Positions 1-61,500 of a DNA stretch of 61,500 bases are shown here, one piece after another. This DNA comes from a virus. Location of the stretch: the IMG/VR virus record IMGVR_UViG_3300017740_002729, positions 1 to 61,500 of that record. One strand, written 5' to 3'. The position numbers and the translations under genes are program-made. The notes beneath the pieces were generated by a model, which worked only from the letters and a program-made list of their open reading frames with translations, was not told the origin of the DNA and made no database searches. Numbering within the stretch: position 1 is the stretch's first letter; the number at the start of each line of letters is the position of its first letter.

Positions 1-1
1 T

Positions 2-235
2 CAAAACTTAACTAAACAACAACTTAGTATGGTATTGGGTAGATTAGGTAAAGGTTCTACTATGATTCTTTGTGGAGACCCTCAACAAATTGATTTAAAG
101 TTTGCTAATGATTCCGCTATACACGAAGTACCAAAGGTTAAAGAATCTAAATATGTTTACTCAGTTAACTTATTAGATAATCATAGACATGAATCGTTAG
201 ATGAAATATTAAGATTACTTCAAGCATATGCGTAA
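2..235 (+). CDS. phoH: PhoH-like ATPase, C-terminal end (5' truncated by window)
   Basis: Only the last 77 residues are present; the reading frame is open from base 2, so the gene begins upstream of the window. The visible part contains LTKQQLSMVLGRLGKGSTMI followed by GDPQQIDL. This matches the end of the PhoH P-loop NTPase domain, where the family reads roughly 'NLT..Q..M.LTR.G.GSK....GD..QIDL'. PhoH-like proteins are common in marine T4-like phages; the proposed roles (RNA-linked ATPase, phosphate stress) are not settled. The stop overlaps the next gene's start by 8 nt, so it is co-translated with the oxygenase gene. Walker A would lie outside the window and cannot be checked. Confidence 0.82.
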   Translation, partial: QNLTKQQLSMVLGRLGKGSTMILCGDPQQIDLKFANDSAIHEVPKVKESKYVYSVNLLDNHRHESLDEILRLLQAYA

Positions 236-713
236 TGTAGATGTAGAACACATATTAGATATTTACAATAAAAAAGATTACTCTAATGATTTTATAAATT
301 ATGATTTAAAATACAAAAGAGTAAAAACGTTATCACTATCATCATTTACTGAATTTGATTTTATTAAAGAATTAATAAATAAAGATGTAAAGAAAATTGA
401 TGAAACTTATGAAGTATCTGAGTTTATAACTTTACTAAAATATGAGAAAGGAAACTTTTTTAGAGAACATACAGATAAGGTAAGTTATACATCCACATCA
501 GCCAATACAATATTATCGGCTGGGTATTTATTAAATGATAACTATAATGGAGGTGATTTTATTATAAATTCTAAAAAACTTAATGTTGGTATAGGGGAAT
601 TATTTACGTTTGGTAGAACTGAACCACATGAAGTAACGGATATTACCGATGGTGTTAGATTATCAATTCACTTTGCAATTAATACAACTCACCAAGCAAC
701 TTCTTTGATATGA
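228..713 (+). CDS. 2OG-Fe(II) oxygenase (prolyl-4-hydroxylase-like)
   Basis: This 161-residue protein has the double-stranded beta-helix signature of 2-oxoglutarate/Fe(II) dioxygenases. The HxD pair is H81 and D83 (REHTDK), the distal iron ligand is H134 (EPHEV), and R144 (DGVRLSIH) is placed to bind the 2OG carboxylate. The YNGGDFII stretch between them is typical of the P4H-like branch. The family hydroxylates protein or nucleotide side chains using O2 and 2OG; the substrate here is unknown. Such genes are frequent in marine T4-like phages. The start codon lies inside the end of the PhoH gene and the stop overlaps the next start (ATGA), so this is a tightly coupled operon with the glycosyltransferase-like and sulfotransferase genes that follow. 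Confidence 0.88.
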   Translation: MRNVDVEHILDIYNKKDYSNDFINYDLKYKRVKTLSLSSFTEFDFIKELINKDVKKIDETYEVSEFITLLKYEKGNFFREHTDKVSYTSTSANTILSAGYLLNDNYNGGDFIINSKKLNVGIGELFTFGRTEPHEVTDITDGVRLSIHFAINTTHQATSLI

Positions 714-1432
714 AAATAAAATTAATATGTTGTATAGGATTAGATTATGATACAAAGTTAATAGAACATTTTTGTAAACACTATTCTCAATATAATATTC
801 ACTCGTTTCATTTTATATTAAACAAAAAAGAAAACTTTAAAACAAATGATTATTTAGATTACTTCTTAGATGCAGACCCATTTAATATAACATTTGAAAA
901 GTGGATTGGTGATTTTAATGATATAGATAAAATAGATAAGTTTAATCGCATAATAAAATATTCAGTAGAATCACATATTTTGTTATCTGATATAGATGAA
1001 TTTCAACAACACATTAAACCAATAGAATCCGATTATATATGGGGTAAGTTGATAGATAGAGAACCAATAAGTGGTAAAACAAAAATAGTAACAAAATTTC
1101 CAATAGAAGAGCAGTTTCCAATACAAAGTAATATAAGTAATTGGAAGTATCCAATAAAACCATGTGTATTCCCATCATCAGAAAGATTAGAAAATTCGCA
1201 TCATCTTAAAGATGAATCTAATATATGTGTAAAGTATGCATATGCAAATGAAAATAAAATACAAATTTATCACTACAGATGGACTAGTACTAGATTAAAA
1301 AAATCAAAAGATAGATATAAAATTTTTACTGAAGTAAAAAATTCAAACAAAAGATTTGATAGTGGTCATAGACAATCGTTGGGTGATAGTAAAAAGCTGA
1401 TAGGGTATTTAAAAGATAACACTTTGTTGTAA
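710..1432 (+). CDS. Glycosyltransferase-like protein (GT-A/GT92-like)
   Basis: This 240-residue protein has no signal peptide. It opens with a short hydrophobic strand (IKLICCIGLDYD). Mid-protein there is an aspartate motif, LLSDIDEFQ, resembling the metal-binding DxD of GT-A enzymes, and near the C-terminus IYHYRWTSTRLKK. The same pair of landmarks (SDDDEIQIY and HHFKWDSTVLERLKE) is seen in the gene at 51909, so the two look distantly homologous. The family assignment is by this pattern only; the donor and acceptor cannot be told. It overlaps both neighbours by 1-4 nt and sits between an oxygenase and a sulfotransferase, which suggests a glycan-modifying cassette. Confidence 0.55.
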   Translation: MKIKLICCIGLDYDTKLIEHFCKHYSQYNIHSFHFILNKKENFKTNDYLDYFLDADPFNITFEKWIGDFNDIDKIDKFNRIIKYSVESHILLSDIDEFQQHIKPIESDYIWGKLIDREPISGKTKIVTKFPIEEQFPIQSNISNWKYPIKPCVFPSSERLENSHHLKDESNICVKYAYANENKIQIYHYRWTSTRLKKSKDRYKIFTEVKNSNKRFDSGHRQSLGDSKKLIGYLKDNTLL

Positions 1433-2121
1433 TGGAAAATCAAAATTTAAACCAAGCAATTAATTTTAGTAAACAAGTAATATTTGTTGCTATTCCGAAG
1501 TGTGGAACAACCACTATAAGAAAGCAATTAAAAGAATTTCATACCGATAGACCTTTTATCTTAAATTCTCATTTAGATATTCAACAGATAAAACAACTAT
1601 TTTACTTTCAACAATTAAAAAATAGTTTAGAGAAGAATGAAACGTTTCCATCAACTGGAGTTTTAGATAATATAGGAATAAAAAATACAGCAGATGTAAA
1701 TTTTAATAAGATGTTTAAATTTTCATTAGTAAGAAATCCTTGGTCAAGAGTAGTATCGTTGTATCATAGAAGAGAAGGATTAAAATTTGGACAAGATATG
1801 AACTTTACTGAATTTTGTGAAAATATAAAATATGCAAGTGATTCTTGTAGACAGCCAACACTTCATAGAAATCAATTGGATTGGTTAACTGATGAAGATG
1901 GAAATATTGGAGTTGATTACATTGGTAAATTGGAAGAATTTGATAAAGCTATTAAAGATATTTACACTTTAACAAATGGGAGAATAAAATTAACGAACAC
2001 ACCAAAAAATGTAAATCCAGCCTCACCAATCGATTATAAGAAAATGTATAATGATTATACAAAGGTACTTATTGAAAAAACATTTTCCAAAGATATTAGT
2101 TTTTTTAATTATATTTTTTAG
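1432..2121 (+). CDS. Sulfotransferase (PAPS-dependent)
   Basis: This 229-residue protein carries both PAPS-binding motifs of the Sulfotransfer family. Near the N-terminus VIFVAIPKCGTTTIR is the 5'-phosphosulfate-binding loop (PKxGTTT). FKFSLVRNPWSRVVSLYHRR is the 3'-phosphate-binding motif (RxPWxRxxSxY). The length suits a compact soluble carbohydrate sulfotransferase, and there is no membrane anchor. The enzyme would move sulfate from PAPS to a hydroxyl or amino group, most plausibly on a sugar given the glycosyltransferase-like gene just upstream (shared A of TAATGG). No PAPS-synthesis gene is in the window, so host PAPS would be needed. It ends the operon; a run of T residues follows in the last codons. 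Confidence 0.88.
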   Translation: MENQNLNQAINFSKQVIFVAIPKCGTTTIRKQLKEFHTDRPFILNSHLDIQQIKQLFYFQQLKNSLEKNETFPSTGVLDNIGIKNTADVNFNKMFKFSLVRNPWSRVVSLYHRREGLKFGQDMNFTEFCENIKYASDSCRQPTLHRNQLDWLTDEDGNIGVDYIGKLEEFDKAIKDIYTLTNGRIKLTNTPKNVNPASPIDYKKMYNDYTKVLIEKTFSKDISFFNYIF

Positions 2122-2149
2122 ATAAAATTTCGGTAACTTTATAAATCTT

Positions 2150-2160
2150 ATACTTATATA
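2150..2160 (+). promoter_or_regulatory. Candidate late promoter element (one mismatch)
   Basis: ATACTTATATA lies 24 nt before the ATG at 2185. It differs at one base from ATATTTATATA, which is found at a similar distance ahead of several virion genes in this window. It is inferred to be a target of the gp55-like late sigma factor; no transcript data support it. Confidence 0.35.
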
Positions 2161-2184
2161 TGAACAAATAATAGGAGATATATT

Positions 2185-2427
2185 ATGGCAATATTAATTA
2201 AAAAACTTGATGGAACTGTAGAGTTCACAGTAAGTGCAGAAGATTTCACTGTAATGATAGAAGCATCTGAATCAGAAGAGAATGGATTATGTAAACTACC
2301 AAACGATGAGTTAGTAGCTATGTACCACACAACAGAAGTTAACAAAGATACTATCTTAGGTGAATTGGTTGAAGAGCATGGTGCTGATGCAGTTAACTGC
2401 AGATTAGCTGTTGACGAAGCTCTATAG
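2185..2427 (+). CDS. Small acidic hypothetical protein
   Basis: This 80-residue acidic protein has a good Shine-Dalgarno (AGGAGA) 7-8 nt before the ATG. No signal peptide or membrane segment is visible. The N-terminal half alternates hydrophobic and polar residues (MAILIKKLDGTVEFTVSAED), suggesting beta strands, followed by an acidic helix. I do not recognise the family. It stands alone between a late-type promoter element and a convergent leftward gene whose stop is 3 nt away. The strong ribosome-binding site and late-type element suggest high expression late in infection. Confidence 0.7.
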   Translation: MAILIKKLDGTVEFTVSAEDFTVMIEASESEENGLCKLPNDELVAMYHTTEVNKDTILGELVEEHGADAVNCRLAVDEAL

Positions 2428-2430
2428 AAA

Positions 2431-2778
2431 CTACCTAAGTTTCTTTCTTTTTCTTTTAAGTAAATCATCTAATTCAATAGTGATACCAACGGTTATAGCG
2501 CCGTACATACCTGCCGCTATATCATTACCATCTACTTTACCATTATCAATAAAGATTTCTTTAAATGCAGATAATGCTAAAGTTGTTGCCATTGAATAAA
2601 GCACAGCTTTCTCTTTACTTTGAGTTTCTTCAAATATTAAATCGTGAGCGATACTTGTTATAGCAATACCACCAATGTAATGATATACTTTATCTTCTTC
2701 GAAGGTTTTACCGAAAACATTTAATTGAGAAAACGCTAATGTTGGGAATAGTACGAGTAATAGAATTAAGTTCTTCAT
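2431..2778 (-). CDS. Exported YfiM/DUF2279-like protein, leftward
   Basis: This is one of only two leftward genes. I chose the ATG at 2778 (115 residues) because AAAGGATT sits just upstream and a clear signal peptide starts there (MKNLILLLVLFPTLAFSQ, cleavage after AFS, a common Bacteroidetes form). The longer upstream frame has no ribosome-binding site. The mature part, DKVYHYIGG ... KEIFIDNGKVDGNDIAAGMYG, resembles the YfiM/DUF2279 pattern (DKxxHf ... KE ... D..D...G). That family comprises small envelope proteins of unknown function. There are two hydrophobic stretches after the signal. It ends with a basic tail (KRKRKKLR). An envelope or lysis-related role is possible but not shown. Confidence 0.7.
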   Translation of the reverse strand: MKNLILLLVLFPTLAFSQLNVFGKTFEEDKVYHYIGGIAITSIAHDLIFEETQSKEKAVLYSMATTLALSAFKEIFIDNGKVDGNDIAAGMYGAITVGITIELDDLLKRKRKKLR

Positions 2779-2796
2779 AATCCTTTTTTTTAACAT

Positions 2797-2816
2797 AATG
2801 TTACACCTGTAACATT
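2797..2816. repeat. Inverted repeat ahead of the leftward envelope gene
   Basis: AATGTTAC-ACCT-GTAACATT is a perfect 8-bp dyad with a 4-nt spacer, 19 nt upstream of the ATG at 2778. It could be an operator or a 5' leader hairpin of the leftward transcript. On the leftward strand, about 10-25 nt further upstream, lies TATATTTAT, close to the late-type element. Confidence 0.45.
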
Positions 2817-2857
2817 TCAATGTACAAAAATAAATATAAAAATAATTACGATTTCCC

Positions 2858-2899
2858 TTGGATATATCATATTTTTTTCGTATATTTACTATGTAAATA
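2858..2899 (+). promoter_or_regulatory. Bacteroidetes-type promoter with dyad at -7/+1
   Basis: TTGG (2858-2861), 19 nt, then TATATTTA (2881-2888), matching the Bacteroidetes -33/-7 pattern. A perfect dyad TATTTAC-TAT-GTAAATA (2883-2899) lies across the -7 box and the likely start point. It drives the small gene at 2924 with an A-rich leader that lacks a Shine-Dalgarno sequence. Confidence 0.75.
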
Positions 2900-2923
2900 A
2901 GTTAAAATATAAAAATTAAAATT

Positions 2924-3103
2924 ATGATTAAAGCTATTAAGAGTAAACTATTAACTTACCTATTCAAAGATTGGGTAATGAATGAAACAGATTTAGAAAC
3001 ACTACAAGTATCTAAACAATTTATTAAAAAGAGAGAAATCGAAATCACAGGCCACATACCAGTACTTGGATTTAGGTCACATTTATCTGAAAATAATTCA
3101 TAA
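2924..3103 (+). CDS. Small hypothetical protein (59 aa)
   Basis: A 59-residue frame begins with the first ATG after a strong Bacteroidetes-type promoter and ends just before the next promoter. The product is amphipathic and basic at the N-terminus (MIKAIKSKLLTYLFKDWV), then helical (LETLQVSKQFIKKREIEI) and ends LGFRSHLSENNS. No family is recognised. A dedicated promoter, lack of overlap and position support it as a real early gene. The A-rich leader (AAATTAAAATT) is typical for Bacteroidetes translation without a Shine-Dalgarno sequence. Confidence 0.6.
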   Translation: MIKAIKSKLLTYLFKDWVMNETDLETLQVSKQFIKKREIEITGHIPVLGFRSHLSENNS

Positions 3104-3108
3104 AATCC

Positions 3109-3149
3109 TTGGTTATTTGAAAAATATTTCGTATATTTACATAGTAAAT
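3109..3149 (+). promoter_or_regulatory. Bacteroidetes-type promoter with dyad overlapping the start codon
   Basis: TTGG (3109-3112), 19 nt, TATATTTA (3132-3139). A dyad ATTTAC-ATA-GTAAAT (3135-3149) spans the -7 box and runs into the ATG at 3148. The predicted transcription start is only a few bases before the ATG, so the message would be nearly leaderless. Confidence 0.75.
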
Positions 3150-3663
3150 GAGTGATAATATTAACCCTAACAATAAAAATTTGAACAAAAAGATATTATA
3201 TATCGATATGGATGGTGTATTAGTTGATTTTAATGCAGCTATTACTGATTTCTTAGAAAAGAATCCACACTTAAAAACAAAATTCAAAGGTTGTCCTGAC
3301 CACATACCAGGTATCTTTAGAGAACCTCCTCCAATTAAAGGAGCTATTGAAGCTGTAAAGAAACTACACAATAGTGGTAAGTATGATATGTACATAGCTA
3401 CATCGGCACCTTGGGGTAATCCACAATCACTTACTGATAAAAGATTTTGGATAGAAAAATACTTTGGGAGAATCTTCCACAAAAGATTAGTTACAACTCA
3501 CCAAAAGAATCATTTGATGGGAGATTACCTTATCGATGATAGATTGAAGAATGGTGCTGGTGAATTTACTGGTCAATTACTAAGATACGGAGTAGATTGG
3601 GAGAATGATAATTCACCAAACGAATATCCAACTTGGGATAGTATATTAGATAAATTATTATAA
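3148..3663 (+). CDS. 5'(3')-deoxyribonucleotidase, HAD superfamily
   Basis: This 171-residue protein has HAD motif I at residues 20-26 (DMDGVLVD; nucleophile D20, general acid D22), motif II in YIATSAPW and motif III/IV in KNHLMGDYLIDDR (D126, D130, D131). That arrangement matches the NT5C-type nucleotidases (PF06941), which dephosphorylate deoxynucleoside monophosphates. The likely role is control of the nucleotide pool during replication, fitting with thymidylate synthase nearby. The ATG lies about 10 nt after the -7 box of its own promoter, implying a very short leader. A start further in would cut into the strand before the catalytic Asp. The stop shares bases with the next ATG. Confidence 0.88.
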   Translation: MSDNINPNNKNLNKKILYIDMDGVLVDFNAAITDFLEKNPHLKTKFKGCPDHIPGIFREPPPIKGAIEAVKKLHNSGKYDMYIATSAPWGNPQSLTDKRFWIEKYFGRIFHKRLVTTHQKNHLMGDYLIDDRLKNGAGEFTGQLLRYGVDWENDNSPNEYPTWDSILDKLL

Positions 3664-4145
3664 TGAAAAATAATCATAGAAAAGAACAAACAGAAAAATT
3701 CGCATTAAGTGGGTTGGCTTTTTGTGGAGTACTTCTCATAGTATTGGTATTGTTTTCATTTCTAACAAGTTGTACAGTTGAAGATGATGATTTACTAACA
3801 CCTCAACCAACCTTAGAGTTGGATGGTAGATTACCAATTGATTCAAATGGCTTTTATCATTTAGAATTAAACGATAGTTCTAATCAAACTATACACACAA
3901 TAAGTGGTACAGTTGGTAATACTCTTTATTGGGATGAACCAATTAAAGTAGAGTGGAATAGTAATTTATATTGGGAATATGAAGGAGAGGATGTAAGTAC
4001 ATCTAATCAAGCATCTTATGTAGTTGATGGTAAAGTTCATAATGTGATAGCACCAATCAATACAATGGTAGGAGATACTCTTATATTAACTGGTATAATC
4101 AGAGAACACTTAGTAAGTAAAACTATTAAATTTGTTTTAGATTGA
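3663..4145 (+). CDS. Predicted lipoprotein with beta-sandwich-like domain
   Basis: This 160-residue protein has a basic N-terminus, one hydrophobic segment (about residues 16-35) and a lipobox LTSC with the lipidated cysteine at residue 37. The residues right after it, TVEDDD, are acidic; in Bacteroidetes acidic residues near the lipidated Cys can act as a surface-export signal, so an outer-surface location is possible. The rest is rich in beta-prone, Trp/Tyr-containing stretches. No family is recognised. Phage-encoded surface lipoproteins can serve in superinfection exclusion, but that is only a suggestion. It is co-transcribed with the nucleotidase upstream (ATAATG overlap). Confidence 0.75.
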   Translation: MKNNHRKEQTEKFALSGLAFCGVLLIVLVLFSFLTSCTVEDDDLLTPQPTLELDGRLPIDSNGFYHLELNDSSNQTIHTISGTVGNTLYWDEPIKVEWNSNLYWEYEGEDVSTSNQASYVVDGKVHNVIAPINTMVGDTLILTGIIREHLVSKTIKFVLD

Positions 4146-4465
4146 TGAATAGAATAAAACCAATAAAATTACCACAAACTCCGATAACAGATGAAACCTT
4201 TATAAAGCAGGGTTGGAGAAAAGAAGTGGATGATGAAAATCCAAAGGAAGAGGTGTATCAATGGATACTATCTTTACCAAAAGAAAGTAGAGACCCGTAT
4301 TGTTTACAATTAATATCTACGGCAAATACTGATAGATTTCCTGGTATACCTAAAGGAACATATGGTGTTCAACTATTAGATTGTAATGGATTGGGTAGTT
4401 GTCAAACCGAAGAAGAAATAGAAATATTATATAAAACCCTAACTAAAAAATCAATTTATGGTTAA
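4145..4465 (+). CDS. Hypothetical protein (106 aa)
   Basis: I chose the ATG at 4145, which overlaps the previous stop as TGATG; a TTG one codon earlier is less likely. The product is soluble, with a Pro-rich start (PIKLPQTPITDETF), a central helix and LQLISTANTDRFPGIPKGTY. It contains two close cysteines, LLDCNGLGSC. No family is recognised. It lies between a lipoprotein gene and an HD hydrolase gene with overlaps on both sides, so it belongs to the same operon. Confidence 0.65.
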   Translation: MNRIKPIKLPQTPITDETFIKQGWRKEVDDENPKEEVYQWILSLPKESRDPYCLQLISTANTDRFPGIPKGTYGVQLLDCNGLGSCQTEEEIEILYKTLTKKSIYG

Positions 4466-5150
4466 AATAAAGAATTATACAGCAGAACAATTATCAGAAA
4501 ATTATGATAAATTTATCACCGCATTAGAAAAAGTATTTAGTGGTGAACGATTGGAAAAGTTAAAACATATGTACTCAGAAAACGAATTGGGTACTGAATT
4601 AACATTAGCACCAGCAAGTGGTAAACTTAACTTTCATAATTGTTATGAAGGTGGTTATATCGACCACATTATGAATGTAGCTAGGAATGCACACAAAATG
4701 AAAAAACTATTTGTAGAGGGTAATGGATATGTTAACTTTACAGATGAGGAATTGTTCTTTGCTGCATTTCACCACGACTTAGGTAAGCTAGGTGATGGTG
4801 TAGAACCTTACTATGTACCACAAACATCAGAGTGGCATCAGAAGAATAAAAAAGAATACTTTACACATAATCCAAAGTTACAATATTTTGATGTAACCGA
4901 TAGAGCATTTTGGTTATTAAACAAATATGGAATCACTTATACTCAAAAAGAACAATTGGGTATTATGATGGCTGATGGATTGTATAACGAAGCTACTAAA
5001 AAATATTGGATATCTTATAATGAAGATTTCCAACTCAAAACGGATTTACCATATATAATTCACTGGGCTGATTGTATGAGTACTAGACAAGAGAACTCAG
5101 AATACAGAACTAAAAATGGAATGTATGACAAAATGTCAGACAATTTCTAA
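4458..5150 (+). CDS. HD-domain phosphohydrolase
   Basis: This 230-residue protein contains the HD metal-binding signature: a first histidine in YIDHIMNVARNAHK and the HD doublet at H106-D107 in AAFHHDLGKLGD, plus a later IIHWADCMS that could supply the last aspartate. The fold is that of HD-superfamily phosphohydrolases, which act on nucleotides, cyclic nucleotides or RNA. Marine phages often carry such a gene; the substrate cannot be read from sequence. It overlaps the previous gene by 8 nt. Two operator-like dyads lie at its 3' end and just after it, ahead of hsp20. Confidence 0.85.
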   Translation: MVKIKNYTAEQLSENYDKFITALEKVFSGERLEKLKHMYSENELGTELTLAPASGKLNFHNCYEGGYIDHIMNVARNAHKMKKLFVEGNGYVNFTDEELFFAAFHHDLGKLGDGVEPYYVPQTSEWHQKNKKEYFTHNPKLQYFDVTDRAFWLLNKYGITYTQKEQLGIMMADGLYNEATKKYWISYNEDFQLKTDLPYIIHWADCMSTRQENSEYRTKNGMYDKMSDNF

Positions 5151-5172
5151 TAAAACCTGACAATTTGTCAGG
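5126..5172. promoter_or_regulatory. Two TGACA-N3-TGTCA dyads 32 bp apart
   Basis: TGACA-AAA-TGTCA (5126-5138) lies inside the end of the HD gene. TGACA-ATT-TGTCA (5158-5170) lies after it, within the longer perfect dyad CCTGACA-ATT-TGTCAGG (5156-5172). The spacing of 32 bp is three helical turns, which suits paired operators ahead of hsp20. The second dyad might instead act as a weak terminator, but no U-tract follows. Confidence 0.5.
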
Positions 5173-5249
5173 TGATGATAGTGAATACACCATTGGTATA
5201 GATTTGGTACTATAGAAAGTATATTATTAAAATTCAAATTAAAAAAATT

Positions 5250-5621
5250 ATGGCATTACTATTTAACACTTATTCAAATTCAATTTTTGATGATATCATT
5301 AATGATACATTCAGACCAATTACCAAAACACACAATCAATTTGATGTAGAAGTTTTGGAAAATGGCAAACAAAAAGTTACAATTAATACTACTGGGCATA
5401 ATCCAAAAGATATGACAGTAAATGTTACAGAAGAAAATGTTCACATCAAATCTGAAAGTAAAAGTACTTCTAAATTTGTTGAGGATATTGATTTAACCCT
5501 GACTGTTGGGAAAAACTATGATGGTACGAAATCATCTGCTAGTTTTGAAAATGGTTTACTAACTCTCCTGATTGATAAGAAAGAAAGTAAGAAAGGAAAA
5601 ACTTTAAAAATATCTTATTAA
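5250..5621 (+). CDS. hsp20: Small heat shock protein, Hsp20/alpha-crystallin family
   Basis: This 123-residue protein has an N-terminal FDDIINDTFRP segment followed by an alpha-crystallin domain (FDVEVLENGKQKVTINTTGHNPKDMTV... in separate strands), ending ENGLLTLLIDKKESKKGKTL. Hsp20 genes are conserved in marine T4-like phages and are ATP-independent holdase chaperones; a role in virion assembly or host stress is inferred. The gene has its own intergenic region with two dyads and a possible weak promoter (TATATTAT at 5220), and it ends at a strong terminator. The leader is A-rich without a Shine-Dalgarno sequence, as in Bacteroidetes. Confidence 0.9.
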   Translation: MALLFNTYSNSIFDDIINDTFRPITKTHNQFDVEVLENGKQKVTINTTGHNPKDMTVNVTEENVHIKSESKSTSKFVEDIDLTLTVGKNYDGTKSSASFENGLLTLLIDKKESKKGKTLKISY

Positions 5622-5640
5622 TCACATTTAATCTTGTAAG

Positions 5641-5669
5641 AAAGGGGGAAGGAAATTCCCCTTTTTTTA
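5641..5669 (+). terminator. Rho-independent terminator after hsp20
   Basis: A stem AAAGGGG / CCCCTTT with loop GAAGGAAATT is followed by a run of T. It is immediately upstream of a late-type promoter element at 5677. Confidence 0.85.
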
Positions 5670-5676
5670 TATTCTA

Positions 5677-5687
5677 ATATTTATATA
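5677..5687 (+). promoter_or_regulatory. Candidate late promoter element ATATTTATATA
   Basis: This is an exact copy, 22 nt before the ATG at 5710 and 8 nt after the hsp20 terminator. It is inferred to be recognised with the gp55-like sigma factor. Confidence 0.55.
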
Positions 5688-5709
5688 AACACAATAAAAC
5701 GTAAAAAAT

Positions 5710-5889
5710 ATGAAAGATATTTATAAAACGAAGGTTTACGGATTACTAGAAGGTATTCGTTCTCGTGCATCTTTACTCAGTAAAGGAGTTAAAGGTGAAC
5801 AGCAAGTTGACCCAAACATGGCTATTAGGTTATTGCAAGAAATTGAAAAATTGCAAGAAGATGTCAAAGAAATGGTTGACATCTCGTAA
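5710..5889 (+). CDS. Small helical protein (59 aa)
   Basis: A 59-residue frame follows a terminator and a late-type promoter element. It begins MKDIYKTKVYGLLEGIRSRA and ends in a heptad-like helix (AIRLLQEIEKLQEDVKEM). It is likely soluble and partly coiled coil. Its stop is 5 nt before the next ATG, so it probably shares a transcript with the membrane protein at 5895. No family is recognised. Confidence 0.6.
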   Translation: MKDIYKTKVYGLLEGIRSRASLLSKGVKGEQQVDPNMAIRLLQEIEKLQEDVKEMVDIS

Positions 5890-5894
5890 GAGAT

Positions 5895-7019
5895 ATGAAA
5901 TTCAGAACATTTTTATTAGGAGTATCAGCATTATTTGTAGCATTCAATGCTGCATTCTTTTCAGTTAGTGGTTTAAGTAAACTATTTGCTGGAGCTGCAT
6001 TCTCTGTAATAATAATGGCAAGTTCATTAGAGCTAGCAAAACTAATTACCGCTGGTTATCTTTACAACTATTGGCAAAAGATAAACAAATCATTTAGAAT
6101 CTATCTAAGTATTGCGGTTCTTATTTTAATCCTTATAACTTCATTGGGTATCTATGGATTCCTAACATCGGCTTTTCAAGATACATTTAATCAATATAGT
6201 ATAAAGGAAAAACAATTAGCATTCTTACAACAAAAAGAACAATTTTGGGGTGATGATGTAGCAAGGTATGATGAAGAACTTAAAAGAATTAGTGGTAACA
6301 TTAGTACTCTTTCTAATGCGAAATCTCAATCAATCCAAGTACGAGACACCTCGGTGGTTGGGGGCGTTAGAACAACCATCTCTACTTCCGAACTTAGGAT
6401 GGCAGCTAAACGTATCGAAGTTGAAGAAGAAAATCGTAAAGGTGTTCAAGCGAAAAGAGAAGTAGCATCGGATTCATTACAATCTATTCAGTTAAAAATA
6501 TTAGATTTAGAATCTATGGAAGGTGTATCATCTGAATTAGGTCCTTTAGAATATCTTAGTGGATTATTAGATAGACCTATGGATGTTATTATTAATTGGT
6601 TTATCTTAATTATTATCTTTGTATTCGACCCATTAGCAGTAGCGCTTGTAATTGCTTTTAACAATGCTTTACAAGTTGATAGGGGTATTGTAGATAAAAA
6701 GAAAGTAATCCGTAAGAGAGAGTTATATGATGAAGAACCTGAAAAAGAAGAACTCTTAGAAGAACCAACCAAACTGCCAGATGAAGCAAGGGGTGTAAAA
6801 CCACCTGAAAAAAAAAAGATTAAACTTTCTAAAGAGGAAATAGAAAAATCTTTAAATAATATGGGAACTCCTCTTATCAGAGCAGCAGAAGAACATTCAA
6901 ACTTTCAAGGAAAACCATATTATGAACACCAAAACTTCGATTGGAAAGTAAAAAAACTTTGGCAAAATGACCCCAAAGCAGTTCAGTATTGGATTAAAAA
7001 TATTAAAAATAAAAAATAA
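5895..7019 (+). CDS. Multi-pass membrane protein with large coiled-coil loop
   Basis: This 374-residue protein has three hydrophobic segments near the N-terminus (about residues 5-27, 29-52 and 68-92), then a charged coiled-coil region (about 100-215), a fourth segment (about 229-253, NWFILIIIFVFDPLAVALVI) and a charged cytoplasmic tail ending in a basic stretch. The SLELAKLITAGYLYNYW stretch recalls conserved hypothetical membrane proteins of marine T4-like phages. The function is unknown. The long extra-membrane coiled coil argues against a simple holin. Expression is probably late, from the element at 5677. Confidence 0.7.
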   Translation: MKFRTFLLGVSALFVAFNAAFFSVSGLSKLFAGAAFSVIIMASSLELAKLITAGYLYNYWQKINKSFRIYLSIAVLILILITSLGIYGFLTSAFQDTFNQYSIKEKQLAFLQQKEQFWGDDVARYDEELKRISGNISTLSNAKSQSIQVRDTSVVGGVRTTISTSELRMAAKRIEVEEENRKGVQAKREVASDSLQSIQLKILDLESMEGVSSELGPLEYLSGLLDRPMDVIINWFILIIIFVFDPLAVALVIAFNNALQVDRGIVDKKKVIRKRELYDEEPEKEELLEEPTKLPDEARGVKPPEKKKIKLSKEEIEKSLNNMGTPLIRAAEEHSNFQGKPYYEHQNFDWKVKKLWQNDPKAVQYWIKNIKNKK

Positions 7020-7031
7020 TTCAATATTTCC

Positions 7032-7073
7032 TTGGATATTTAATATTATTTTCGTATATTTGAGTATCAAATA
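7032..7073 (+). promoter_or_regulatory. Bacteroidetes-type promoter with dyad (uvsE)
   Basis: TTGG (7032-7035), 19 nt, TATATTTG (7055-7062), a perfect TAnnTTTG -7 box. A dyad TATTTGA-GTA-TCAAATA (7057-7073) spans the -7 and start site. Both arms differ from those of the other promoters, yet they still pair perfectly. Confidence 0.8.
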
Positions 7074-7080
7074 ACAAATT

Positions 7081-8028
7081 ATGAATTTAGGATACGCTTG
7101 TATTAATATGACCTTATCAGGTCAAAAACCAAAAGTAACAACAAATCGTAGTATGATTAAAAAAACCTTCAATGAGAAAGGTTTGAATTATGCTGGTGAA
7201 TTAGGTATGTTAAATGCGGCTGATTTGAGTAAGATACTTAAATGGAATGTACAGAACGGAATCAAATGTTTTAGATTATCTTCTGAATTTTTCCCTTGGG
7301 CATCTGAATACAACTTCAAAGATTTACCACAATATGCACGCATCAAAACTTTATTAGCTGGTGCTGGTAATTACGCTAAACAAAATGGATTACGTTTAAC
7401 TTCACATCCAGGTCCGTTCAATGTATTAGTATCTCCGCGTGAGCATGTAGTAGAAAATACAATTACTGACTTACGAATACATGGTGAGATATTTGATATG
7501 TTAGGATTAAGTAGAACTCCTTATAACAAAATCAATATACATTGTAATGGTGTGTATGGTGATAAGATTTCTGCTATGGATAGATTCTGTAAAAACTTTG
7601 AGAGGTTGCCTGAATCAGTTCAGACTCGTTTGACTGTAGAGAATGATGATAAAGCATCTATGTACTCAGTAAAAGATTTGATGTATATACATGAACGTAT
7701 TGGTATTCCTATTGTATTTGATTATCATCACCACAAATTCTGTACAGGTGATTTATCAGAGCAAGAAGCATTAGAACTTGCACTATCAACTTGGCCAAAA
7801 GGTATTACACCAATTGTACATTATTCAGAATCAAAAATGTTGCATGAGGGTAATGAGAAACTAAAACCACAAGCTCACTCCGATTATATTAACTCAATAC
7901 CCAATACATATGGTAATGATGTTGATATTATGGTAGAAGCTAAAGCAAAAGAATTATCTATATTACCATTTATTAATTCAAATAAATGTGAGTATAGTGG
8001 ACTATTAAATACAGCAAGCTATGAATAA
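7081..8028 (+). CDS. uvsE: UV damage endonuclease UvsE
   Basis: This 315-residue TIM-barrel protein carries the UVDE family landmarks: an N-terminal LGYACINMTL, FRLSSEFFPWAS, LTSHPGPFNVL, LTVENDDK, FDYHHHKF, VHYSESK, AHSDYI and DIMVEAKAKE. The histidines and acidic residues in these motifs form the three-metal site. UvsE nicks 5' of UV photoproducts and starts alternative excision repair, which makes sense for a marine phage exposed to sunlight. The gene has its own host-like promoter, so expression is probably early or middle. The next three genes follow with overlaps or spacing under 3 nt. Confidence 0.93.
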   Translation: MNLGYACINMTLSGQKPKVTTNRSMIKKTFNEKGLNYAGELGMLNAADLSKILKWNVQNGIKCFRLSSEFFPWASEYNFKDLPQYARIKTLLAGAGNYAKQNGLRLTSHPGPFNVLVSPREHVVENTITDLRIHGEIFDMLGLSRTPYNKINIHCNGVYGDKISAMDRFCKNFERLPESVQTRLTVENDDKASMYSVKDLMYIHERIGIPIVFDYHHHKFCTGDLSEQEALELALSTWPKGITPIVHYSESKMLHEGNEKLKPQAHSDYINSIPNTYGNDVDIMVEAKAKELSILPFINSNKCEYSGLLNTASYE

Positions 8029-8245
8029 AAAAGAATGGCATTGGATGGATAAGATTTCAGGAGAGAACCACTATTATAACGAAGGTAAAGAATATTTAAG
8101 AAAAATGACAAAAGAAGATATAGAATTTAGGCAAGGTAGAAGTAAAAAACAATATGAAAATAATGCAAAGGTTGGATTTTATGCAACAGTTGCATTATTT
8201 TTTACTATACTTAGTATAATCGTTTATGGACTATTAACTGTATGA
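8021..8245 (+). CDS. Small tail-anchored membrane protein
   Basis: This 74-residue protein has a charged N-terminal half rich in aromatic and basic residues (KKEWHWMDKISGENHYYNEG) and a single C-terminal hydrophobic helix (about residues 52-73, VGFYATVALFFTILSIIVYG). It would insert as a tail-anchored inner-membrane protein. The family is not recognised. It overlaps uvsE by 8 nt and the SET gene by 4 nt, so it is translated from the same message. Confidence 0.65.
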   Translation: MNKKEWHWMDKISGENHYYNEGKEYLRKMTKEDIEFRQGRSKKQYENNAKVGFYATVALFFTILSIIVYGLLTV

Positions 8246-8568
8246 AGCAATTTGAAGATACATACAGACCATTACCCGATGGGTTATCAATAATGGAAAG
8301 TTCAATTGAAGGGTTAGGATTATATGCACAAAGAGATTTTTCTGCTGGAGAAATATTTGGTGAAACGCATGTATTTGCAGTTTCAACTAATAGAAGAGAG
8401 TGGGTACGAACTCCATTAGGTGGATTTATAAATCATAGCGAAAATCCTAATTGCTACATTAGTACCGATACCGAAGAAAGAACATTACACTCTGTAAGAC
8501 CAATAAAGGCAGGAGATGAATTAACAGTATATTATAGGTTCGAATCCTATGATGGAATGACAGCATAA
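8242..8568 (+). CDS. SET-domain protein, minimal
   Basis: This 108-residue protein is almost only a SET core. It has SSIEGLGLYAQRDFSAGE (SET-N), GGFINHSENPNC with the NHS.xPNC motif that binds AdoMet and shapes the knot-like core, and AGDELTVYYRF (the GEEL.xDY equivalent). SET proteins transfer methyl groups from AdoMet to lysine. There is no pre- or post-SET zinc module. The substrate in an infected bacterium is unknown; a ribosomal or virion protein is possible. It is embedded in the uvsE-thyA operon. A tRNA T-arm-like palindrome within the gene is coincidental coding sequence. Confidence 0.85.
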   Translation: MKQFEDTYRPLPDGLSIMESSIEGLGLYAQRDFSAGEIFGETHVFAVSTNRREWVRTPLGGFINHSENPNCYISTDTEERTLHSVRPIKAGDELTVYYRFESYDGMTA

Positions 8569-8569
8569 T

Positions 8570-9454
8570 ATGAATACAGTAGATAAACAATATCAGGGGT
8601 TTCTTAGAAAACTCATAATGTATGGACAAGAAAAAGAAGATAGGACTGGAACAGGTACCTTATCTTATTTTGGTGAACAATTCAGACACGATATGAGTAA
8701 AGGGTTTCCTCTTCTTACAACAAAGAAAATGGCAATCAAGTCAATTATGACCGAACTTAAATGGTTCTTAAAAGGTAGAACTGATTTAAGATATTTGTTA
8801 CAGAACGATTGTCATATTTGGACAGGTGATGCTTATAGTAGTTATGTAAGAACTCATCAATGGGAATTAGATGATGATTACTATAAAGATGTTAAAGATT
8901 TTGAAAAAAGAATATTAGAAGATGATGACTTTAGTAAAGTTTGGGGTAACTTAGGATTCATATATGGTAAACAATGGAAGGATTGGGATGGTAAAGACCA
9001 AATCAAAGAATTAATTAAAAATATAAAAGAGAATCCTAATAGTAGAAGATTAATGGTATCAGCGTGGAACGTAGGTGAACTCAGTTTAATGAAACTTCCT
9101 CCTTGTCATTATGGATTCCAATGTTATGTAAACGATGGTAAACTATCTCTAATGTGGAATCAAAGAAGTGTTGATACTTTCTTAGGATTACCATTTAACA
9201 TAGCATCTTATGGGGTGTTATTACTTTTACTATGTAAAGAAACTAATTTAAAACCAGGTGAACTAATCGGTTCATTGGGTGATACTCATTTATACAAAAA
9301 TCATTTAGAACAAGCACACGAACAAATTAAGAGAGATTCATTTAAATTACCAACAATTAGATTGGATAATGTAAATGTATTAGAAGGTGAGTTTGATTAT
9401 AAGATTTTAAATTATGAATCACACTCATCGATTAAAGCACCATTAAGTAATTAA
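8570..9454 (+). CDS. thyA: Thymidylate synthase (folate-dependent ThyA)
   Basis: This 294-residue protein has the ThyA hallmarks: EDRTGTGTLSYFG (phosphate-binding Arg), GFPLLTTKK, the catalytic cysteine C179 in LPPCHYGFQ, the MWNQRSVDTFLGLPFNIASY motif and GDTHLYKNH. It converts dUMP to dTMP with methylene-tetrahydrofolate. It would supply thymidine for replication of this AT-rich genome and pairs naturally with the deoxynucleotidase at 3148. No insertion or intron is seen. It lies 1 nt after the SET gene. Confidence 0.96.
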   Translation: MNTVDKQYQGFLRKLIMYGQEKEDRTGTGTLSYFGEQFRHDMSKGFPLLTTKKMAIKSIMTELKWFLKGRTDLRYLLQNDCHIWTGDAYSSYVRTHQWELDDDYYKDVKDFEKRILEDDDFSKVWGNLGFIYGKQWKDWDGKDQIKELIKNIKENPNSRRLMVSAWNVGELSLMKLPPCHYGFQCYVNDGKLSLMWNQRSVDTFLGLPFNIASYGVLLLLLCKETNLKPGELIGSLGDTHLYKNHLEQAHEQIKRDSFKLPTIRLDNVNVLEGEFDYKILNYESHSSIKAPLSN

Positions 9455-9455
9455 T

Positions 9456-9839
9456 ATGAATTATCACGAAGATGATAGAGCACAAAGATTATTAGATGTA
9501 TTTCCTTTAGAAAAAGGACAAGTAAATATATCTTATATTAACTCAACTGAGCATATTGTAGCTTGGCATAAGCACGAAAAACAAACCGATTATTGGATTT
9601 GTTTAAAAGGAAGTTTAAAAGTTGGTTGGGCAACTGAAGAAGATGGGTGTGAATTTAAATACCTATCAGATAAAAACCCACAAGTATTAGAGATACCACC
9701 TGGTATCTATCATGGATATAAGGCATTGGAGCCAGGTACCATATTAGGATATTATGTAACACAAAAATACAACCCATCAGATGAACATAGAAAAGAAGTA
9801 GGTGCATTTGGTGAAGAGTGGAAAACAGAAAACAAATGA
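9456..9839 (+). CDS. Cupin / RmlC-like sugar epimerase-type protein
   Basis: This 127-residue cupin has AWHKHEKQTDYWICLKGSLK in the first barrel half and EIPPGIYHGYKAL in the second, ending YYVTQKYNPSDEHRK. The pattern resembles short dTDP-4-dehydrorhamnose 3,5-epimerase-like proteins of surface-glycan loci. It is shorter than a full RmlC (about 180-200 residues), and a complete version exists at 60042. It could isomerise or epimerise a dTDP-keto-sugar, but the substrate is not established. Its stop overlaps the next start (ATGA). Confidence 0.72.
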   Translation: MNYHEDDRAQRLLDVFPLEKGQVNISYINSTEHIVAWHKHEKQTDYWICLKGSLKVGWATEEDGCEFKYLSDKNPQVLEIPPGIYHGYKALEPGTILGYYVTQKYNPSDEHRKEVGAFGEEWKTENK

Positions 9840-10309
9840 GTAAAAAATATAAAATAATTTTGATTAGTGGTGGATTTGACCCTGTACATAAAGGTCATAT
9901 CGAATGTATCCAAAACGCTAAGAAGTTAGCAGATGAAGTTTGGATTGGACTTAACAACGATAGTTGGTTAAGGAGAAAGAAAGGTAAATCTTTTATGAAA
10001 GAAGGAGAACGAAAGTTTATAATGGAATCATTAAGAGATGTGGATTATGTTTATGTAATGAATCCACTTATACATGGAGATGATACAGCAATTGATTTCA
10101 TTGACCATGCAAAACATAAATGGCATACTGAAAAAAGGGGTGAGTTGGAAGGTAATGTTGCATTCGGTAATGGTGGAGATAGAACAGAAACAACTACACC
10201 AGAAAACGATGTATGTAATTCATACGGAATAGATTCAGTATGGGGATTGGGAGATAAAGTACAATCTTCATCTTGGTTATTAGAAAAATATTTAAACATA
10301 GCAGAATAA
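9836..10309 (+). CDS. Nucleotidyltransferase (cytidylyltransferase superfamily)
   Basis: From the ATG at 9836 (157 residues), the start overlaps the cupin stop as ATGA; an in-frame ATG at 9818 would lie deep in the cupin gene. ILISGGFDPVHKGHIECIQN holds the HxGH nucleotide-binding motif in full. GERKFIMESLRDVDYVY follows as in the RfaE/TagD group. The usual ISSTxIR end is represented only by VQSSSWLLEKYL. The protein would join a nucleotide to a sugar- or polyol-phosphate. Together with the cupin upstream and the methyltransferase downstream it suggests a small nucleotide-sugar set. Confidence 0.82.
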   Translation: MSKKYKIILISGGFDPVHKGHIECIQNAKKLADEVWIGLNNDSWLRRKKGKSFMKEGERKFIMESLRDVDYVYVMNPLIHGDDTAIDFIDHAKHKWHTEKRGELEGNVAFGNGGDRTETTTPENDVCNSYGIDSVWGLGDKVQSSSWLLEKYLNIAE

Positions 10310-10989
10310 TGAATAAAACTGAAATATTTAATCTTTTAGATAAGTGGGTTTCTGACAAAGGCGATGGAAACTACATTGAATATGAATACAATCCATATCA
10401 TTGTATATTTAGCAATCACTTAAATGAAGAAAAAGGAATTCAACAAGTTAAAAAAGAATTAGAAATTTTAGTTGATAAAGTTATTGAAACAAATAACAAT
10501 AATGGTACTTGTTTAGAAATTGGATTAGGTCACTTTGGTAGTACCCATTTTTTATGGAGACAGTTATTCGATAAAGTAATTACAGTTGAAAAAAACTTTG
10601 AAAGAATCAGAGAATTTGGTAGGAATACTAAAAAGTTTTACAATAAATTTATTTTAAATGATGAACGTTCTGTATTTTATAATGGACTATCAAATGATGA
10701 AACTATAGTAGAAGAAGTTTACGAAAAGCATAACGATATAAATTTCTTATTTATAGATGGAAATCACACCTATGCATCAGCTTTAGCAGATTTTCTTTTG
10801 TATCACCCACTTGTTAAGAAAGGTGGTATTATAGCTTTCCACGATACTGTTTATAGTAAAGGAGCTAATGAAGATGTACCAAAACTAATACAACATCTTA
10901 AAGATGGGAAATATACAAATGGTAAAAAATTACCTATTGTAGATATTGTTGAAAGTAAAACACAAGGAATAAGTTATTTTATAAAATAA
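10309..10989 (+). CDS. Class I AdoMet methyltransferase (Methyltransf_24-like)
   Basis: The start ATG at 10309 shares its A with the previous stop (226 residues); a longer upstream frame lies inside the neighbour and is rejected. Motif I is GTCLEIGLGHFGSTHF, the acidic post-I residue is in KVITVEKN, and the late motifs are FLFIDGNHTYASALAD and GGIIAFHDT. This is the pattern of the Methyltransf_24 / cephalosporin-hydroxylase-like group, often found with glycosyltransferases. The gene at 51142 has the same architecture. The acceptor is unknown. Confidence 0.8.
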   Translation: MNKTEIFNLLDKWVSDKGDGNYIEYEYNPYHCIFSNHLNEEKGIQQVKKELEILVDKVIETNNNNGTCLEIGLGHFGSTHFLWRQLFDKVITVEKNFERIREFGRNTKKFYNKFILNDERSVFYNGLSNDETIVEEVYEKHNDINFLFIDGNHTYASALADFLLYHPLVKKGGIIAFHDTVYSKGANEDVPKLIQHLKDGKYTNGKKLPIVDIVESKTQGISYFIK

Positions 10990-10996
10990 AGAAAAT

Positions 10997-11230
10997 ATGA
11001 ATATAGATAAATTAGTAGAGCAATATCCAAACGATATGGAGCTTGGAGGAAAAGTAAGAGAAATGTATTGGGAAAATAAAAAAATACAAGAAGCGTTTAT
11101 TGATAAAAAAGCTTGGATTTTTGAATCACCTGATGGTGGTAAAACTGTAACCCGTAGAAGAATGGGTGATGATTATACCAAAAGAGAATTAGTAAATAAT
11201 ATTAATCAATTAAATTTATTCGATGACTAA
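10997..11230 (+). CDS. Small protein with C-terminal clamp-binding-like motif
   Basis: This 77-residue protein of unknown family is highly charged, with EKKAWIFESPDGG-like central sequence (actually DKKAWIFESPDGGKTV) and a basic TRRRMGDDYTKR. It ends NINQLNLFDD: the pentapeptide QLNLF fits the QLxLF type of bacterial sliding-clamp-binding motif and stands at the very C-terminus, where such motifs are usually exposed. Binding to the phage or host clamp is therefore possible but inferred. It overlaps the peptide deformylase gene by 8 nt. Confidence 0.65.
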   Translation: MNIDKLVEQYPNDMELGGKVREMYWENKKIQEAFIDKKAWIFESPDGGKTVTRRRMGDDYTKRELVNNINQLNLFDD

Positions 11231-11843
11231 GATAGTACAAGATGTAAGTAAGTTACGAACTCCACTAACGGAGTTACCAAAAAATAAAGCTGAGCAAGAT
11301 GTACTTGGAGCAGCTTTACTAACACAATTAAAAAATCACAAAGGGTTAGGATTATCAGCCAATCAGATTGGGGTAAACAAACGAGTTTGTGTTATTGGTG
11401 TAAAAGACCCATTGGTGTTAGTTAATCCTCGTATAGTTAAACGAAGTGAAGAAGCAGTTCAATATATTGAGAGTTGTTTATCACTTCCCAAAACAATGAG
11501 AAAACCAAAGAATACAGTTAGGAGTGTTTCTGTAACTGTAGAAACTGATAACTTAGGTACGATTGAGTTTGGAGCAGATGAGCCAGATAAGATTGGTACA
11601 GAAGGTCACAATTACTTTGGTGATGAGGGATTATTAGAATGTGTGGTTGCTCAACATGAGATAGACCACTTGGATGGTATATTGATTACTGATTCAGCTA
11701 GAGCATACAATATCCAAAGAAAAACTGATAAAAAATATGGTAGAAACGAAAGAGTAATGGTTAAGTTACCAAGTGGAGATACTGAATTTATGAAATACAA
11801 AAAAGCAGAACCCTTACTTTCTATGGGAGCTGAAATCTTATAA
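11223..11843 (+). CDS. def: Peptide deformylase
   Basis: This 206-residue protein has all three PDF motifs: GLGLSANQIG (residues 41-50), ESCLSLP with the metal-binding C85, and QHEIDHLDG with H145, E146 and H149. It removes the formyl group from new proteins. Phage-encoded deformylases are common in marine phages. An insertion between motifs 2 and 3 (about residues 112-135, including GTEGHNYFGDEG) and an extended C-terminus make it longer than the minimal phage form of about 130-150 residues. Confidence 0.93.
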   Translation: MTKIVQDVSKLRTPLTELPKNKAEQDVLGAALLTQLKNHKGLGLSANQIGVNKRVCVIGVKDPLVLVNPRIVKRSEEAVQYIESCLSLPKTMRKPKNTVRSVSVTVETDNLGTIEFGADEPDKIGTEGHNYFGDEGLLECVVAQHEIDHLDGILITDSARAYNIQRKTDKKYGRNERVMVKLPSGDTEFMKYKKAEPLLSMGAEIL

Positions 11844-11855
11844 TTAAACGAAAAC

Positions 11856-12116
11856 ATGGGAAAGCTAATATTTAGATATACGGAAGAAGATAATCAGAAA
11901 CAATTGAATAGGGAAGCAAATGAAGTAGAACTATCTGTTCCTGATGATATGAACATTAATGAATTCAAAGTAGTTTGTGTTAGATTAGCACAAGCTTTAG
12001 GTTATCAACAAAAATCCATAGAAAGTGGATTTGGTGATTTAGTTTATGGAGATGAATCAACCGATGAGTTAAAAAAACTAATAAGAGAGATAACAGAACC
12101 AAAAAATGTCAAATAA
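11856..12116 (+). CDS. Hypothetical protein (86 aa)
   Basis: This small acidic protein (MGKLIFRYTEEDNQKQ...) has a central helix (NEFKVVCVRLAQALGYQQKS) and an acidic C-terminal half. There is no membrane segment and no recognised family. The gene sits 12 nt after the deformylase stop and overlaps the next gene by 11 nt, so it belongs to the same transcript. Confidence 0.65.
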   Translation: MGKLIFRYTEEDNQKQLNREANEVELSVPDDMNINEFKVVCVRLAQALGYQQKSIESGFGDLVYGDESTDELKKLIREITEPKNVK

Positions 12117-12372
12117 CGAAAATCAAAGAAATATAAATGATGCATTAATAAATCAGAGTGTAATTGATTTATTGATTGAAAAGAAAATCTTCACCAAAGA
12201 AGAACTTGCAGAAACCTTACAACAAAACTTAGAGTTATTTAAAAAACTAGCAAAGGAATATAGCAAACTACTCATAGAAGCTAAAGAAATAGAAGTCAAA
12301 TATGACTTAAATAAAGATTTAGATGAGGATGTTTTGGAGGGTCTTTACTACGGCCCAATGGGCGAAGCTTAA
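12106..12372 (+). CDS. Hypothetical helical protein (88 aa)
   Basis: An almost wholly helical, charged protein: INQSVIDLLIEKKIFTKEEL, then LFKKLAKEYSKLLIEAKEIE, and an acidic end (LDEDVLEGLYYGPMGEA). The heptad-like spacing suggests self-association. The family is not recognised. It overlaps the previous gene and is the last of its operon before the promoter at 12389. Confidence 0.65.
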   Translation: MSNNENQRNINDALINQSVIDLLIEKKIFTKEELAETLQQNLELFKKLAKEYSKLLIEAKEIEVKYDLNKDLDEDVLEGLYYGPMGEA

Positions 12373-12388
12373 AATAATTGATAAAAAA

Positions 12389-12430
12389 TTAGGATATATC
12401 AAATATTTTTTGTATATTAGTAGTAATATA
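12389..12430 (+). promoter_or_regulatory. Bacteroidetes-like promoter with dyad (muralytic gene)
   Basis: TTAGG (12389-12393), 19 nt, TATATTAG (12413-12420): weaker -33 and -7 boxes than the other four but the same spacing and the same GGATATATC context. A dyad TATATTA-GTAG-TAATATA (12413-12430) covers the -7 and start region. Here a Shine-Dalgarno (AAGGAG) precedes the ATG. Confidence 0.6.
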
Positions 12431-12452
12431 ATCAATCAAAAGGAGAAATCTT

Positions 12453-13022
12453 ATGAGAAAAATTATAGTGTTGTCAGTATTGACAACCTTTTGCTCGATG
12501 GGTGTTATAGATTCATCGGTAGCTGAACAACCTTCTAATAAACTTCAAGCACAAATAGCTGGAGATATAGAAAGAGAAAATAAAATTAAACAACATCAAA
12601 AAGAAGAATTAGAAAGATTCTTAACAGATGTTGGATTCAGAGAAAGTGGTAATAGATATAATATCACAAACAAATGGGGATACATGGGTAAGTATCAATT
12701 TGGAAGAAGTACTTTAAAAGGATTAGGATTCAAAGTAACTAAAGAAGAATTCTTAAATAACCCACAACTACAAGAAGAAGCAATGATGGCTTTATTACTA
12801 CACAACAAAGAAAAACTTCAAAAGTATATCGATGTATTTGATGGACAAACTGTTAATGGTATGTACATCTCAGAAAGTGGTATATTGGCAGCTGCACATC
12901 TTGGAGGACAGGGTTCTGTAAAACGATACTTTAAAAATGGAAAAGTTTTTAAGGATGGATTCGGAACTAAGATTACATCGTATATGGCTCAATTTAGTGG
13001 ATACGATATTAAATTAAATTAA
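12453..13022 (+). CDS. Exported muralytic enzyme (lysozyme/transglycosylase-like)
   Basis: This 189-residue protein starts with a signal peptide (MRKIIVLSVLTTFCSMGVIDSSVA, cleavage likely after VA, residue about 24), then a short charged helix. The lysozyme-like core includes FLTDVGFRESGNRYN with candidate catalytic E64, WGYMGKYQFGRSTLKGLGF and ILAAAHLGGQGSV. This pattern is typical of transglycosylase-type peptidoglycan hydrolases. With a signal peptide it would reach the periplasm through Sec and might not need a holin for export. It has its own promoter and a Shine-Dalgarno, and is followed by a small membrane protein gene. Confidence 0.82.
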   Translation: MRKIIVLSVLTTFCSMGVIDSSVAEQPSNKLQAQIAGDIERENKIKQHQKEELERFLTDVGFRESGNRYNITNKWGYMGKYQFGRSTLKGLGFKVTKEEFLNNPQLQEEAMMALLLHNKEKLQKYIDVFDGQTVNGMYISESGILAAAHLGGQGSVKRYFKNGKVFKDGFGTKITSYMAQFSGYDIKLN

Positions 13023-13029
13023 AAAAGTT

Positions 13030-13296
13030 ATGATTATAGAAATATTATTAGGAATATCCGTAATATCTAATTTAGTACTTTTGTATGGAGTAAGGAATTT
13101 ACTCAAACAAAACGAACAATTGGAAGATACGTTATCAGAGGTTGTGTTAAATACAACACAAACACTAACTGATACATTAGAAGAAATGAAACGAATTGAT
13201 TTAAGAGGTTCATTTGAATCAGATGATGAAGTGGGTTCTGTATTTCAACAACTCAAATCTATAATTGAAAAATTAAACCAAAATTACTTAGGATAA
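13030..13296 (+). CDS. Small N-anchored membrane protein
   Basis: This 88-residue protein has a single N-terminal hydrophobic helix (residues 2-23, IIEILLGISVISNLVLLYGV) then a helical cytoplasmic or periplasmic part with EEMKRIDLRGSFESDDEVGS and a C-terminal helix. The DLRGSFESDDEVG stretch resembles a conserved small protein of marine T4-like phages. Its function is unknown. It lies between the muralytic gene and the late sigma gene with 7 nt and 3 nt gaps, so it is in the same operon. Confidence 0.7.
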   Translation: MIIEILLGISVISNLVLLYGVRNLLKQNEQLEDTLSEVVLNTTQTLTDTLEEMKRIDLRGSFESDDEVGSVFQQLKSIIEKLNQNYLG

Positions 13297-13299
13297 AAT

Positions 13300-14031
13300 A
13301 TGCCAAGACCAAGAAGAAAAAAATCAAAAATGTATTTTGGTACACCAGCTCAAGAAGCTATTATTGCCTATAATAAATGTACCGATGATAAAGAAAAAAA
13401 TAGGATATACAATGAAGGGATAAAATATCCTTTTGAAAAATTAGCAGAAAATGTATTGAATACATTTAAGTTTACATACTTTGATGTACCAAAGATGGAT
13501 GTTCAGAGAGAAGTTGTATCTGCTATGGTAGAAAAGATTCATATGTTTAAAGAAGGAAGAGGTAAAGCATTTTCTTACTTTACTATTATAGCAAAAAATT
13601 ATTTAATATTAAATAATAATGGAAACTATAAGAGATGGCAAAAAAACCAACTAATATCAGAAATGCCTGTAACTTGGAATCCTGAAAATGACTTTTATCA
13701 AAAAGAACAAAATGATGAGTTTACGGAATTTAGAAGAATAATGTTATCTTATTGGGATAAAAATCTAACACTTGTATTTACAAAGAAGAGAGATATACAA
13801 ATTGCAGATGCCGTATTAGAATTATTTAGAAGAGCAGATTATATTGAAAACTTTAATAAGAAGCATTTGTATTTGTTGATTAGAGAAATGACAGATTGTA
13901 AAACACATTACATCACTAAAGTAGTAAACACTATGAAGCAGCATCAAAAGAAAATGTTAAATTCATTTTTAGATGGTGAGTCAATTAACGAAAACTTAGA
14001 TGGTGAATATTGGCAAGGGGATGGATACTAA
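13300..14031 (+). CDS. gp55-like late-transcription sigma factor
   Basis: This 243-residue protein has a basic N-terminus (PRPRRKKSK) and a sigma region 2-like domain at about residues 43-115. FEKLAENVLNTFKF and REVVSAMVEKIHMFKEGRGK precede AFSYFTIIAKNYLILNNNG, which matches the '..AFaYFT.IaRN..l' helix of T4 gp55-like sigmas in marine phages. There is no clear region 4, as expected for gp55, which relies on the clamp instead of a -35 contact. The C-terminus is acidic and aromatic (NLDGEYWQGDGY), where gp55 contacts the clamp. It would direct host RNA polymerase to late promoters; the repeated ATATTTATATA in this window is the obvious candidate. Expression is from the host-like promoter at 12389. 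Confidence 0.75.
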   Translation: MPRPRRKKSKMYFGTPAQEAIIAYNKCTDDKEKNRIYNEGIKYPFEKLAENVLNTFKFTYFDVPKMDVQREVVSAMVEKIHMFKEGRGKAFSYFTIIAKNYLILNNNGNYKRWQKNQLISEMPVTWNPENDFYQKEQNDEFTEFRRIMLSYWDKNLTLVFTKKRDIQIADAVLELFRRADYIENFNKKHLYLLIREMTDCKTHYITKVVNTMKQHQKKMLNSFLDGESINENLDGEYWQGDGY

Positions 14032-15724
14032 CGATAAATACATATTAGGAATATCATATGGATATCACGATTCAGCAGTTGCTTTACTTTATAATGGAAA
14101 GGTTTTATCAGCTGTAGAAGAAGAAAGATTTACAGGAATAAAACATGATAATTCGTTTCCAACTCAATCTATAGAGTGGATTACAAAACAAAATGGTATA
14201 ACCAAAGATAATATAGCAATTGTTTGTTTCTATGAAAACCCTATACTAAAGGATGATAGGAATAAAAAGATATATAGAAAATATTGGTATAAAAATATAT
14301 TTGCATGGAAAAAGAAAGCAGCTTCTTTTTATGCTCTAAAAAGTTATTTTCCAAAAGCAAATGTTATGATGGGAAATCATCATCTATCTCATTTATCATA
14401 TAGCTATTACACTTCTCCATTTAAATCAGCATCTATACTTTCAGTAGATGGTGTTGGTGAATGGGATACTACTGTTATGGCAACGGGTAGTCCATATGGA
14501 ATAGATACTCATCAATCTATAAAATATCCACACTCGTTGGGTATGTTATATTCTACTATAACTGCTTTTTTAGGATTCAAACCAAATGAAGGTGAATACA
14601 AAGTAATGGGATTAGCTCCTTATGGAAATGAAGATACTAAAAGTTTTTCATCACTATCATCAAAGTTCGATACTTTGGTTACTAAAAAGAATGGAGGATA
14701 TGAATTAAACTTAGATTACTTTAGTTATCATTATTCAGATAAGATGATGTTTAATAAAAACTTATCTAAGTTATTAGGTATTCCAAATAGATTACCACAT
14801 GAACCTGTTGAACAAATTCATAAGGATTTAGCATTGATTCTCCAACAAAAGTATGAAGAGATTTTCTTTTACTTATTAAATAATTTATATCTTTTAACTG
14901 GTAATAAAAATTTGTGTTTAAGTGGTGGATGTGCTTATAACGGAACTGCTAATGGTAAGATACAAAACCAAACACCATTTGATAATATTTGGATACCACC
15001 AGCTCCATCTGATGCTGGTTCTGCTATTGGAGCAGCTTTGTATGTTTATTATCATTGTAATCCAAACTCTGAACGTATTAATAACACCACACCATTCTTA
15101 GGTCCAAGTGAAAAAATATTAGATATTGTAAAAGTTTGTAAAGAAAACGAAGATAGAATATTCATAGAAGCTATTTCTGAAAATAAATTATTACCAAAAG
15201 TAGCTAAACTTATTTCTGAAGGTAATATTATAGGATGGGTTCAGGGTAAATTAGAATTTGGTGCTAGAGCATTGGGTAATCGTTCTATATTAGCAGACCC
15301 AAGAGACCCACAAATGAAACAGAGAGTTAATTCTGTAGTTAAGAAAAGAGAAGGATTTAGACCATTTGCACCAATGTGTACTTTTGCTGAAATGGGAAAA
15401 TTCTTTACACCTACTATAGAAATACCATATATGAATCAAATAGTTAATGTAAAACCAGTACACAGAAAAAAACTACCAGCGATTACACATACTGATGGTT
15501 CAGCAAGAGTACAAACTTTAAAAAAGGATTTTAATCCTAAGATGTATTCACTATTAAAAGAATATCAAAAAATTACAAAGTATCCAATACTACTTAATAC
15601 ATCATTTAATCTAAAAGACCAAACTATGGTTAGAGATTCACAAGAAGCAATTGATACATTTATGAATTGTGATTTGGATTATTTAGTAATTGACAATATT
15701 TTGATTACAAAAAAGATTATTTAG
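14021..15724 (+). CDS. NodU/CmcH-family carbamoyltransferase
   Basis: From the ATG at 14021 (567 residues; an in-frame ATG at 14000 only adds residues inside the previous gene). The N-terminal ASKHA-fold domain has ILGISYGYHDSA, GNHHLSHLSY with metal-binding histidines, SVDGVGEWDT, GEYKVMGLAPYGN and CLSGGCAYNG. The C-terminal part has FGARALGNRSILADPRD, FRPFAPMC and LLNTSFNLKDQ. This is the full two-domain family that makes O-carbamoyl products from carbamoyl phosphate and ATP, as in nodulation factors and antibiotics. Possible acceptors are a sugar of the phage-modified glycan or a DNA base; neither is shown. It overlaps the sigma gene by 11 nt. Confidence 0.9.
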   Translation: MDTNDKYILGISYGYHDSAVALLYNGKVLSAVEEERFTGIKHDNSFPTQSIEWITKQNGITKDNIAIVCFYENPILKDDRNKKIYRKYWYKNIFAWKKKAASFYALKSYFPKANVMMGNHHLSHLSYSYYTSPFKSASILSVDGVGEWDTTVMATGSPYGIDTHQSIKYPHSLGMLYSTITAFLGFKPNEGEYKVMGLAPYGNEDTKSFSSLSSKFDTLVTKKNGGYELNLDYFSYHYSDKMMFNKNLSKLLGIPNRLPHEPVEQIHKDLALILQQKYEEIFFYLLNNLYLLTGNKNLCLSGGCAYNGTANGKIQNQTPFDNIWIPPAPSDAGSAIGAALYVYYHCNPNSERINNTTPFLGPSEKILDIVKVCKENEDRIFIEAISENKLLPKVAKLISEGNIIGWVQGKLEFGARALGNRSILADPRDPQMKQRVNSVVKKREGFRPFAPMCTFAEMGKFFTPTIEIPYMNQIVNVKPVHRKKLPAITHTDGSARVQTLKKDFNPKMYSLLKEYQKITKYPILLNTSFNLKDQTMVRDSQEAIDTFMNCDLDYLVIDNILITKKII

Positions 15725-15874
15725 TATTTGACACTCGATAGTGTTTACCCATTTGGTGTTAAAATCTAAATCATACTTTTTATTTAATATATACTATAGT
15801 TATTGTTGACATGTCCGACGTTTTGTAATATGGAAAAGTTATTTGACAATTAATTAAAACAGAGGAGAGATAAT
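15725..15874. promoter_or_regulatory. 150-bp intergenic region with three TTGACA boxes
   Basis: No gene is seen here. TTGACA occurs at 15728, 15806 and 15843. A small hairpin ACACT-CGAT-AGTGT (15731-15744) follows the carbamoyltransferase stop but lacks a U-tract. The palindrome GACATGTC is at 15808-15815. A promoter for the holin-like gene is likely here, but no good TTGG-N19-TAnnTTTG pair was found. Confidence 0.35.
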
Positions 15875-16111
15875 ATGGAATTTCTAAATAAAATTGGTGA
15901 TTGGGCAAAATCACTTACAGAAATTGGTATTAGTATCATTGCGCTTGGTGTAGTATTAGAAGTACTATTTAAGGGAGCAGCGATTCCTTTTTGGCCTGAA
16001 GTATCAGTAGTGGATAACATTATGGGTATATTAGGTTCATTAAGTAACGAAGGTCTATTAGGTTTAGTAGGTGCATTCGTTTTATACCACATTCTAAAAA
16101 AGAAGGCGTAA
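15875..16111 (+). CDS. Two-helix membrane protein, candidate holin
   Basis: This 78-residue protein has a short amphipathic start (MEFLNKIGDWAKSL), a first hydrophobic segment (about residues 16-36), a loop with FWPEVSVVDN, and a second segment (about residues 57-74, NEGLLGLVGAFVLYHIL) ending KKKA. Small size, two membrane helices and a basic tail fit a class II holin. Similar small proteins occur in marine myoviruses without a proven function, so holin is a guess. It has a strong Shine-Dalgarno (GAGGAGAG) and a perfect terminator 32 nt downstream, so it is a single-gene transcription unit. Confidence 0.6.
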   Translation: MEFLNKIGDWAKSLTEIGISIIALGVVLEVLFKGAAIPFWPEVSVVDNIMGILGSLSNEGLLGLVGAFVLYHILKKKA

Positions 16112-16143
16112 TAGCTAGTAATAGAAATGTACATTATAGAAAG

Positions 16144-16173
16144 ACCTCACTTGAAAAAGTGAGGTTTTTTTGT
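16144..16173 (+). terminator. Rho-independent terminator
   Basis: A perfect stem CCTCACTT / AAGTGAGG with a GAAA tetraloop and a 7-T tail. It is followed directly by a late-type promoter element, and it is nearly the same as the terminator at 33676. Confidence 0.95.
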
Positions 16174-16178
16174 TTGTG

Positions 16179-16189
16179 ATATTTATATA
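16179..16189 (+). promoter_or_regulatory. Candidate late promoter element ATATTTATATA
   Basis: An exact copy, in the context TTTGTG-ATATTTATATA-C, 20 nt before the ATG at 16210. It opens the main virion operon. Confidence 0.6.
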
Positions 16190-16209
16190 CAAGAGAATAT
16201 ATAAAAATT

Positions 16210-16638
16210 ATGAGTACAGATTTTGAATTATTTCCGGGAAAAGATTTAAGTGGATTGTTTAAAAATATCTATGATAATCAACAAAACAAAAAACAAAGAA
16301 TCTCAGAACTAATTGCTGAAATGAAAAAGGTAATTAGACATGCTGGGGATATGGCAGTTATTGGTCCGATACTAAAAGACCTAATAGATACATCAGTTAG
16401 AAACGATGAATCATTAATTAAAATGGCAGCGATTGCACAACGAATGATTGCATCAAAGGATAAAGCTGAAGGAGATACTGGTTTCCTTTCTGATAAAGAA
16501 AAAGAACAACTACTACAACAATTAGAAGGAGTTGTTGTTGATGCAACTGAAGAAGCAGAAGAAAAGGTTGATGAACTAACTAATGAAGTTGAAGAATTAA
16601 AACAAAAGGTTAATCATGCAGAAGAACAGAAGGTCTAG
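16210..16638 (+). CDS. Virion-operon protein with C-terminal coiled coil
   Basis: This 142-residue acidic protein has a helical core (RISELIAEMKKVIRHAGDMA, then GPILKDLIDTS) and a strongly acidic heptad-repeat C-terminus (EEAEEKVDELTNEVEELKQK). The family is not named; similar short proteins precede the gp5-like hub gene in marine T4-like phages. It is the first gene of the baseplate operon and overlaps the next by 23 nt, so a role as a baseplate or tail assembly factor is plausible. Confidence 0.65.
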   Translation: MSTDFELFPGKDLSGLFKNIYDNQQNKKQRISELIAEMKKVIRHAGDMAVIGPILKDLIDTSVRNDESLIKMAAIAQRMIASKDKAEGDTGFLSDKEKEQLLQQLEGVVVDATEEAEEKVDELTNEVEELKQKVNHAEEQKV

Positions 16639-17860
16639 TGTAGGTAGTGGGCGTAGGAGTAAATCATCTCCAACAACAGGTCCAGCTATAGCGGCTATTG
16701 TTACTGGTGTAATATTGGATGAAGAATCTCAAGCTATTACTGATGAATTAACATCACCGAGTTCTATAGGAGCTATACAATTTAAAATTTTGGGTAAGGG
16801 TGGATTAAGTGATTCTGGTGGAGGAAATGTAGTTGCATATCCAATGAATACATCTTCTTTTAGTTTACCTTTAAAAAATGAAGTTGTTGATTTATTTCAC
16901 ATATCAGGAGTTTACAGATATCAACGTAGACATAATGGAGAGTTTCAAAACTTAAACTCAACAGAATCAGCATTAGATGATACTTACGCACCAAGACAGG
17001 TAGACAGTGACCCCAAGGGTAATTCGGATGGATATGAATCAACATCTAATACTGGTATATCAAACTCAAATGCAGCTGGAGAAACAAGTGGATATGGTGA
17101 TTACTTTACACCAAATGAAACAATACATAGATTAAAATTATATGAAGGTGATACTTTGATACAAAGTAGATTTGGTCAATCAATTAGGTTTAGTGGATAT
17201 AATAATGAAGAACAAACCGAATCACCAACAATTATAATTAGAAATAGAGAATCTGATATTACTCAAAACGAAATAGAACAACCAGACCCAGTAGAAGAAG
17301 ATGTAAGTAGAGATGGTTCTATTATATCAATGACAAGTCAAGATTATTTGTTAGGATATCAACCTGGTACTGTTGATGATGGTGGTACGAGTGATTTTGA
17401 AACAAAGCCCGAAATGTTTGAGGATTATCCATCAGAACTAAAAGGAGACCAAATTTTAATTAATAGTGGTAGGATTATTATCTCATCAAAAGAATCTGAA
17501 ATGATTTTTTATTCCAAAGGTAATTATGGTTTTATTTCGGATAAATCCTTATCAATAGATAATGAGGGTGGTATATTTGCTCAAACAAATGACCATATGG
17601 AATGGAATACTCAAGGTAATAACTTTATTATCAATAGTGATGGGGGTAAGATTTATTTAGGAGAAGATGGAAACGAAGATGAGCCGGTTGCGTTGGGACA
17701 AACCTTAATAGATATTTTAGGTGAAATCTTAACAGAACTACAAGCTGAGATTCATCCAACACCAGCAGGTCCATCAGGTCCACCAACTAACGCTGCTAAA
17801 TATGCTGCTATACAGAATAAATTAGAAACTATTCTTAGTAAACAAAACTTTACGGTATAA
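16616..17860 (+). CDS. gp5-like baseplate hub protein
   Basis: This 414-residue protein has an N-terminal basic, Ser-rich arm and an OB-fold-like region with TIHRLKLYEGDTLIQSRFGQ, SIRFSG and TIIIRNRES. A beta region follows (QILINSGRIIISSKESEMIF, then NYGFISDKSLSIDN). This matches marine-phage gp5-like hubs, where the 'GD..i.GR.G.SIRFG' and 'ILNSGR..i.Sk' motifs are typical. There is no lysozyme domain such as that in T4 gp5. The C-terminus (HPTPAGPSGPP...) is flexible. The protein would form the central spike hub on the baseplate axis. Confidence 0.72.
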   Translation: MQKNRRSSVGSGRRSKSSPTTGPAIAAIVTGVILDEESQAITDELTSPSSIGAIQFKILGKGGLSDSGGGNVVAYPMNTSSFSLPLKNEVVDLFHISGVYRYQRRHNGEFQNLNSTESALDDTYAPRQVDSDPKGNSDGYESTSNTGISNSNAAGETSGYGDYFTPNETIHRLKLYEGDTLIQSRFGQSIRFSGYNNEEQTESPTIIIRNRESDITQNEIEQPDPVEEDVSRDGSIISMTSQDYLLGYQPGTVDDGGTSDFETKPEMFEDYPSELKGDQILINSGRIIISSKESEMIFYSKGNYGFISDKSLSIDNEGGIFAQTNDHMEWNTQGNNFIINSDGGKIYLGEDGNEDEPVALGQTLIDILGEILTELQAEIHPTPAGPSGPPTNAAKYAAIQNKLETILSKQNFTV

Positions 17861-17863
17861 CAA

Positions 17864-18430
17864 ATGGGATGGGGAATATTCAAACAAAACATGAAATCGT
17901 ATATGGAAGCCGAAGGTGGTTCTCCATCACAAGCTGATTTTGCTGCAAAGCTAACAAAGGAATATGATAATTGTGTAAAATCATTCGGAACACAAAATCC
18001 TAATTTATCTAAAATACAAAAAGGTAATACTTCTTTAATGGAAGTACAGATTAAAGCATGTTTAGGGGAAGGGTTCTCAAAACAATCAGGAAGTTTTCCT
18101 TGGATAAAAAAGCTAGGTCCAGCCGTATTAGGATATTGGACGGGGTTAACACTAACAGGCCCACCACCTCCACCACCTGCACCCGGTTCTATAGCTAACA
18201 TACAATTTGTTGCTGGTACCTGTAATAATCCAGGTCAATGGAGTACAGATATACCAACTCCACCTAATCAAAATGTTATGATTTTTATAAATGGATTTGT
18301 AGCAGCAGCTCAGATACACCTAACATCCGTATCGGGTATAATCAATACAATATCATTATATCCTGCTGGTCCATCGCCTGTACCGGGTCCTGGTGTAATT
18401 ATGTGGAGTACATTTACTGTGCCGGGATAA
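17864..18430 (+). CDS. Virion-operon protein with poly-proline linker
   Basis: This 188-residue protein has an N-terminal helical domain (MGWGIFKQNMKSYMEAEGG... and KACLGEGFSKQSG). A poly-Pro linker (TGPPPPPPAPGS, about residue 100) leads to a C-terminal beta-rich part with many Pro and Gly residues. The family is not recognised by name; genes starting MGWG..F lie at this place in related marine phages. It is probably a baseplate component. It ends before a small gap with a late-type element variant. Confidence 0.6.
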   Translation: MGWGIFKQNMKSYMEAEGGSPSQADFAAKLTKEYDNCVKSFGTQNPNLSKIQKGNTSLMEVQIKACLGEGFSKQSGSFPWIKKLGPAVLGYWTGLTLTGPPPPPPAPGSIANIQFVAGTCNNPGQWSTDIPTPPNQNVMIFINGFVAAAQIHLTSVSGIINTISLYPAGPSPVPGPGVIMWSTFTVPG

Positions 18431-18452
18431 AACATCAAAATATTTAAAACAT

Positions 18453-18463
18453 ATATTTATAGT
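18453..18463 (+). promoter_or_regulatory. Late promoter element variant
   Basis: ATATTTATAGT, two mismatches at the end of the consensus, 23 nt before the ATG at 18487. Confidence 0.35.
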
Positions 18464-18486
18464 AAGAAAAACACATTAATACAATT

Positions 18487-19017
18487 ATGGAATCTAAAAA
18501 ATTAGTTAAAGTTATTAAGGCGTTGGTAGAAGTTGAGGTTAAAAAACAACAATTAAACTTCTTACAAAACCAATTCCCAAAAATTTTAGAAGAGGCGGTT
18601 CAATCAAGGATTAAATCGAAACCTCAAAAGAAAGCTGCAGAAGTAGACCCATTTACCTTAGCAGAAGCTGTATTAGAACAAGATAGAACAGATACTGCGC
18701 CAAATGTAAGTTATACAAAAAATCAAGCATTGAATAAAATACTAAATGAAACGGCTCAATCACATACAGCAGTTGCTGATGATAAGACAGTTTCGTTTGG
18801 AACTCATAATGTACCAACGGGACAACAACCTGTAGGAACAGATGCGGTATCTAATATGAGACAAAGTATGGCTCAACAAATGGGATATGGTGATATGAGA
18901 ACGGGTGGAGCAAGTAAACCACAATCTGGTGGATTAGGTGTTCAGACTGGGTTGCCTGGTTTGGATAAAATTTTGAATAGAGATAATAGTGAATTGGTAA
19001 AACGATTTAAACGATAG
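18487..19017 (+). CDS. Virion-operon hypothetical protein (176 aa)
   Basis: It has an N-terminal helix rich in Lys, Val and Leu (KLVKVIKALVEVEVKKQQL), then a low-complexity Gln/Ala/Thr-rich middle and a Gly-rich end (MGYGDMRTGGASKPQSGGLG), closing NSELVKRFKR. There is no membrane segment. No family is recognised. It lies immediately before the gp25 gene and is probably a baseplate or tail assembly protein. Confidence 0.6.
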   Translation: MESKKLVKVIKALVEVEVKKQQLNFLQNQFPKILEEAVQSRIKSKPQKKAAEVDPFTLAEAVLEQDRTDTAPNVSYTKNQALNKILNETAQSHTAVADDKTVSFGTHNVPTGQQPVGTDAVSNMRQSMAQQMGYGDMRTGGASKPQSGGLGVQTGLPGLDKILNRDNSELVKRFKR

Positions 19018-19031
19018 TATAGGAAAGAGAG

Positions 19032-19463
19032 ATGGCTTACGAATTAGGGCAAAAATTAGTAATCGATACAGAAGAGTTTAACAACTTTGCAATCGGTTTA
19101 ACATTACCTCTACAAAGAGGTAACACTGGATATTTTGCCCAATCGTTTACAACTACTGAACAAGTGAGAAGTAATATTATTAATCTTTTAAAAACTAAAA
19201 GAGGAGAAAGATTATTTCAACCTGAATTTGGTAGTGGATTGCATGGTTTGTTATTTGAACAAGCCACAGATACGTTAGAGGAGGATATTGAAGAAACAAT
19301 AAACTCAGCATTAGAACAATGGTTACCATATGTTGTGGCAGAAGAAATAAATATTGATATTAGTAAAGAGATGACTGATTTCAATCAAGCATCGGTTTCA
19401 ATTAAATTTAAATTAGAAGGACAACAAACGTTAGATACAGTAACTTTCGTAGTTTCAGAATAA
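19032..19463 (+). CDS. Baseplate wedge protein, gpW/gp25 family
   Basis: This 143-residue protein matches T4 gp25 in length and pattern. It has LPLQRGNTGYFAQSFTTTEQ, VRSNIINLLKTKRGERLFQP and EFGSGLHGLLFEQ, where the 'GERLFQPEFGSGL' core (ExR...P.fG) is the family signature. gp25 forms the wedge core and is also the TssE homologue in type VI secretion. It has a Shine-Dalgarno (AGGAAAGAGAG) and is followed 1 nt later by gp6, as is usual. Confidence 0.93.
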   Translation: MAYELGQKLVIDTEEFNNFAIGLTLPLQRGNTGYFAQSFTTTEQVRSNIINLLKTKRGERLFQPEFGSGLHGLLFEQATDTLEEDIEETINSALEQWLPYVVAEEINIDISKEMTDFNQASVSIKFKLEGQQTLDTVTFVVSE

Positions 19464-19464
19464 T

Positions 19465-21516
19465 ATGGCATTAAATAATCAAATAAAGAATTTTAAGAAT
19501 AAGGGTAGGGATATAAAATACCTTAACAAAGATTTCGAAGCATTTAGAACTAATCTAATGGATTTCGCAAAAACTTACTTCCCTTCTACTTACAATGACT
19601 TTAACGAGTCATCACCTGGTATGATGTTCATTGAAATGGCATCTTATGTTGGTGATGTATTGGGTTATTATATCGATGATACATTAAAAGAATCATTACT
19701 AACAACTGCTGAAGATAGAGAGAATATATTTGAACTATCTAAGTTTATGGGATATAAACCAAAAGTAACTTCACCAGCGGTAACTAATTTGACTGTTTAT
19801 CAATTAGTACCTTCGAGAATAAAAGCTGACCCAATAGCTAGTGGTGATTTAAGATATGAACCAGATAGTGATTATTTTTTAAGAGTAAAAGAAGGTATGG
19901 AGGTTGATGCTGATGGTGTAACCTTTAGAACAACAGAATTATTAGATTTCTCAGTAGAAGATGGTAGAGAAATAACAATCTATGAAAGAGATGGTGATAC
20001 TAATACACCAACATTCTACTTAGTAAAAAAATATGTAGATGTGATATCTGCAACAGAAAAAGAATTAGAAATAACATTTGGAGCAGGTACTGGGGAATTT
20101 GCTAAGATAGATATACCCGATACTGATGTTATTCAGATATATGATGTAAGAGATAGTAATAATAACAAATACTATGAAGTACCTTACTTAGCACAAGAGA
20201 TGGTTTATGTTGAATATTCAAATACAGAAACGCAGGATAAGGACTTATATCAATTTAAAGATACAGTTCCATCGATATTAAAACTAATAAAAACACCAAG
20301 AAGATTTAAAAGTGTAATTAATCCAAATGGTTCTACTACAATACAATTTGGTAGTGGTGATGCTGGTAAGGATGATGAATTACTAATACCAAACTTTAAG
20401 AATGTAGGTTTAGGATTACCAAATTCTATAAATAGATTAGGCGCATCCTTTGACCCATCTAATTTCTTAATGACAAAATCATATGGACAATCTCCAAAAA
20501 ATACTACTATAACAGTTAAGTATTTTGTAGGGGGTGGTGTTTCTACAAATGTAGCATCTAATACAATTAAAAGAATAACAAATGCTAACTTTGATGAAGA
20601 TTTAACAATATTCGATGAAGTAAAAAGAGGATTATATGCTCAAGCTAAAAATTCATTAGCAGTAAACAACGACCAACCAGCTAAAGGTGGTAGAGGAGCA
20701 GAAACCTTAGAAGAGATAAGAGAAAACGCTATAGCAAACTTTGGTTCTCAAAACAGAGCAGTAACCGCTAAGGATTATCAAGTTAGAGCATTATCAATGC
20801 CACCTAAGTTTGGTAACGTAACTAAAGCATTTGTTGCAGCTGATGGAAACTTAGATGATAATTCACCAGCATCAATATTAGCATCACCTGATTCACTATC
20901 TGAGTTCAGTACATTGATTCAAGATTTAGTAGAAGATGGAGATATATCAGATAAGGATGTAAAAGAAAAAGTAACTAAGTTTTTATCAAACAAAAAATCA
21001 AATACTAAAGAAAAAAATAATCCATTTGCGGTAAACCTTTATGTATTGGGATACAATTCTGATAAGCATTTATCACCATTAAACATAGCAGTTAAACAAA
21101 ATATAAAAACATATTTAAATGAATTTAGAGTTTTAACTGATGGTATAAATTTAATGGATGGATTTGTCATAAATATGGGATTAGATTTCTCTATAAGAGT
21201 GTATAGAGATTATAATAAGAGAGAAGTATTAACAAACTGTATCTCATCGATAAAAGAACATTTTGAAATCGATAATTGGACATTTAATATGCCAATCAAT
21301 ATTGGTGAAGTAGAAATGATTATTGGAAACATCGAAGGTGTACAATCTGTTGTAGAGTGTACATTTAAAAATTTATGTGGAGAATCATCTGGATATTCTC
21401 CAAACGCATATGATGTATTGGCGGCTACGAAGAATAAACAAATTTATCCTTCATTAGACCCATCAATATTTGAAATTAAGTATCCAGATAACGATATAAA
21501 AGGAAGAGTTGTATAA
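19465..21516 (+). CDS. Baseplate wedge protein, gp6-like
   Basis: This 683-residue protein begins with KYLNKDFEAFRTNLMDFAKT, YFPSTYNDFNESSPGMMFIE, MASYVGDVLGYYIDDTLKES and ENIFELSKFMGYKP. That is the well-preserved N-terminal motif of T4 gp6-like (BaseplateJ-related) wedge proteins. The middle has GAETLEEIRENAIANFGSQN and RAVTAKDYQVRAL, also diagnostic. gp6 dimers clamp wedges together around the hub. Its length is close to T4 gp6 (about 660). It overlaps the next gene by 1 nt. Confidence 0.92.
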   Translation: MALNNQIKNFKNKGRDIKYLNKDFEAFRTNLMDFAKTYFPSTYNDFNESSPGMMFIEMASYVGDVLGYYIDDTLKESLLTTAEDRENIFELSKFMGYKPKVTSPAVTNLTVYQLVPSRIKADPIASGDLRYEPDSDYFLRVKEGMEVDADGVTFRTTELLDFSVEDGREITIYERDGDTNTPTFYLVKKYVDVISATEKELEITFGAGTGEFAKIDIPDTDVIQIYDVRDSNNNKYYEVPYLAQEMVYVEYSNTETQDKDLYQFKDTVPSILKLIKTPRRFKSVINPNGSTTIQFGSGDAGKDDELLIPNFKNVGLGLPNSINRLGASFDPSNFLMTKSYGQSPKNTTITVKYFVGGGVSTNVASNTIKRITNANFDEDLTIFDEVKRGLYAQAKNSLAVNNDQPAKGGRGAETLEEIRENAIANFGSQNRAVTAKDYQVRALSMPPKFGNVTKAFVAADGNLDDNSPASILASPDSLSEFSTLIQDLVEDGDISDKDVKEKVTKFLSNKKSNTKEKNNPFAVNLYVLGYNSDKHLSPLNIAVKQNIKTYLNEFRVLTDGINLMDGFVINMGLDFSIRVYRDYNKREVLTNCISSIKEHFEIDNWTFNMPINIGEVEMIIGNIEGVQSVVECTFKNLCGESSGYSPNAYDVLAATKNKQIYPSLDPSIFEIKYPDNDIKGRVV

Positions 21517-22574
21517 TGTATTATTTTTTAACCGCATCTAAGGACACAACAATATTTTCTCAGCAAGCTGTACAGAATACAGGATTGGATGAGATATTAG
21601 AAGTGTCTAAAGTTTATTATGGGAACTTAAAGGATACTGCTCGTTCTTTAGTAAAATTTGATTTAAATACACTTCCATCCAAATTATCATCTGGAGCAGT
21701 AACTATGAGTGAAGCACAGATAGTAATCAGAGAAACACAACCAAGTGAAATAGCATTAGCATACTCATTACATATACACCCAATATCTCAATCTTGGGAA
21801 ATGGGAATAGGTACTCGTTTTGATAACATATCAACGGATGGTTGTACTTGGAACTATAGAGCAAGTGGTAGTAAGTGGCTACCTACCGAAGTTCCAAATG
21901 GTGGATTGGCTACTGGCTCTTATGATGGTAGAGGTGGTATGTGGTACACCGCATCCGAACAAACCCAATCATATGAATACCAATCAACTGATTTAGAAAT
22001 TGATGTATCTTCATCTCTTTCGTTTTGGTTAGATGATAATTACCCAAATGAAGGATTTATCATAAAACACAGCGATAGCAAAGAGAATGATGATATAGAT
22101 TATGGACAATTAAAATTCTTTAGTAAAGATACCAATACAATATACCAACCAAAAATTAGAATAGGTTGGGATGATAGTAGGTATGAAACAGGTTCACTAA
22201 CCGATTTACCAGAAGAATACAAAATATCACTAAAAAGATTAAAGAAATCTTACAAAGAGGGAACTAGAGCTGATATTGAAGTATTCGCAAGAGAATTGTA
22301 TCCACAAAAAACATTCAACAACACATTCGGATACTCCACAGGCAGTTTACTTCCAACATCATCATTCTACCAAATTAGAGATTTCGAAAGTAATGATATT
22401 ATAATTCCGTTTTCGGATTATTCTAAACTAAGTACATACAACGATAAAAGTAGAATTAGTTTAGATTTTACAAATTTTGAAATTAACAGAAGTTATAAAG
22501 TAGAATTGAAAATAGAACGTAGTGGTTCTGTTGAATTTTTTGATGATGATTATATTTTTGAAGTAACTAAATAA
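21516..22574 (+). CDS. Baseplate-operon protein, DNRLRE-like start
   Basis: This 352-residue protein starts YYFLTASKDTTIFSQ..., like the opening strand of DNRLRE-type carbohydrate-binding/stalk domains ('a.kDttI.s'). It continues with RSLVKFDLNTLPSKL, SLHIHPISQSWEMGIGTRFD and many Gly/Ser/Trp-rich beta segments. It is likely a beta-rich wedge-peripheral or fibre-attachment protein. The exact T4 counterpart is not clear. It is translationally coupled to gp6 and to the next gene. Confidence 0.65.
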   Translation: MYYFLTASKDTTIFSQQAVQNTGLDEILEVSKVYYGNLKDTARSLVKFDLNTLPSKLSSGAVTMSEAQIVIRETQPSEIALAYSLHIHPISQSWEMGIGTRFDNISTDGCTWNYRASGSKWLPTEVPNGGLATGSYDGRGGMWYTASEQTQSYEYQSTDLEIDVSSSLSFWLDDNYPNEGFIIKHSDSKENDDIDYGQLKFFSKDTNTIYQPKIRIGWDDSRYETGSLTDLPEEYKISLKRLKKSYKEGTRADIEVFARELYPQKTFNNTFGYSTGSLLPTSSFYQIRDFESNDIIIPFSDYSKLSTYNDKSRISLDFTNFEINRSYKVELKIERSGSVEFFDDDYIFEVTK

Positions 22575-23953
22575 TGGCATTAGAAAAAGAAGAAAGAATA
22601 ATTGAACTACAACAAAGTGGTTCTAGCGCTCTCAAATCATTAGATGAATTTGGTAGGCACACTTTTCTTGCTCCACAAATGGGTGGAGAAATGGATGGAG
22701 AAATTGCTGGTAGACTTCGTAGAATGAAATATGATGAGGAAGAGTTAATCAAAGCAATTGATACTTCTGTAAATGAACTTATAAAATCTAAACCAGACCC
22801 AAAGGTTGATGTAGTTGAATTAGATGAATATGAAAGAGTTTTAGCTCAGTTAGAACAAGCTAACAGTTTATTAGCTGATGTAAGGTCGGAATTACAATCA
22901 CAAAAAGGAATATCTGGAGCATTAAGGTCAGAAATAGAAGGATTTAAAGCTGATTTAGATGCATCTTTGGTTAGAGTAGCAATTGCTGAAAATCAATCAG
23001 AAGCTACCAATGATAAGTTTGTAGGTACAGTAAATGATTTACAACAATCAATACAAAAGGGTACATTAGAAGCAATAGAGAGAGTTTCCTTAGAAGCTCA
23101 AGTAGAAGGTTTAGCTGCACAAAAAGAAGCATTGGTTTCACAAGTTGCATCTTTAGAAGAATCATTATCTGGAAAATCAGCTCAACTTGCTCAAGGGGGT
23201 AAAGCAGCTGGAAATAAATTTACAGCTATTATAAAAGAAAAAGCAGACCCCAAAAGCACAGATTTAAGATATTATCAAGCTAAAAAAGGACCAAATACAG
23301 GTTGGAAGAATGGACCAACTATTGAGGTATTAAATATATCAGAAGAACCACTATCAGTATCATTTAGTAAAGATGGTTCAACAAGTTGGTTAGCAGTACC
23401 GGGTAGTGGTACAGTTGCATCTGGTGAGAGTAGAAACTTTATATGTAGAAAACAAGGTGGATGGATGAAGGGAGATAAAAAAGGAAACTTAACTGTAAAG
23501 TCTGGAGCTGAAAGTGTTGTATTCAGCGCAGGTTACAGAGGAGATAAGAACAGTAAGAAAATAGTATGTGCTGAATTATATCATCAAGGTTGGATTCCAT
23601 ATGAGATATTCAGAGCGGATGAAGATTGGGGAGATGCTATGTTCTTAAAAGACCCAAAATTGGTTGTAGGTTATCAAATGTGGTCTAAACATATTGTTAA
23701 CTTTATGAGAAAGTATCCACAATACACTGGATTGGTTTATTATGGTATGAGTAAATATTGGTGTCATTGGATGGCTCACCAAATGGGAGTTGTAAAAACA
23801 AACAACTTATTGGGTCAAGCAATACATTGGGTAGGAAAACATCTATCTTATTATGTTTACGATAATTATGGTGGGGATAGAATTTATAGATTCCTACTTA
23901 AAAAAGTTTTAGTTGAATCATTTGATGAATTTAAATCACATTTAAAAGAATAA
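22574..23953 (+). CDS. Coiled-coil virion protein with CHWM-type C-terminal domain
   Basis: This 459-residue protein has an N-terminal part of helices and a long coiled coil (about residues 70-210). A beta domain comes next (about 225-325, TIEVLNISEEPLSVSFSKDG). The C-terminal helical domain includes CAELYHQGWIPYEIFRADED, WGDAMFLKDPKLVVGYQMWS and WCHWMAHQMGV. That last domain resembles a helical module ('C.eLh.qG..p.ei...D..fg') that I recall from bacterial proteins of unknown function. It is probably a structural or baseplate protein; its role is unknown. Confidence 0.6.
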   Translation: MALEKEERIIELQQSGSSALKSLDEFGRHTFLAPQMGGEMDGEIAGRLRRMKYDEEELIKAIDTSVNELIKSKPDPKVDVVELDEYERVLAQLEQANSLLADVRSELQSQKGISGALRSEIEGFKADLDASLVRVAIAENQSEATNDKFVGTVNDLQQSIQKGTLEAIERVSLEAQVEGLAAQKEALVSQVASLEESLSGKSAQLAQGGKAAGNKFTAIIKEKADPKSTDLRYYQAKKGPNTGWKNGPTIEVLNISEEPLSVSFSKDGSTSWLAVPGSGTVASGESRNFICRKQGGWMKGDKKGNLTVKSGAESVVFSAGYRGDKNSKKIVCAELYHQGWIPYEIFRADEDWGDAMFLKDPKLVVGYQMWSKHIVNFMRKYPQYTGLVYYGMSKYWCHWMAHQMGVVKTNNLLGQAIHWVGKHLSYYVYDNYGGDRIYRFLLKKVLVESFDEFKSHLKE

Positions 23954-23954
23954 A

Positions 23955-25763
23955 ATGGCTATAAAAAATTTTAAAAGTATTTTAGATAAGACCGGCTACT
24001 ACGTTAGTGAGAAGGATAGGAAAATCTTTGAGAGAGGTTCTCTTCCTGCTTACTTTGGTAGAGGTATGACTGATACTATTGAATTTATTTTATATGACCA
24101 AGGTGATAATATTTTACCTCAAGGTAAAGATGGTAAAATGGTAAGGTATGTAGATATATCTAACAAAGAAGCCATTAGAAGATATATTCTAATTGTGAGA
24201 CCTCAAGTATCAAATAAACCAAATGAGTATTTTGTTGATGTTGAAAAACTAATTAATGAAGCTGGATATAAAAATGGTATATTTAAAACCCAAGTAACAC
24301 TACTTAATAAAAGAGTTGGTAGTGAGAAAAAAACCAATAAACTTTGGGTACATGAAATATCACCATCAAGAACTGAAATTAGGGTTTTACCATTAAAGGT
24401 TGAGAATAAAAGATTACAAAACGATTTATTAACTCGATATGATATATTCCTCAGAGATGGTGAATTTAGAGATGATATTGTAAATAGATTACAAGCATTC
24501 CAATCTACACTAAATGCTGAATCGGTTAAGAAAGTATTACAAAACGCATATGGTGAGGATTGGATAAAATTAGTTAAATCAGAATTTCAAGTTCCTGATA
24601 TAGATGATTTTTTAAGAAGAGTGGTTGAGAAATCTAAAGAAGCTCTAAACCACTTTATAGCAGGTAAAGAATTTAAAATAAAAAGTAGTAGATATGGTGA
24701 ACCATTACGAAGAAAACAATCAGCTGCTTTGGATATAATGAGATTATATAAAGTATCCAATCAAATAGTTTGTGATGTTATTGAGGACTTTTTACCTAAA
24801 CGTAATATTATAAGAAAAACTCAAGCTAGCCCAATTATGCTAGAATCAAGAGATAAGTTAGGAAAGATACTTCAACAATTTACATCTAATAAAACATTAG
24901 ATACTAAGGCTAGTGTGGTTGCTAAGGTAATAAAACCAAGACCAATAAAAAAAGGTAGGGTAACTGTTAAACCACCACCACCGCCACCACCGAAACCTGT
25001 AATTATTAAAACACCACCAAAAGTATATTATTTTTATCAATGTACTGCAAATGGTAAAATAGGAAGACCAAGTAAAAGTAGATTTGGTAAAAGTATTTCA
25101 CCTGTAGCAAGAGGAGGCGGAGGAGGATGCTATCAAATGCTATCAGCATTTTTTAGTTATGAAGATATGAATGGCAATAAGATTAAATTTAATCTGAAGC
25201 CAGGTAGTAGCTCTAAAATATGTGCATTAGAAGGTTCGGTAGTTGCAACTGGAGGAGGTAGAATTGTAAAGAAAGAACTATGTAAGGTTAAGAATTATAA
25301 ACCAATCATAGTTAAACCTAAGCCATATATACCACCACCGCCACCGCCACCACCGAAACCTATTGAGATAAAGCCAGTTCCTATTTTGAACTTGCCTTTT
25401 AAATTTCCACCATTGAAGTTGGATTTTCCACCTATTAAACCATTTCCACCAATTAAGTGGCCAATAATGCCTGCTAATACAGGACAATATTCTACGCTAT
25501 CAAAAGAGTTAGCGAAAATAAATCCACCGATACCTAAACCAGCACCAAAGCCAACACCACCACCACCTCCAATCATACCACCAGCTGTCAGAGTACAATC
25601 AGAAGCTGTTGGAATTGACCCAGATGCATATTTAAAAAGTATGAGGGATAGAGGAGCCGCAATGGGCGGTGGCGGAGGAATGGGAACATTCGGAGGTTAT
25701 AGAAAAACATCATTCGGAAGTGGGTTCAGCCCCTTCGGAAGTAATAGATTTAATACATACTAA
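23955..25763 (+). CDS. Proline-rich baseplate-operon protein (602 aa)
   Basis: The N-terminal 290 residues form a folded region (YYVSEKDRKIFERGSLPAYF, LQAFQSTLNAESVKKVLQNA). Then two poly-Pro tracts of 7-8 prolines (about residues 341-350 and 458-468) flank a Cys-containing beta domain (YYFYQCTANGKIG, GGGGGCYQML). The end is Gly-rich (AAMGGGGGMGTFGGY). The end FGSNRFNTY is echoed by the next protein's start. Low-complexity linkers suggest an extended, flexible baseplate component. No T4 counterpart is assigned. Confidence 0.65.
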   Translation: MAIKNFKSILDKTGYYVSEKDRKIFERGSLPAYFGRGMTDTIEFILYDQGDNILPQGKDGKMVRYVDISNKEAIRRYILIVRPQVSNKPNEYFVDVEKLINEAGYKNGIFKTQVTLLNKRVGSEKKTNKLWVHEISPSRTEIRVLPLKVENKRLQNDLLTRYDIFLRDGEFRDDIVNRLQAFQSTLNAESVKKVLQNAYGEDWIKLVKSEFQVPDIDDFLRRVVEKSKEALNHFIAGKEFKIKSSRYGEPLRRKQSAALDIMRLYKVSNQIVCDVIEDFLPKRNIIRKTQASPIMLESRDKLGKILQQFTSNKTLDTKASVVAKVIKPRPIKKGRVTVKPPPPPPPKPVIIKTPPKVYYFYQCTANGKIGRPSKSRFGKSISPVARGGGGGCYQMLSAFFSYEDMNGNKIKFNLKPGSSSKICALEGSVVATGGGRIVKKELCKVKNYKPIIVKPKPYIPPPPPPPPKPIEIKPVPILNLPFKFPPLKLDFPPIKPFPPIKWPIMPANTGQYSTLSKELAKINPPIPKPAPKPTPPPPPIIPPAVRVQSEAVGIDPDAYLKSMRDRGAAMGGGGGMGTFGGYRKTSFGSGFSPFGSNRFNTY

Positions 25764-25790
25764 TGAGATTCGGCGGAAGTAATAGATTTA
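25734..25790 (+). repeat. Direct repeat spanning a gene junction
   Basis: CGGAAGTAATAGATTTA occurs at 25736-25752 (end of the 602-residue gene) and again at 25774-25790 (start of the 1978-residue gene), coding GSNRF in both. The copies are 38 bp apart and flank the TAATG stop/start junction. Confidence 0.8.
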
Positions 25791-28700
25791 GAAATAGAAA
25801 CAAAAGAGCTAATCAGTTAACTGGTAGGAGAAGTCGAGGTGGAGGACAAACTTTAAATCTTTCAGCTGGTGCATCTGCTCAGTTGCTTAGACTTAAGCAA
25901 ATTGCTCCAAAACCAGCTCCAATGAAAATAGTGAGAGTGCCTTCAAATGCTAGGCCATCATCTATTACAGCAACTAGAGTAGTAATACCACCTGCTCCAC
26001 CAATTTTACCACCACCAAGGGTAAATCCACCACCAAGAAAATCAAAACCAGCGGCTGAGCCAGATTATAATCCACCGGTGGTTAGAACGGCTGTACAAAT
26101 AACGGGTAATACTATTCAACGTAATTTACAACCAAAAGCGGTATATGAAACACCAAAACCATTTAATACTAGATTTATACCACCACCAGGTGGTAATTTA
26201 AGTAATTCGGCATTAGCAAGACTTAGGTCACAAACACCAGTTAAACCACCAGTAAATAGACCTACACGTCCAATAGCTATTGGTAGTCCAATGGTAAGAG
26301 GAATATCTACTGATAGAGGATTTACAGATGGAGTAGCTGCAAGTACTGTGGGTGGAACTTTAAATGAAGGATTACAACCAATGGCTGTATTGATGGACCA
26401 GTACGATGCTAGAGCTAATGAAATTAGAAATAATCCTTTTGCTACACAAAATACAGGTCAATTAGAACAAGAAGTTATTAATCAAATTGGGGTAAGACCA
26501 AGGGGGCCTGTAAGAATACCACCTCCACCAAGGGTAGATGTAAAGCCACCTATTAGAACATATCCTAAACCAATACCTAACCCACCACTACCTAAGCCGG
26601 ATATTCCAAATAAGGATTTTACACTTACTGTTGGTTCAACTCCAGGTGGTGCAAATATTTATATGGATGGTAAAAAGGTAGGAAGTGCTTTTACAGTAAT
26701 TACCCTTCCTTATAAATCAATATTAGGTGTAACTAAAAAAATAACCGCTCAATTAACTGGTTATACAAATAGATTGGGTAGAGATGCAGTTTATTATACA
26801 ATTACAGGTGTAACAAAAACTGTACAGATTAAAGAAAATTACGATACCTATGAATTTGATGATGTAATTGAACCTGATGAATTAGTAGATATAAGACGAG
26901 GCCCAAGAGGTAATTTTGGAATTGAAGATAGAGGATTTGGAGGATTTGGTGGACAGGGTTCTCCTGAAGGAGGTTTTTATGGAACTAATCTGAATAGACG
27001 TGAAAGAGATAGATTCGATAGAGATAAATCTCCATTTGGAGGAAGGGTTACTAAAAAAAGAAGAAAAGTAACAAAGACACGAATTAAATCCGTAGATAAA
27101 TACGAGATTGTAGTTAAAAAATATCTGAAGGGTAAAGAAGTTTCAGGTGGATTACCAAGCAACCAACTACGTCATTTAATTTTTGATTTCAAAAAAGTAA
27201 TAATTGATATTAAGGATGATGATATCAAAGATGATTATCCTAAAAAAACCGATGACCCACCACCACCGCCGGTAAATCCCGAACTATTAATAGTTTCTAA
27301 GGGTGGAAGAATGAATACGTTTAATGTAAACGTAAAGGGAGAAAACATAACAAACTCAGCTGGGAACTATTCATCAAAAAAACCATTTACAGTAACAATT
27401 ACACAAGTTGCAGGATATGATATAAAAGGATTTGGGATTTTAAAAGGTCAAATAGATGACCAACCCGATGAACCAGCTATGGAGCAGTTAGATTTAAATG
27501 AACTAACTATTGATGTAGGTGGTAAGATGACTATCTATGTTGACTGGCAAAATGAAGTCAAAATACTTAAACCAAGTGTAACGTTAAATAATAATTCATT
27601 TACTATCAACATTGGTGAGCTCACTAATGGTTTAGGTGGAATTATAATAGGATATGCATCTCAAAACGCATCTACTATTAAATTACAACTTAGAAAAATA
27701 GCAAGAACCAACACAAACCAAGCTGGTACATTTTCATTAAATCCAAATGTATTTTCTGAAGGCGTAGGACAATATGTTGGATATGTAATTCCAAATAACC
27801 CCGGATATGGTGATGGTGAAAAGAAAAGATTTACTGTAAATGTTATTTCTAAAACTTTCTTACCTGGACCTGATATTGTTAACATAACATATCCATCGTT
27901 AGTAAAAGGAGCAGATTTTAGAGGATTAAATGTAGATTTTACCATTGGATATGAATCTGTAAATACAAATTATGTAAACATATCCGTAGGAGCTCCTGAT
28001 ATATTTTATGGTAAATTTGGAAAAGCACAAGCGGTTGATTTTAATATAGCAAGAATATTAAAGTTAGCTGGTGATAAAATAAAAGATGAAGATGAGGATA
28101 ATATCAAATTTAGTATATTCCTCTGTCCATACAATACAGCAACGGATAAAGTAGTAAAAGGTAAAGTAGAAGAATTATCTATTACATTTGATAAAGGAAA
28201 TTTAACATTATCAAGAGGAGATGTGGTTGAAAGATTATGTTCAGCATTCCAATTTGATTTTACTACATTTGATGATGAAACATCTAAATACCTAACTCAC
28301 TTAGCACATTTTGGTGATGGTAATAATAAACTTATAACAACTTGGGAAACGGATGATGTAACCTTTGTTGATTTTAAAGCAGACCCTATAACAGGTAAAG
28401 CAACTGATAAGAGACGTGGTGGATTTGATAGTTTGGTTTTAAAATTATATGAACCATTAGAAAAATCAATTCAACCAAACTCTACATTATTTTTATCTAA
28501 AATAATTACACCATCTGTAATTGAAGAAATTTCTATCATAGATGATGCGGAAGAATATTGTGTACCATTAAAAGGACCTAATTTTGGTGTAAATCTATGT
28601 GGAACACCAAGTGATATGGGATACACACTAATAGATGAATTAGTAGATAGTGGTTCTCAATCATCAGCAAAGTTAATAAATACATTTGTATCTAAGAGTG

Positions 28701-31699
28701 GAATTGATACAGATAAGTTAGAAATAGAGTACATATCATCTTCATATGATTATGTAGAAACTGATAAAGGATGGGATGCAGATGGTACTATAACAGAAAA
28801 CTATGCATTTGATAACTTCTCACACTTTGGTTCATCTGAAGAAAGAAGTAGAAACTTTCATTATAAAGTTTCATTGTTAGAAATATATAGTTCATCATTA
28901 GATAACTTAAACAATGCAGTTGGTTCTGCAACATCTTCATTAAGTGTACTTAGAGAAAAAGAATCTATAGTAAAGAAACAGAATGATGTTTTAGTGAATT
29001 TTGATGGGTTTGAAAAATTCTTATATGAATCAACTTCATCATTAGCTTATCCAAAAAAGGCCGATGGGGTTACACTACAATCAACTGGAAGTGGTGATTC
29101 CATAGCTTGGCTTAATTCTCTTATTGTAGCTTCTTCTGATTACGATTCACTAAATGAAAATTATTTAGTAAATAATATTCCTGAATTTATAGCAGTAGAT
29201 TCTGAAAATGATGATTATAAATTATTCTTACAAATGATTGGTCATCACTTTGATATTATATGGAGTTATATTAAAGGATTAGAAAGATTAAAGACTGTTG
29301 AAGAAAAACATAGAATGGGTGTAACTGATGATATGTTAAAACACATTCTTAAAAATTATAGTTGGATACCAGCTTCTTCTAAAAACTCATCTCAATTATG
29401 GGAGTACGCATTAGGATATAGAGATTCTAATCAAACTTCTAAATTAGTTAAAACAGGTAAAGAATACGAAAGTACCATTTGGAGAAGAATACTTAATAAT
29501 CTACCTTACTTATTAAAACACAAAGGTACTCGTAGAGGTATAAGTGCATTATTAACAACATATGGTATTCCATCATCACTTCTTACAATTATGGAGTTTG
29601 GTGGACCAAGAAATACAGAATCTCAAAGTTCTACATTTACATTTGATGATAGAACCGCAGCTGCAGTATTCCAAGCTGATTATGATTCTAAGGTGAATGT
29701 AGATTGGAATGTAACAAATGAAGTATCTTCCTCACATGCACTTGAATTTAGAGTAAAAACTAATGAAAGAAATAATCAAACTATTATTAGTAATGAACCA
29801 CATTGGAATATAGGATTAGAACATAAAGTTAGTACATTAGGTAGATTATTTTATTCATCATCCGAAGGATATGTTTACTCACATTCGGGTTCTTTATTTA
29901 ATAATGAATACACACAAATTGCAGTAAATGTAAATTACCATACAGCTTCACAAGGACCAGCATCGGCATCTATTGATTTATTTGCAGCTCAAGATTTCCA
30001 AGGAAGAATAAGAATGGAAGTTACTGGTAGTACTACAGGTTCATTTAATAATGTAGATACTTTCTTTAGTGGTTCTCAAATTTCATTAGGAGATGGATTT
30101 ACGGGTTCAATGGATGAATTTAGAATATGGAGCTCAGCTCTATCATCATCTATTCTGAGAGACCATACGTTTATGCCTGATAAAACAAATGGTAATCACA
30201 TATCATCATCTACTCAAGATTTAGAATTTAGATTAGATTTTGAAAAACCTGAAAACCTAAATGTATCTACATCTATAACAAATATAGCAGTTAAGAAAGA
30301 TTATGATGTTGCATACGCTACAGCATCTAATTTCCAAAATAGACCAAACTATCCATATAACTTTGAAATATATGAAAGACAAGTAACGGCTAAAGTACCA
30401 TCAGTAGGATTCGCACCAGCTGATAAATTTAGATTTGAAACTCAAACATTGGATATGGACTTGAGTTACCGACAAAGAAGTACAAAAAAATCATTTGATA
30501 AAGCTCCAATAGATTCTAATAAATTAGGTATATTTTTATCACCAACAAAAGAACTAAATATGGATATTATCAAATCACTACCTGATTTTGTGATTGATGA
30601 TTACATTGGAGACCCTAAAGATTTATATAAAGACCATTATCCAGATTTAAATACATTAAGAAATTATGTATTTGGTAGATATGATTTAAACATATACGAA
30701 TATATTAATTTAATAAAATATATAGATAAATCTATGTTTGAAACTTTACATCAGTTAATACCTGCTAGGGTAAAATTAATTGATGGGTTGTTAATAGAAC
30801 CACATTTCTTAGAAAGAAATAAAGTAAAAAACATAGAACCACAAGCATCTGTACATCATCATTCATCATCGATTGTTGATATACCACCCGAAGTTTCAAC
30901 TGAGTTTATACCAAAGGAAGCTTTATTGCATGTTTCGGAATCTGTTGTACCTGTTGTATCTATTGAAGGATTGGATGGTACGATTACCGATACAACATTG
31001 GAAGAGCTAACAGTTGAGATTCAAGATATTAATGGTAATATTAGTTTTGATGATACAAATGAATTAGCGGCTGTAATAACAAGAAACTCTGGTTCTGATA
31101 TGGGTGGATTCTCAATAGTAGTGGATGCTCAACAAACAGGTTCTATATCAACTGAATTGGATTCGTTTACAGAAGATAATATAATTGGATTATCTAACGA
31201 TTCACTATCAGTAGCTGGATTTGGTATAGGTCCTGGTAAGAATGGATTTGCACATAGAACATTTAGAGATGTAGATAATAATTTTGTAAAAGAAAAAATT
31301 AAAGTATATTTAGTTAAGAAAAGTAGAGAATACAAAGAAAAAGTTAATGTTGATTCTAATGATTCAAGTTTAGGTACAAAATTAGCAATTAAAACAAAAG
31401 AATTTTCTATAGTAACAATACAATCACCAAGTGGTTCAGCACCCCAAGTTGGAGATGTTGACCCAGATGGAACAGTTATACAGGTTACTCTATATGATGG
31501 TTACTTCCCAACTCACTACAGAAATACATCTGATAAAACAAGTGGTATGGAAAATTCGTACTATAATGGGAGTAAGCAAACAATAGCAACTACATTGGAT
31601 GGAACACCTCCAATTGAAACATTTACTACGAATCCGAACACATTAAAAGTATCAGATAGTGGTAGAGGAAGTGGAGAACCGATATTAGAAGTTGAATAA
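25763..31699 (+). CDS. Giant virion protein with PEGA-like and LamG domains (1978 aa)
   Basis: The N-terminal 280 residues are basic and proline-rich. A PEGA-like beta domain follows (about 285-365; STPGGANIYMDGKKVG). A Gly/Arg-rich linker leads to several beta domains. A helical region with DIIWSYIKGLERLKTVEEKH and YLLKHKGTRRGISALLTTYG matches a conserved block in large baseplate proteins of marine T4-like phages. A LamG/concanavalin-like domain lies at about 1313-1470 (HALEFRVKTNERN ... GSMDEFRIWSS). The LamG domain could bind a carbohydrate. It is probably a peripheral baseplate or fibre-network protein. There is no frameshift across 5.9 kb. Confidence 0.75.
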   Translation: MRFGGSNRFRNRNKRANQLTGRRSRGGGQTLNLSAGASAQLLRLKQIAPKPAPMKIVRVPSNARPSSITATRVVIPPAPPILPPPRVNPPPRKSKPAAEPDYNPPVVRTAVQITGNTIQRNLQPKAVYETPKPFNTRFIPPPGGNLSNSALARLRSQTPVKPPVNRPTRPIAIGSPMVRGISTDRGFTDGVAASTVGGTLNEGLQPMAVLMDQYDARANEIRNNPFATQNTGQLEQEVINQIGVRPRGPVRIPPPPRVDVKPPIRTYPKPIPNPPLPKPDIPNKDFTLTVGSTPGGANIYMDGKKVGSAFTVITLPYKSILGVTKKITAQLTGYTNRLGRDAVYYTITGVTKTVQIKENYDTYEFDDVIEPDELVDIRRGPRGNFGIEDRGFGGFGGQGSPEGGFYGTNLNRRERDRFDRDKSPFGGRVTKKRRKVTKTRIKSVDKYEIVVKKYLKGKEVSGGLPSNQLRHLIFDFKKVIIDIKDDDIKDDYPKKTDDPPPPPVNPELLIVSKGGRMNTFNVNVKGENITNSAGNYSSKKPFTVTITQVAGYDIKGFGILKGQIDDQPDEPAMEQLDLNELTIDVGGKMTIYVDWQNEVKILKPSVTLNNNSFTINIGELTNGLGGIIIGYASQNASTIKLQLRKIARTNTNQAGTFSLNPNVFSEGVGQYVGYVIPNNPGYGDGEKKRFTVNVISKTFLPGPDIVNITYPSLVKGADFRGLNVDFTIGYESVNTNYVNISVGAPDIFYGKFGKAQAVDFNIARILKLAGDKIKDEDEDNIKFSIFLCPYNTATDKVVKGKVEELSITFDKGNLTLSRGDVVERLCSAFQFDFTTFDDETSKYLTHLAHFGDGNNKLITTWETDDVTFVDFKADPITGKATDKRRGGFDSLVLKLYEPLEKSIQPNSTLFLSKIITPSVIEEISIIDDAEEYCVPLKGPNFGVNLCGTPSDMGYTLIDELVDSGSQSSAKLINTFVSKSGIDTDKLEIEYISSSYDYVETDKGWDADGTITENYAFDNFSHFGSSEERSRNFHYKVSLLEIYSSSLDNLNNAVGSATSSLSVLREKESIVKKQNDVLVNFDGFEKFLYESTSSLAYPKKADGVTLQSTGSGDSIAWLNSLIVASSDYDSLNENYLVNNIPEFIAVDSENDDYKLFLQMIGHHFDIIWSYIKGLERLKTVEEKHRMGVTDDMLKHILKNYSWIPASSKNSSQLWEYALGYRDSNQTSKLVKTGKEYESTIWRRILNNLPYLLKHKGTRRGISALLTTYGIPSSLLTIMEFGGPRNTESQSSTFTFDDRTAAAVFQADYDSKVNVDWNVTNEVSSSHALEFRVKTNERNNQTIISNEPHWNIGLEHKVSTLGRLFYSSSEGYVYSHSGSLFNNEYTQIAVNVNYHTASQGPASASIDLFAAQDFQGRIRMEVTGSTTGSFNNVDTFFSGSQISLGDGFTGSMDEFRIWSSALSSSILRDHTFMPDKTNGNHISSSTQDLEFRLDFEKPENLNVSTSITNIAVKKDYDVAYATASNFQNRPNYPYNFEIYERQVTAKVPSVGFAPADKFRFETQTLDMDLSYRQRSTKKSFDKAPIDSNKLGIFLSPTKELNMDIIKSLPDFVIDDYIGDPKDLYKDHYPDLNTLRNYVFGRYDLNIYEYINLIKYIDKSMFETLHQLIPARVKLIDGLLIEPHFLERNKVKNIEPQASVHHHSSSIVDIPPEVSTEFIPKEALLHVSESVVPVVSIEGLDGTITDTTLEELTVEIQDINGNISFDDTNELAAVITRNSGSDMGGFSIVVDAQQTGSISTELDSFTEDNIIGLSNDSLSVAGFGIGPGKNGFAHRTFRDVDNNFVKEKIKVYLVKKSREYKEKVNVDSNDSSLGTKLAIKTKEFSIVTIQSPSGSAPQVGDVDPDGTVIQVTLYDGYFPTHYRNTSDKTSGMENSYYNGSKQTIATTLDGTPPIETFTTNPNTLKVSDSGRGSGEPILEVE

Positions 31700-31722
31700 T
31701 TAATCGAAAATTAAATTTAGTT

Positions 31723-31733
31723 ATATTTATATA
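31723..31733 (+). promoter_or_regulatory. Candidate late promoter element ATATTTATATA
   Basis: An exact copy, followed by C, 38 nt before the ATG at 31772. It restarts transcription after the giant baseplate gene. Confidence 0.5.
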
Positions 31734-31771
31734 CTGAAAGTGATACACTTTTTAAAACGGAATAAAACATT

Positions 31772-32401
31772 ATGGCATATTTAGACAACACAGAAATTAC
31801 AGTCGATGCGATTCTTACCAAGAAAGGTAGAGAAAAGCTCGCAACAGGTGAGGGTTTAAACATTACGAGATTTGCTTTAGGAGATGATGAAATAGATTAT
31901 GGTTTATATGAACCAGCTCATCCAAAGGGTTCTGCATATTATGATGCAGCAATTAAAGCAATCCCGATTTTGGAAGCATCTCCCGATGAAACACAAGTAT
32001 TAAGATATAAATTGGTAACTTTACCAAAAGGTACTACTAAGATTCCAAAAGTAGAATTTGGTATCCCATCTATCTCTGTAAATCAGAATAGTGGTGAAGT
32101 AGCACTAGCACCTACAACATCTCCCGCTGGAAATGGAACAGCAGGATATACAGTTGTATTAGCAAATAAAAACGCTGGTACAATCGTTGGTAGTGGATTG
32201 GCAGTCTCGGCTGGTTCAGTACCTGTATTTTTAGGTGATGAAGTTACTACAACAGCAGCAGTTGAAAGTGGATTAAAATTTGAATTTATTCCTAATCCAA
32301 ATATAACTGAATCAATTAAAACAACAATAACAGTATATGGAAACGAAACGGGTGGTTCACAAACTATCCCAGTTAAAGTTGGATATATACCTAATAGTTA
32401 A
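31772..32401 (+). CDS. Virion structural protein (209 aa)
   Basis: The N-terminus YLDNTEITVDAILTKKGREK followed by LATGEGLNITRFALGDDEID is a conserved opening in marine-phage structural proteins ('..vDA.LTkkGRe.lA'). The rest is beta-rich with Gly/Thr-rich loops. It has its own late-type element and an A-rich ribosome-binding region. It is probably tail- or neck-associated; the exact role is unknown. Confidence 0.65.
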   Translation: MAYLDNTEITVDAILTKKGREKLATGEGLNITRFALGDDEIDYGLYEPAHPKGSAYYDAAIKAIPILEASPDETQVLRYKLVTLPKGTTKIPKVEFGIPSISVNQNSGEVALAPTTSPAGNGTAGYTVVLANKNAGTIVGSGLAVSAGSVPVFLGDEVTTTAAVESGLKFEFIPNPNITESIKTTITVYGNETGGSQTIPVKVGYIPNS

Positions 32402-32417
32402 TAGAGGATAAAATAAA

Positions 32418-33650
32418 ATGGCAGAAATAACAGGACAACAAGGAGCATCGTTAACTAATGAGTTAGCACAATACCTTCAAAATGCAGATGGATTAGTATC
32501 CTCTGAGGAAATTGCAGGAATTGTTAATGAATACCTCTCCGGCGGAGACCAACTTGAAGCAAGTGGTATCAGCGCAGCAACAGGTATTTATAAAAGATTT
32601 AATCAATTTGATTTAATTACTGGTAAAGTTGAAGTAGTAACAACGGGATTATGGTCAGGTGATACAGGTTCACTTACATCATTCTATACTTCATCTCAAT
32701 CGGCATCTTCATCAGGTGATTATTATTATAATGTATTTAACGATACAGCAGGAGCAAACCTTCAGTTTGCAGTAGCATATGGTCATATTAGTGGTAGTGG
32801 TTCTGTCTCCCTTGCAACTAATGATAATGCTAAGAATCCTACTAAAGCAACTTATTCTCAATATCGTTCTGTACTATTAGACCAAGGAGATTCACACTTT
32901 ACATTCGCATCTTCATCTGGATTGGGACACAATACAGAAGATTTCTTTGTAATTAACATAGCAAGAGCTAGATATAAAGAACAAATGGATGCTGGTAACT
33001 GGTCACTTAAATTAAGTGGTTCAAGAGGTACACATACGTTTATTGATGATAGTGGTAAGAAATTCTCAGATACAGTTGGTAAATCAGGAAGAATATTTAA
33101 TGTAGTAAGTGGTTCATTGAACTTAGGTTCAGCAAATGAAGCAGCTATAGAAAGAACATATACTTCGGGCGCAATGGAAGGACAAGGATTTGGATTATTC
33201 TATCCTGACCAAGGAATGATTATTCTTAACCCTGGCGCTTTAGAATCTACAATAGGAACTTCGTTAGATACAGGTTCAGCTGGTGGATTCTCAATGACAG
33301 GTTCAAAGGCAGTTGGTATAGATGCTGATAAGAAAGCACACCATTGGTTGTATGAAGCAATGGTTAAAGGAGCTGATTTCGAAGCAAGAAGAACAGAAAA
33401 CGTTTCTACTTCACATTACTTCGTAAGAGCAACAAACAGAGAATACAACTTCTCTAACAACCCAACATTCGTAAGTGGTTCTGATAACGCATTTGCAGTA
33501 TCTTCATTTAGAAGAGACCCAAAAACGTTTATTACTACAATCGGACTTTACAATAACGCAAGTGAACTATTAGCAGTAGCTAAAACATCACAACCTGTTG
33601 CAAAATCTTTTGATAAAGAAGTATTGGTAAAAGTTAAGTTAGACTTTTAA
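32418..33650 (+). CDS. Virion structural protein A of a paralogous pair (410 aa)
   Basis: A helical N-terminus (LTNELAQYLQNADGLVSSEE) is followed by long Ser/Gly-rich beta sequence. The conserved C-terminal module reads SHYFVRATNREYNFSNNPTF ... FITTIGLYNNASELLAVAKT ... VLVKVKLDF. The same module ends the next protein (33741), so they are paralogues over at least this domain. The ITTIGLYN motif is common in marine-phage structural proteins. It is likely an abundant virion protein: the Shine-Dalgarno AGAGGATAAAA and a strong terminator after the gene support high expression. Confidence 0.7.
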   Translation: MAEITGQQGASLTNELAQYLQNADGLVSSEEIAGIVNEYLSGGDQLEASGISAATGIYKRFNQFDLITGKVEVVTTGLWSGDTGSLTSFYTSSQSASSSGDYYYNVFNDTAGANLQFAVAYGHISGSGSVSLATNDNAKNPTKATYSQYRSVLLDQGDSHFTFASSSGLGHNTEDFFVINIARARYKEQMDAGNWSLKLSGSRGTHTFIDDSGKKFSDTVGKSGRIFNVVSGSLNLGSANEAAIERTYTSGAMEGQGFGLFYPDQGMIILNPGALESTIGTSLDTGSAGGFSMTGSKAVGIDADKKAHHWLYEAMVKGADFEARRTENVSTSHYFVRATNREYNFSNNPTFVSGSDNAFAVSSFRRDPKTFITTIGLYNNASELLAVAKTSQPVAKSFDKEVLVKVKLDF

Positions 33651-33675
33651 TAACAGGCACACATTTTAAAAACAG

Positions 33676-33706
33676 AAAACCTCATCAAAAGTGAGGTTTT
33701 TCTTTT
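33676..33706 (+). terminator. Rho-independent terminator
   Basis: A stem AAAACCTCA / TGAGGTTTT with a 7-nt loop and a T-rich tail. The stem and the following TTTGTG-ATATTTATATA are near-identical to the cassette at 16144-16189. Confidence 0.93.
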
Positions 33707-33710
33707 TGTG

Positions 33711-33721
33711 ATATTTATATA
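33711..33721 (+). promoter_or_regulatory. Candidate late promoter element ATATTTATATA
   Basis: An exact copy, 19 nt before the ATG at 33741 and directly behind a terminator. Confidence 0.6.
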
Positions 33722-33740
33722 GAGTAAAGAGGATATATCT

Positions 33741-34970
33741 ATGTTTAAAGAAATACCGCAACCAAATGCGAATATAAGACCATTTAAGACTCATAAGTCA
33801 TATGTTATAAGTGAAGCCGATTATGCTCCATTTACAATTGTGAGTTCTTCTGATTTAACAAAGGGTGGGTATGATGATGAATTTACTTTTAAACCAGAAA
33901 CGGATGCAAAAACACAAGGATTATATCAAAGAATATTACATAAATCTTTAGAAGCTAATTATTATCATCCTGATAATAAGATGAGTCCATTAACTGGAGC
34001 TGGTAAATTTGCTAAATATGCATATGGTAATCAAAGAGAATTATCAAACGAATTCGAAATCTTATTAATATCTCAATCAGAATTTGGTGAAGAAATAAAA
34101 CCAGGTTCTATTGAACTATTTACGAATGAAAGAAAAGTTGACCCTGGTAAAACTTATAAAATAGTAGATGATGGGTATGGTAATTTAATAGAATCAAATA
34201 GAGCAGCTAAACTATTATTATTAGATGAGGAAAATGGAATTGTTAACTTTGCTGATTTTGATGGGAATGAATATTATGGTACAACTGATTTAGTTGATTT
34301 TGAAAGTGGTTCTATAAACATAAATACGATAGTACCAGGACCTGGTTCAGACCCAAGAGTAACAGCAAAAGCACCAGTTGAAATATTAACCGCAGATTTT
34401 CAATGTGGTATTATGAGATTTGAAGGCGAAGACCCATTTGAATTAATTTCTAATTGGGCTAATTTTGTAGTAGGTAATGTATTTTATGCAGATGGTTTAA
34501 TTGTGATGACTGATTCTAAATGTACATCCTTACAAGAAGGATACACAATGAAATATAAAGCTACCCATACAATATACGAACATGAATATTTTATAGAAGT
34601 TGGTGATTGTGAATTTAATTATTCTCAAAACCCCACTGCAATAGAAATAGATTTATCAGGTTCATATGATTGGGAAACTACTCCACTACAAAGAGGATTA
34701 CCAACAGGTTCAACAAATATAAAGGTAATAAATCATATAGCAAGAACTCCATTTTATTCTGGTTCAGTAAGCCAAAGTATATCAGGTTCTTGGGATGATT
34801 ATTGGGATTCAGGTTCAACAGATTTGACTGGCTCTTATTTAGTACCTATGATTACAACAATCGGTTTATATAATAATGAAAATGAAATGCTAGCAGTAGC
34901 AAAGTTACCTAAACCAATACAAAACTTACCTGATTATCCAGTTAACTTCATAGTTAGATTCGATATTTAG
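33741..34970 (+). CDS. Virion structural protein B of a paralogous pair (409 aa)
   Basis: The N-terminal half (FKEIPQPNANIRPFKTHKSY ... YHPDNKMSPLTGAGKFAKYA) is unrelated to the protein at 32418. The C-terminal module is shared: HEYFIEVGDCEFNYSQNPTA ... ITTIGLYNNENEMLAVAKLP ... VNFIVRFDI. It resembles conserved tail/baseplate proteins of marine T4-like phages. It is transcribed from its own late-type element, so the pair can be expressed at different levels. Confidence 0.7.
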   Translation: MFKEIPQPNANIRPFKTHKSYVISEADYAPFTIVSSSDLTKGGYDDEFTFKPETDAKTQGLYQRILHKSLEANYYHPDNKMSPLTGAGKFAKYAYGNQRELSNEFEILLISQSEFGEEIKPGSIELFTNERKVDPGKTYKIVDDGYGNLIESNRAAKLLLLDEENGIVNFADFDGNEYYGTTDLVDFESGSININTIVPGPGSDPRVTAKAPVEILTADFQCGIMRFEGEDPFELISNWANFVVGNVFYADGLIVMTDSKCTSLQEGYTMKYKATHTIYEHEYFIEVGDCEFNYSQNPTAIEIDLSGSYDWETTPLQRGLPTGSTNIKVINHIARTPFYSGSVSQSISGSWDDYWDSGSTDLTGSYLVPMITTIGLYNNENEMLAVAKLPKPIQNLPDYPVNFIVRFDI

Positions 34971-34990
34971 TATGTTTAATAAAAAATCTT

Positions 34991-35001
34991 ATATTTATAT
35001 A
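34991..35001 (+). promoter_or_regulatory. Candidate late promoter element ATATTTATATA
   Basis: An exact copy, 22 nt before the ATG at 35024; the upstream gene ends at 34970. Confidence 0.55.
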
Positions 35002-35023
35002 TAAGTAAAAGAGGAATAATATT

Positions 35024-35206
35024 ATGGCATCAATAGAAGATTTATACAAAGGCTCAGAATTCGCAAAAATTAAGAGTAGCTCTGATAAAGACAAAACTCC
35101 AGTATCACTTGATGGTGGAAAAGATTTAATGAAACCCGCTAACTTAGAAAAAGCTAGAGGAGCAAAGTTAAACTTAAAAAAGTACTCGGATACAGTTCAA
35201 CGATAA
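35024..35206 (+). CDS. Small basic late protein (60 aa)
   Basis: A soluble, Lys- and Ser-rich protein (MASIEDLYKGSEFAKIKSSS ... NLKKYSDTVQR) with no visible domain. It has a late-type element and a Shine-Dalgarno (AGAGGAATAA) upstream, so it is probably a minor virion or assembly protein. The family is not recognised. Confidence 0.6.
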   Translation: MASIEDLYKGSEFAKIKSSSDKDKTPVSLDGGKDLMKPANLEKARGAKLNLKKYSDTVQR

Positions 35207-35219
35207 AACATTTTTGCTT

Positions 35220-35624
35220 ATGCCCACATGGACATACGGCGGTAAGTACATTACCGAAATTTCCGATATGCCTGAAGGAACAGTAGGATTCGTATATAAA
35301 ATACGAAACACATCAACAGGCGCTTTTTACATCGGAAAAAAGCAACTTTACTCACATAGAACATTACCACCGCTAAAAGGTATGAAACGTAAGCGTAAGG
35401 TAATTAAAGAGATGAAGTGGCAAGGATACCAATCATCCCAATCTCAAGTAAACGAATGGCAAACCGATAATATCGAAAAAATCATACTCAGATATTGTAA
35501 ATCAAAAAAAGCATTAACGTATTACGAAGTGGAAGAACAGATAAAACATAACGTTTTAGGGGAAGAACACTCGTTAAATGATAATATTTTAGGAAAATTC
35601 TTTAGAAAAGACTTGGAATTGTAA
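35220..35624 (+). CDS. GIY-YIG-like nuclease
   Basis: From the ATG at 35220 (134 residues); a TTG two codons earlier is less likely. The N-terminal block GTVGFVYKIRNTSTGAFYIG then KKQLYSH shows the GIY-YIG core in the form GFVYKI ... YIGKK. Basic residues follow (KGMKRKRKVIKEMKWQGY), with a helix carrying a candidate catalytic Glu (TYYEVEEQIKHNV). Proteins of this kind occur in T4-like phages as stand-alone nucleases; homing or DNA processing are both possible. There is no DNA-binding module beyond the basic stretch. The next gene's -33 box lies inside its 3' end. Confidence 0.7.
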   Translation: MPTWTYGGKYITEISDMPEGTVGFVYKIRNTSTGAFYIGKKQLYSHRTLPPLKGMKRKRKVIKEMKWQGYQSSQSQVNEWQTDNIEKIILRYCKSKKALTYYEVEEQIKHNVLGEEHSLNDNILGKFFRKDLEL

Positions 35625-35653
35625 AATATTTTTCGTATATTTACATAGTAAAT
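35613..35653 (+). promoter_or_regulatory. Bacteroidetes-type promoter with dyad (primase operon)
   Basis: TTGG (35613-35616, inside the end of the nuclease gene), 19 nt, TATATTTA (35636-35643). The dyad ATTTAC-ATA-GTAAAT (35639-35653) is identical to that at 3135. It drives the replication/recombination operon at 35664. Confidence 0.78.
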
Positions 35654-35663
35654 TGTATATCTT

Positions 35664-36605
35664 ATGCTCACGCAAAGAAATAAACAACAGGTTATAAACA
35701 TATTAGATGATACTTTGGGTGTAGGAACATCTTTAAGAGGTAATGAACAAGCACATCATTGTCCATTCTGTCATCATCATAAAAAGAAGTTACAAGTCAA
35801 CTTAGAAACTCAACAATGGCATTGTTGGGTATGTGATTCTAAAGGTAAAAAAATACAATCTTTACTTAAAAGATTGCATGTTGATAGTAAGAAGCTTAAA
35901 AGAATATATGAAATATATGGAGATGATTACATTGTAACATCTTCTACTACCAATGAAGATAAGGTAGAACTTAGGTTACCCAATGAGTTTCAATCACTAC
36001 TAAATGTACCAAAGGGATTAAACCCGTTGTACAGAAAGGTAATGGGATATGTCAAGCAAAGGGGTATCACCAACGAAGATATCATTAGGTATAATATCGG
36101 GTATTGTGATTCTGGTCATTATGCCAATCGTATTATTATTCCATCTTATGATTTGGATAATAGACTCAATTACTTCATCGCACGTTCTGTATATGATGAG
36201 GAAAAGTTTAAGTATAAGAATCCGCCGGTTTCGAAAAATGTTACAATCTTCGAAAATCAAATAAACTGGAATGAACCAATAACCTTAGTAGAAGGTGTAT
36301 TTGATGCTATGGCGGTGAAAAGAAACGCTATTCCCTTATTAGGTAAATTTGTACCCAAAACACTTATGGAAAACATTTTTAGAAATGGTGTTAAGGAAAT
36401 AAAAATATTATTAGATAACGATGCACAAGAACAAGCACTTCGTTATGTTAGCTTTTTTAACAAACAAAATATTATAACAAAAAATATAAAACCCACAGAT
36501 AAAGATGCATCTGATATGGGATTTAAAGAAGTGAATAAAACTCTGAAGGATTCTAAAAAAACAGATTTTACAGATATCATATCACAAAAATTAATGGGAA
36601 TATGA
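35664..36605 (+). CDS. DNA primase, gp61/DnaG-like
   Basis: This 313-residue protein has an N-terminal zinc ribbon with C33-x2-C36 (HHCPFCHHHK) and C54-x2-C57 (HCWVCDS). A linker follows, then a TOPRIM domain with ITLVEGVFDAMAVK (E210 candidate) and EIKILLDNDAQEQAL (DxD-like). This is the zinc-plus-TOPRIM arrangement of T4 gp61 and related primases. It makes RNA primers for lagging-strand synthesis, working with the replicative helicase (not in this window). It overlaps the next gene by 4 nt and heads a replication-recombination operon with a host-like promoter. Confidence 0.9.
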   Translation: MLTQRNKQQVINILDDTLGVGTSLRGNEQAHHCPFCHHHKKKLQVNLETQQWHCWVCDSKGKKIQSLLKRLHVDSKKLKRIYEIYGDDYIVTSSTTNEDKVELRLPNEFQSLLNVPKGLNPLYRKVMGYVKQRGITNEDIIRYNIGYCDSGHYANRIIIPSYDLDNRLNYFIARSVYDEEKFKYKNPPVSKNVTIFENQINWNEPITLVEGVFDAMAVKRNAIPLLGKFVPKTLMENIFRNGVKEIKILLDNDAQEQALRYVSFFNKQNIITKNIKPTDKDASDMGFKEVNKTLKDSKKTDFTDIISQKLMGI

Positions 36606-37381
36606 AATTTGACAAAATAGTTTCCTTTGGAGATAGCTGGACTGTTGGTGAAGGTTTTGATTATAAGTTAGAACAAACATTAGAATATGCTGATGGTGAA
36701 AGAGATTTCTTTGGTGGTAATAAAGAGTTGTATGATTTAAGAGTACAACATTCTTATACTAAACACTTAGCAGATTCATACAATATACCATTTGAAGTAT
36801 ATGGAACATCAGGTGGTTCTAACGAAACTATAATGAATAACTTCTTTAGGTTTAGAAAATCTATAGATGATAAAACATTAGTAGTATTTATGTGGTCATC
36901 TAAACTTAGAGATAGAATACTATACTTACCAAAATTATATGCAGAAGATAATCGGTGGTTAGTTTGGAGTAAAGATTTACTGAAAAGTGAAGCGAATAGA
37001 TTTTGGAAAGATGTGGATAATGAGTGGGATAAAGAATTTAGAAAATATTTTTATACAAATTTATTTGATGAATCATTATTAGATACATACACAGCTATGT
37101 ATAAAATATCATTACAGCATTTTTGTAAGTACTATAATATACCATATATAATGTGTAACGCTTTTGAAAAATCCGAACCAAATAAAAACGTAAATAAGGA
37201 ATTTTATTACAAATATGATTCAAGTATATATGATGATTTAAAAAATATAGATGGTGATATTTGGGAAGATAAAGAAAGGTTTACCAAAGAACAATATTTA
37301 AATGGATTACATCCAAACAATGAAGGGTATAAAATAATAGCAAATATTTTAAAAAAGTTTATTGATGATAAGTTTATTTAA
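36602..37381 (+). CDS. SGNH/GDSL-type hydrolase
   Basis: This 259-residue protein has block I SFGDSWTVGEGFD (nucleophile Ser), a Gly/Asn region GTSGGSNETIMNNF (blocks II/III) and the catalytic pair in LNGLHPNNEGYKI (DxxH-like block V). SGNH enzymes remove acyl groups from carbohydrates or lipids. With no signal peptide it would act in the cytoplasm, for example on an activated sugar or glycan precursor. It is an odd partner for a primase and a nuclease, but marine phages often carry these in mixed operons. Confidence 0.8.
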   Translation: MKFDKIVSFGDSWTVGEGFDYKLEQTLEYADGERDFFGGNKELYDLRVQHSYTKHLADSYNIPFEVYGTSGGSNETIMNNFFRFRKSIDDKTLVVFMWSSKLRDRILYLPKLYAEDNRWLVWSKDLLKSEANRFWKDVDNEWDKEFRKYFYTNLFDESLLDTYTAMYKISLQHFCKYYNIPYIMCNAFEKSEPNKNVNKEFYYKYDSSIYDDLKNIDGDIWEDKERFTKEQYLNGLHPNNEGYKIIANILKKFIDDKFI

Positions 37382-38390
37382 ATATAATCTTAGTAGTAAT
37401 TCTCTAACACTATTACGGGGCAATAATACTTTGTTTCAAATGGAAGATGAGAGATACACAACAATGATTAATGTTTTTAACAAATACAAAAAAACAGAAA
37501 AAAATATTGCATTTATAGAATGTGATTCTTTGATACTAAAATGTTTAGAACACATAAATACGACTAAATTTGCACAATCATATGACAAAGTTATTTTATG
37601 GGCATCTGAATTGTATTGGGATAGTTGTGATAATGAAAATGATATAAATAAAATATTAGATGATAATGTTCATATTATATTTAATTTTTTTAGAAAAGAT
37701 TCACCATTTAAATTAAAAACTAAATCATATTGTTCTATCGGTTCTTTTGGTGATATCACACAAATGTATTTAAACAAATATAATTTTGAAATAAATTTAA
37801 ATACTAAATATAATTTAATTTGTAAGTTTGGTAGACCAAATTCACATAGAACGGAAGTTTATAATAAGCTAAAAAATTTACCAAATTTTACCTATAGTAT
37901 AAATAACTTTGAAGCTTATGATGGGGAAGCAACAGAGCTTATAAAAAAAACATTCGAATCAGAAAAACATTTAAAAGGTGATTTTAAATCATATCACCTA
38001 CCTAATGAAGATTTTGAATCATTCGCTGAATTAATAACAGAAACAAGATTATCACAATTTAAAGAAAGTAATCGATTAATATCAGCAACAGAAAAGACAT
38101 TAAAAGGATTTATGTTTAAAAGACCAAACATAACCTTTGTACAACCAGAAGTATATTCCTACTTAGAAAGCTTTGGATTTAAATTTCCAAATATATTAGG
38201 AATGGATTCTAAAACAAAACAACTTGAGATTTGTAAGGATATAACCTTACTATCTAAAGTACAATGTAAGGATATAACCTTACAAAATAAAGATGTATAT
38301 GAAAGTAATTTCAATACACTTATAGATTTTTTAAAGTATCATCGAACCAAATTTGATGAAATAGTAAAAGAAATAATATATGATAATTAA
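37365..38390 (+). CDS. Putative glycosyltransferase-like protein
   Basis: The ATG at 37365 overlaps the previous gene by 17 nt (341 residues). The C-terminal third, ESFAELITETRLS ... SATEKTLKGFMFKRPNITFV then QPEVYSYLESFGFK, resembles a GT-B-type pattern ('.vtET.f....SEKt.kp......P.i......l..L...GF') that I recall from phage and surface-glycan loci. The N-terminal part is not recognised. An in-frame 33-bp duplication (CKDITL twice) sits near the C-terminus. The function is inferred with low certainty. Confidence 0.5.
   Translation: MISLFKYNLSSNSLTLLRGNNTLFQMEDERYTTMINVFNKYKKTEKNIAFIECDSLILKCLEHINTTKFAQSYDKVILWASELYWDSCDNENDINKILDDNVHIIFNFFRKDSPFKLKTKSYCSIGSFGDITQMYLNKYNFEINLNTKYNLICKFGRPNSHRTEVYNKLKNLPNFTYSINNFEAYDGEATELIKKTFESEKHLKGDFKSYHLPNEDFESFAELITETRLSQFKESNRLISATEKTLKGFMFKRPNITFVQPEVYSYLESFGFKFPNILGMDSKTKQLEICKDITLLSKVQCKDITLQNKDVYESNFNTLIDFLKYHRTKFDEIVKEIIYDN
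38232..38283 (+). repeat. Tandem 33-bp-period repeat, each unit a hairpin
   Basis: TGTAAGGATATAACCTTAC occurs at 38232-38250 and 38265-38283. Each copy holds an inverted repeat GTAAGG-ATATAA-CCTTAC. The period is 33 nt, so the frame is kept and CKDITL is coded twice. Confidence 0.85.
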
Positions 38391-41300
38391 TAAAGTTTAT
38401 CACTTAGCGGATTTGCACATCCGTAATTTAAAAAGGCACAAAGAATATAGAGAAGTATTCAACAAATTCTTAAAACAAGTAAAGGATGATAAATTAGAGG
38501 ATTCTTTAATTTATATAGGTGGAGATATCGCTCATGCTAAAACTGAGATGTCACCTGAATTAGTTCAAGAGATAAGTTGGTTCTTAACGGAATGTGCTAA
38601 ACTCAGAGAAGTAGTACTTATTACTGGTAATCACGATTGTAACTTAAACAATAACTACAGATTAGATGTACTCACCCCAATTATCGAAAATCTTAGTAAT
38701 CCTCGTATCCATTATTTACGTGATACTGGTATTTACCCTATTCACAACCTTACTTTTTGCGTATATTCTATTATGGATAATCAAAAGAATTGGCCTAATG
38801 GTAATGATGTTGAGGGAGAAAATACAATCTGTTTATTTCATGGACCGGTAAATGATTCTACAACTGATATAGGATATACTGTATCATCAAATTCATTTAC
38901 ATCAGATATGTTTGATGGATTCGATATGGTAATGATGGGTGATATCCACAAAAGACAAACAATCGGTGGAGGAACAATCGCATATTGTGGTTCTATGATT
39001 CAACAGAATCATGGTGAAACCTTAGATAGACACGGATACTTATTGTGGGATATTCCAACTCGTACATTTACTGAACATGATATTCATAATGATTATGGGT
39101 TCTATACTTTAGATGTAAACAATGGAATTGTGCCTGATGTAACTGATATGCCTAAGAAACCTCGATTAAGAGTAAGGATATCAAATACAGACCCATCACA
39201 AATTAAAAGAGCTATAACCCAAATAAAGAAAAAGTATAAGGTGCAGGAATTTACTGTAACTCGAATGGATACTTTATCTAAACGAAAGGTTGGTGATTTC
39301 GATAACAAACTCGCTATCGGTAATGTTAGAGATGTGGAGTTCCAAAACGAACTTATCAAAGATTACTTAGAAAGACAATATTTGGCAGATAATGATACTA
39401 TAGATAAGATACAGCAAATCAATAGAGATATTAATACCAAACTTACAGATGATGATGTAACTCCCAATATACAATGGATACCACAATCATTTGAATTTAC
39501 TAATATGTTCTCTTATGGGGAGGATAACAAAGTAGACTTTACTAAAACAAAAGGTATCGTTGGTATATTTGCTCCTAATGCTAGTGGTAAATCCTCTCTG
39601 TTCGATGCTTTATCATTTTGTGTATATGATAAGACAAGTAGAACGTACATCGCTAAGAACATCTTAAACAACCGAAAAACAAACTTTAGATGTAAACTAC
39701 ACTTTACGATAGATGATATTGATTACCATATAGAAAGAAGAGCTAAGTTAATTAACCACGGAAGAAATCTAAAGGTTGATGTTGATTTCTATAAAGTAGA
39801 AGATGGATATACTACTTCATTAAATGGGGAACAACGAAAGGATACGAATAAGAACATTATTCAATATTTAGGAACGTATGAGGATTTCGTACTAACTGCT
39901 TTATCTTTGCAGGGTAATAACGCATTATTCATTGATAAATCCCAAAGTGAGAGAAAGGAGATATTAGCTCAATTTATGGGAGTAGATATCTTTGATAAAC
40001 TATATGGATTGGCAGGAGATGAGAATAGAGATAACGCATCACTCATCAGAAAATTTAAGTCAGACGATTTTACGACTCGATTAGCCGATATAGAAAATAA
40101 CCTTAAATCCGATAGAGTAGATTATAAAGAGTTAGAAGATGAGCAATCTTTAGTAAAGGATAAGGAGGAAGTTTTAAATAAAAAGATTATATCTCTTAAT
40201 GAGAAGATTGTAAAATTAAATGCCGATAGTGGAGTTAGTATTGAGGAATTAGAAAAACGAAAAGGTATTTTAGATAAAAAGATTGATACCATAAGTAAAA
40301 GTAAAGATTCGATTCAAGATAGAATTACTCATAGAGAAGAATTACAAATACAATTGGATGAAGTATTGGATAAGTTTGATGAAGAAGTATTGAATAAAAA
40401 CATAACTTCTCTATATGAAACATTAACAGAATCGGATAAAATAAAATCTGAAATAGATAAAATCCAAATCAAATTAGATTCTTTGTATGAAAGAAAAGAG
40501 CATTTAGATTCACATAAATACAACGAAGATTGTGAGATATGTATGGAAAACTCTGAAACTATTTTAGACCAAAAAGAAAAAGTAAATACTAAAATAAAAG
40601 ATGAGGAAGAAAGTTTACAAACATTTAATCAAAGTTATTTAGATACGGATGTAAAGGTAAAATCATTAAAACCATATGAAGCAGAATGGAAACTTTTTCA
40701 AGAAGCTAAGGAAAAAGAAAATAAAATAGATAGAGAAATATCAGGACTTATTAACAAGTTATCAACAACCGAAACTGAAGAATATAAGATTTCTACTCAA
40801 ATTACTCAACAAGAGCAACTTATAAAAGAATATTATAAGAATGAAAAGCAAATAAAAAAGAATAAAGAAATTAGAGATGAAATAGTAGATGTTCGTACTG
40901 ATTTAGATAAAGTTAAACAAATCATAAAAAACAACAATACAGATATCCTTTCATTAAATGGTAAGATTTCTGCTTTACAAAATCAAAAAGAAACTATCGA
41001 AGATAGAATCAATGAAGTAACTGAATTAGAAGAAACACATAATCTATTTGAATATTACCTTAATTCTTTAGGTAGAGATGGTGTATCATATGAACTAATT
41101 CAAAAGGCACTTCCTATGATTGAGGGTGAGATAAACAATATATTAGGACAGATTGTGGATTTCGGAATGCAATTGGAAATGGATGGTAAGAGTATAAACG
41201 CATTTATTGTTTACGATGACCAGAAGTGGGGATTGGAAATGTGTAGTGGTATGGAGAGGTTCATATCAGGTTTAGCAATTAGAATCGCTCTAATCAATGT

Positions 41301-41514
41301 ATGTAACCTTCCTAGACCCAACTTTTTGGTAATCGATGAAGGATTTGGAACACTGGATAACGAAAATCTCCAGTCTTTGTATATGTTATTTGCATATCTA
41401 AAAACTCAATTTGAATTTGTTATGATTATATCACATATAGATTCTATGAGGGATGCAGTAGATACGATTGTTGAAATTAAAAAAGTAAATGGATTTAGTA
41501 ACGTAAAATATTAG
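38380..41514 (+). CDS. Single-chain Mre11-Rad50-type nuclease (gp47-gp46 fusion)
   Basis: This 1044-residue protein is one uninterrupted frame. Residues about 1-280 are an Mre11/SbcD/gp47 calcineurin-like nuclease with VYHLADLHIRN, YIGGDIAHA, ITGNHDCN, LFHGPVND and MMGDIHKRQ. Residues about 370-1044 are a Rad50/SbcC/gp46 ATPase with Walker A GIFAPNASGKSS (about 395-406) and long coiled coils around a zinc hook CEIC (C718, C721). The signature region is CSGMERFISGLAIRIA, with Walker B LVIDEGFGTLD (D986). In T4 these are two genes, 47 and 46. The complex processes double-strand ends for recombination-dependent replication. The fusion fixes a 1:1 stoichiometry. Confidence 0.93.
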   Translation: MIINKVYHLADLHIRNLKRHKEYREVFNKFLKQVKDDKLEDSLIYIGGDIAHAKTEMSPELVQEISWFLTECAKLREVVLITGNHDCNLNNNYRLDVLTPIIENLSNPRIHYLRDTGIYPIHNLTFCVYSIMDNQKNWPNGNDVEGENTICLFHGPVNDSTTDIGYTVSSNSFTSDMFDGFDMVMMGDIHKRQTIGGGTIAYCGSMIQQNHGETLDRHGYLLWDIPTRTFTEHDIHNDYGFYTLDVNNGIVPDVTDMPKKPRLRVRISNTDPSQIKRAITQIKKKYKVQEFTVTRMDTLSKRKVGDFDNKLAIGNVRDVEFQNELIKDYLERQYLADNDTIDKIQQINRDINTKLTDDDVTPNIQWIPQSFEFTNMFSYGEDNKVDFTKTKGIVGIFAPNASGKSSLFDALSFCVYDKTSRTYIAKNILNNRKTNFRCKLHFTIDDIDYHIERRAKLINHGRNLKVDVDFYKVEDGYTTSLNGEQRKDTNKNIIQYLGTYEDFVLTALSLQGNNALFIDKSQSERKEILAQFMGVDIFDKLYGLAGDENRDNASLIRKFKSDDFTTRLADIENNLKSDRVDYKELEDEQSLVKDKEEVLNKKIISLNEKIVKLNADSGVSIEELEKRKGILDKKIDTISKSKDSIQDRITHREELQIQLDEVLDKFDEEVLNKNITSLYETLTESDKIKSEIDKIQIKLDSLYERKEHLDSHKYNEDCEICMENSETILDQKEKVNTKIKDEEESLQTFNQSYLDTDVKVKSLKPYEAEWKLFQEAKEKENKIDREISGLINKLSTTETEEYKISTQITQQEQLIKEYYKNEKQIKKNKEIRDEIVDVRTDLDKVKQIIKNNNTDILSLNGKISALQNQKETIEDRINEVTELEETHNLFEYYLNSLGRDGVSYELIQKALPMIEGEINNILGQIVDFGMQLEMDGKSINAFIVYDDQKWGLEMCSGMERFISGLAIRIALINVCNLPRPNFLVIDEGFGTLDNENLQSLYMLFAYLKTQFEFVMIISHIDSMRDAVDTIVEIKKVNGFSNVKY

Positions 41515-41515
41515 T

Positions 41516-42397
41516 ATGAAAATAAGAGTAGTAGTTACGGGTGGAGCAGGATTTATTGGTTCTTCGTTTGCTAACTTATGTGTTAGTAAAGGATTAGATG
41601 TTTTGGTAGTAGATAAACTAACATACGCTTCTAACGTAGATATCATTCCAAAAATACCAATACTAAAAAAAGATATATGTGATGTAACCGAAGAAGATTT
41701 AGGTGAGTATGATTTTTTAGTAAACTTTGCAGCTGAATCTCATGTTGATAACTCAATCAAAGATGGTAAACCCTTCGTTAAATCTAATATAGAAGGAACA
41801 TACAATCTTTTAGAATTGGCAAGAAAAAATCCAAAATTACAAAAGTTTGTACAAATCAGTACCGATGAGGTTTATGGTGATTTAGATTTATTAGATATCG
41901 ATGCATCGTTTGAACAAAACTTTTTATATCCATCATCCTATTACTCAGCAACAAAAGCATCAGCTGATATGTTAGTTTATAGTTGTGGGCATACGTTTGG
42001 ATTACCTTATGTTATAACTCGTACCTGTAACAACTTTGGTATCAACCAACATAGTGAAAAGTTTATTCCTACAATCATGCGTTCTATAAAAGAGGATAAA
42101 CCAATACCTGTCTATGGTGATGGTAAACAAATTAGAGAATGGATTTGGGTTGAGGATAATGTTAAAGAAATATTAAAACTAATGTTGTACAAAGAAGGTA
42201 CTTACAATATTGGTAGTGGTGATACTTTACAAAACATAGATATTGTAGCTCATATAGCATTCCTTTTAGGTAAAGCACCTAAGTATGAATTTGTTGAGGA
42301 TAGAAAAGGACACGATAGAAGATACACATTGGATACGGATTTTGAAAAACCGAATATAACAAAAACGTTATTTCAATATTTAAAAGAACAATTATGA
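41516..42397 (+). CDS. dTDP-glucose 4,6-dehydratase-like SDR (RmlB-like)
   Basis: This 293-residue extended SDR has VVTGGAGFIGSSFA (NAD-binding), VDKLTYASN, NFAAESHVDNSI, ISTDEVYGDL, the catalytic Tyr-Lys in SSYYSATKASAD, and RTCNNFGINQHSEKFIPTIM. The motifs FAAESHVD, STDEVYGD and CNNFG are typical of RmlB. At 293 residues it is shorter than the usual 330-360. It would make dTDP-4-keto-6-deoxyglucose from dTDP-glucose. The cupin and RmlC-like genes in this window could act on that product. It overlaps the next gene by 4 nt. Confidence 0.9.
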   Translation: MKIRVVVTGGAGFIGSSFANLCVSKGLDVLVVDKLTYASNVDIIPKIPILKKDICDVTEEDLGEYDFLVNFAAESHVDNSIKDGKPFVKSNIEGTYNLLELARKNPKLQKFVQISTDEVYGDLDLLDIDASFEQNFLYPSSYYSATKASADMLVYSCGHTFGLPYVITRTCNNFGINQHSEKFIPTIMRSIKEDKPIPVYGDGKQIREWIWVEDNVKEILKLMLYKEGTYNIGSGDTLQNIDIVAHIAFLLGKAPKYEFVEDRKGHDRRYTLDTDFEKPNITKTLFQYLKEQL

Positions 42398-43227
42398 AAA
42401 TAGGAATAATAGGACAGGGATTTGTTGGTAATGCGATTTACCAAAAGTTTAAAAACTACTTTGATGTATTAACTTATGATTTAGATAAATCAAAGTGTAA
42501 TTCTACATTTGGTGATTTGATGATGTGTAATACTATATTTTTATGTTTACCCACACCAATGAATATGGATGGAAGTTGTAATGTTGATATTGTACAAAAC
42601 ACATTATCAGAAATAGATTTAATTGCAGATAATCAAGAAGTTAAAAAAACTATAGTAATAAAATCTACGGTATCACCTGGTACAACAAAAAAATGGAACT
42701 CCTTATATCAATCATTAGATATAGTTTTTAATCCAGAGTTTTTAACTGAAGCAAATGCGGTTGATGATTTTAATAATCAAAATAGAATTATATTAGGAGG
42801 ACCAAGACCAGCTACTACAGAATTAAGAAGATTATATTCTAAGGTATTTCCAAAGGCACATATTATAAAAACTGATTCAACTCATGCTGAAATGGTAAAA
42901 TATTTAACTAATTCGTTTTTAGCAACTAAAGTTTCTTTTGCTAATGAAATGTATCAAGTCTGTGAAAAGTTAAATATTGATTACGATAAAGTAGTTGAGT
43001 ATGCAACTTTAGATGATAGGTTAGGAAAATCACATTGGAATGTACCAGGACCAGATGGAGATTTTGGATTCGGAGGACATTGTTTACCAAAAGATTTACA
43101 TGCATTAATATCATTAGCACATGACTTAAATGTACAACCACGAATACTAACAGCAGTTGATTCTAAAAACAATGATGTTAGAACAGATAAAGATTGGAAA
43201 AGAATGAAAGGGAGGGCAGTTATTTAG
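42394..43227 (+). CDS. UDP-glucose/GDP-mannose-type dehydrogenase, short form
   Basis: This 277-residue protein has IGIIGQGFVGNAIYQ (NAD-binding), FLCLPTPM, KSTVSPGTTKKW, FNPEFLTEANAVDDF, AEMVKYLTNSFLATKVSFAN and the catalytic C230 in FGFGGHCLPKD. This is the UDP-glucose 6-dehydrogenase family, which oxidises the C6 hydroxyl to a carboxylate. The usual C-terminal UDP-binding Rossmann domain (bringing the family to about 390-450) is absent. The last coding bases overlap the 3' end of the leftward RHH gene by 8 nt. Confidence 0.87.
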   Translation: MKIGIIGQGFVGNAIYQKFKNYFDVLTYDLDKSKCNSTFGDLMMCNTIFLCLPTPMNMDGSCNVDIVQNTLSEIDLIADNQEVKKTIVIKSTVSPGTTKKWNSLYQSLDIVFNPEFLTEANAVDDFNNQNRIILGGPRPATTELRRLYSKVFPKAHIIKTDSTHAEMVKYLTNSFLATKVSFANEMYQVCEKLNIDYDKVVEYATLDDRLGKSHWNVPGPDGDFGFGGHCLPKDLHALISLAHDLNVQPRILTAVDSKNNDVRTDKDWKRMKGRAVI

Positions 43228-43375
43228 TAACTCTTAGTACTTCACCTTCAAATGTTATTTCCCTTCTGATTAATCTCTCTACTAACCCACTTAACGTATA
43301 TCCGTTTTCTTCACAATACTCATGTAATTTTGCATGAGTTTCTTTTTTTATTTGTATTGTTGTGTATTTTCCCAT
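43220..43375 (-). CDS. Ribbon-helix-helix (CopG/Arc-type) regulator, leftward
   Basis: A 51-residue frame on the leftward strand reads MGKYTTIQIKKETHAKLHEY, then CEENGYTLSGLVERLIRREI and a short tail EGEVLRVTK. It has the RHH layout: a strand at residues 3-9 (KYTTIQI) that would insert in the major groove, helix A at about 11-24 and helix B at about 27-39, with a Gly-Tyr turn between. RHH proteins bind as dimers to palindromes. A perfect 20-bp palindrome starts 1 bp upstream of its start codon. It is convergent with the dehydrogenase gene and divergent from the giant tail fibre gene. Likely autoregulated; the fibre gene is a possible target. Confidence 0.83.
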   Translation of the reverse strand: MGKYTTIQIKKETHAKLHEYCEENGYTLSGLVERLIRREITFEGEVLRVTK

Positions 43376-43376
43376 A

Positions 43377-43396
43377 ATCTATAGAATTCTATAGAT
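43377..43396. promoter_or_regulatory. 20-bp perfect palindrome, probable RHH operator
   Basis: ATCTATAGAATTCTATAGAT is its own reverse complement. It lies between the divergent RHH gene (ATG at 43375) and the tail fibre gene (43429). The symmetry, with CTATAG in each half, suits two RHH dimers. Confidence 0.75.
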
Positions 43397-43428
43397 AAAT
43401 AGAGTGAGAATATTTTTTCAATATATTT

Positions 43429-46400
43429 ATGTGTATGGGAATTATAAAAAAGTACGGAACACTTCATAAACTAAAGAATAAACAACCATTTATACTTGAT
43501 AGAAATCCAGCATCAGACTATTTCAATATTACAGAATTTCCTGAAACATTTGGTGGTGGAAAAAATGGATTCTTAATAGAAGGTTCGCCTTTATTAAAAC
43601 CATCTACAAAGTTAAAAATAGATATTACAGATGTAGATGGTAATGCTATATATTTTGAACCAGCTACAAGTAATGGTAAAACATTTTATGATGGTACATC
43701 AGCCGTTGTATCAGTTTGGGTATATGATGATACTCCGATTGGTATTGGTGAGATTACTATAATGGGTGAATTGACTCATTTTATTGATGAGAGGGGAGTT
43801 AAAAGACCTGTACCTGAAAAGTGGGAAGATACATATAATGTAAAGTGGACTCGTAGATTCAAAGTAAATTCAGGTTTACCAAATAAAGAAAAAGTTAGGT
43901 TTTTCAAAAAACCAGTTGTTACTATAGATGAAATAGTAAAGCAGGTTTATATAAAAGAAATACCATCGATTACTCAAACAGGTAGTGTTGATGGATTTGC
44001 AGGAACACCTGAAGAAGGACAGGATTTATCTACTTGGACTGCTGGTACTTTTTACAAAATAAAATTAGATACAGATAACCCATCTCAACCAGGATTTTCA
44101 CAAAGTATGGATGAGACTATCATATCTATTCCAAGTTTAGGATACAATCCAACAATTAAAGAAGTTGTAACACCAACCGATTTATTAGTAGATGTTCCAT
44201 TTACACAAAAAGGATTAGTATCTAACTTCCAAGATGCTCCGTATAGTGTAACCTTTGAAGCAACAGAAGACCAAGTGCTTGGGGAAACTTCACTAACAGG
44301 TTCATTTGCTGATATTAAAATAACAAATTTAAAAACATTTACTGGTGATGTAGCTAGAGTAAAAATATTTAGAAAATCAAGAAATGAAGTAGGTGATTTT
44401 CAATTCGTTCAAGAAACAAAGTTAGAATCAGCTGAATTATTAAGAAATGTAACAAACACATCGGATACTATAATTGAATATGGTAACTTAAATTCATTTA
44501 ATGTTGCAAATTTCTTCGTATCGCATTCTACTGGTGTTCAATTAAATAATGATAAATTAATAAATTCTATGTTTTTAGAAAGTGATGGTTTAATCCACAC
44601 TTCTGAATCTATAGATTTTGTTAGTGGTTCTGAATATACATTATCTTATAGGGTTAGAAAAAACGGATTTAGTGAAACTGATAAATTATACTTTTCTATT
44701 AGTGGTTCATCCACATCACAAAGTATAGATATAGTATCAGCATCTGTAGCTAACGAATTTGGTTCGAATGGATACAATCAATCTAAAAAGATAACTAAAA
44801 ACTTTATATCAACAATAAGTGGTTCAGCTAATTTAAATATTCAAGCTGATAATCCAACTGCTAATGAATTTCATATAGCTAATCTAAGTTTAAAATCAGC
44901 AGAACAAACATCGTTTTCACCTGATGAATTTAATACGATTATTGATATACCAAGAAAAGGTGTTGCGGAACAATTTGATTTTAAATTTGAGTTTTACGAT
45001 ATTAATAATAACTTTATTCCAATAACAGTAACATCAACTAAAAACTTTACTGGTGGTAATACATCTGAAATATCTAAACTTACAAAGTTCTTAAACTTTG
45101 AATCAAACAAAACCGCATTTAGATTTACAACAGGTTCATTTGGTAGTCCTGAGAATCAATCATTAGGATTTAAAACACAATTTAACTTATTAACTGGTTC
45201 GGTAACATATCTTTCATCAGCATTTGATACGGAAGGTAACTACATTGTACCATCTGCCTATACTCAAAGTGGGGCTCATACATATCCGGGTGCTTTAACT
45301 AACACCTCTATTAATGGAGCTACATTAACAATTGCATCATTCTCTGGTTCAAGACATAATGAACAATATGGTAGTGGTGGTGGTGAATCAACCATTGTAG
45401 TTGGTTCTATAACATACACCGCATCTATGGAAGGTGGGGAGCATGAAGAATTTGAAACAGTATACAGATTTGAAGATGGTGATTCAGCAGCTGCAATTAT
45501 AGCAACTGCAAACCAATCAAACTTTGTATATAGAGCATCTACATTAAACCCAGACCCAACAAGTCAAACAATATTAATTAATGTAGCTAGAAAAAACTTA
45601 GGTGGACCAAACAAACCGATAGAAATAAACTCAGCATCAGCCGAAGGAACTCCACCACCATTAACCGAAGTTACTGATTCTAATGGTATAAAAACTTTAT
45701 CACTTGGAGTTGATGCATATCCATTTACTGAAGGAACTACAACATACTCATTTACATCTTCGGATGATTTTAATATAGATTATTCAGATTCAGTTACAAT
45801 ATCGCCTGTAAAGATATTTGGTGGTGTATCCGTAACGTTAACAAATGAAAACGCATCGTTTGAAGCAACGCCTGTAGGTACAGTTGCTGCAGGTGATTTT
45901 GCTGCTAGTAGTGGTTCTATACAATTGAAAGTTGGTAATGAAGATATTACTTTTGATGATGATAATGATTCATCAACTGCTAATAACACATTTGCATTAA
46001 TAGGAGTTACGGGTTCAGGATGTACACCAAACTTTAATAATCCAGCCATAAACGAATATGGTATAACAGCGATGTCTCAAGATTCAGCATCATTGGAACT
46101 ACAGATAAGATATAAAGATGGTAGTGGTGATACAACGGATTTTTCTAAGACAGTAACTTATACAAAAACAAAACAAGCAACACCAAACATTGAAGTAGCA
46201 GCTACACCATCATCTCAAACAATCGCAGCTGATTCTAAAGGTAGTGGTTCTTCTGTACCTGATAGTATAGAAGTATCCGCAGTTGAGGGTGGTGTTGATA
46301 GATTTATTTCGATTGGTACACCTACATTTTCAAATGGATTAGCAGGTTCAACAGGTGGGTTAGCTAGTAAAGTAATAACTTTTACATCTAATGCATCAGC

Positions 46401-49400
46401 TATGACATCCGATACTGGTAGAATTGAAATTCCAATAAACTTTCAAGATGCAGATGGAGTAACGGGTCAAAAAAATGTAGTTTGTTCTGTAACGAGAGTA
46501 AAATCAGCACCACCTGTAATAGTTGTAAATGCTTCACCTGGTGCACAAACTATAGAAGCAACTTCATTTGGTACAGGTTCTGAAATACCAGACCCAATCA
46601 CAATAACAGCATTTGAAGGAACTACAAACGCATTTACATCTATGGTTGCTAGTGGTTCAAATGGAATGACTGGTAGTATAAGTAGTAATGTATTTACATA
46701 TACTACAAGCGCAACCAATATGGGAATTGGGCCAGATAATGCTAATATAACATTTACAATAACCCACACCGATTCAGAAGGAACTGTAGGTACTTCTAAT
46801 GTTATATCATCTGTAAGTAGAGTAAGAAAAGGAAAATCGGCATTCCAAATAATATTAGACCCACAAGTACAAACTGTAGTAAGTTCTTCATCCATTGCGG
46901 CTCCATCTTCATTTACAATTGCATTACAAGAAGGAGCAAACGCTTACACATATAGACATAGTTCATCTCCTGGTTCACCATACCAATTTAGTGTAAATGG
47001 TCTTACAAATGGTACAAACATATCATCAGCTGATGGTTCTTTAGTTACAATATTACCAACAACTCCATCTAATAATAATGGAACAAAGACAACAGTCTTA
47101 CTAAACATTATGGATGGTGAAGGTCAAACTTTTGTAGACCAAAAAGTTACACATATTGTTAACGTTAGTGGAGTAGGACCTGCTGGGGCACAAGGACCAC
47201 AAGGAAATCCGGGAGCACCCGGTTCTTCGGGTACTACCGCAGCTGGTATAGTATTTACAGGTAACTATTCTGCAGCAAAAACATATGTATCATCATCGGC
47301 TAGAATAGATGTTTGTGAATTAACAGATACAACCGCAGGAACAAACTTTTGGAAAGCAATTAGTTCTGGTTCATTAGGACAACCATCTCCATCATCATCA
47401 GATTGGGAAGCATTTGGAGAAGAGTTTGATTCAGTAGCTACAGATATTTTATTCGCTCAAGATGCATACGCTAATAGAACACTTAATGTTGGTACAAGCG
47501 GAAGTACAAAACCAGTCATAGCACTTAATTCAGATTTTGCTAATGATGGTGCTAATCCATTTATTGGAGTAAATGTTTCAGCATATGCAGCTTCTGAAGG
47601 AATGTATATGGGATATGATGGAGGAACGCCAAAATTAAGTTTAAAGGGTGGAGTAAGTGATGGATTCTTTACATGGGATGGAAGTAACTTAAATATACAA
47701 GGTTCAATTAATATAACAGGTGGAGCTACCGCTGATACGATATCACAATTAAATACAGCAACTGGTTCTCTATCTTCTGATATAAGTACGGCTGAAACAA
47801 ATGCTACAAATGCGGGACAAGCGGCTGCAGCAAATGCGGTAACAAGTGGTTCAACCGCTGCATCTACCGCCCAATCCAACGCTCAATCTTTTGCAACTAC
47901 GGCAGCAGGAAATGCTGCTACTTCTGCATCGAATGCTCAATCAACCGCAAATACAGCCAATTCAAATGCGAGTACTGCTCTAACTGCGGCTAATGCAGCT
48001 ATCGCTAGTAGTTCTACAGACCCAACAACTGGAAAATTAACTAAACCTTTTACACCAACTGGAGATGGTTTATTTTTAGGACCAGATAATTTAGGTTTCT
48101 ATAGTTCTTCAGATTGGAGAACATATATGTCATCAAGTGGTGATTTTGAATTAGCAGGTACAAGTGGATTCTTACAATGGAATGCTGGTTCATCATCTTT
48201 ACTAATACATGGTAGAGTTAGTGGTTCTCAAATAGAAGGAGGAACATTAGTAGGTTCATCTATTAGCATACCTACCGCAGAATCACCAAAATTCTCAGTT
48301 GATAGTAATGGAAATATGACTTGCCAAGACGCAACCATATCTGGTTCAATTAATGTTGATGATGGGGTTGTGGGATTGTGGCACGTAACTGATTCAGGTT
48401 CAGGTGGATTCTTTCAAAATGCTAGTGGAAAGCTTGGTGGAGGTGAAGCAACAATTATTTTAGACCCAACTACACCTGAGATGTTATTTAAATCTGGCGC
48501 AGCGGGTGGTAATTTTGAAACAAAATTAAGAATCAAACCAGGTGATGAATGGACTTCAACCTCTGGAGGTAATATCTCTATTAACGATATGGATATAGTG
48601 GAAGGTACTCCTTCCAATCCTACATCTGATTCTAGTAATACAAATTACGTTTACAATGAAGTTGCTGAAACTTTAACAGGAACAACATATACAATACCTG
48701 GTGGTACATTTGATTTGGGCTCAATACGAACACCATATTATTTAGAATTGGGAACACCTGGTACTGTTTCTGCTGGTAGTACTGATTATCCAAACTATTC
48801 TCCATCATACGCAAACCAACAACATCCGTTCTTTGGACAAAGTACCATATCTAAAGGATTTTCCGCGAACTTCTATTTGGAAGCAGTGAATCAAGCAGAT
48901 AGCTCAGTTACTACAGTACAATTATATAGTGCATTCGCTTCGGGACAATATGTAACTTCACCTTATTATCAATCCGAATCAACTGGATTTGGATTACAAT
49001 GGGTTTATAATGGTGGTACTACTATTTCTGCAACAAGTAATGGTGAAATAGCTGGTAGCTCTTCGGTAATTAATAACAAATCAATTACCTTAACCGCAGG
49101 TGATTATAAATTTAGATATAAATTAAAAGTTGGAGCAAGAAGTGGTAGAAGGGTTAACACCGATTCTTCAGGAAATCAGACACTTACATACCAAACCCAT
49201 ACCCTTAGTGGATTAAATTATGATTTGGGAAGTTTAACAAACTTTTTTCAAATAATAGTACCAACTAATGTTATTGATTTAACATCTAAAGGATTGCAGG
49301 TATTAAATGATTCCGATACATATGTTCAAATTAATAGATTAGGTAGTGGGTTTGGTTCACAACCAACTCTTGTAAATGTTAAAGGGGGTAAGGTTGCTAT

Positions 49401-50103
49401 TGATGGAGATGATGCTTCAAATTCTGCCGATTTAACGGCAAACTATGCACAATTCCAAACAGGTTCATCTAATATATTTTCAGTAGGTTATAACGGAGCT
49501 CAAACTACAGAAGGAAATCTTAGAGGTAGTTTATATTTGACAGGAGATGTAGACCCTGCTTATTACACAACTGGTAATTCAACTAGAGATATGGGTAATA
49601 CCAGTAGATGGTGGGATGAACTATATGCAGATAACTTCAATAATCAATCTGATATAAAAATTAAAGAAAATATTAGTGGTTCAGAACTTGGTTTAACTTT
49701 TATAAATTCATTAAGACCAGTACAATATAGTTTAAAAGAGAGTACTAAAAAAAGAACTCGATATGGTCTTATTGCTCAAGAAGTTTCAGAATCACTTGGT
49801 CAAATTGGAAAAACAACTGCTGATTTTAAAGGATTAAATACAGGTTCAAGTAAAATTGCTAGTTACGAAAGTAAATTTGAAAAATCAATTTCTGAAATAG
49901 TATTAAGTGGTTCACATTATCATTCTTATGATTCGGAAGGAACTGGTTCGGGTGAAATAACACAAGAATGGGTTGATAATGAAATTAGTTCATCTATATG
50001 GACACTAACCTATACTGAATTTATTGCTCCATTAATTAAATCAGTACAAGAGTTATCGGCAAAGGTAACTGAATTAGAAAACCAAATAAGTGGTTCTGAA
50101 TGA
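43429..50103 (+). CDS. Giant tail fibre with S74 intramolecular chaperone (2224 aa)
   Basis: Several beta domains come first, then three related repeats of about 110 residues starting near residues 921, 1031 and 1142 (pattern 'P..QTI...S.G....PD.I...A.EG'). A collagen-like Gly-X-Y stretch follows at about 1249-1268 (GPAGAQGPQGNPGAPGSSG), then an Ala/Ser/Asn-rich trimeric coil at about 1437-1527 and a long fibre shaft. The C-terminus is a peptidase S74 chaperone: QSDIKIKENI with the candidate catalytic Ser near residue 2074, then LRPVQYSLKE and RYGLIAQEVSE. S74 domains trimerise the fibre and cut themselves off. A second ATG at 43435 is an alternative start. It is the host-recognition candidate. 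Confidence 0.9.
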   Translation: MCMGIIKKYGTLHKLKNKQPFILDRNPASDYFNITEFPETFGGGKNGFLIEGSPLLKPSTKLKIDITDVDGNAIYFEPATSNGKTFYDGTSAVVSVWVYDDTPIGIGEITIMGELTHFIDERGVKRPVPEKWEDTYNVKWTRRFKVNSGLPNKEKVRFFKKPVVTIDEIVKQVYIKEIPSITQTGSVDGFAGTPEEGQDLSTWTAGTFYKIKLDTDNPSQPGFSQSMDETIISIPSLGYNPTIKEVVTPTDLLVDVPFTQKGLVSNFQDAPYSVTFEATEDQVLGETSLTGSFADIKITNLKTFTGDVARVKIFRKSRNEVGDFQFVQETKLESAELLRNVTNTSDTIIEYGNLNSFNVANFFVSHSTGVQLNNDKLINSMFLESDGLIHTSESIDFVSGSEYTLSYRVRKNGFSETDKLYFSISGSSTSQSIDIVSASVANEFGSNGYNQSKKITKNFISTISGSANLNIQADNPTANEFHIANLSLKSAEQTSFSPDEFNTIIDIPRKGVAEQFDFKFEFYDINNNFIPITVTSTKNFTGGNTSEISKLTKFLNFESNKTAFRFTTGSFGSPENQSLGFKTQFNLLTGSVTYLSSAFDTEGNYIVPSAYTQSGAHTYPGALTNTSINGATLTIASFSGSRHNEQYGSGGGESTIVVGSITYTASMEGGEHEEFETVYRFEDGDSAAAIIATANQSNFVYRASTLNPDPTSQTILINVARKNLGGPNKPIEINSASAEGTPPPLTEVTDSNGIKTLSLGVDAYPFTEGTTTYSFTSSDDFNIDYSDSVTISPVKIFGGVSVTLTNENASFEATPVGTVAAGDFAASSGSIQLKVGNEDITFDDDNDSSTANNTFALIGVTGSGCTPNFNNPAINEYGITAMSQDSASLELQIRYKDGSGDTTDFSKTVTYTKTKQATPNIEVAATPSSQTIAADSKGSGSSVPDSIEVSAVEGGVDRFISIGTPTFSNGLAGSTGGLASKVITFTSNASAMTSDTGRIEIPINFQDADGVTGQKNVVCSVTRVKSAPPVIVVNASPGAQTIEATSFGTGSEIPDPITITAFEGTTNAFTSMVASGSNGMTGSISSNVFTYTTSATNMGIGPDNANITFTITHTDSEGTVGTSNVISSVSRVRKGKSAFQIILDPQVQTVVSSSSIAAPSSFTIALQEGANAYTYRHSSSPGSPYQFSVNGLTNGTNISSADGSLVTILPTTPSNNNGTKTTVLLNIMDGEGQTFVDQKVTHIVNVSGVGPAGAQGPQGNPGAPGSSGTTAAGIVFTGNYSAAKTYVSSSARIDVCELTDTTAGTNFWKAISSGSLGQPSPSSSDWEAFGEEFDSVATDILFAQDAYANRTLNVGTSGSTKPVIALNSDFANDGANPFIGVNVSAYAASEGMYMGYDGGTPKLSLKGGVSDGFFTWDGSNLNIQGSINITGGATADTISQLNTATGSLSSDISTAETNATNAGQAAAANAVTSGSTAASTAQSNAQSFATTAAGNAATSASNAQSTANTANSNASTALTAANAAIASSSTDPTTGKLTKPFTPTGDGLFLGPDNLGFYSSSDWRTYMSSSGDFELAGTSGFLQWNAGSSSLLIHGRVSGSQIEGGTLVGSSISIPTAESPKFSVDSNGNMTCQDATISGSINVDDGVVGLWHVTDSGSGGFFQNASGKLGGGEATIILDPTTPEMLFKSGAAGGNFETKLRIKPGDEWTSTSGGNISINDMDIVEGTPSNPTSDSSNTNYVYNEVAETLTGTTYTIPGGTFDLGSIRTPYYLELGTPGTVSAGSTDYPNYSPSYANQQHPFFGQSTISKGFSANFYLEAVNQADSSVTTVQLYSAFASGQYVTSPYYQSESTGFGLQWVYNGGTTISATSNGEIAGSSSVINNKSITLTAGDYKFRYKLKVGARSGRRVNTDSSGNQTLTYQTHTLSGLNYDLGSLTNFFQIIVPTNVIDLTSKGLQVLNDSDTYVQINRLGSGFGSQPTLVNVKGGKVAIDGDDASNSADLTANYAQFQTGSSNIFSVGYNGAQTTEGNLRGSLYLTGDVDPAYYTTGNSTRDMGNTSRWWDELYADNFNNQSDIKIKENISGSELGLTFINSLRPVQYSLKESTKKRTRYGLIAQEVSESLGQIGKTTADFKGLNTGSSKIASYESKFEKSISEIVLSGSHYHSYDSEGTGSGEITQEWVDNEISSSIWTLTYTEFIAPLIKSVQELSAKVTELENQISGSE

Positions 50104-51083
50104 AATTATTAGTAACAACAGGTTGTGGTAACATAATACAAGGTGGAGCAGATATATGGGTAAATCATTTTATAGATTTAGTTTTTCCTCATATCGGTGA
50201 TTGTTTTATATTAGTAGATGGTAAAAAACCTGTAGGTTGGGATTCTGATACAAAATATATTCATTTTCATAATGATGATAGTGACTTCTCAGATATACTT
50301 TTAGACCAATGCGATGAGATACATTTCTTACACGCTAACTATCACAAAAGAGAACATCTATGGAAACATAAAGATAAATGGGAAAATATATTTGTACATG
50401 CTTATTTACCTGATATGTTAAAGTATGGTGATTCTGTAAAACAATTTAATACAAATGTAGATACCGAAGCAGTTGATGATTTGATGAAGTATTGTAAGAA
50501 AAGAATATGGATTGGATTAACAGATTCACAATTATTTACAGATTATCCTAATAATACTATAACAATTCCAAACTTTTATGAATTTAAAAATAATTTTCTA
50601 CTAGAAAAATTAACAGATTCTAAAATTGGATTTACTTCTCGTATTGAATCTCGTAAAAATGTTCACTATTTAGATAACCATAGGGGGTTTGTTTTAACTG
50701 GGCAATATGATTGGAAAAATATATTACAAACTAATCAATATAATTTTTCAGATATAAAATTTTTTCAATGGGATTCTAAGATATTGGATTTGTTTATGAA
50801 AAAAGATTGGAGTATATCACATTCCTGTCACACTAACGAACCATTTGGATATTCAATCTTTCAAGCCGTTGATTACGGAAAACTTCCGATACTACACTCC
50901 GATTGGGGAGATGTAGATTACAAATATAGAGTATCATCAAAAGAAGAGTTTGATTCTATGGTAGAAATCATATGTAACGATTCTTATGAGGAGCAATTAG
51001 ATAATTGGATGAGATTATCAAATTGGATGATACAATATGATGATAAGTGGGGTTGGGCAAATAAAATCAAAAAACTTTTCTAA
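50100..51083 (+). CDS. GT-B glycosyltransferase (GT4-like)
   Basis: This 327-residue protein has KLLVTTGCGNIIQGGADIWV at the N-terminus, typical of GT-B nucleotide-sugar enzymes. In the C-terminal domain it has IGFTSRIESRKNVHYLDNH, FFQWDSKIL and the donor-binding CHTNEPFGYSIFQAVDYGKL (EPFG..xEA-like motif of GT4). It overlaps the end of the tail fibre gene by 4 nt (ATGA), so it is translated together with the fibre and could glycosylate it. No signal or membrane helix is seen. Confidence 0.85.
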   Translation: MKLLVTTGCGNIIQGGADIWVNHFIDLVFPHIGDCFILVDGKKPVGWDSDTKYIHFHNDDSDFSDILLDQCDEIHFLHANYHKREHLWKHKDKWENIFVHAYLPDMLKYGDSVKQFNTNVDTEAVDDLMKYCKKRIWIGLTDSQLFTDYPNNTITIPNFYEFKNNFLLEKLTDSKIGFTSRIESRKNVHYLDNHRGFVLTGQYDWKNILQTNQYNFSDIKFFQWDSKILDLFMKKDWSISHSCHTNEPFGYSIFQAVDYGKLPILHSDWGDVDYKYRVSSKEEFDSMVEIICNDSYEEQLDNWMRLSNWMIQYDDKWGWANKIKKLF

Positions 51084-51109
51084 TTTTTTTACGTTTTATA
51101 TACTTTTAT

Positions 51110-51120
51110 ATATTTATATA
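51110..51120 (+). promoter_or_regulatory. Candidate late promoter element ATATTTATATA
   Basis: An exact copy, 21 nt before the ATG at 51142, in the only real gap of this operon. Confidence 0.55.
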
Positions 51121-51141
51121 CAACACCATAATCTAAACTTA

Positions 51142-51921
51142 ATGTCTTTACTTAACGTAGGATTAATACAAAAATATATAACGAATAATCAAATCAAAAA
51201 AAGAGATACCAATGGTAAACCTTTTACTGATGTTGAACCTGTTAAATATAGATGGACACATGGAGCTACTGATTCCCATTTGGGAGATGGTATGATTGTG
51301 TATTCTGTTATTCAAATGATGAAAGCAAAGACTTGTGTATGTTTAGGAAGTGGTGGAGGATTTATTCCTCGTATAATGACACAAGCAAGAATAGACTTGC
51401 ATGACCAAAAAATATTCAATGGTCTAAAACAAATGGAGTGGGGTGACTGTGGTACTACTATTTTGGTAGATGCAGATAATGGAGTAGGTGGATATACAGA
51501 TTGGACAGAGAAACGTTCTTTTTTCAGAAAGAATTTTGATTGTAGAATTATCTTAGATACTACCGAAAACGCATTTTATAATTATTTTGTAAAAGAAGAT
51601 ATAAAGATAGATTATCTACATATCGATGCGGGTCACTCGTATGATGATGTTAAAAATGATTTTACTCTTTACTCAAGTATCCTATCGGATTATGGTGTAA
51701 TATCGATTCACGATACAGATGATAGTTTTGAAAAAGACCTCATCGTAACTGAAGATGTAAAAGAAAAAAATCATCATGCTCCATTTGATGGACCTAATAA
51801 ACTCATAAAAGAATTAAAAGATAATAAAGAGTGGGAAGTTTTCAATTTATTCAATAATGGTATATTAAGAGAAAAACCATCTTCAACTGGAATAACATTA
51901 GTACAAAAATGCAGAGTTTAA
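51142..51921 (+). CDS. Class I methyltransferase (Methyltransf_24 / CmcI-like)
   Basis: I chose the ATG at 51142 (259 residues). The longer frame from 51037 would start inside the previous gene and translate the promoter element. Motif I is CVCLGSGGGFIPRIM, then DYLHIDAGHSYDDVKNDF and YGVISIHDTDD. These are the landmarks of the same family as the gene at 10309. It probably methylates a sugar or a glycan precursor in the neighbouring pathway. The stop overlaps the next gene by 13 nt. Confidence 0.75.
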   Translation: MSLLNVGLIQKYITNNQIKKRDTNGKPFTDVEPVKYRWTHGATDSHLGDGMIVYSVIQMMKAKTCVCLGSGGGFIPRIMTQARIDLHDQKIFNGLKQMEWGDCGTTILVDADNGVGGYTDWTEKRSFFRKNFDCRIILDTTENAFYNYFVKEDIKIDYLHIDAGHSYDDVKNDFTLYSSILSDYGVISIHDTDDSFEKDLIVTEDVKEKNHHAPFDGPNKLIKELKDNKEWEVFNLFNNGILREKPSSTGITLVQKCRV

Positions 51922-52763
51922 ATTTAGTTACAGTAGTTGGGCACAACATAACTATGTTACCGCATATGTTACATTACTATAAACATATTGTAGATAATAT
52001 ATTTGTAGTAGTTTATAGACAAAATGAAGATGATGGTATATTAGAAGAAATTGAAAAACTTGGTATAACACCATACAAAGTTGTTACTGAGCCAAAATTT
52101 AATTGGGAAAAAGTAACAGAACTTTACAATGAGGTTAAACTCACCAAACCAAACGATTGGTGGATAGTATCGGATGATGATGAAATACAAATTTATCCTG
52201 AAGATATTAAGGTGATGATATCAAAGTGTGAAGAAAACGGATGGAAGTTTATAACAGGTGGTTTTCTTGATAGAATTGGAGAGGATGGGACTTTTCCACG
52301 CATAAATAACTATACCAATATATGGGAATCTTTTCCATATAGTGGATTTTTTAGATATCCTATGAGTGGAGCTTGTCCAAATAAGGTTTGTGTAATGAAA
52401 GGTGATGTGGAAATCACAACTGGACAACATTATGCGAAAATAGATAGCAACAATGTGTGGGGTGAAGAGGGAGTTAAACATCCTCTTCGATACCCACCCG
52501 GTAGAGGTGAAGGATTTATACAAGTTCATCACTTTAAATGGGATTCAACTGTTTTAGAACGATTAAAAGAAGTTTCGGAAACAGAAAAAGATTACACTTT
52601 TTGGAAAGAATACAAAAAGATGTATAAAGCAATCGAAATTAACGATTGGAAAATAGATATTAATAATCCTATGTTTGGATTAGAAAAGCAAGTTCCTTTT
52701 CAAAATGAACATTGGGATTATCAGTATTGGAATAGATTAACAAAAGGAATAATTAAAATTTAA
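51909..52763 (+). CDS. GT-A glycosyltransferase-like protein
   Basis: This 284-residue protein has LNLVTVVGHNITMLPHMLHY at the start (the GT2/GT92-like first strand), VFVVVYRQNEDDG, the aspartate motif WWIVSDDDEIQIY and a late HHFKWDSTVLERLKEVSE, where the His is a common GT-A metal ligand. It is distantly similar to the gene at 710. The donor and acceptor are unknown. It is in the operon with the methyltransferase upstream. Confidence 0.7.
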   Translation: MQSLNLVTVVGHNITMLPHMLHYYKHIVDNIFVVVYRQNEDDGILEEIEKLGITPYKVVTEPKFNWEKVTELYNEVKLTKPNDWWIVSDDDEIQIYPEDIKVMISKCEENGWKFITGGFLDRIGEDGTFPRINNYTNIWESFPYSGFFRYPMSGACPNKVCVMKGDVEITTGQHYAKIDSNNVWGEEGVKHPLRYPPGRGEGFIQVHHFKWDSTVLERLKEVSETEKDYTFWKEYKKMYKAIEINDWKIDINNPMFGLEKQVPFQNEHWDYQYWNRLTKGIIKI

Positions 52764-52767
52764 AATT

Positions 52768-52974
52768 ATGGCTAAAAAAGCAACAACAGCAACTCCTACC
52801 ACTGGTGTAGATTCACTAATGGAAGAAAGAAAAATCAAAGCGTTAGAAAAAATCGCTAACTCTTTGGATGCTATGACTCTATGGTTCGAAGAAATCGATA
52901 AAGATGAATGGGGACCAAGAATTGAATGGTATCTTTCAATGTGGAAAGAGAAGTATATAGATGACGAAAAATAA
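52768..52974 (+). CDS. Small hypothetical protein (68 aa)
   Basis: A short, Thr/Ala-rich start (MAKKATTATPTTGVDSLMEE) leads to a helix (ALEKIANSLDAMTLWFEEID) and a Trp-rich end (EWGPRIEWYLSMWKEKYIDD). No family is recognised. It lies between two glycosyltransferase genes and overlaps the next by 14 nt. It may be an accessory subunit; this is only from position. Confidence 0.6.
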   Translation: MAKKATTATPTTGVDSLMEERKIKALEKIANSLDAMTLWFEEIDKDEWGPRIEWYLSMWKEKYIDDEK

Positions 52975-54415
52975 AATTGGTATAGTAGTTCCTTACAGAA
53001 ATCGTAGAGAACACCTTAACCATTTTATCCCCACCATAACATCTCATTTAAAGAATCAAAAAATTGATTATGAGGTTATCATAGTTGAACAAGCTGATGA
53101 TAAACCTTTTAATAGAGGAAAGTTACTTAATATAGGTGTAGAAAGGGCTAAAAAATTAAAGTGTAACTACGTTGCTCTGCACGATGTTGATATGTTACCA
53201 CATGAAGATGTGGACTACAGCATTGTTGATAGACCAACTCACCTAGCTACAAAGTTTACATCAGACCATAAGGAAAAAAGAGTAATATTCGATGGATACT
53301 TCGGAGGAGTTACTTTATTTCCTATTATGGATTATTACAAAGTAAACGGATATTCAAATGAGTATTGGGGTTGGGGTTATGAAGATGATGACTTATTATT
53401 TAGATGTAAGGAAAACTTATTCGATTTTAACACTAAACAAACACCTATAAAAACAATCAACTCAGCTGGGTTAGAGTTTAATGGTTGGGATAGTGAAGTA
53501 AAAATACCTATGAAGTTTGGTTTAGATAATTATACTATTTTATTATCATTCGAACCATATGAAATCGATTGTAGGGAAGAGTTAGATATAGATGAGTATT
53601 CAATATTTTGTATACCTGGTTTTGATACTGGTTTTACTTTTAACGCATTTAAACGATATAAATTTGAAACGTTTACTACGGGTAAACAATGTATTAGTTT
53701 AAAATCAACTATTCAAGAGGAAAGAAGAACCACTTTAATGGTTGTAGTAGATTCATATAATAAGTTTATTAAACTATATCAGGACAATGAGTTAATAGAT
53801 GAAGCTGAATTTGAGGGTAGGTTAATGCCTTACCATAAACAAAAGTTTATGTATTTGGGAAAAGCTTTAGAAGAATCTCAGAACAAGCGTAGACCTTTTA
53901 AAGGTATTATAAATCAATTTGCAATATGGAATCACTCATTAGAACCAGGACAAGTTAAATCTGTATATGATAATTTACAATTGGGAGTTACTGAACAATT
54001 TGAAGGATACACAACACCTCATTGTTTAGAGGTAGCATATGATATGAAAGCATCTAATTATCACACTTTATATGATTTGAGTGGTAATGGAAATAACGCT
54101 AAGATTCATCATTGTAATAGAGTAGCAACTCATCATATAGAGGATTTTAAAGAAGTACCAATTCCTTGGAGAAGAGAATCTACTTTTAAATTACTACCTC
54201 ATGCAGATAATGGCTTTTATGAAAATAAATGGACTTATACCGAAACAAGAAAAAATCAACTAAAGTTTTACAATAGAGTTCTAAAAGGTAAAACTAATTG
54301 GAGGAGAGATGGTATAGAAAATTTAAAATATAAAGTGGTTAGTGATAATAAATTGAATTATGCAGGTAAAGATAATACACCTGTAGAAGTAAATTATATA
54401 AGTGTAATAATATGA
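52961..54415 (+). CDS. GT7-type galactosyltransferase fused to LamG domain (copy 1)
   Basis: This 484-residue protein has an N-terminal part (about 1-160) with the beta-1,4-galactosyltransferase/GT7 set: VVPYRNRREHLNHF, KPFNRGKLLNIG, ALHDVDMLPH (DxD-like), GYFGGVTLF and GYSNEYWGWGYEDDDLL. Residues about 170-350 form a LamG/concanavalin-like sandwich (YTILLSFEPYEI, SIFCIPGFDTGFTF, IKLYQDNELIDE, GIINQFAIWNHSL). A further C-terminal domain (about 400-484) has IPWRRESTFKLLPHADNG and WRRDGIENLKYKVV. The same three-part layout recurs at 55046. The LamG part may hold the acceptor glycan. There is no signal peptide, so it acts in the cytoplasm. Confidence 0.85.
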   Translation: MTKNKIGIVVPYRNRREHLNHFIPTITSHLKNQKIDYEVIIVEQADDKPFNRGKLLNIGVERAKKLKCNYVALHDVDMLPHEDVDYSIVDRPTHLATKFTSDHKEKRVIFDGYFGGVTLFPIMDYYKVNGYSNEYWGWGYEDDDLLFRCKENLFDFNTKQTPIKTINSAGLEFNGWDSEVKIPMKFGLDNYTILLSFEPYEIDCREELDIDEYSIFCIPGFDTGFTFNAFKRYKFETFTTGKQCISLKSTIQEERRTTLMVVVDSYNKFIKLYQDNELIDEAEFEGRLMPYHKQKFMYLGKALEESQNKRRPFKGIINQFAIWNHSLEPGQVKSVYDNLQLGVTEQFEGYTTPHCLEVAYDMKASNYHTLYDLSGNGNNAKIHHCNRVATHHIEDFKEVPIPWRRESTFKLLPHADNGFYENKWTYTETRKNQLKFYNRVLKGKTNWRRDGIENLKYKVVSDNKLNYAGKDNTPVEVNYISVII

Positions 54416-54888
54416 AAAATGAAAAACAAATAGTAGGATTTACTGCGGGAAATTTTGATTTAATCCATCCGGGTTACATCTATACATTCGAAGCAGCAAG
54501 AAAACATTGTGATAAGTTTATAGTGTTTCTTCAAAGAGACCCACATGAACATAGAAAATCAAAGTACAAACCAGTAATTCCAATACATGAAAGATATAGA
54601 ACATTGATGGCTATCAAATATATAGATGAAGTTTATGTATATCAAACAGAAGATGAACTTTATGATTTGATTACTTTTTTTAAACCTGATATTAGAATCT
54701 TAGGTGAGGATTACATCGGAAAATCATTTACAGGTGATGACCTACCACCTAAAGTAGTTTATACAACTCGAGCACATGGTTGGTCAACAACTAAGATGAA
54801 GGATATGATTGCTATGCAAACAATCAAACAAAATCCACAAGTGTTAAAAGATTCAAAACACTTTGATAGAAAAATGAATATGGATTAA
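54412..54888 (+). CDS. Cytidylyltransferase-like protein (TagD/RfaE group)
   Basis: This 158-residue protein has VGFTAGNFDLIHPGYIYTFE, where the usual HxGH is HPGY: the second His is replaced by Tyr. RYRTLMAIKYIDEVYVYQ, ILGEDYIGKSF and HGWSTTKMKDMI (the ISSTxIR-like end) follow, so the fold assignment is firm. The family couples CTP or ATP to a polyol or sugar phosphate. The altered histidine may change activity. It overlaps both the GT7-LamG gene before it (ATGA) and lies next to a small gene. Confidence 0.82.
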   Translation: MKNEKQIVGFTAGNFDLIHPGYIYTFEAARKHCDKFIVFLQRDPHEHRKSKYKPVIPIHERYRTLMAIKYIDEVYVYQTEDELYDLITFFKPDIRILGEDYIGKSFTGDDLPPKVVYTTRAHGWSTTKMKDMIAMQTIKQNPQVLKDSKHFDRKMNMD

Positions 54889-54890
54889 CT

Positions 54891-55049
54891 ATGGCACTAA
54901 AAACCAAATGGGATGAGATAGATGAAAAGTTACAATTTATTCATAGAAACTTAGATATATGTTGTCAAGATTTGTGTGAAGGACAAGAATCAAAATATAA
55001 ATTAGAAGAAGTTATGGAATTATTAGTAGATATTAGAGAAGGTAAATGA
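54891..55049 (+). CDS. Small cysteine-containing protein (52 aa)
   Basis: A short frame of 52 residues starts 2 nt after the cytidylyltransferase stop and overlaps the next ATG (ATGA). It reads MALKTKWDEIDEKLQFIHRN, then LDICCQDLCEGQES and a helical acidic end (LEEVMELLVDIREGK). Three cysteines in CC...C could bind a metal. No family is recognised. The overlaps on both sides support it as a true gene. Confidence 0.6.
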   Translation: MALKTKWDEIDEKLQFIHRNLDICCQDLCEGQESKYKLEEVMELLVDIREGK

Positions 55050-56488
55050 AATTAGGAGTTTGTGTACCATATAGAAATAGAGAAGCTCATTTAAAAAGAT
55101 TTGTACCAGAGGTTGGTAAATATCTTGATAAGATGGGTATTGATTATTGTATGTACTTCGGTCATCAATGTGATGATAAATTGTTCAATAGAGGAGCGAT
55201 GAAAAATGTTGCTGCAAAACATGCATTTGAAGATGGTTGTGATTATATAGTTTGGCACGATATTGATATGATACCAGAAGATGGTACAGATTATTCATTT
55301 CCATCCGAAACACCAATACATATAGCAACTCATATATCTCAGATGAATTATGAATTAAAATATCAAGAATACTTTGGAGGAGCCGTTTTATTTTCAAAAG
55401 AACAAGTAGAAAAAACTAATGGATATTCTAATGATTATTGGGATTGGGGTATGGAGGATGATGATTTGTTTTGGAGATGTGTGTTAGAAGGTTATGCAAA
55501 TACAGAATATTTAGAATTAGATAGAATAGAATCATTCGCAAGGTTTAATGGTAAATCCTCATCAATTGAAATACCATCTACAAGAGATACTGCACATCTT
55601 ACAAATAAATCACACACTATATCCGTATTAGTAAGAGCAAATCAGCAAGAGGATAAAGTTCCTATTTGGTTAGTTGGTGATTATGATAGAAGGTTTTGTG
55701 AATATCCAATACTTCGTAGACCAGGTTATGATTATGGATTGAGTTACAATAACTCTAGAGCATATACTGCACTTTTATGGAATCATAAAAAAGAAGCATT
55801 GTATCAATGGATGAAGCGTTATGAAAACGAATGGAGTTGGGTTACCTTATCAGTTGATACATTAGAAAAAACGATTCACTTCTATCTAAATGGGAAAGAG
55901 TCTGATGCAAGACATGGACACGGGACACATTCTCCTCAATCCTACGAAGGTAATTTAAAAAGATATGGTTCAGTACCATACTTAATTGGAACAACCACCT
56001 CCGTTGGAGAAAAAGATGTTAACAAATATTTTAAAGGAGATGTAGCAAAGGTTATGGTTTGGGATAGAAAGTTAGATAGTGGAGAAATAGAAAACTTACA
56101 CAAAGATATTCCATCGGATGGTTTAAAGATGTACTATGAGTTTGAAAATAGCGCAAATAATATAGTTGGTAATGATAATCATGGTAAAGTTTTTAATGTT
56201 GGGTTTGGTAAAGAAAAAATAAAAATACCATATCCACCAATACCACATAGAGTAGCTGGTAGGATGACTTGCTTACCACATAAAGATGAAGGATTGATTA
56301 CAGATGATAAAGGACAGGATAGGTGGGCTAAGGGAGAAACTACCGCAAGAAACGAAAGAAGATATGTTTTAGAAATGCAGCAAGGTACTTGGGATTACAA
56401 ATCAGATGGTATCAAGCAATTGAAATATGAGTTGTTAGATATTGAAGAAATAAACCCCAAGGCAAAACTGATAAATGTTAAACTCTAA
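55046..56488 (+). CDS. GT7-type galactosyltransferase fused to LamG domain (copy 2)
   Basis: This 480-residue protein is a paralogue of the protein at 52961. The GT7 part has CVPYRNREAHLKRF, KLFNRGAMKNVAA, WHDIDMIPED, EYFGGAVLFS and GYSNDYWDWGMEDDDLF. The LamG part (about 190-355) has TISVLVRANQQED, YPILRRPGYDYGLSYNN, IHFYLNGKESDAR and DVAKVMVWDRKLDSG. The shared C-terminal domain has RMTCLPHKDEG and YKSDGIKQLKYELL. The two copies are diverged, which suggests different donor or acceptor specificity. It ends before a late-type element variant. Confidence 0.85.
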   Translation: MKLGVCVPYRNREAHLKRFVPEVGKYLDKMGIDYCMYFGHQCDDKLFNRGAMKNVAAKHAFEDGCDYIVWHDIDMIPEDGTDYSFPSETPIHIATHISQMNYELKYQEYFGGAVLFSKEQVEKTNGYSNDYWDWGMEDDDLFWRCVLEGYANTEYLELDRIESFARFNGKSSSIEIPSTRDTAHLTNKSHTISVLVRANQQEDKVPIWLVGDYDRRFCEYPILRRPGYDYGLSYNNSRAYTALLWNHKKEALYQWMKRYENEWSWVTLSVDTLEKTIHFYLNGKESDARHGHGTHSPQSYEGNLKRYGSVPYLIGTTTSVGEKDVNKYFKGDVAKVMVWDRKLDSGEIENLHKDIPSDGLKMYYEFENSANNIVGNDNHGKVFNVGFGKEKIKIPYPPIPHRVAGRMTCLPHKDEGLITDDKGQDRWAKGETTARNERRYVLEMQQGTWDYKSDGIKQLKYELLDIEEINPKAKLINVKL

Positions 56489-56491
56489 TAT

Positions 56492-56502
56492 ATATTAATA
56501 TA
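56492..56502 (+). promoter_or_regulatory. Late promoter element variant
   Basis: ATATTAATATA, one mismatch, followed by C as at 16190 and 31734; only 10 nt before the ATG at 56513, closer than the other copies. Confidence 0.35.
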
Positions 56503-56512
56503 CGAAAGTAAT

Positions 56513-57934
56513 ATGGCGAAAGAAAAAAATTGGAATCACCACGAAAATAAATATTTTGTACAAACAAAGAATGAATTGGATGCTCAAGGTTGTGGGTTTT
56601 GTTTAGCTAAATGGACACAAGTTACATTACAACTACAAACGGGTCATACACATTCGTGTCATCACCCAAAAACACATAAGATACCTACATCAGAAATCGT
56701 AAGAAATCCATCGGCACTTCATAATACTCGTTTTAAAAAGAAACGTAGAAAGGAAATGTTAGAAGGTGGTAGACCAGCTGAGTGTGATTATTGTTGGAAT
56801 GTTGAAGATAATTCAGACCAGTTTTCTGATAGAATATTTAAATCAAATGAAAGTTGGTCAAAACCTCATATGGATGAAATTAAACAATCCGATTGGAGAG
56901 CAGATTTTAATCCGAGATATGTAGAAGTAGCATTCTCAGCTGCCTGTAACTTTAAGTGTTCATATTGTGGACCTGCTTATTCTACAACTTGGCAAGAAGA
57001 AATTGAACAATATGGAGCATATCCAACCTCAGATAAATTTAATGACCCAGAAAGAGCTATTGAAGAAGATAAAGTTCCATTTAAACAAAGAGACCATAAT
57101 CCGTATGTAGAAGCATTTTGGAGATGGTGGCCAGATTTATATAGAGATTTACATACATTTAGAATTACGGGTGGTGAACCTTTATTATCAAAAGATACAT
57201 GGAAAGTTTTAGATTTTATTATTAAAGAACCAAATCCAAATAAAAACTTACAATTAGCTATTAATTCAAACTTAGGTGTTCCTGATAAACTGATAGATAG
57301 ATTTATAGAGAAGATAAATAAAATATGTGATGAAGATAGGGTTAAGGAATTTATCATATTTACATCAGTTGATACTTGGGGAGACCAAGCTGCATATATT
57401 AGAACTGGAATGGAGTTTAATAGATTTTGGGATAATCTAAATAAAATATTAGAAAAATGCCCAAGAGTAAATGTGACTGTGATGTCAACTTACAATTGTT
57501 TATCTATTCCAAATTATGATAAACTTATTGATGGTATTTATGATTTAAAAAATACATATGGTACAACTGATAGATATTGGGCATCTGCAGTATTTTTAGA
57601 TTCATCATATCTAAGATATCCTTGGCATCAAAGTGTTCAATTACTGCAAGATGAAAAATGGAAAAATATGGTATTAGAACAAGCTAAACTTATGTTCTTT
57701 CAAGGTGTACCTATATTTGACCACAATTATATTGGATACTCAGATATTGAAATTCAAAAAGTAAAAAGAATTTATGATTGGATGAATGCACCAGTTGACC
57801 CAAAACACTTAAAAACATCAATGCAGAATTTTTATAGATATTTTAATGCACACGATGAAAGAAGAGGAACTAACTTTTTGGAAACTTTTCCTGAGTTGGC
57901 TGACTTTCATCAAAAATGTAAATCATTATGTTAA
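56513..57934 (+). CDS. Radical SAM enzyme (twitch/SPASM-like)
   Basis: This 473-residue protein has the CxxxCxxC [4Fe-4S] site at C145, C149 and C152 (AACNFKCSYCGP) and the AdoMet-binding GGEP motif in RITGGEPLLSK. Extra cysteines stand upstream (C27 and C30 in GCGFC, and ECDYCW), suggesting an auxiliary cluster placed N-terminally. The length and WRADFNPRYVEVAFS context match the 'twitch'-type radical SAM proteins of marine phages. The reaction is unknown; the neighbourhood suggests a sugar or glycan modification. It overlaps the next gene by 7 nt. Confidence 0.87.
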   Translation: MAKEKNWNHHENKYFVQTKNELDAQGCGFCLAKWTQVTLQLQTGHTHSCHHPKTHKIPTSEIVRNPSALHNTRFKKKRRKEMLEGGRPAECDYCWNVEDNSDQFSDRIFKSNESWSKPHMDEIKQSDWRADFNPRYVEVAFSAACNFKCSYCGPAYSTTWQEEIEQYGAYPTSDKFNDPERAIEEDKVPFKQRDHNPYVEAFWRWWPDLYRDLHTFRITGGEPLLSKDTWKVLDFIIKEPNPNKNLQLAINSNLGVPDKLIDRFIEKINKICDEDRVKEFIIFTSVDTWGDQAAYIRTGMEFNRFWDNLNKILEKCPRVNVTVMSTYNCLSIPNYDKLIDGIYDLKNTYGTTDRYWASAVFLDSSYLRYPWHQSVQLLQDEKWKNMVLEQAKLMFFQGVPIFDHNYIGYSDIEIQKVKRIYDWMNAPVDPKHLKTSMQNFYRYFNAHDERRGTNFLETFPELADFHQKCKSLC

Positions 57935-58707
57935 AGATACAATACAAAATGCCTTGGTTTATAACCAACAACAATACTTATGGGTTTACTGATAAGAATG
58001 TGTGGGAAGCTATGCAGGGTGATTTTACTTTTTATGTAGAATTTAAAATGAATCCTGAAAATAATCAAAATAACCATACTATATTTTGTAGACCAGGAAT
58101 GCATATGGGTGTTTTTGTAAAAAACCAAGATATGATTACTTGGGATTTTTGGAATAATAATGGTATAAATAATTTCAATGATATTGCATTTTATGTAGGT
58201 AAAGAAAATATTTACAAAAAGTATTTACTAATTGTATCACATACAGTAAAAGATAAATCATTTCAATGTCATTTAAAATGTACAAGTGATGAAAGTATGC
58301 CTGTGGTTTACCAAGAAAAAACTTATGATGGAGTTTTACATGATTATACAGATACTCCTTATAACTTTGGAATAGCTAATTTTGAGCATGATTTGATGGA
58401 TGAACATAAAGCTATATGTGAATATAATTTATATAAAACAGGTTTATTTACAGAAACCTATACAGCACAACAAATATTTGATTTTTTAGAAACAAATAAA
58501 GATTGCAAACGAATTTTAAAATCATCTTTACCCGAAGCAATGTTTTTGGTTAACACAAACGAATTGACTAGATATAAGGCATATGATAATAGTGGTAATT
58601 GTTACAATTTAGAAATTAATGTAGGTTTAATTAAGAAAATATTTAATTATCACGAACACGAAACTATAAACTTAAATCACATTAATAAAGAAAAAGAAAT
58701 AATATGA
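57928..58707 (+). CDS. Stand-alone LamG-like (concanavalin) protein
   Basis: This 259-residue protein has FTFYVEFKMNPENNQNNHTI, FCRPGMHMGVFVKNQDMITW and YNFGIANFEHDL. It looks like the LamG domain of the GT7-LamG proteins (SIFCIPGFDTGFTF; YPILRRPGYDYGL) without the transferase. It may bind the same glycan and work in trans with the radical SAM enzyme it is coupled to. There is no signal peptide. The family call rests on pattern only. Confidence 0.6.
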   Translation: MLKIQYKMPWFITNNNTYGFTDKNVWEAMQGDFTFYVEFKMNPENNQNNHTIFCRPGMHMGVFVKNQDMITWDFWNNNGINNFNDIAFYVGKENIYKKYLLIVSHTVKDKSFQCHLKCTSDESMPVVYQEKTYDGVLHDYTDTPYNFGIANFEHDLMDEHKAICEYNLYKTGLFTETYTAQQIFDFLETNKDCKRILKSSLPEAMFLVNTNELTRYKAYDNSGNCYNLEINVGLIKKIFNYHEHETINLNHINKEKEII

Positions 58708-59090
58708 GTTTAAAGTTATACGAAATACTTTGTCCTGATGGATATGTAAAAAACGGATATGATAAATCAAAATTATCTACTATATTCGCTAACTCAATGA
58801 ATAGTTCTAAAACACCGAATACAGATTTCACACATATAGATAATTCAAAATCAGAAAAGATATCTATCTTTGAGTATGTATCATATCCAAAAGAATCAAT
58901 ATTTGAAATTTATTTAGATGAAAATTGTTCACCAAAACACTTATCACCAGAAACTATAAATTATTTGGAGGCATATAAAAAAACAGGTCAACTAATAAAC
59001 GTTGTAATAGTGGCATCTGATAACTTAAAAGTATCGGATGAAGAAGAAGAGATATTGAATAAAATAACTAATAATTTTACATACAAATGA
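58704..59090 (+). CDS. Hypothetical protein (128 aa)
   Basis: A soluble acidic protein: KLYEILCPDGYVKNGYDKSK, FEIYLDENCSPKHLSPETIN and an acidic end (VSDEEEEILNKITNN). No family is recognised. It overlaps both neighbours (ATGA at each end), so it belongs to the glycan operon between the LamG-like and the SDR gene. Confidence 0.6.
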   Translation: MSLKLYEILCPDGYVKNGYDKSKLSTIFANSMNSSKTPNTDFTHIDNSKSEKISIFEYVSYPKESIFEIYLDENCSPKHLSPETINYLEAYKKTGQLINVVIVASDNLKVSDEEEEILNKITNNFTYK

Positions 59091-60058
59091 AAATATTAAT
59101 AACTGGAGGAGCCGGATATTTAGGTTCAATATTTACAGAACATTTACTAAGTCAAGGTGGAATAACAAAATTAGTAGTATATGATAATATGATGTATAAC
59201 CAAACATCATTGATATCTCATACTTGGAGAAGTAACTTTGAATATGTTTATGGTGATGTTAGAAATAAAAAGTTATTAAGAACGTATGTTGAAGAAGCTG
59301 ATGTAATTATTCCATTAGCGGCTATCGTAGGGTTTCCTGCATGTGATAGAGATAAGGAACTCGCAACAGCCATAAACTATGAGCATGTAAGATTTATATG
59401 TGAATTAGTAAAGAATAAAAATGTAAAGGTTGTTTACCCAAACACTAATAGTGGTTACGGAATAGGAGAGGACGGTATTTGTACCGAAGATAGCCCGTTA
59501 AACCCAATATCACACTATGGTATAACAAAAGTAAATGCAGAAAAAGAAGTTTTATCTATTGGTGGAATATCACTAAGGTTAGCTACTGTGTTTGGGTCAT
59601 CACCAAGAATGAGAATGGATTTATTAGTAAACGAATTTGTGTACAAAGCATTAACTGATAAATACATAACTATATTTGAGAAAGATTTTATCAGAAACTA
59701 TATTCATATCAGAGATGTGGCTTATACATTTAAATTTATGATAGATAGATATAAAGAACATAGTGGTCAAGTGTTTAATGTAGGATTATCTAAAGCAAAT
59801 TTATCAAAAGAACAATTAGTAGAAAAAATAAAAGGATATGTTCCTGATTTTGCAATAACATATTCTGATTATTACTCAGACCCTGATAAAAGAAATTACA
59901 CTGTATCTAATGAAAAATTAGAATCCACTGGGTGGACTCCACAATTTGATTTAGATAGAGGAATACAAGAACTAATTAAAACATATAATATCTTAATTTC
60001 TGATTTAAGTTCAAAATACAGAAATGGATTCCCTTTAAGTTATGGCAATAGGACGTAG
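59087..60058 (+). CDS. NAD-dependent sugar epimerase/dehydratase (extended SDR)
   Basis: This 323-residue protein has LITGGAGYLGSIFTEHL (NAD-binding), YGDVRNKKLL, IPLAAIVGFPACDRD, YPNTNSGYGIG and the catalytic Tyr-Lys in SHYGITKVNAEK. RLATVFGSSPRMRMDL and FIRNYIHIRDVAYTF are substrate-domain motifs. The family includes GalE-like epimerases and 4,6-dehydratases of NDP-sugars. It precedes the RmlC-like gene, with a 17-nt overlap, so both probably work on the same sugar nucleotide. Confidence 0.9.
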   Translation: MKILITGGAGYLGSIFTEHLLSQGGITKLVVYDNMMYNQTSLISHTWRSNFEYVYGDVRNKKLLRTYVEEADVIIPLAAIVGFPACDRDKELATAINYEHVRFICELVKNKNVKVVYPNTNSGYGIGEDGICTEDSPLNPISHYGITKVNAEKEVLSIGGISLRLATVFGSSPRMRMDLLVNEFVYKALTDKYITIFEKDFIRNYIHIRDVAYTFKFMIDRYKEHSGQVFNVGLSKANLSKEQLVEKIKGYVPDFAITYSDYYSDPDKRNYTVSNEKLESTGWTPQFDLDRGIQELIKTYNILISDLSSKYRNGFPLSYGNRT

Positions 60059-60647
60059 TATATATTACAAAGAAAGAAGTTGGAATGATTTCCACTTTTA
60101 TAATTCAGAAACATTATCTGGTGGGGTTAAGATTATACAACCATCGGTATATCACGAACAAAGAGGTGAGATATCAACAACATATCATTCAGATTACTAT
60201 GATAGATTGATACCAGTTCAAGAAAGAGAAAGTGGTGTTCAATTTAAGCATGATAGATATTCAAAATCAGAAGAAGGTGTTTTGAGAGGATTGCATTATG
60301 ATGATAAGACATGGAAACTGGTATCTTGTCTAAATGGAAAGATTTACTTAGTTGTATTAGATGTAAGAGATGGGAATAAGAGTAAAAATCCACAATATGG
60401 AAGTTGGGAAACTTATATACTTTCACCAACAACACAAACACAAGTATTAATTCCACCTGGTTTTGCAAATGGACATTATGTAATGGAAAAAAATTCAATC
60501 TTCCATTATAAGATGGCTTACAAAGGTGAGTTTAATGATGTAGATAAACAACAAACAATAAAATGGAATAGTAAGAAGTTCGATATAGAGTGGCCTTGTA
60601 CTAATCCTATAATTTCTAAAAGAGATGCAAATGGAAAAAATTCTTAA
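60042..60647 (+). CDS. dTDP-4-dehydrorhamnose 3,5-epimerase-like (RmlC family)
   Basis: This 201-residue protein has the RmlC core: HEQRGEISTTYHSDYYD, EGVLRGLHYDDKTWKLV with the conserved RGLHY, KIYLVVLDVRDGNK, PPGFANGHYVME and the ending FDIEWPCTNPIISKRDANG. RmlC double-epimerises dTDP-4-keto-6-deoxyglucose toward dTDP-L-rhamnose. With the RmlB-like gene at 41516, two of the rhamnose steps could be phage-encoded; RmlA and RmlD are not seen, though the SDR at 59087 could replace one. The His base and Tyr acid of RmlC were not confirmed one by one. Confidence 0.87.
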   Translation: MAIGRSIYYKERSWNDFHFYNSETLSGGVKIIQPSVYHEQRGEISTTYHSDYYDRLIPVQERESGVQFKHDRYSKSEEGVLRGLHYDDKTWKLVSCLNGKIYLVVLDVRDGNKSKNPQYGSWETYILSPTTQTQVLIPPGFANGHYVMEKNSIFHYKMAYKGEFNDVDKQQTIKWNSKKFDIEWPCTNPIISKRDANGKNS

Positions 60648-61272
60648 TTTAGATTACCACGAAGATAGGTGGTTGGAGGGAAACTTATCAAAAGAAGATT
60701 TAATAGCTTTTGAAGATGATATTATAAAACATTGGGAGGGTGGAGAAATCAGAGGACCTATTCATCTATCACATGGTAACGAAGAACAACTTATAGAGGT
60801 ATTTAAAAAAATATCTCCAACCGATTGGGTATTCTCAACTTGGAGGTCTCATTACCATGCACTTCTACATGGAGTAGAACCACAAGTTCTTAAACAAAAA
60901 ATATTAGATGGTAAATCAATTACTATTGTAGATAAAGATTCTAATTTTTATTCATCTGCGATTGTAACTGGAATACTACCAGTCGCATTGGGTGTTGCAA
61001 AATCAATGAAGATAAAAAATAGTAAAAATAAAGTTTGGTGTTTTGTTGGTGATATGACTTTTGAAACAGGTATATTTTATGAAGTTTACAAATATGCAAG
61101 AAACTATGATTTACCAATTTATTTTGTTGTGGAGGATAATGGTGTAAGTACAAACACACCAACTGCAGATACTTGGAATGGAATCCAAAGAGATATACCA
61201 AAAGATGTAATTTATTACAAATATGAATCTAAATATCCACATTACGGAACTGGAAAATGGGTAGTATTTTAG
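60625..61272 (+). CDS. Thiamine-diphosphate enzyme, E1-alpha-like, short form
   Basis: This 215-residue protein resembles the N-terminal half of a dehydrogenase E1-alpha or transketolase-like subunit. It has FSTWRSHYHALLHGVEP (the R.H...L..G block), SAIVTGILPVALGVAKSMK and the ThDP site FVGDMTFETGIFYEVYKYA ... VVEDNGVSTNTPT. The canonical GDG-x(24-27)-N is here GDM-x27-N. E1-alpha chains are usually 320-370 residues, so this is a compact or truncated form. It could make or attach a branched sugar or activated aldehyde. An ATG at 60631 is an alternative start. It overlaps the RmlC-like gene by 23 nt. Confidence 0.75.
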   Translation: MQMEKILNLDYHEDRWLEGNLSKEDLIAFEDDIIKHWEGGEIRGPIHLSHGNEEQLIEVFKKISPTDWVFSTWRSHYHALLHGVEPQVLKQKILDGKSITIVDKDSNFYSSAIVTGILPVALGVAKSMKIKNSKNKVWCFVGDMTFETGIFYEVYKYARNYDLPIYFVVEDNGVSTNTPTADTWNGIQRDIPKDVIYYKYESKYPHYGTGKWVVF

Positions 61273-61500
61273 ATTTAAATTTTGTTTTCGAAAAGGATTC
61301 AGACACGTTTAATGGTTCTCCAAGATATTCATACAGAGGCCCACTTTACAATTTTGTAAAAAAACAAAGAGGTGTAGATAATAGTAAAATTTATACCGAA
61401 AATTTACAACTTGCTAATGGTAAACGTAATATTTTATTTTTTGAAATATCAAGAGGAGAACTTGAATTTAAACGAATCTTAAAAACATATAAAAATTGGA
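61257..61500 (+). CDS. Hypothetical protein (3' truncated by window)
   Basis: The frame opens at 61257 with ATG inside the end of the ThDP gene (16-nt overlap) and stays open to the window end. The visible residues are MGSILDLNFVFEKDSDTFNG, then PRYSYRGPLYNFVKKQRGVD and FFEISRGELEFKRILKTYKN. It does not look like an E1-beta subunit. No family is recognised from this part. Confidence 0.6.
   Translation, partial: MGSILDLNFVFEKDSDTFNGSPRYSYRGPLYNFVKKQRGVDNSKIYTENLQLANGKRNILFFEISRGELEFKRILKTYKNW

Follow-up and report, generated by a model that had tools for sequence, protein, structure and literature searches.

Two GT7-family glycosyltransferases of an uncultured phage carry a LamG domain inserted within the catalytic fold

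Two neighboring viral genes encode glycosyltransferases of family GT7 in which the catalytic fold is interrupted by a LamG domain: the first half of the GT7 fold is followed by a LamG domain of about 245 residues and then by the second half, the insertion lying after the EDDD helix and before the metal-ligand strand. The genes lie in a window of 61,500 nt, the whole stretch of DNA analysed here and the reference for all coordinates, from the IMG/VR viral record IMGVR_UViG_3300017740_002729. Protein A (484 aa; 52961..54415, + strand) and protein B (480 aa; 55046..56488, + strand) were each identified as a GT7 galactosyltransferase with an inserted LamG by Pfam, PDB, AlphaFold and Foldseek comparisons. 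Glyco_transf_7N and Glyco_transf_7C exceed their Pfam cut-offs in both proteins (E 2e-23 and 3.9e-16 in A; 1.1e-15 and 2.1e-19 in B), placing both in the GT7 family. Laminin_G_3 was matched with E 4e-6 in A, where the protein scan gave 27.5 bits (cut-off 27.6) and a six-frame scan 29.9 bits, and with E 3.5e-11 in B (PF13385, 43.9 bits). By both sequence and fold, the closest PDB matches are the animal GT7 enzymes B4GalT1 and B4GalT7. A preliminary description of this DNA had proposed GT7 and LamG domains in both proteins, two diverged copies, and conserved LPH and DGI..LKY motifs; the Pfam domains agree with the first proposal, A and B are homologous from end to end (27% identity, E 3e-56), and both motifs are present and conserved.

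The same description had envisaged a three-part layout ending in a separate C-terminal domain, of which the GT7 and LamG parts stand, while the third part proves to be the C-terminal part of the GT7 fold. A profile built from 18 bacterial GT7 enzymes without a LamG insert aligns with both proteins as two collinear blocks, one on each side of the LamG (E 4.3e-63 for residues 4-154 of A); the C-terminal pieces match this profile in isolation (E 7.5e-10 and 1.7e-7, for one sequence), and the LamG pieces of A and B do not match it. In a residue-level alignment the insert positions of A hold zero residues in 17/17 uninserted GT7 enzymes, and the family profile covers B4GalT1 up to its final residues. 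A separate third domain is ruled out by the family profile, the uninserted-GT7 profile and the residue-level alignment, and because the segment with LPH..(D/E)G and DGI..LKY completes the GT7 fold as its second half, the LamG lies inside the catalytic domain.

In protein A, by the profile and alignment, the first part of the GT7 fold comprises residues 1-158 (52961..53434, up to the alignment boundary) with the motifs FNR, HDVD, YFGG and GWGYEDDD, the LamG/pentraxin-like insert approximately residues 159-403 (53435..54169; PF13385 and alignment), and the second part residues 404-484 (54170..54412), which include the metal-ligand His414 (54200-54202). The corresponding segments of B, likewise on the + strand, are residues 1-153 (55046..55504; profile and alignment), approximately residues 154-399 (55505..56242; PF13385, with Foldseek matches to pentraxins) and residues 400-480 (56243..56485; profile), with metal-ligand His412 at 56279-56281. 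The AlphaFold models of A (pLDDT 91.5, pTM 0.86; Foldseek matches to B4GalT7 and pentraxins) and B (pLDDT 89.9, pTM 0.82; GT7 and pentraxin folds by Foldseek) agree with the two-block profile match in giving a complete GT-A fold that includes the C-terminal segment, and the insert is a jellyroll by PF13385 and by profile and fold matches to pentraxins. The insertion thus has the support of 18 bacterial uninserted GT7 enzymes, of the solved structures of B4GalT, and of confident AlphaFold models for both proteins. On the tree, a single origin of the insertion takes one change, the support of the deciding branch being only 30.

The architecture is widespread among uncultured phages and absent from isolated ones. 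At least 177 IMG/VR stretches encode a relative, nearly all full-length among the best 80 of these, which rules out an assembly error or an oddity of one phage. No GT7 relative was found in isolated phages at E 1e-3, no match to the architecture in BFVD or the PDB, and no report of it in the literature searched, which includes few subscription journals; within this range, the earlier suggestion that the architecture is undescribed was borne out. Matches in Flavobacteriales and Pelagibacterales bins carry the same gene cassette and are probably phage contigs. A cellular origin was considered and set aside, as only 2/168 genomes in the phylum of L122 and L119 carry GT7-LamG (one titled Fibrobacter succinogenes).

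The FNR, DxD, Trp-loop, ED and C-terminal His elements do not vary among 53 representatives of A and 51 of B, and therefore A and B should both be active enzymes; the LPH histidine of each is the GT7 metal ligand (on lid and metal roles in B4GalT1, see PMC6198961). Residues R228 and Y289 of bovine B4GalT1 select galactose as donor (PMC7185993), and their equivalents are invariant in each member of the A and B families compared, which points to one shared donor sugar, galactose, putatively transferred from UDP-Gal in beta-1,4 linkage. The two copies had earlier been taken to suggest a two-sugar repeat; retention of the same galactose-selecting residues in both proteins is evidence against a simple repeat of this kind. 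Nor is the number of two copies general, as three are present in 14/42 records.

Proteins A and B belong to a conserved cassette, all on the + strand, composed of a methyltransferase, a GT2, two to three GT7-LamG genes, a radical SAM gene and a stand-alone LamG copy. The run is headed by a large tail-fibre protein with an S74 chaperone domain (43429..50103; PF13884, E 1.1e-9), in which Ser and Thr make up 24% of residues versus 10-16% in other phage proteins. There follow a possible GT-B glycosyltransferase (50100..51083; weak PF00534 signal only, E 0.16; 48/80 loci), a Methyltransf_24-type methyltransferase (51037..51921; PF13578, E 8.5e-9; 75/80 loci) and a GT2-like glycosyltransferase (51909..52763; PF13704, E 7.5e-4, below cut-off; 76/80 loci). 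A cytidylyltransferase-like protein lies between A and B (54412..54888; PF01467, E 1.1e-13; 21/80 loci), and a twitch-domain radical SAM protein (56513..57934; NF033640, 348 bits against a cut-off of 170) is found, like A and B together, in 80/80 loci. The last member, a 259-aa protein (57928..58707; ORF in 74/80 loci), had been described as LamG-only: it has no direct Pfam LamG match, and the assignment stands through profile comparison, hhalign making it a full-length homologue of the insert (probability 99.7 and E 7.5e-26 with A; 99.1 and 1.1e-18 with B; 0.1 with a GT7 control). Nearby genes encode, by Pfam, an RmlC-type epimerase, NAD epimerases and a UDP-glucose dehydrogenase-like protein.

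Among 33 records with a recognisable S74 domain, 30 have the S74 ORF upstream on the same strand at 3.2-10.4 kb, compared with 2.6-5.0 expected under random placement, a control that ignores relatedness. This linkage may reflect synteny inherited among related T4-like phages or may mark a hot spot for host-interaction genes; it also makes the fibre a candidate acceptor of A and B, and phages with the cassette may glycosylate their own tail fibres.

We tentatively propose, giving it somewhat less than an even chance, that A and B are soluble galactosyltransferases in which a lectin-like insert guides acceptor choice, the acceptor probably being the S74 fibre of the phage itself. The enzymes would be metal-dependent, inverting, and produced in the host cytoplasm, a location already suggested in the preliminary description and supported by the lack of transmembrane segments in the cassette proteins. 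The insert would sit at the base of the mobile lid that in B4GalT1 closes over the donor, and would probably serve as an acceptor-selecting lectin or exosite; predicted contact with glycan or acceptor is reasonable, an idea sharpened because the insert adjoins the active site. Gripping an already modified stretch of acceptor, it could direct galactosylation to neighboring sites in the manner of the GalNAc-transferase lectin domain. UDP-galactose would probably be the donor for both A and B, which would work on separate acceptors or one after the other. The likeliest acceptor would be the large fibre at the head of the run, which the GT2, methyltransferase and radical SAM proteins may decorate further. 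In keeping with the proposal, the LamG goes together with its GT7 part (r 0.84-0.85). Against the lectin reading, LamG and pentraxin folds may instead bind proteins, calcium or only themselves. A fuller version, which we consider rather unlikely as a whole, is a widespread cytoplasmic system dedicated to the receptor-binding fibre, in which enzymes split at the hinge of the lid by a lectin recognise the product that they are extending and, with the GT2, methyltransferase, radical SAM protein and free lectin copy as partners, build a decorated glycan. If true, a GT-A catalytic fold interrupted beside its active site by a lectin-like domain would be a natural design for acceptor-guided transfer, and its conserved position downstream of the fibre gene would make glycosylation of receptor-binding proteins, to our knowledge rarely documented in phages, directly testable in many uncultured T4-like phages.

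Known systems offer partial parallels. Animal B4GalT1 and B4GalT7 have the catalytic fold and the FNR, DxD, Trp-loop, ED and metal-ligand His elements in common with A and B, which differ in having no membrane anchor and a whole LamG that separates the EDDD helix from the metal-ligand strand. In lactose synthase, a second protein module, alpha-lactalbumin, shifts the acceptor choice of B4GalT1 (PMC6198961); that modifier is a separate protein of lysozyme fold, whereas the module of A and B is in the same chain. The GalNAc-transferases (GT27), which share one clade with GT7 (PMC7185993), have a lectin domain beside the catalytic GT-A domain that steers acceptor choice (PMC4432651). Their likeness to A and B is one of working principle only: GT27 is a retaining family, and its lectin is a C-terminal ricin-type beta-trefoil on a flexible linker, a domain not found by Pfam in A or B. 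In PGAP4, a GPI-GalNAc transferase, the GT-A fold is split by a module thought to position the active site at the acceptor (PMC5785973), and the plant hydroxyproline galactosyltransferases GALT2 and GALT5, with a galectin domain, and MGAT4A, with a lectin domain, resemble A and B in that an accessory domain of lectin fold accompanies a Gal- or GlcNAc-transferase (PMC4431829 and PMC9296478). The inserted module of PGAP4 is a pair of transmembrane helices, in contrast to a LamG. GALT2, GALT5 and MGAT4A carry an accessory domain from a different fold family or at a different position, not a LamG within a GT7 fold.

Alternatively, the cassette may bring about superinfection exclusion by altering a glycan of the host surface (LPS or capsule precursor) in the course of infection, with the LamG binding the growing saccharide; this is a frequent annotation for phage glycosyltransferases, and the sugar-nucleotide genes close by would fit host surface glycans just as well as the fibre. 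We judge it unlikely, as the cassette directly follows the fibre gene, includes in the same run a methyltransferase, a radical SAM protein and a stand-alone LamG, and has no transmembrane protein, nor any flippase, polymerase or lipid-carrier enzyme among its genes. About equally unlikely, in our estimate, is that the LamG is an assembly module rather than a sugar binder, joining A, B, the stand-alone LamG and perhaps the fibre into a multi-enzyme complex by LamG-LamG contacts: the constant company of A and B, the frequent free copy, and the resemblance of the insert to pentraxins, which oligomerise, all suit it, but changing ligands fit at least as well with the faster evolution of the LamG (mean identity 0.36-0.51, against 0.55-0.72 for GT7). 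It is very improbable that the insert just decorates an otherwise ordinary GT7 enzyme, being neutral or no more than stabilising, common as jellyroll insertions are in phage proteins, given that the insertion site is identical throughout the A, B and third-copy families, that 17/243 columns are invariant in the B insert, and that the insert is also retained in two bacterial genomes.

Two GT7-LamG proteins, A (52961-54415, plus strand, 484 residues) and B (55046-56488, plus strand, 480 residues), each match the Pfam families Glyco_transf_7N, Glyco_transf_7C and Laminin_G_3, confirming the pairing of GT7 and LamG reported in the preliminary description, and are homologous over their full length (27% identity). 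In both, the LamG domain (about residues 159-403 of A and 154-399 of B) is an insertion within the GT7 catalytic fold. B4GalT structures first align to residues 1-155 of A and B, and the A family profile matches B4GalT1 again, collinearly and to the profile's end, at positions 424-473 (B4GalT1 235-283). Among 26 GT7-like places collected from bacterial and archaeal genomes, 18 are plain, uninserted enzymes whose catalytic core spans about 190-240 residues. A profile of these 18 covers residues 4-154 and 403-466 of A, and 2-153 and 401-470 of B. The C-terminal pieces match this profile in isolation (E 7.5e-10 and 1.7e-7, calculated for one sequence); the LamG pieces on their own give no match. 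In a joint alignment the plain enzymes extend to A residue 157-159 and restart at 404 or 405 with no residue between, so that what had been described as a separate C-terminal domain (LPH..(D/E)G, DGI..LKY) completes the catalytic fold as its second half. In the LPH motif, the histidine lines up with the metal-binding histidine of B4GalT1, which is H343 in the human enzyme (PMC6198961). The earlier observation is confirmed in part, and its interpretation is supported in part.

AlphaFold gave confident models (pLDDT 89.9 and pTM 0.82 for B; 91.5 and 0.86 for A), for which 38 and 52 natural homologues were used, and they recover both parts in each protein: the fold matches B4GalT7 and B4GalT1, and the insert matches pentraxins and a putative carbohydrate-binding protein of Bacteroides. 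In B, the insert starts directly after the EDDD helix (137-147) and ends directly before the strand (406-409) leading to His412. We read this as an unusual place in the GT-A fold, since the known hypervariable regions lie at beta3-alphaC, beta6-beta7 and after beta8 (PMC7185993). It corresponds to the start of the B4GalT1 lid (338-365), which closes over the donor (PMC6198961). The best 50 structure matches include no solved chain described as joining GT7 and LamG, and the best 50 BFVD matches no viral model so named; every GT7 feature examined is present, and we found no earlier description of this variant.

The active sites of A and B are intact: FNR, DxD, the Trp-loop tryptophan, ED and the C-terminal histidine are invariant among 53 representatives of A and 51 of B, as are the equivalents of bovine B4GalT1 R228 and Y289. 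Substitution of these two residues by K or L makes Glc or GalNAc a more favoured donor (PMC7185993); their retention points to UDP-galactose as the probable donor of both enzymes. The sequence around the acceptor loop differs (YWGWGYEDDD in A versus YWDWGMEDDD in B), suggesting different acceptors. In 27 less similar copies, a mix of short A-type proteins and a third, upstream paralogue, FNR becomes FNY in 18 and the Trp-loop tryptophan is missing in 11, which suggests a changed donor or partial decay. The upstream paralogue occurs at L044:2386-3873, L077:2485-3963 and similar loci.

At least 177 IMG/VR stretches encode a relative of B and at least 32 a relative of A, lower bounds fixed by the search patterns; none of the isolated phages searched encodes one. 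The surrounding cassette is conserved: in the best 80 B loci, A, B and a radical SAM gene are always present, with a GT2 gene in 76, a methyltransferase in 75 and a stand-alone insert homologue (57928-58707 in the window) in 74. Of 42 records, 14 carry three GT7 copies and 28 two. In a tree built without insert residues, one change, on a weakly supported branch, separates inserted from plain enzymes, and LamG and GT7 divergence within each protein are correlated (r 0.84-0.85), so nothing points to an exchange of domains between proteins. The architecture extends beyond viruses: in two bacterial genomes, both Fibrobacter-type MAGs, a GT7-LamG gene is followed directly by a GT2 gene (L122:5941-12076; L119:409-3038); in L122 only, an ABC exporter and HlyD-like protein follow, and this could be a glycosylated-peptide export locus.

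The cassette is linked to the tail fibre. An S74 chaperone domain occurs in 33 of the 42 records, and in 30 of these an S74 ORF precedes the first GT7 copy on the same strand, at a distance of 3.2-10.4 kb, against a random-placement expectation of 2.6 (5.0 with strands kept; maximum 12 in 5000 trials), the records being related and the 30 cases therefore not independent events. Ser and Thr make up 24% of the window's S74 fibre (43429-50103) versus 10-16% of other tested phage proteins; the fibre also has a short collagen-like Gly-X-Y stretch (GPAGAQGPQGNPGAPG). No cassette protein is hydrophobic enough at any point of its chain to form a membrane helix. We hypothesize that the inserted LamG domain would select the acceptor, which would be the phage's own S74 fibre, with galactose as the sugar transferred. 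As working parallels, two enzymes come closest. In GalNAc-transferases, a lectin domain guides where peptides that already carry some sugar are glycosylated (PMC4432651); in PGAP4, a module inserted into the GT-A fold divides it and probably positions the active site at the acceptor (PMC5785973). Alternatively, the cassette may modify a host glycan, or LamG may be an assembly module joining A, B and the 57928-58707 protein; lastly, the insert may be neutral.

The window, a 61.5 kb virus record, seems to be part of a T4-like phage genome, given its gp6-type baseplate wedge protein (19465-21516). Among isolates, the nearest relatives of this protein (37-40% identical) are encoded by a Microcystis phage and by Flavobacterium phages. 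A NodU/Nol-like carbamoyltransferase (393 bits) lies at 14000-15724, and a 1978-residue protein without a PHROG match (25763-31699) has a LamG domain at 29726-30148. At 41516-43227, an NAD epimerase adjoins a short UDP-glucose/GDP-mannose dehydrogenase-like ORF lacking part of the NAD domain and the C-terminal domain. Thirteen genes occupy 43429-61272 on one strand, most overlapping by 4-47 bases; the only gaps are 197 bases before A, 157 before B and 24 after B. An epimerase, an RmlC-type epimerase and a thiamine-dependent E1-type protein (59087-61272) form a second conserved block, found within 6 kb in 42-53 of the best 80 B loci.
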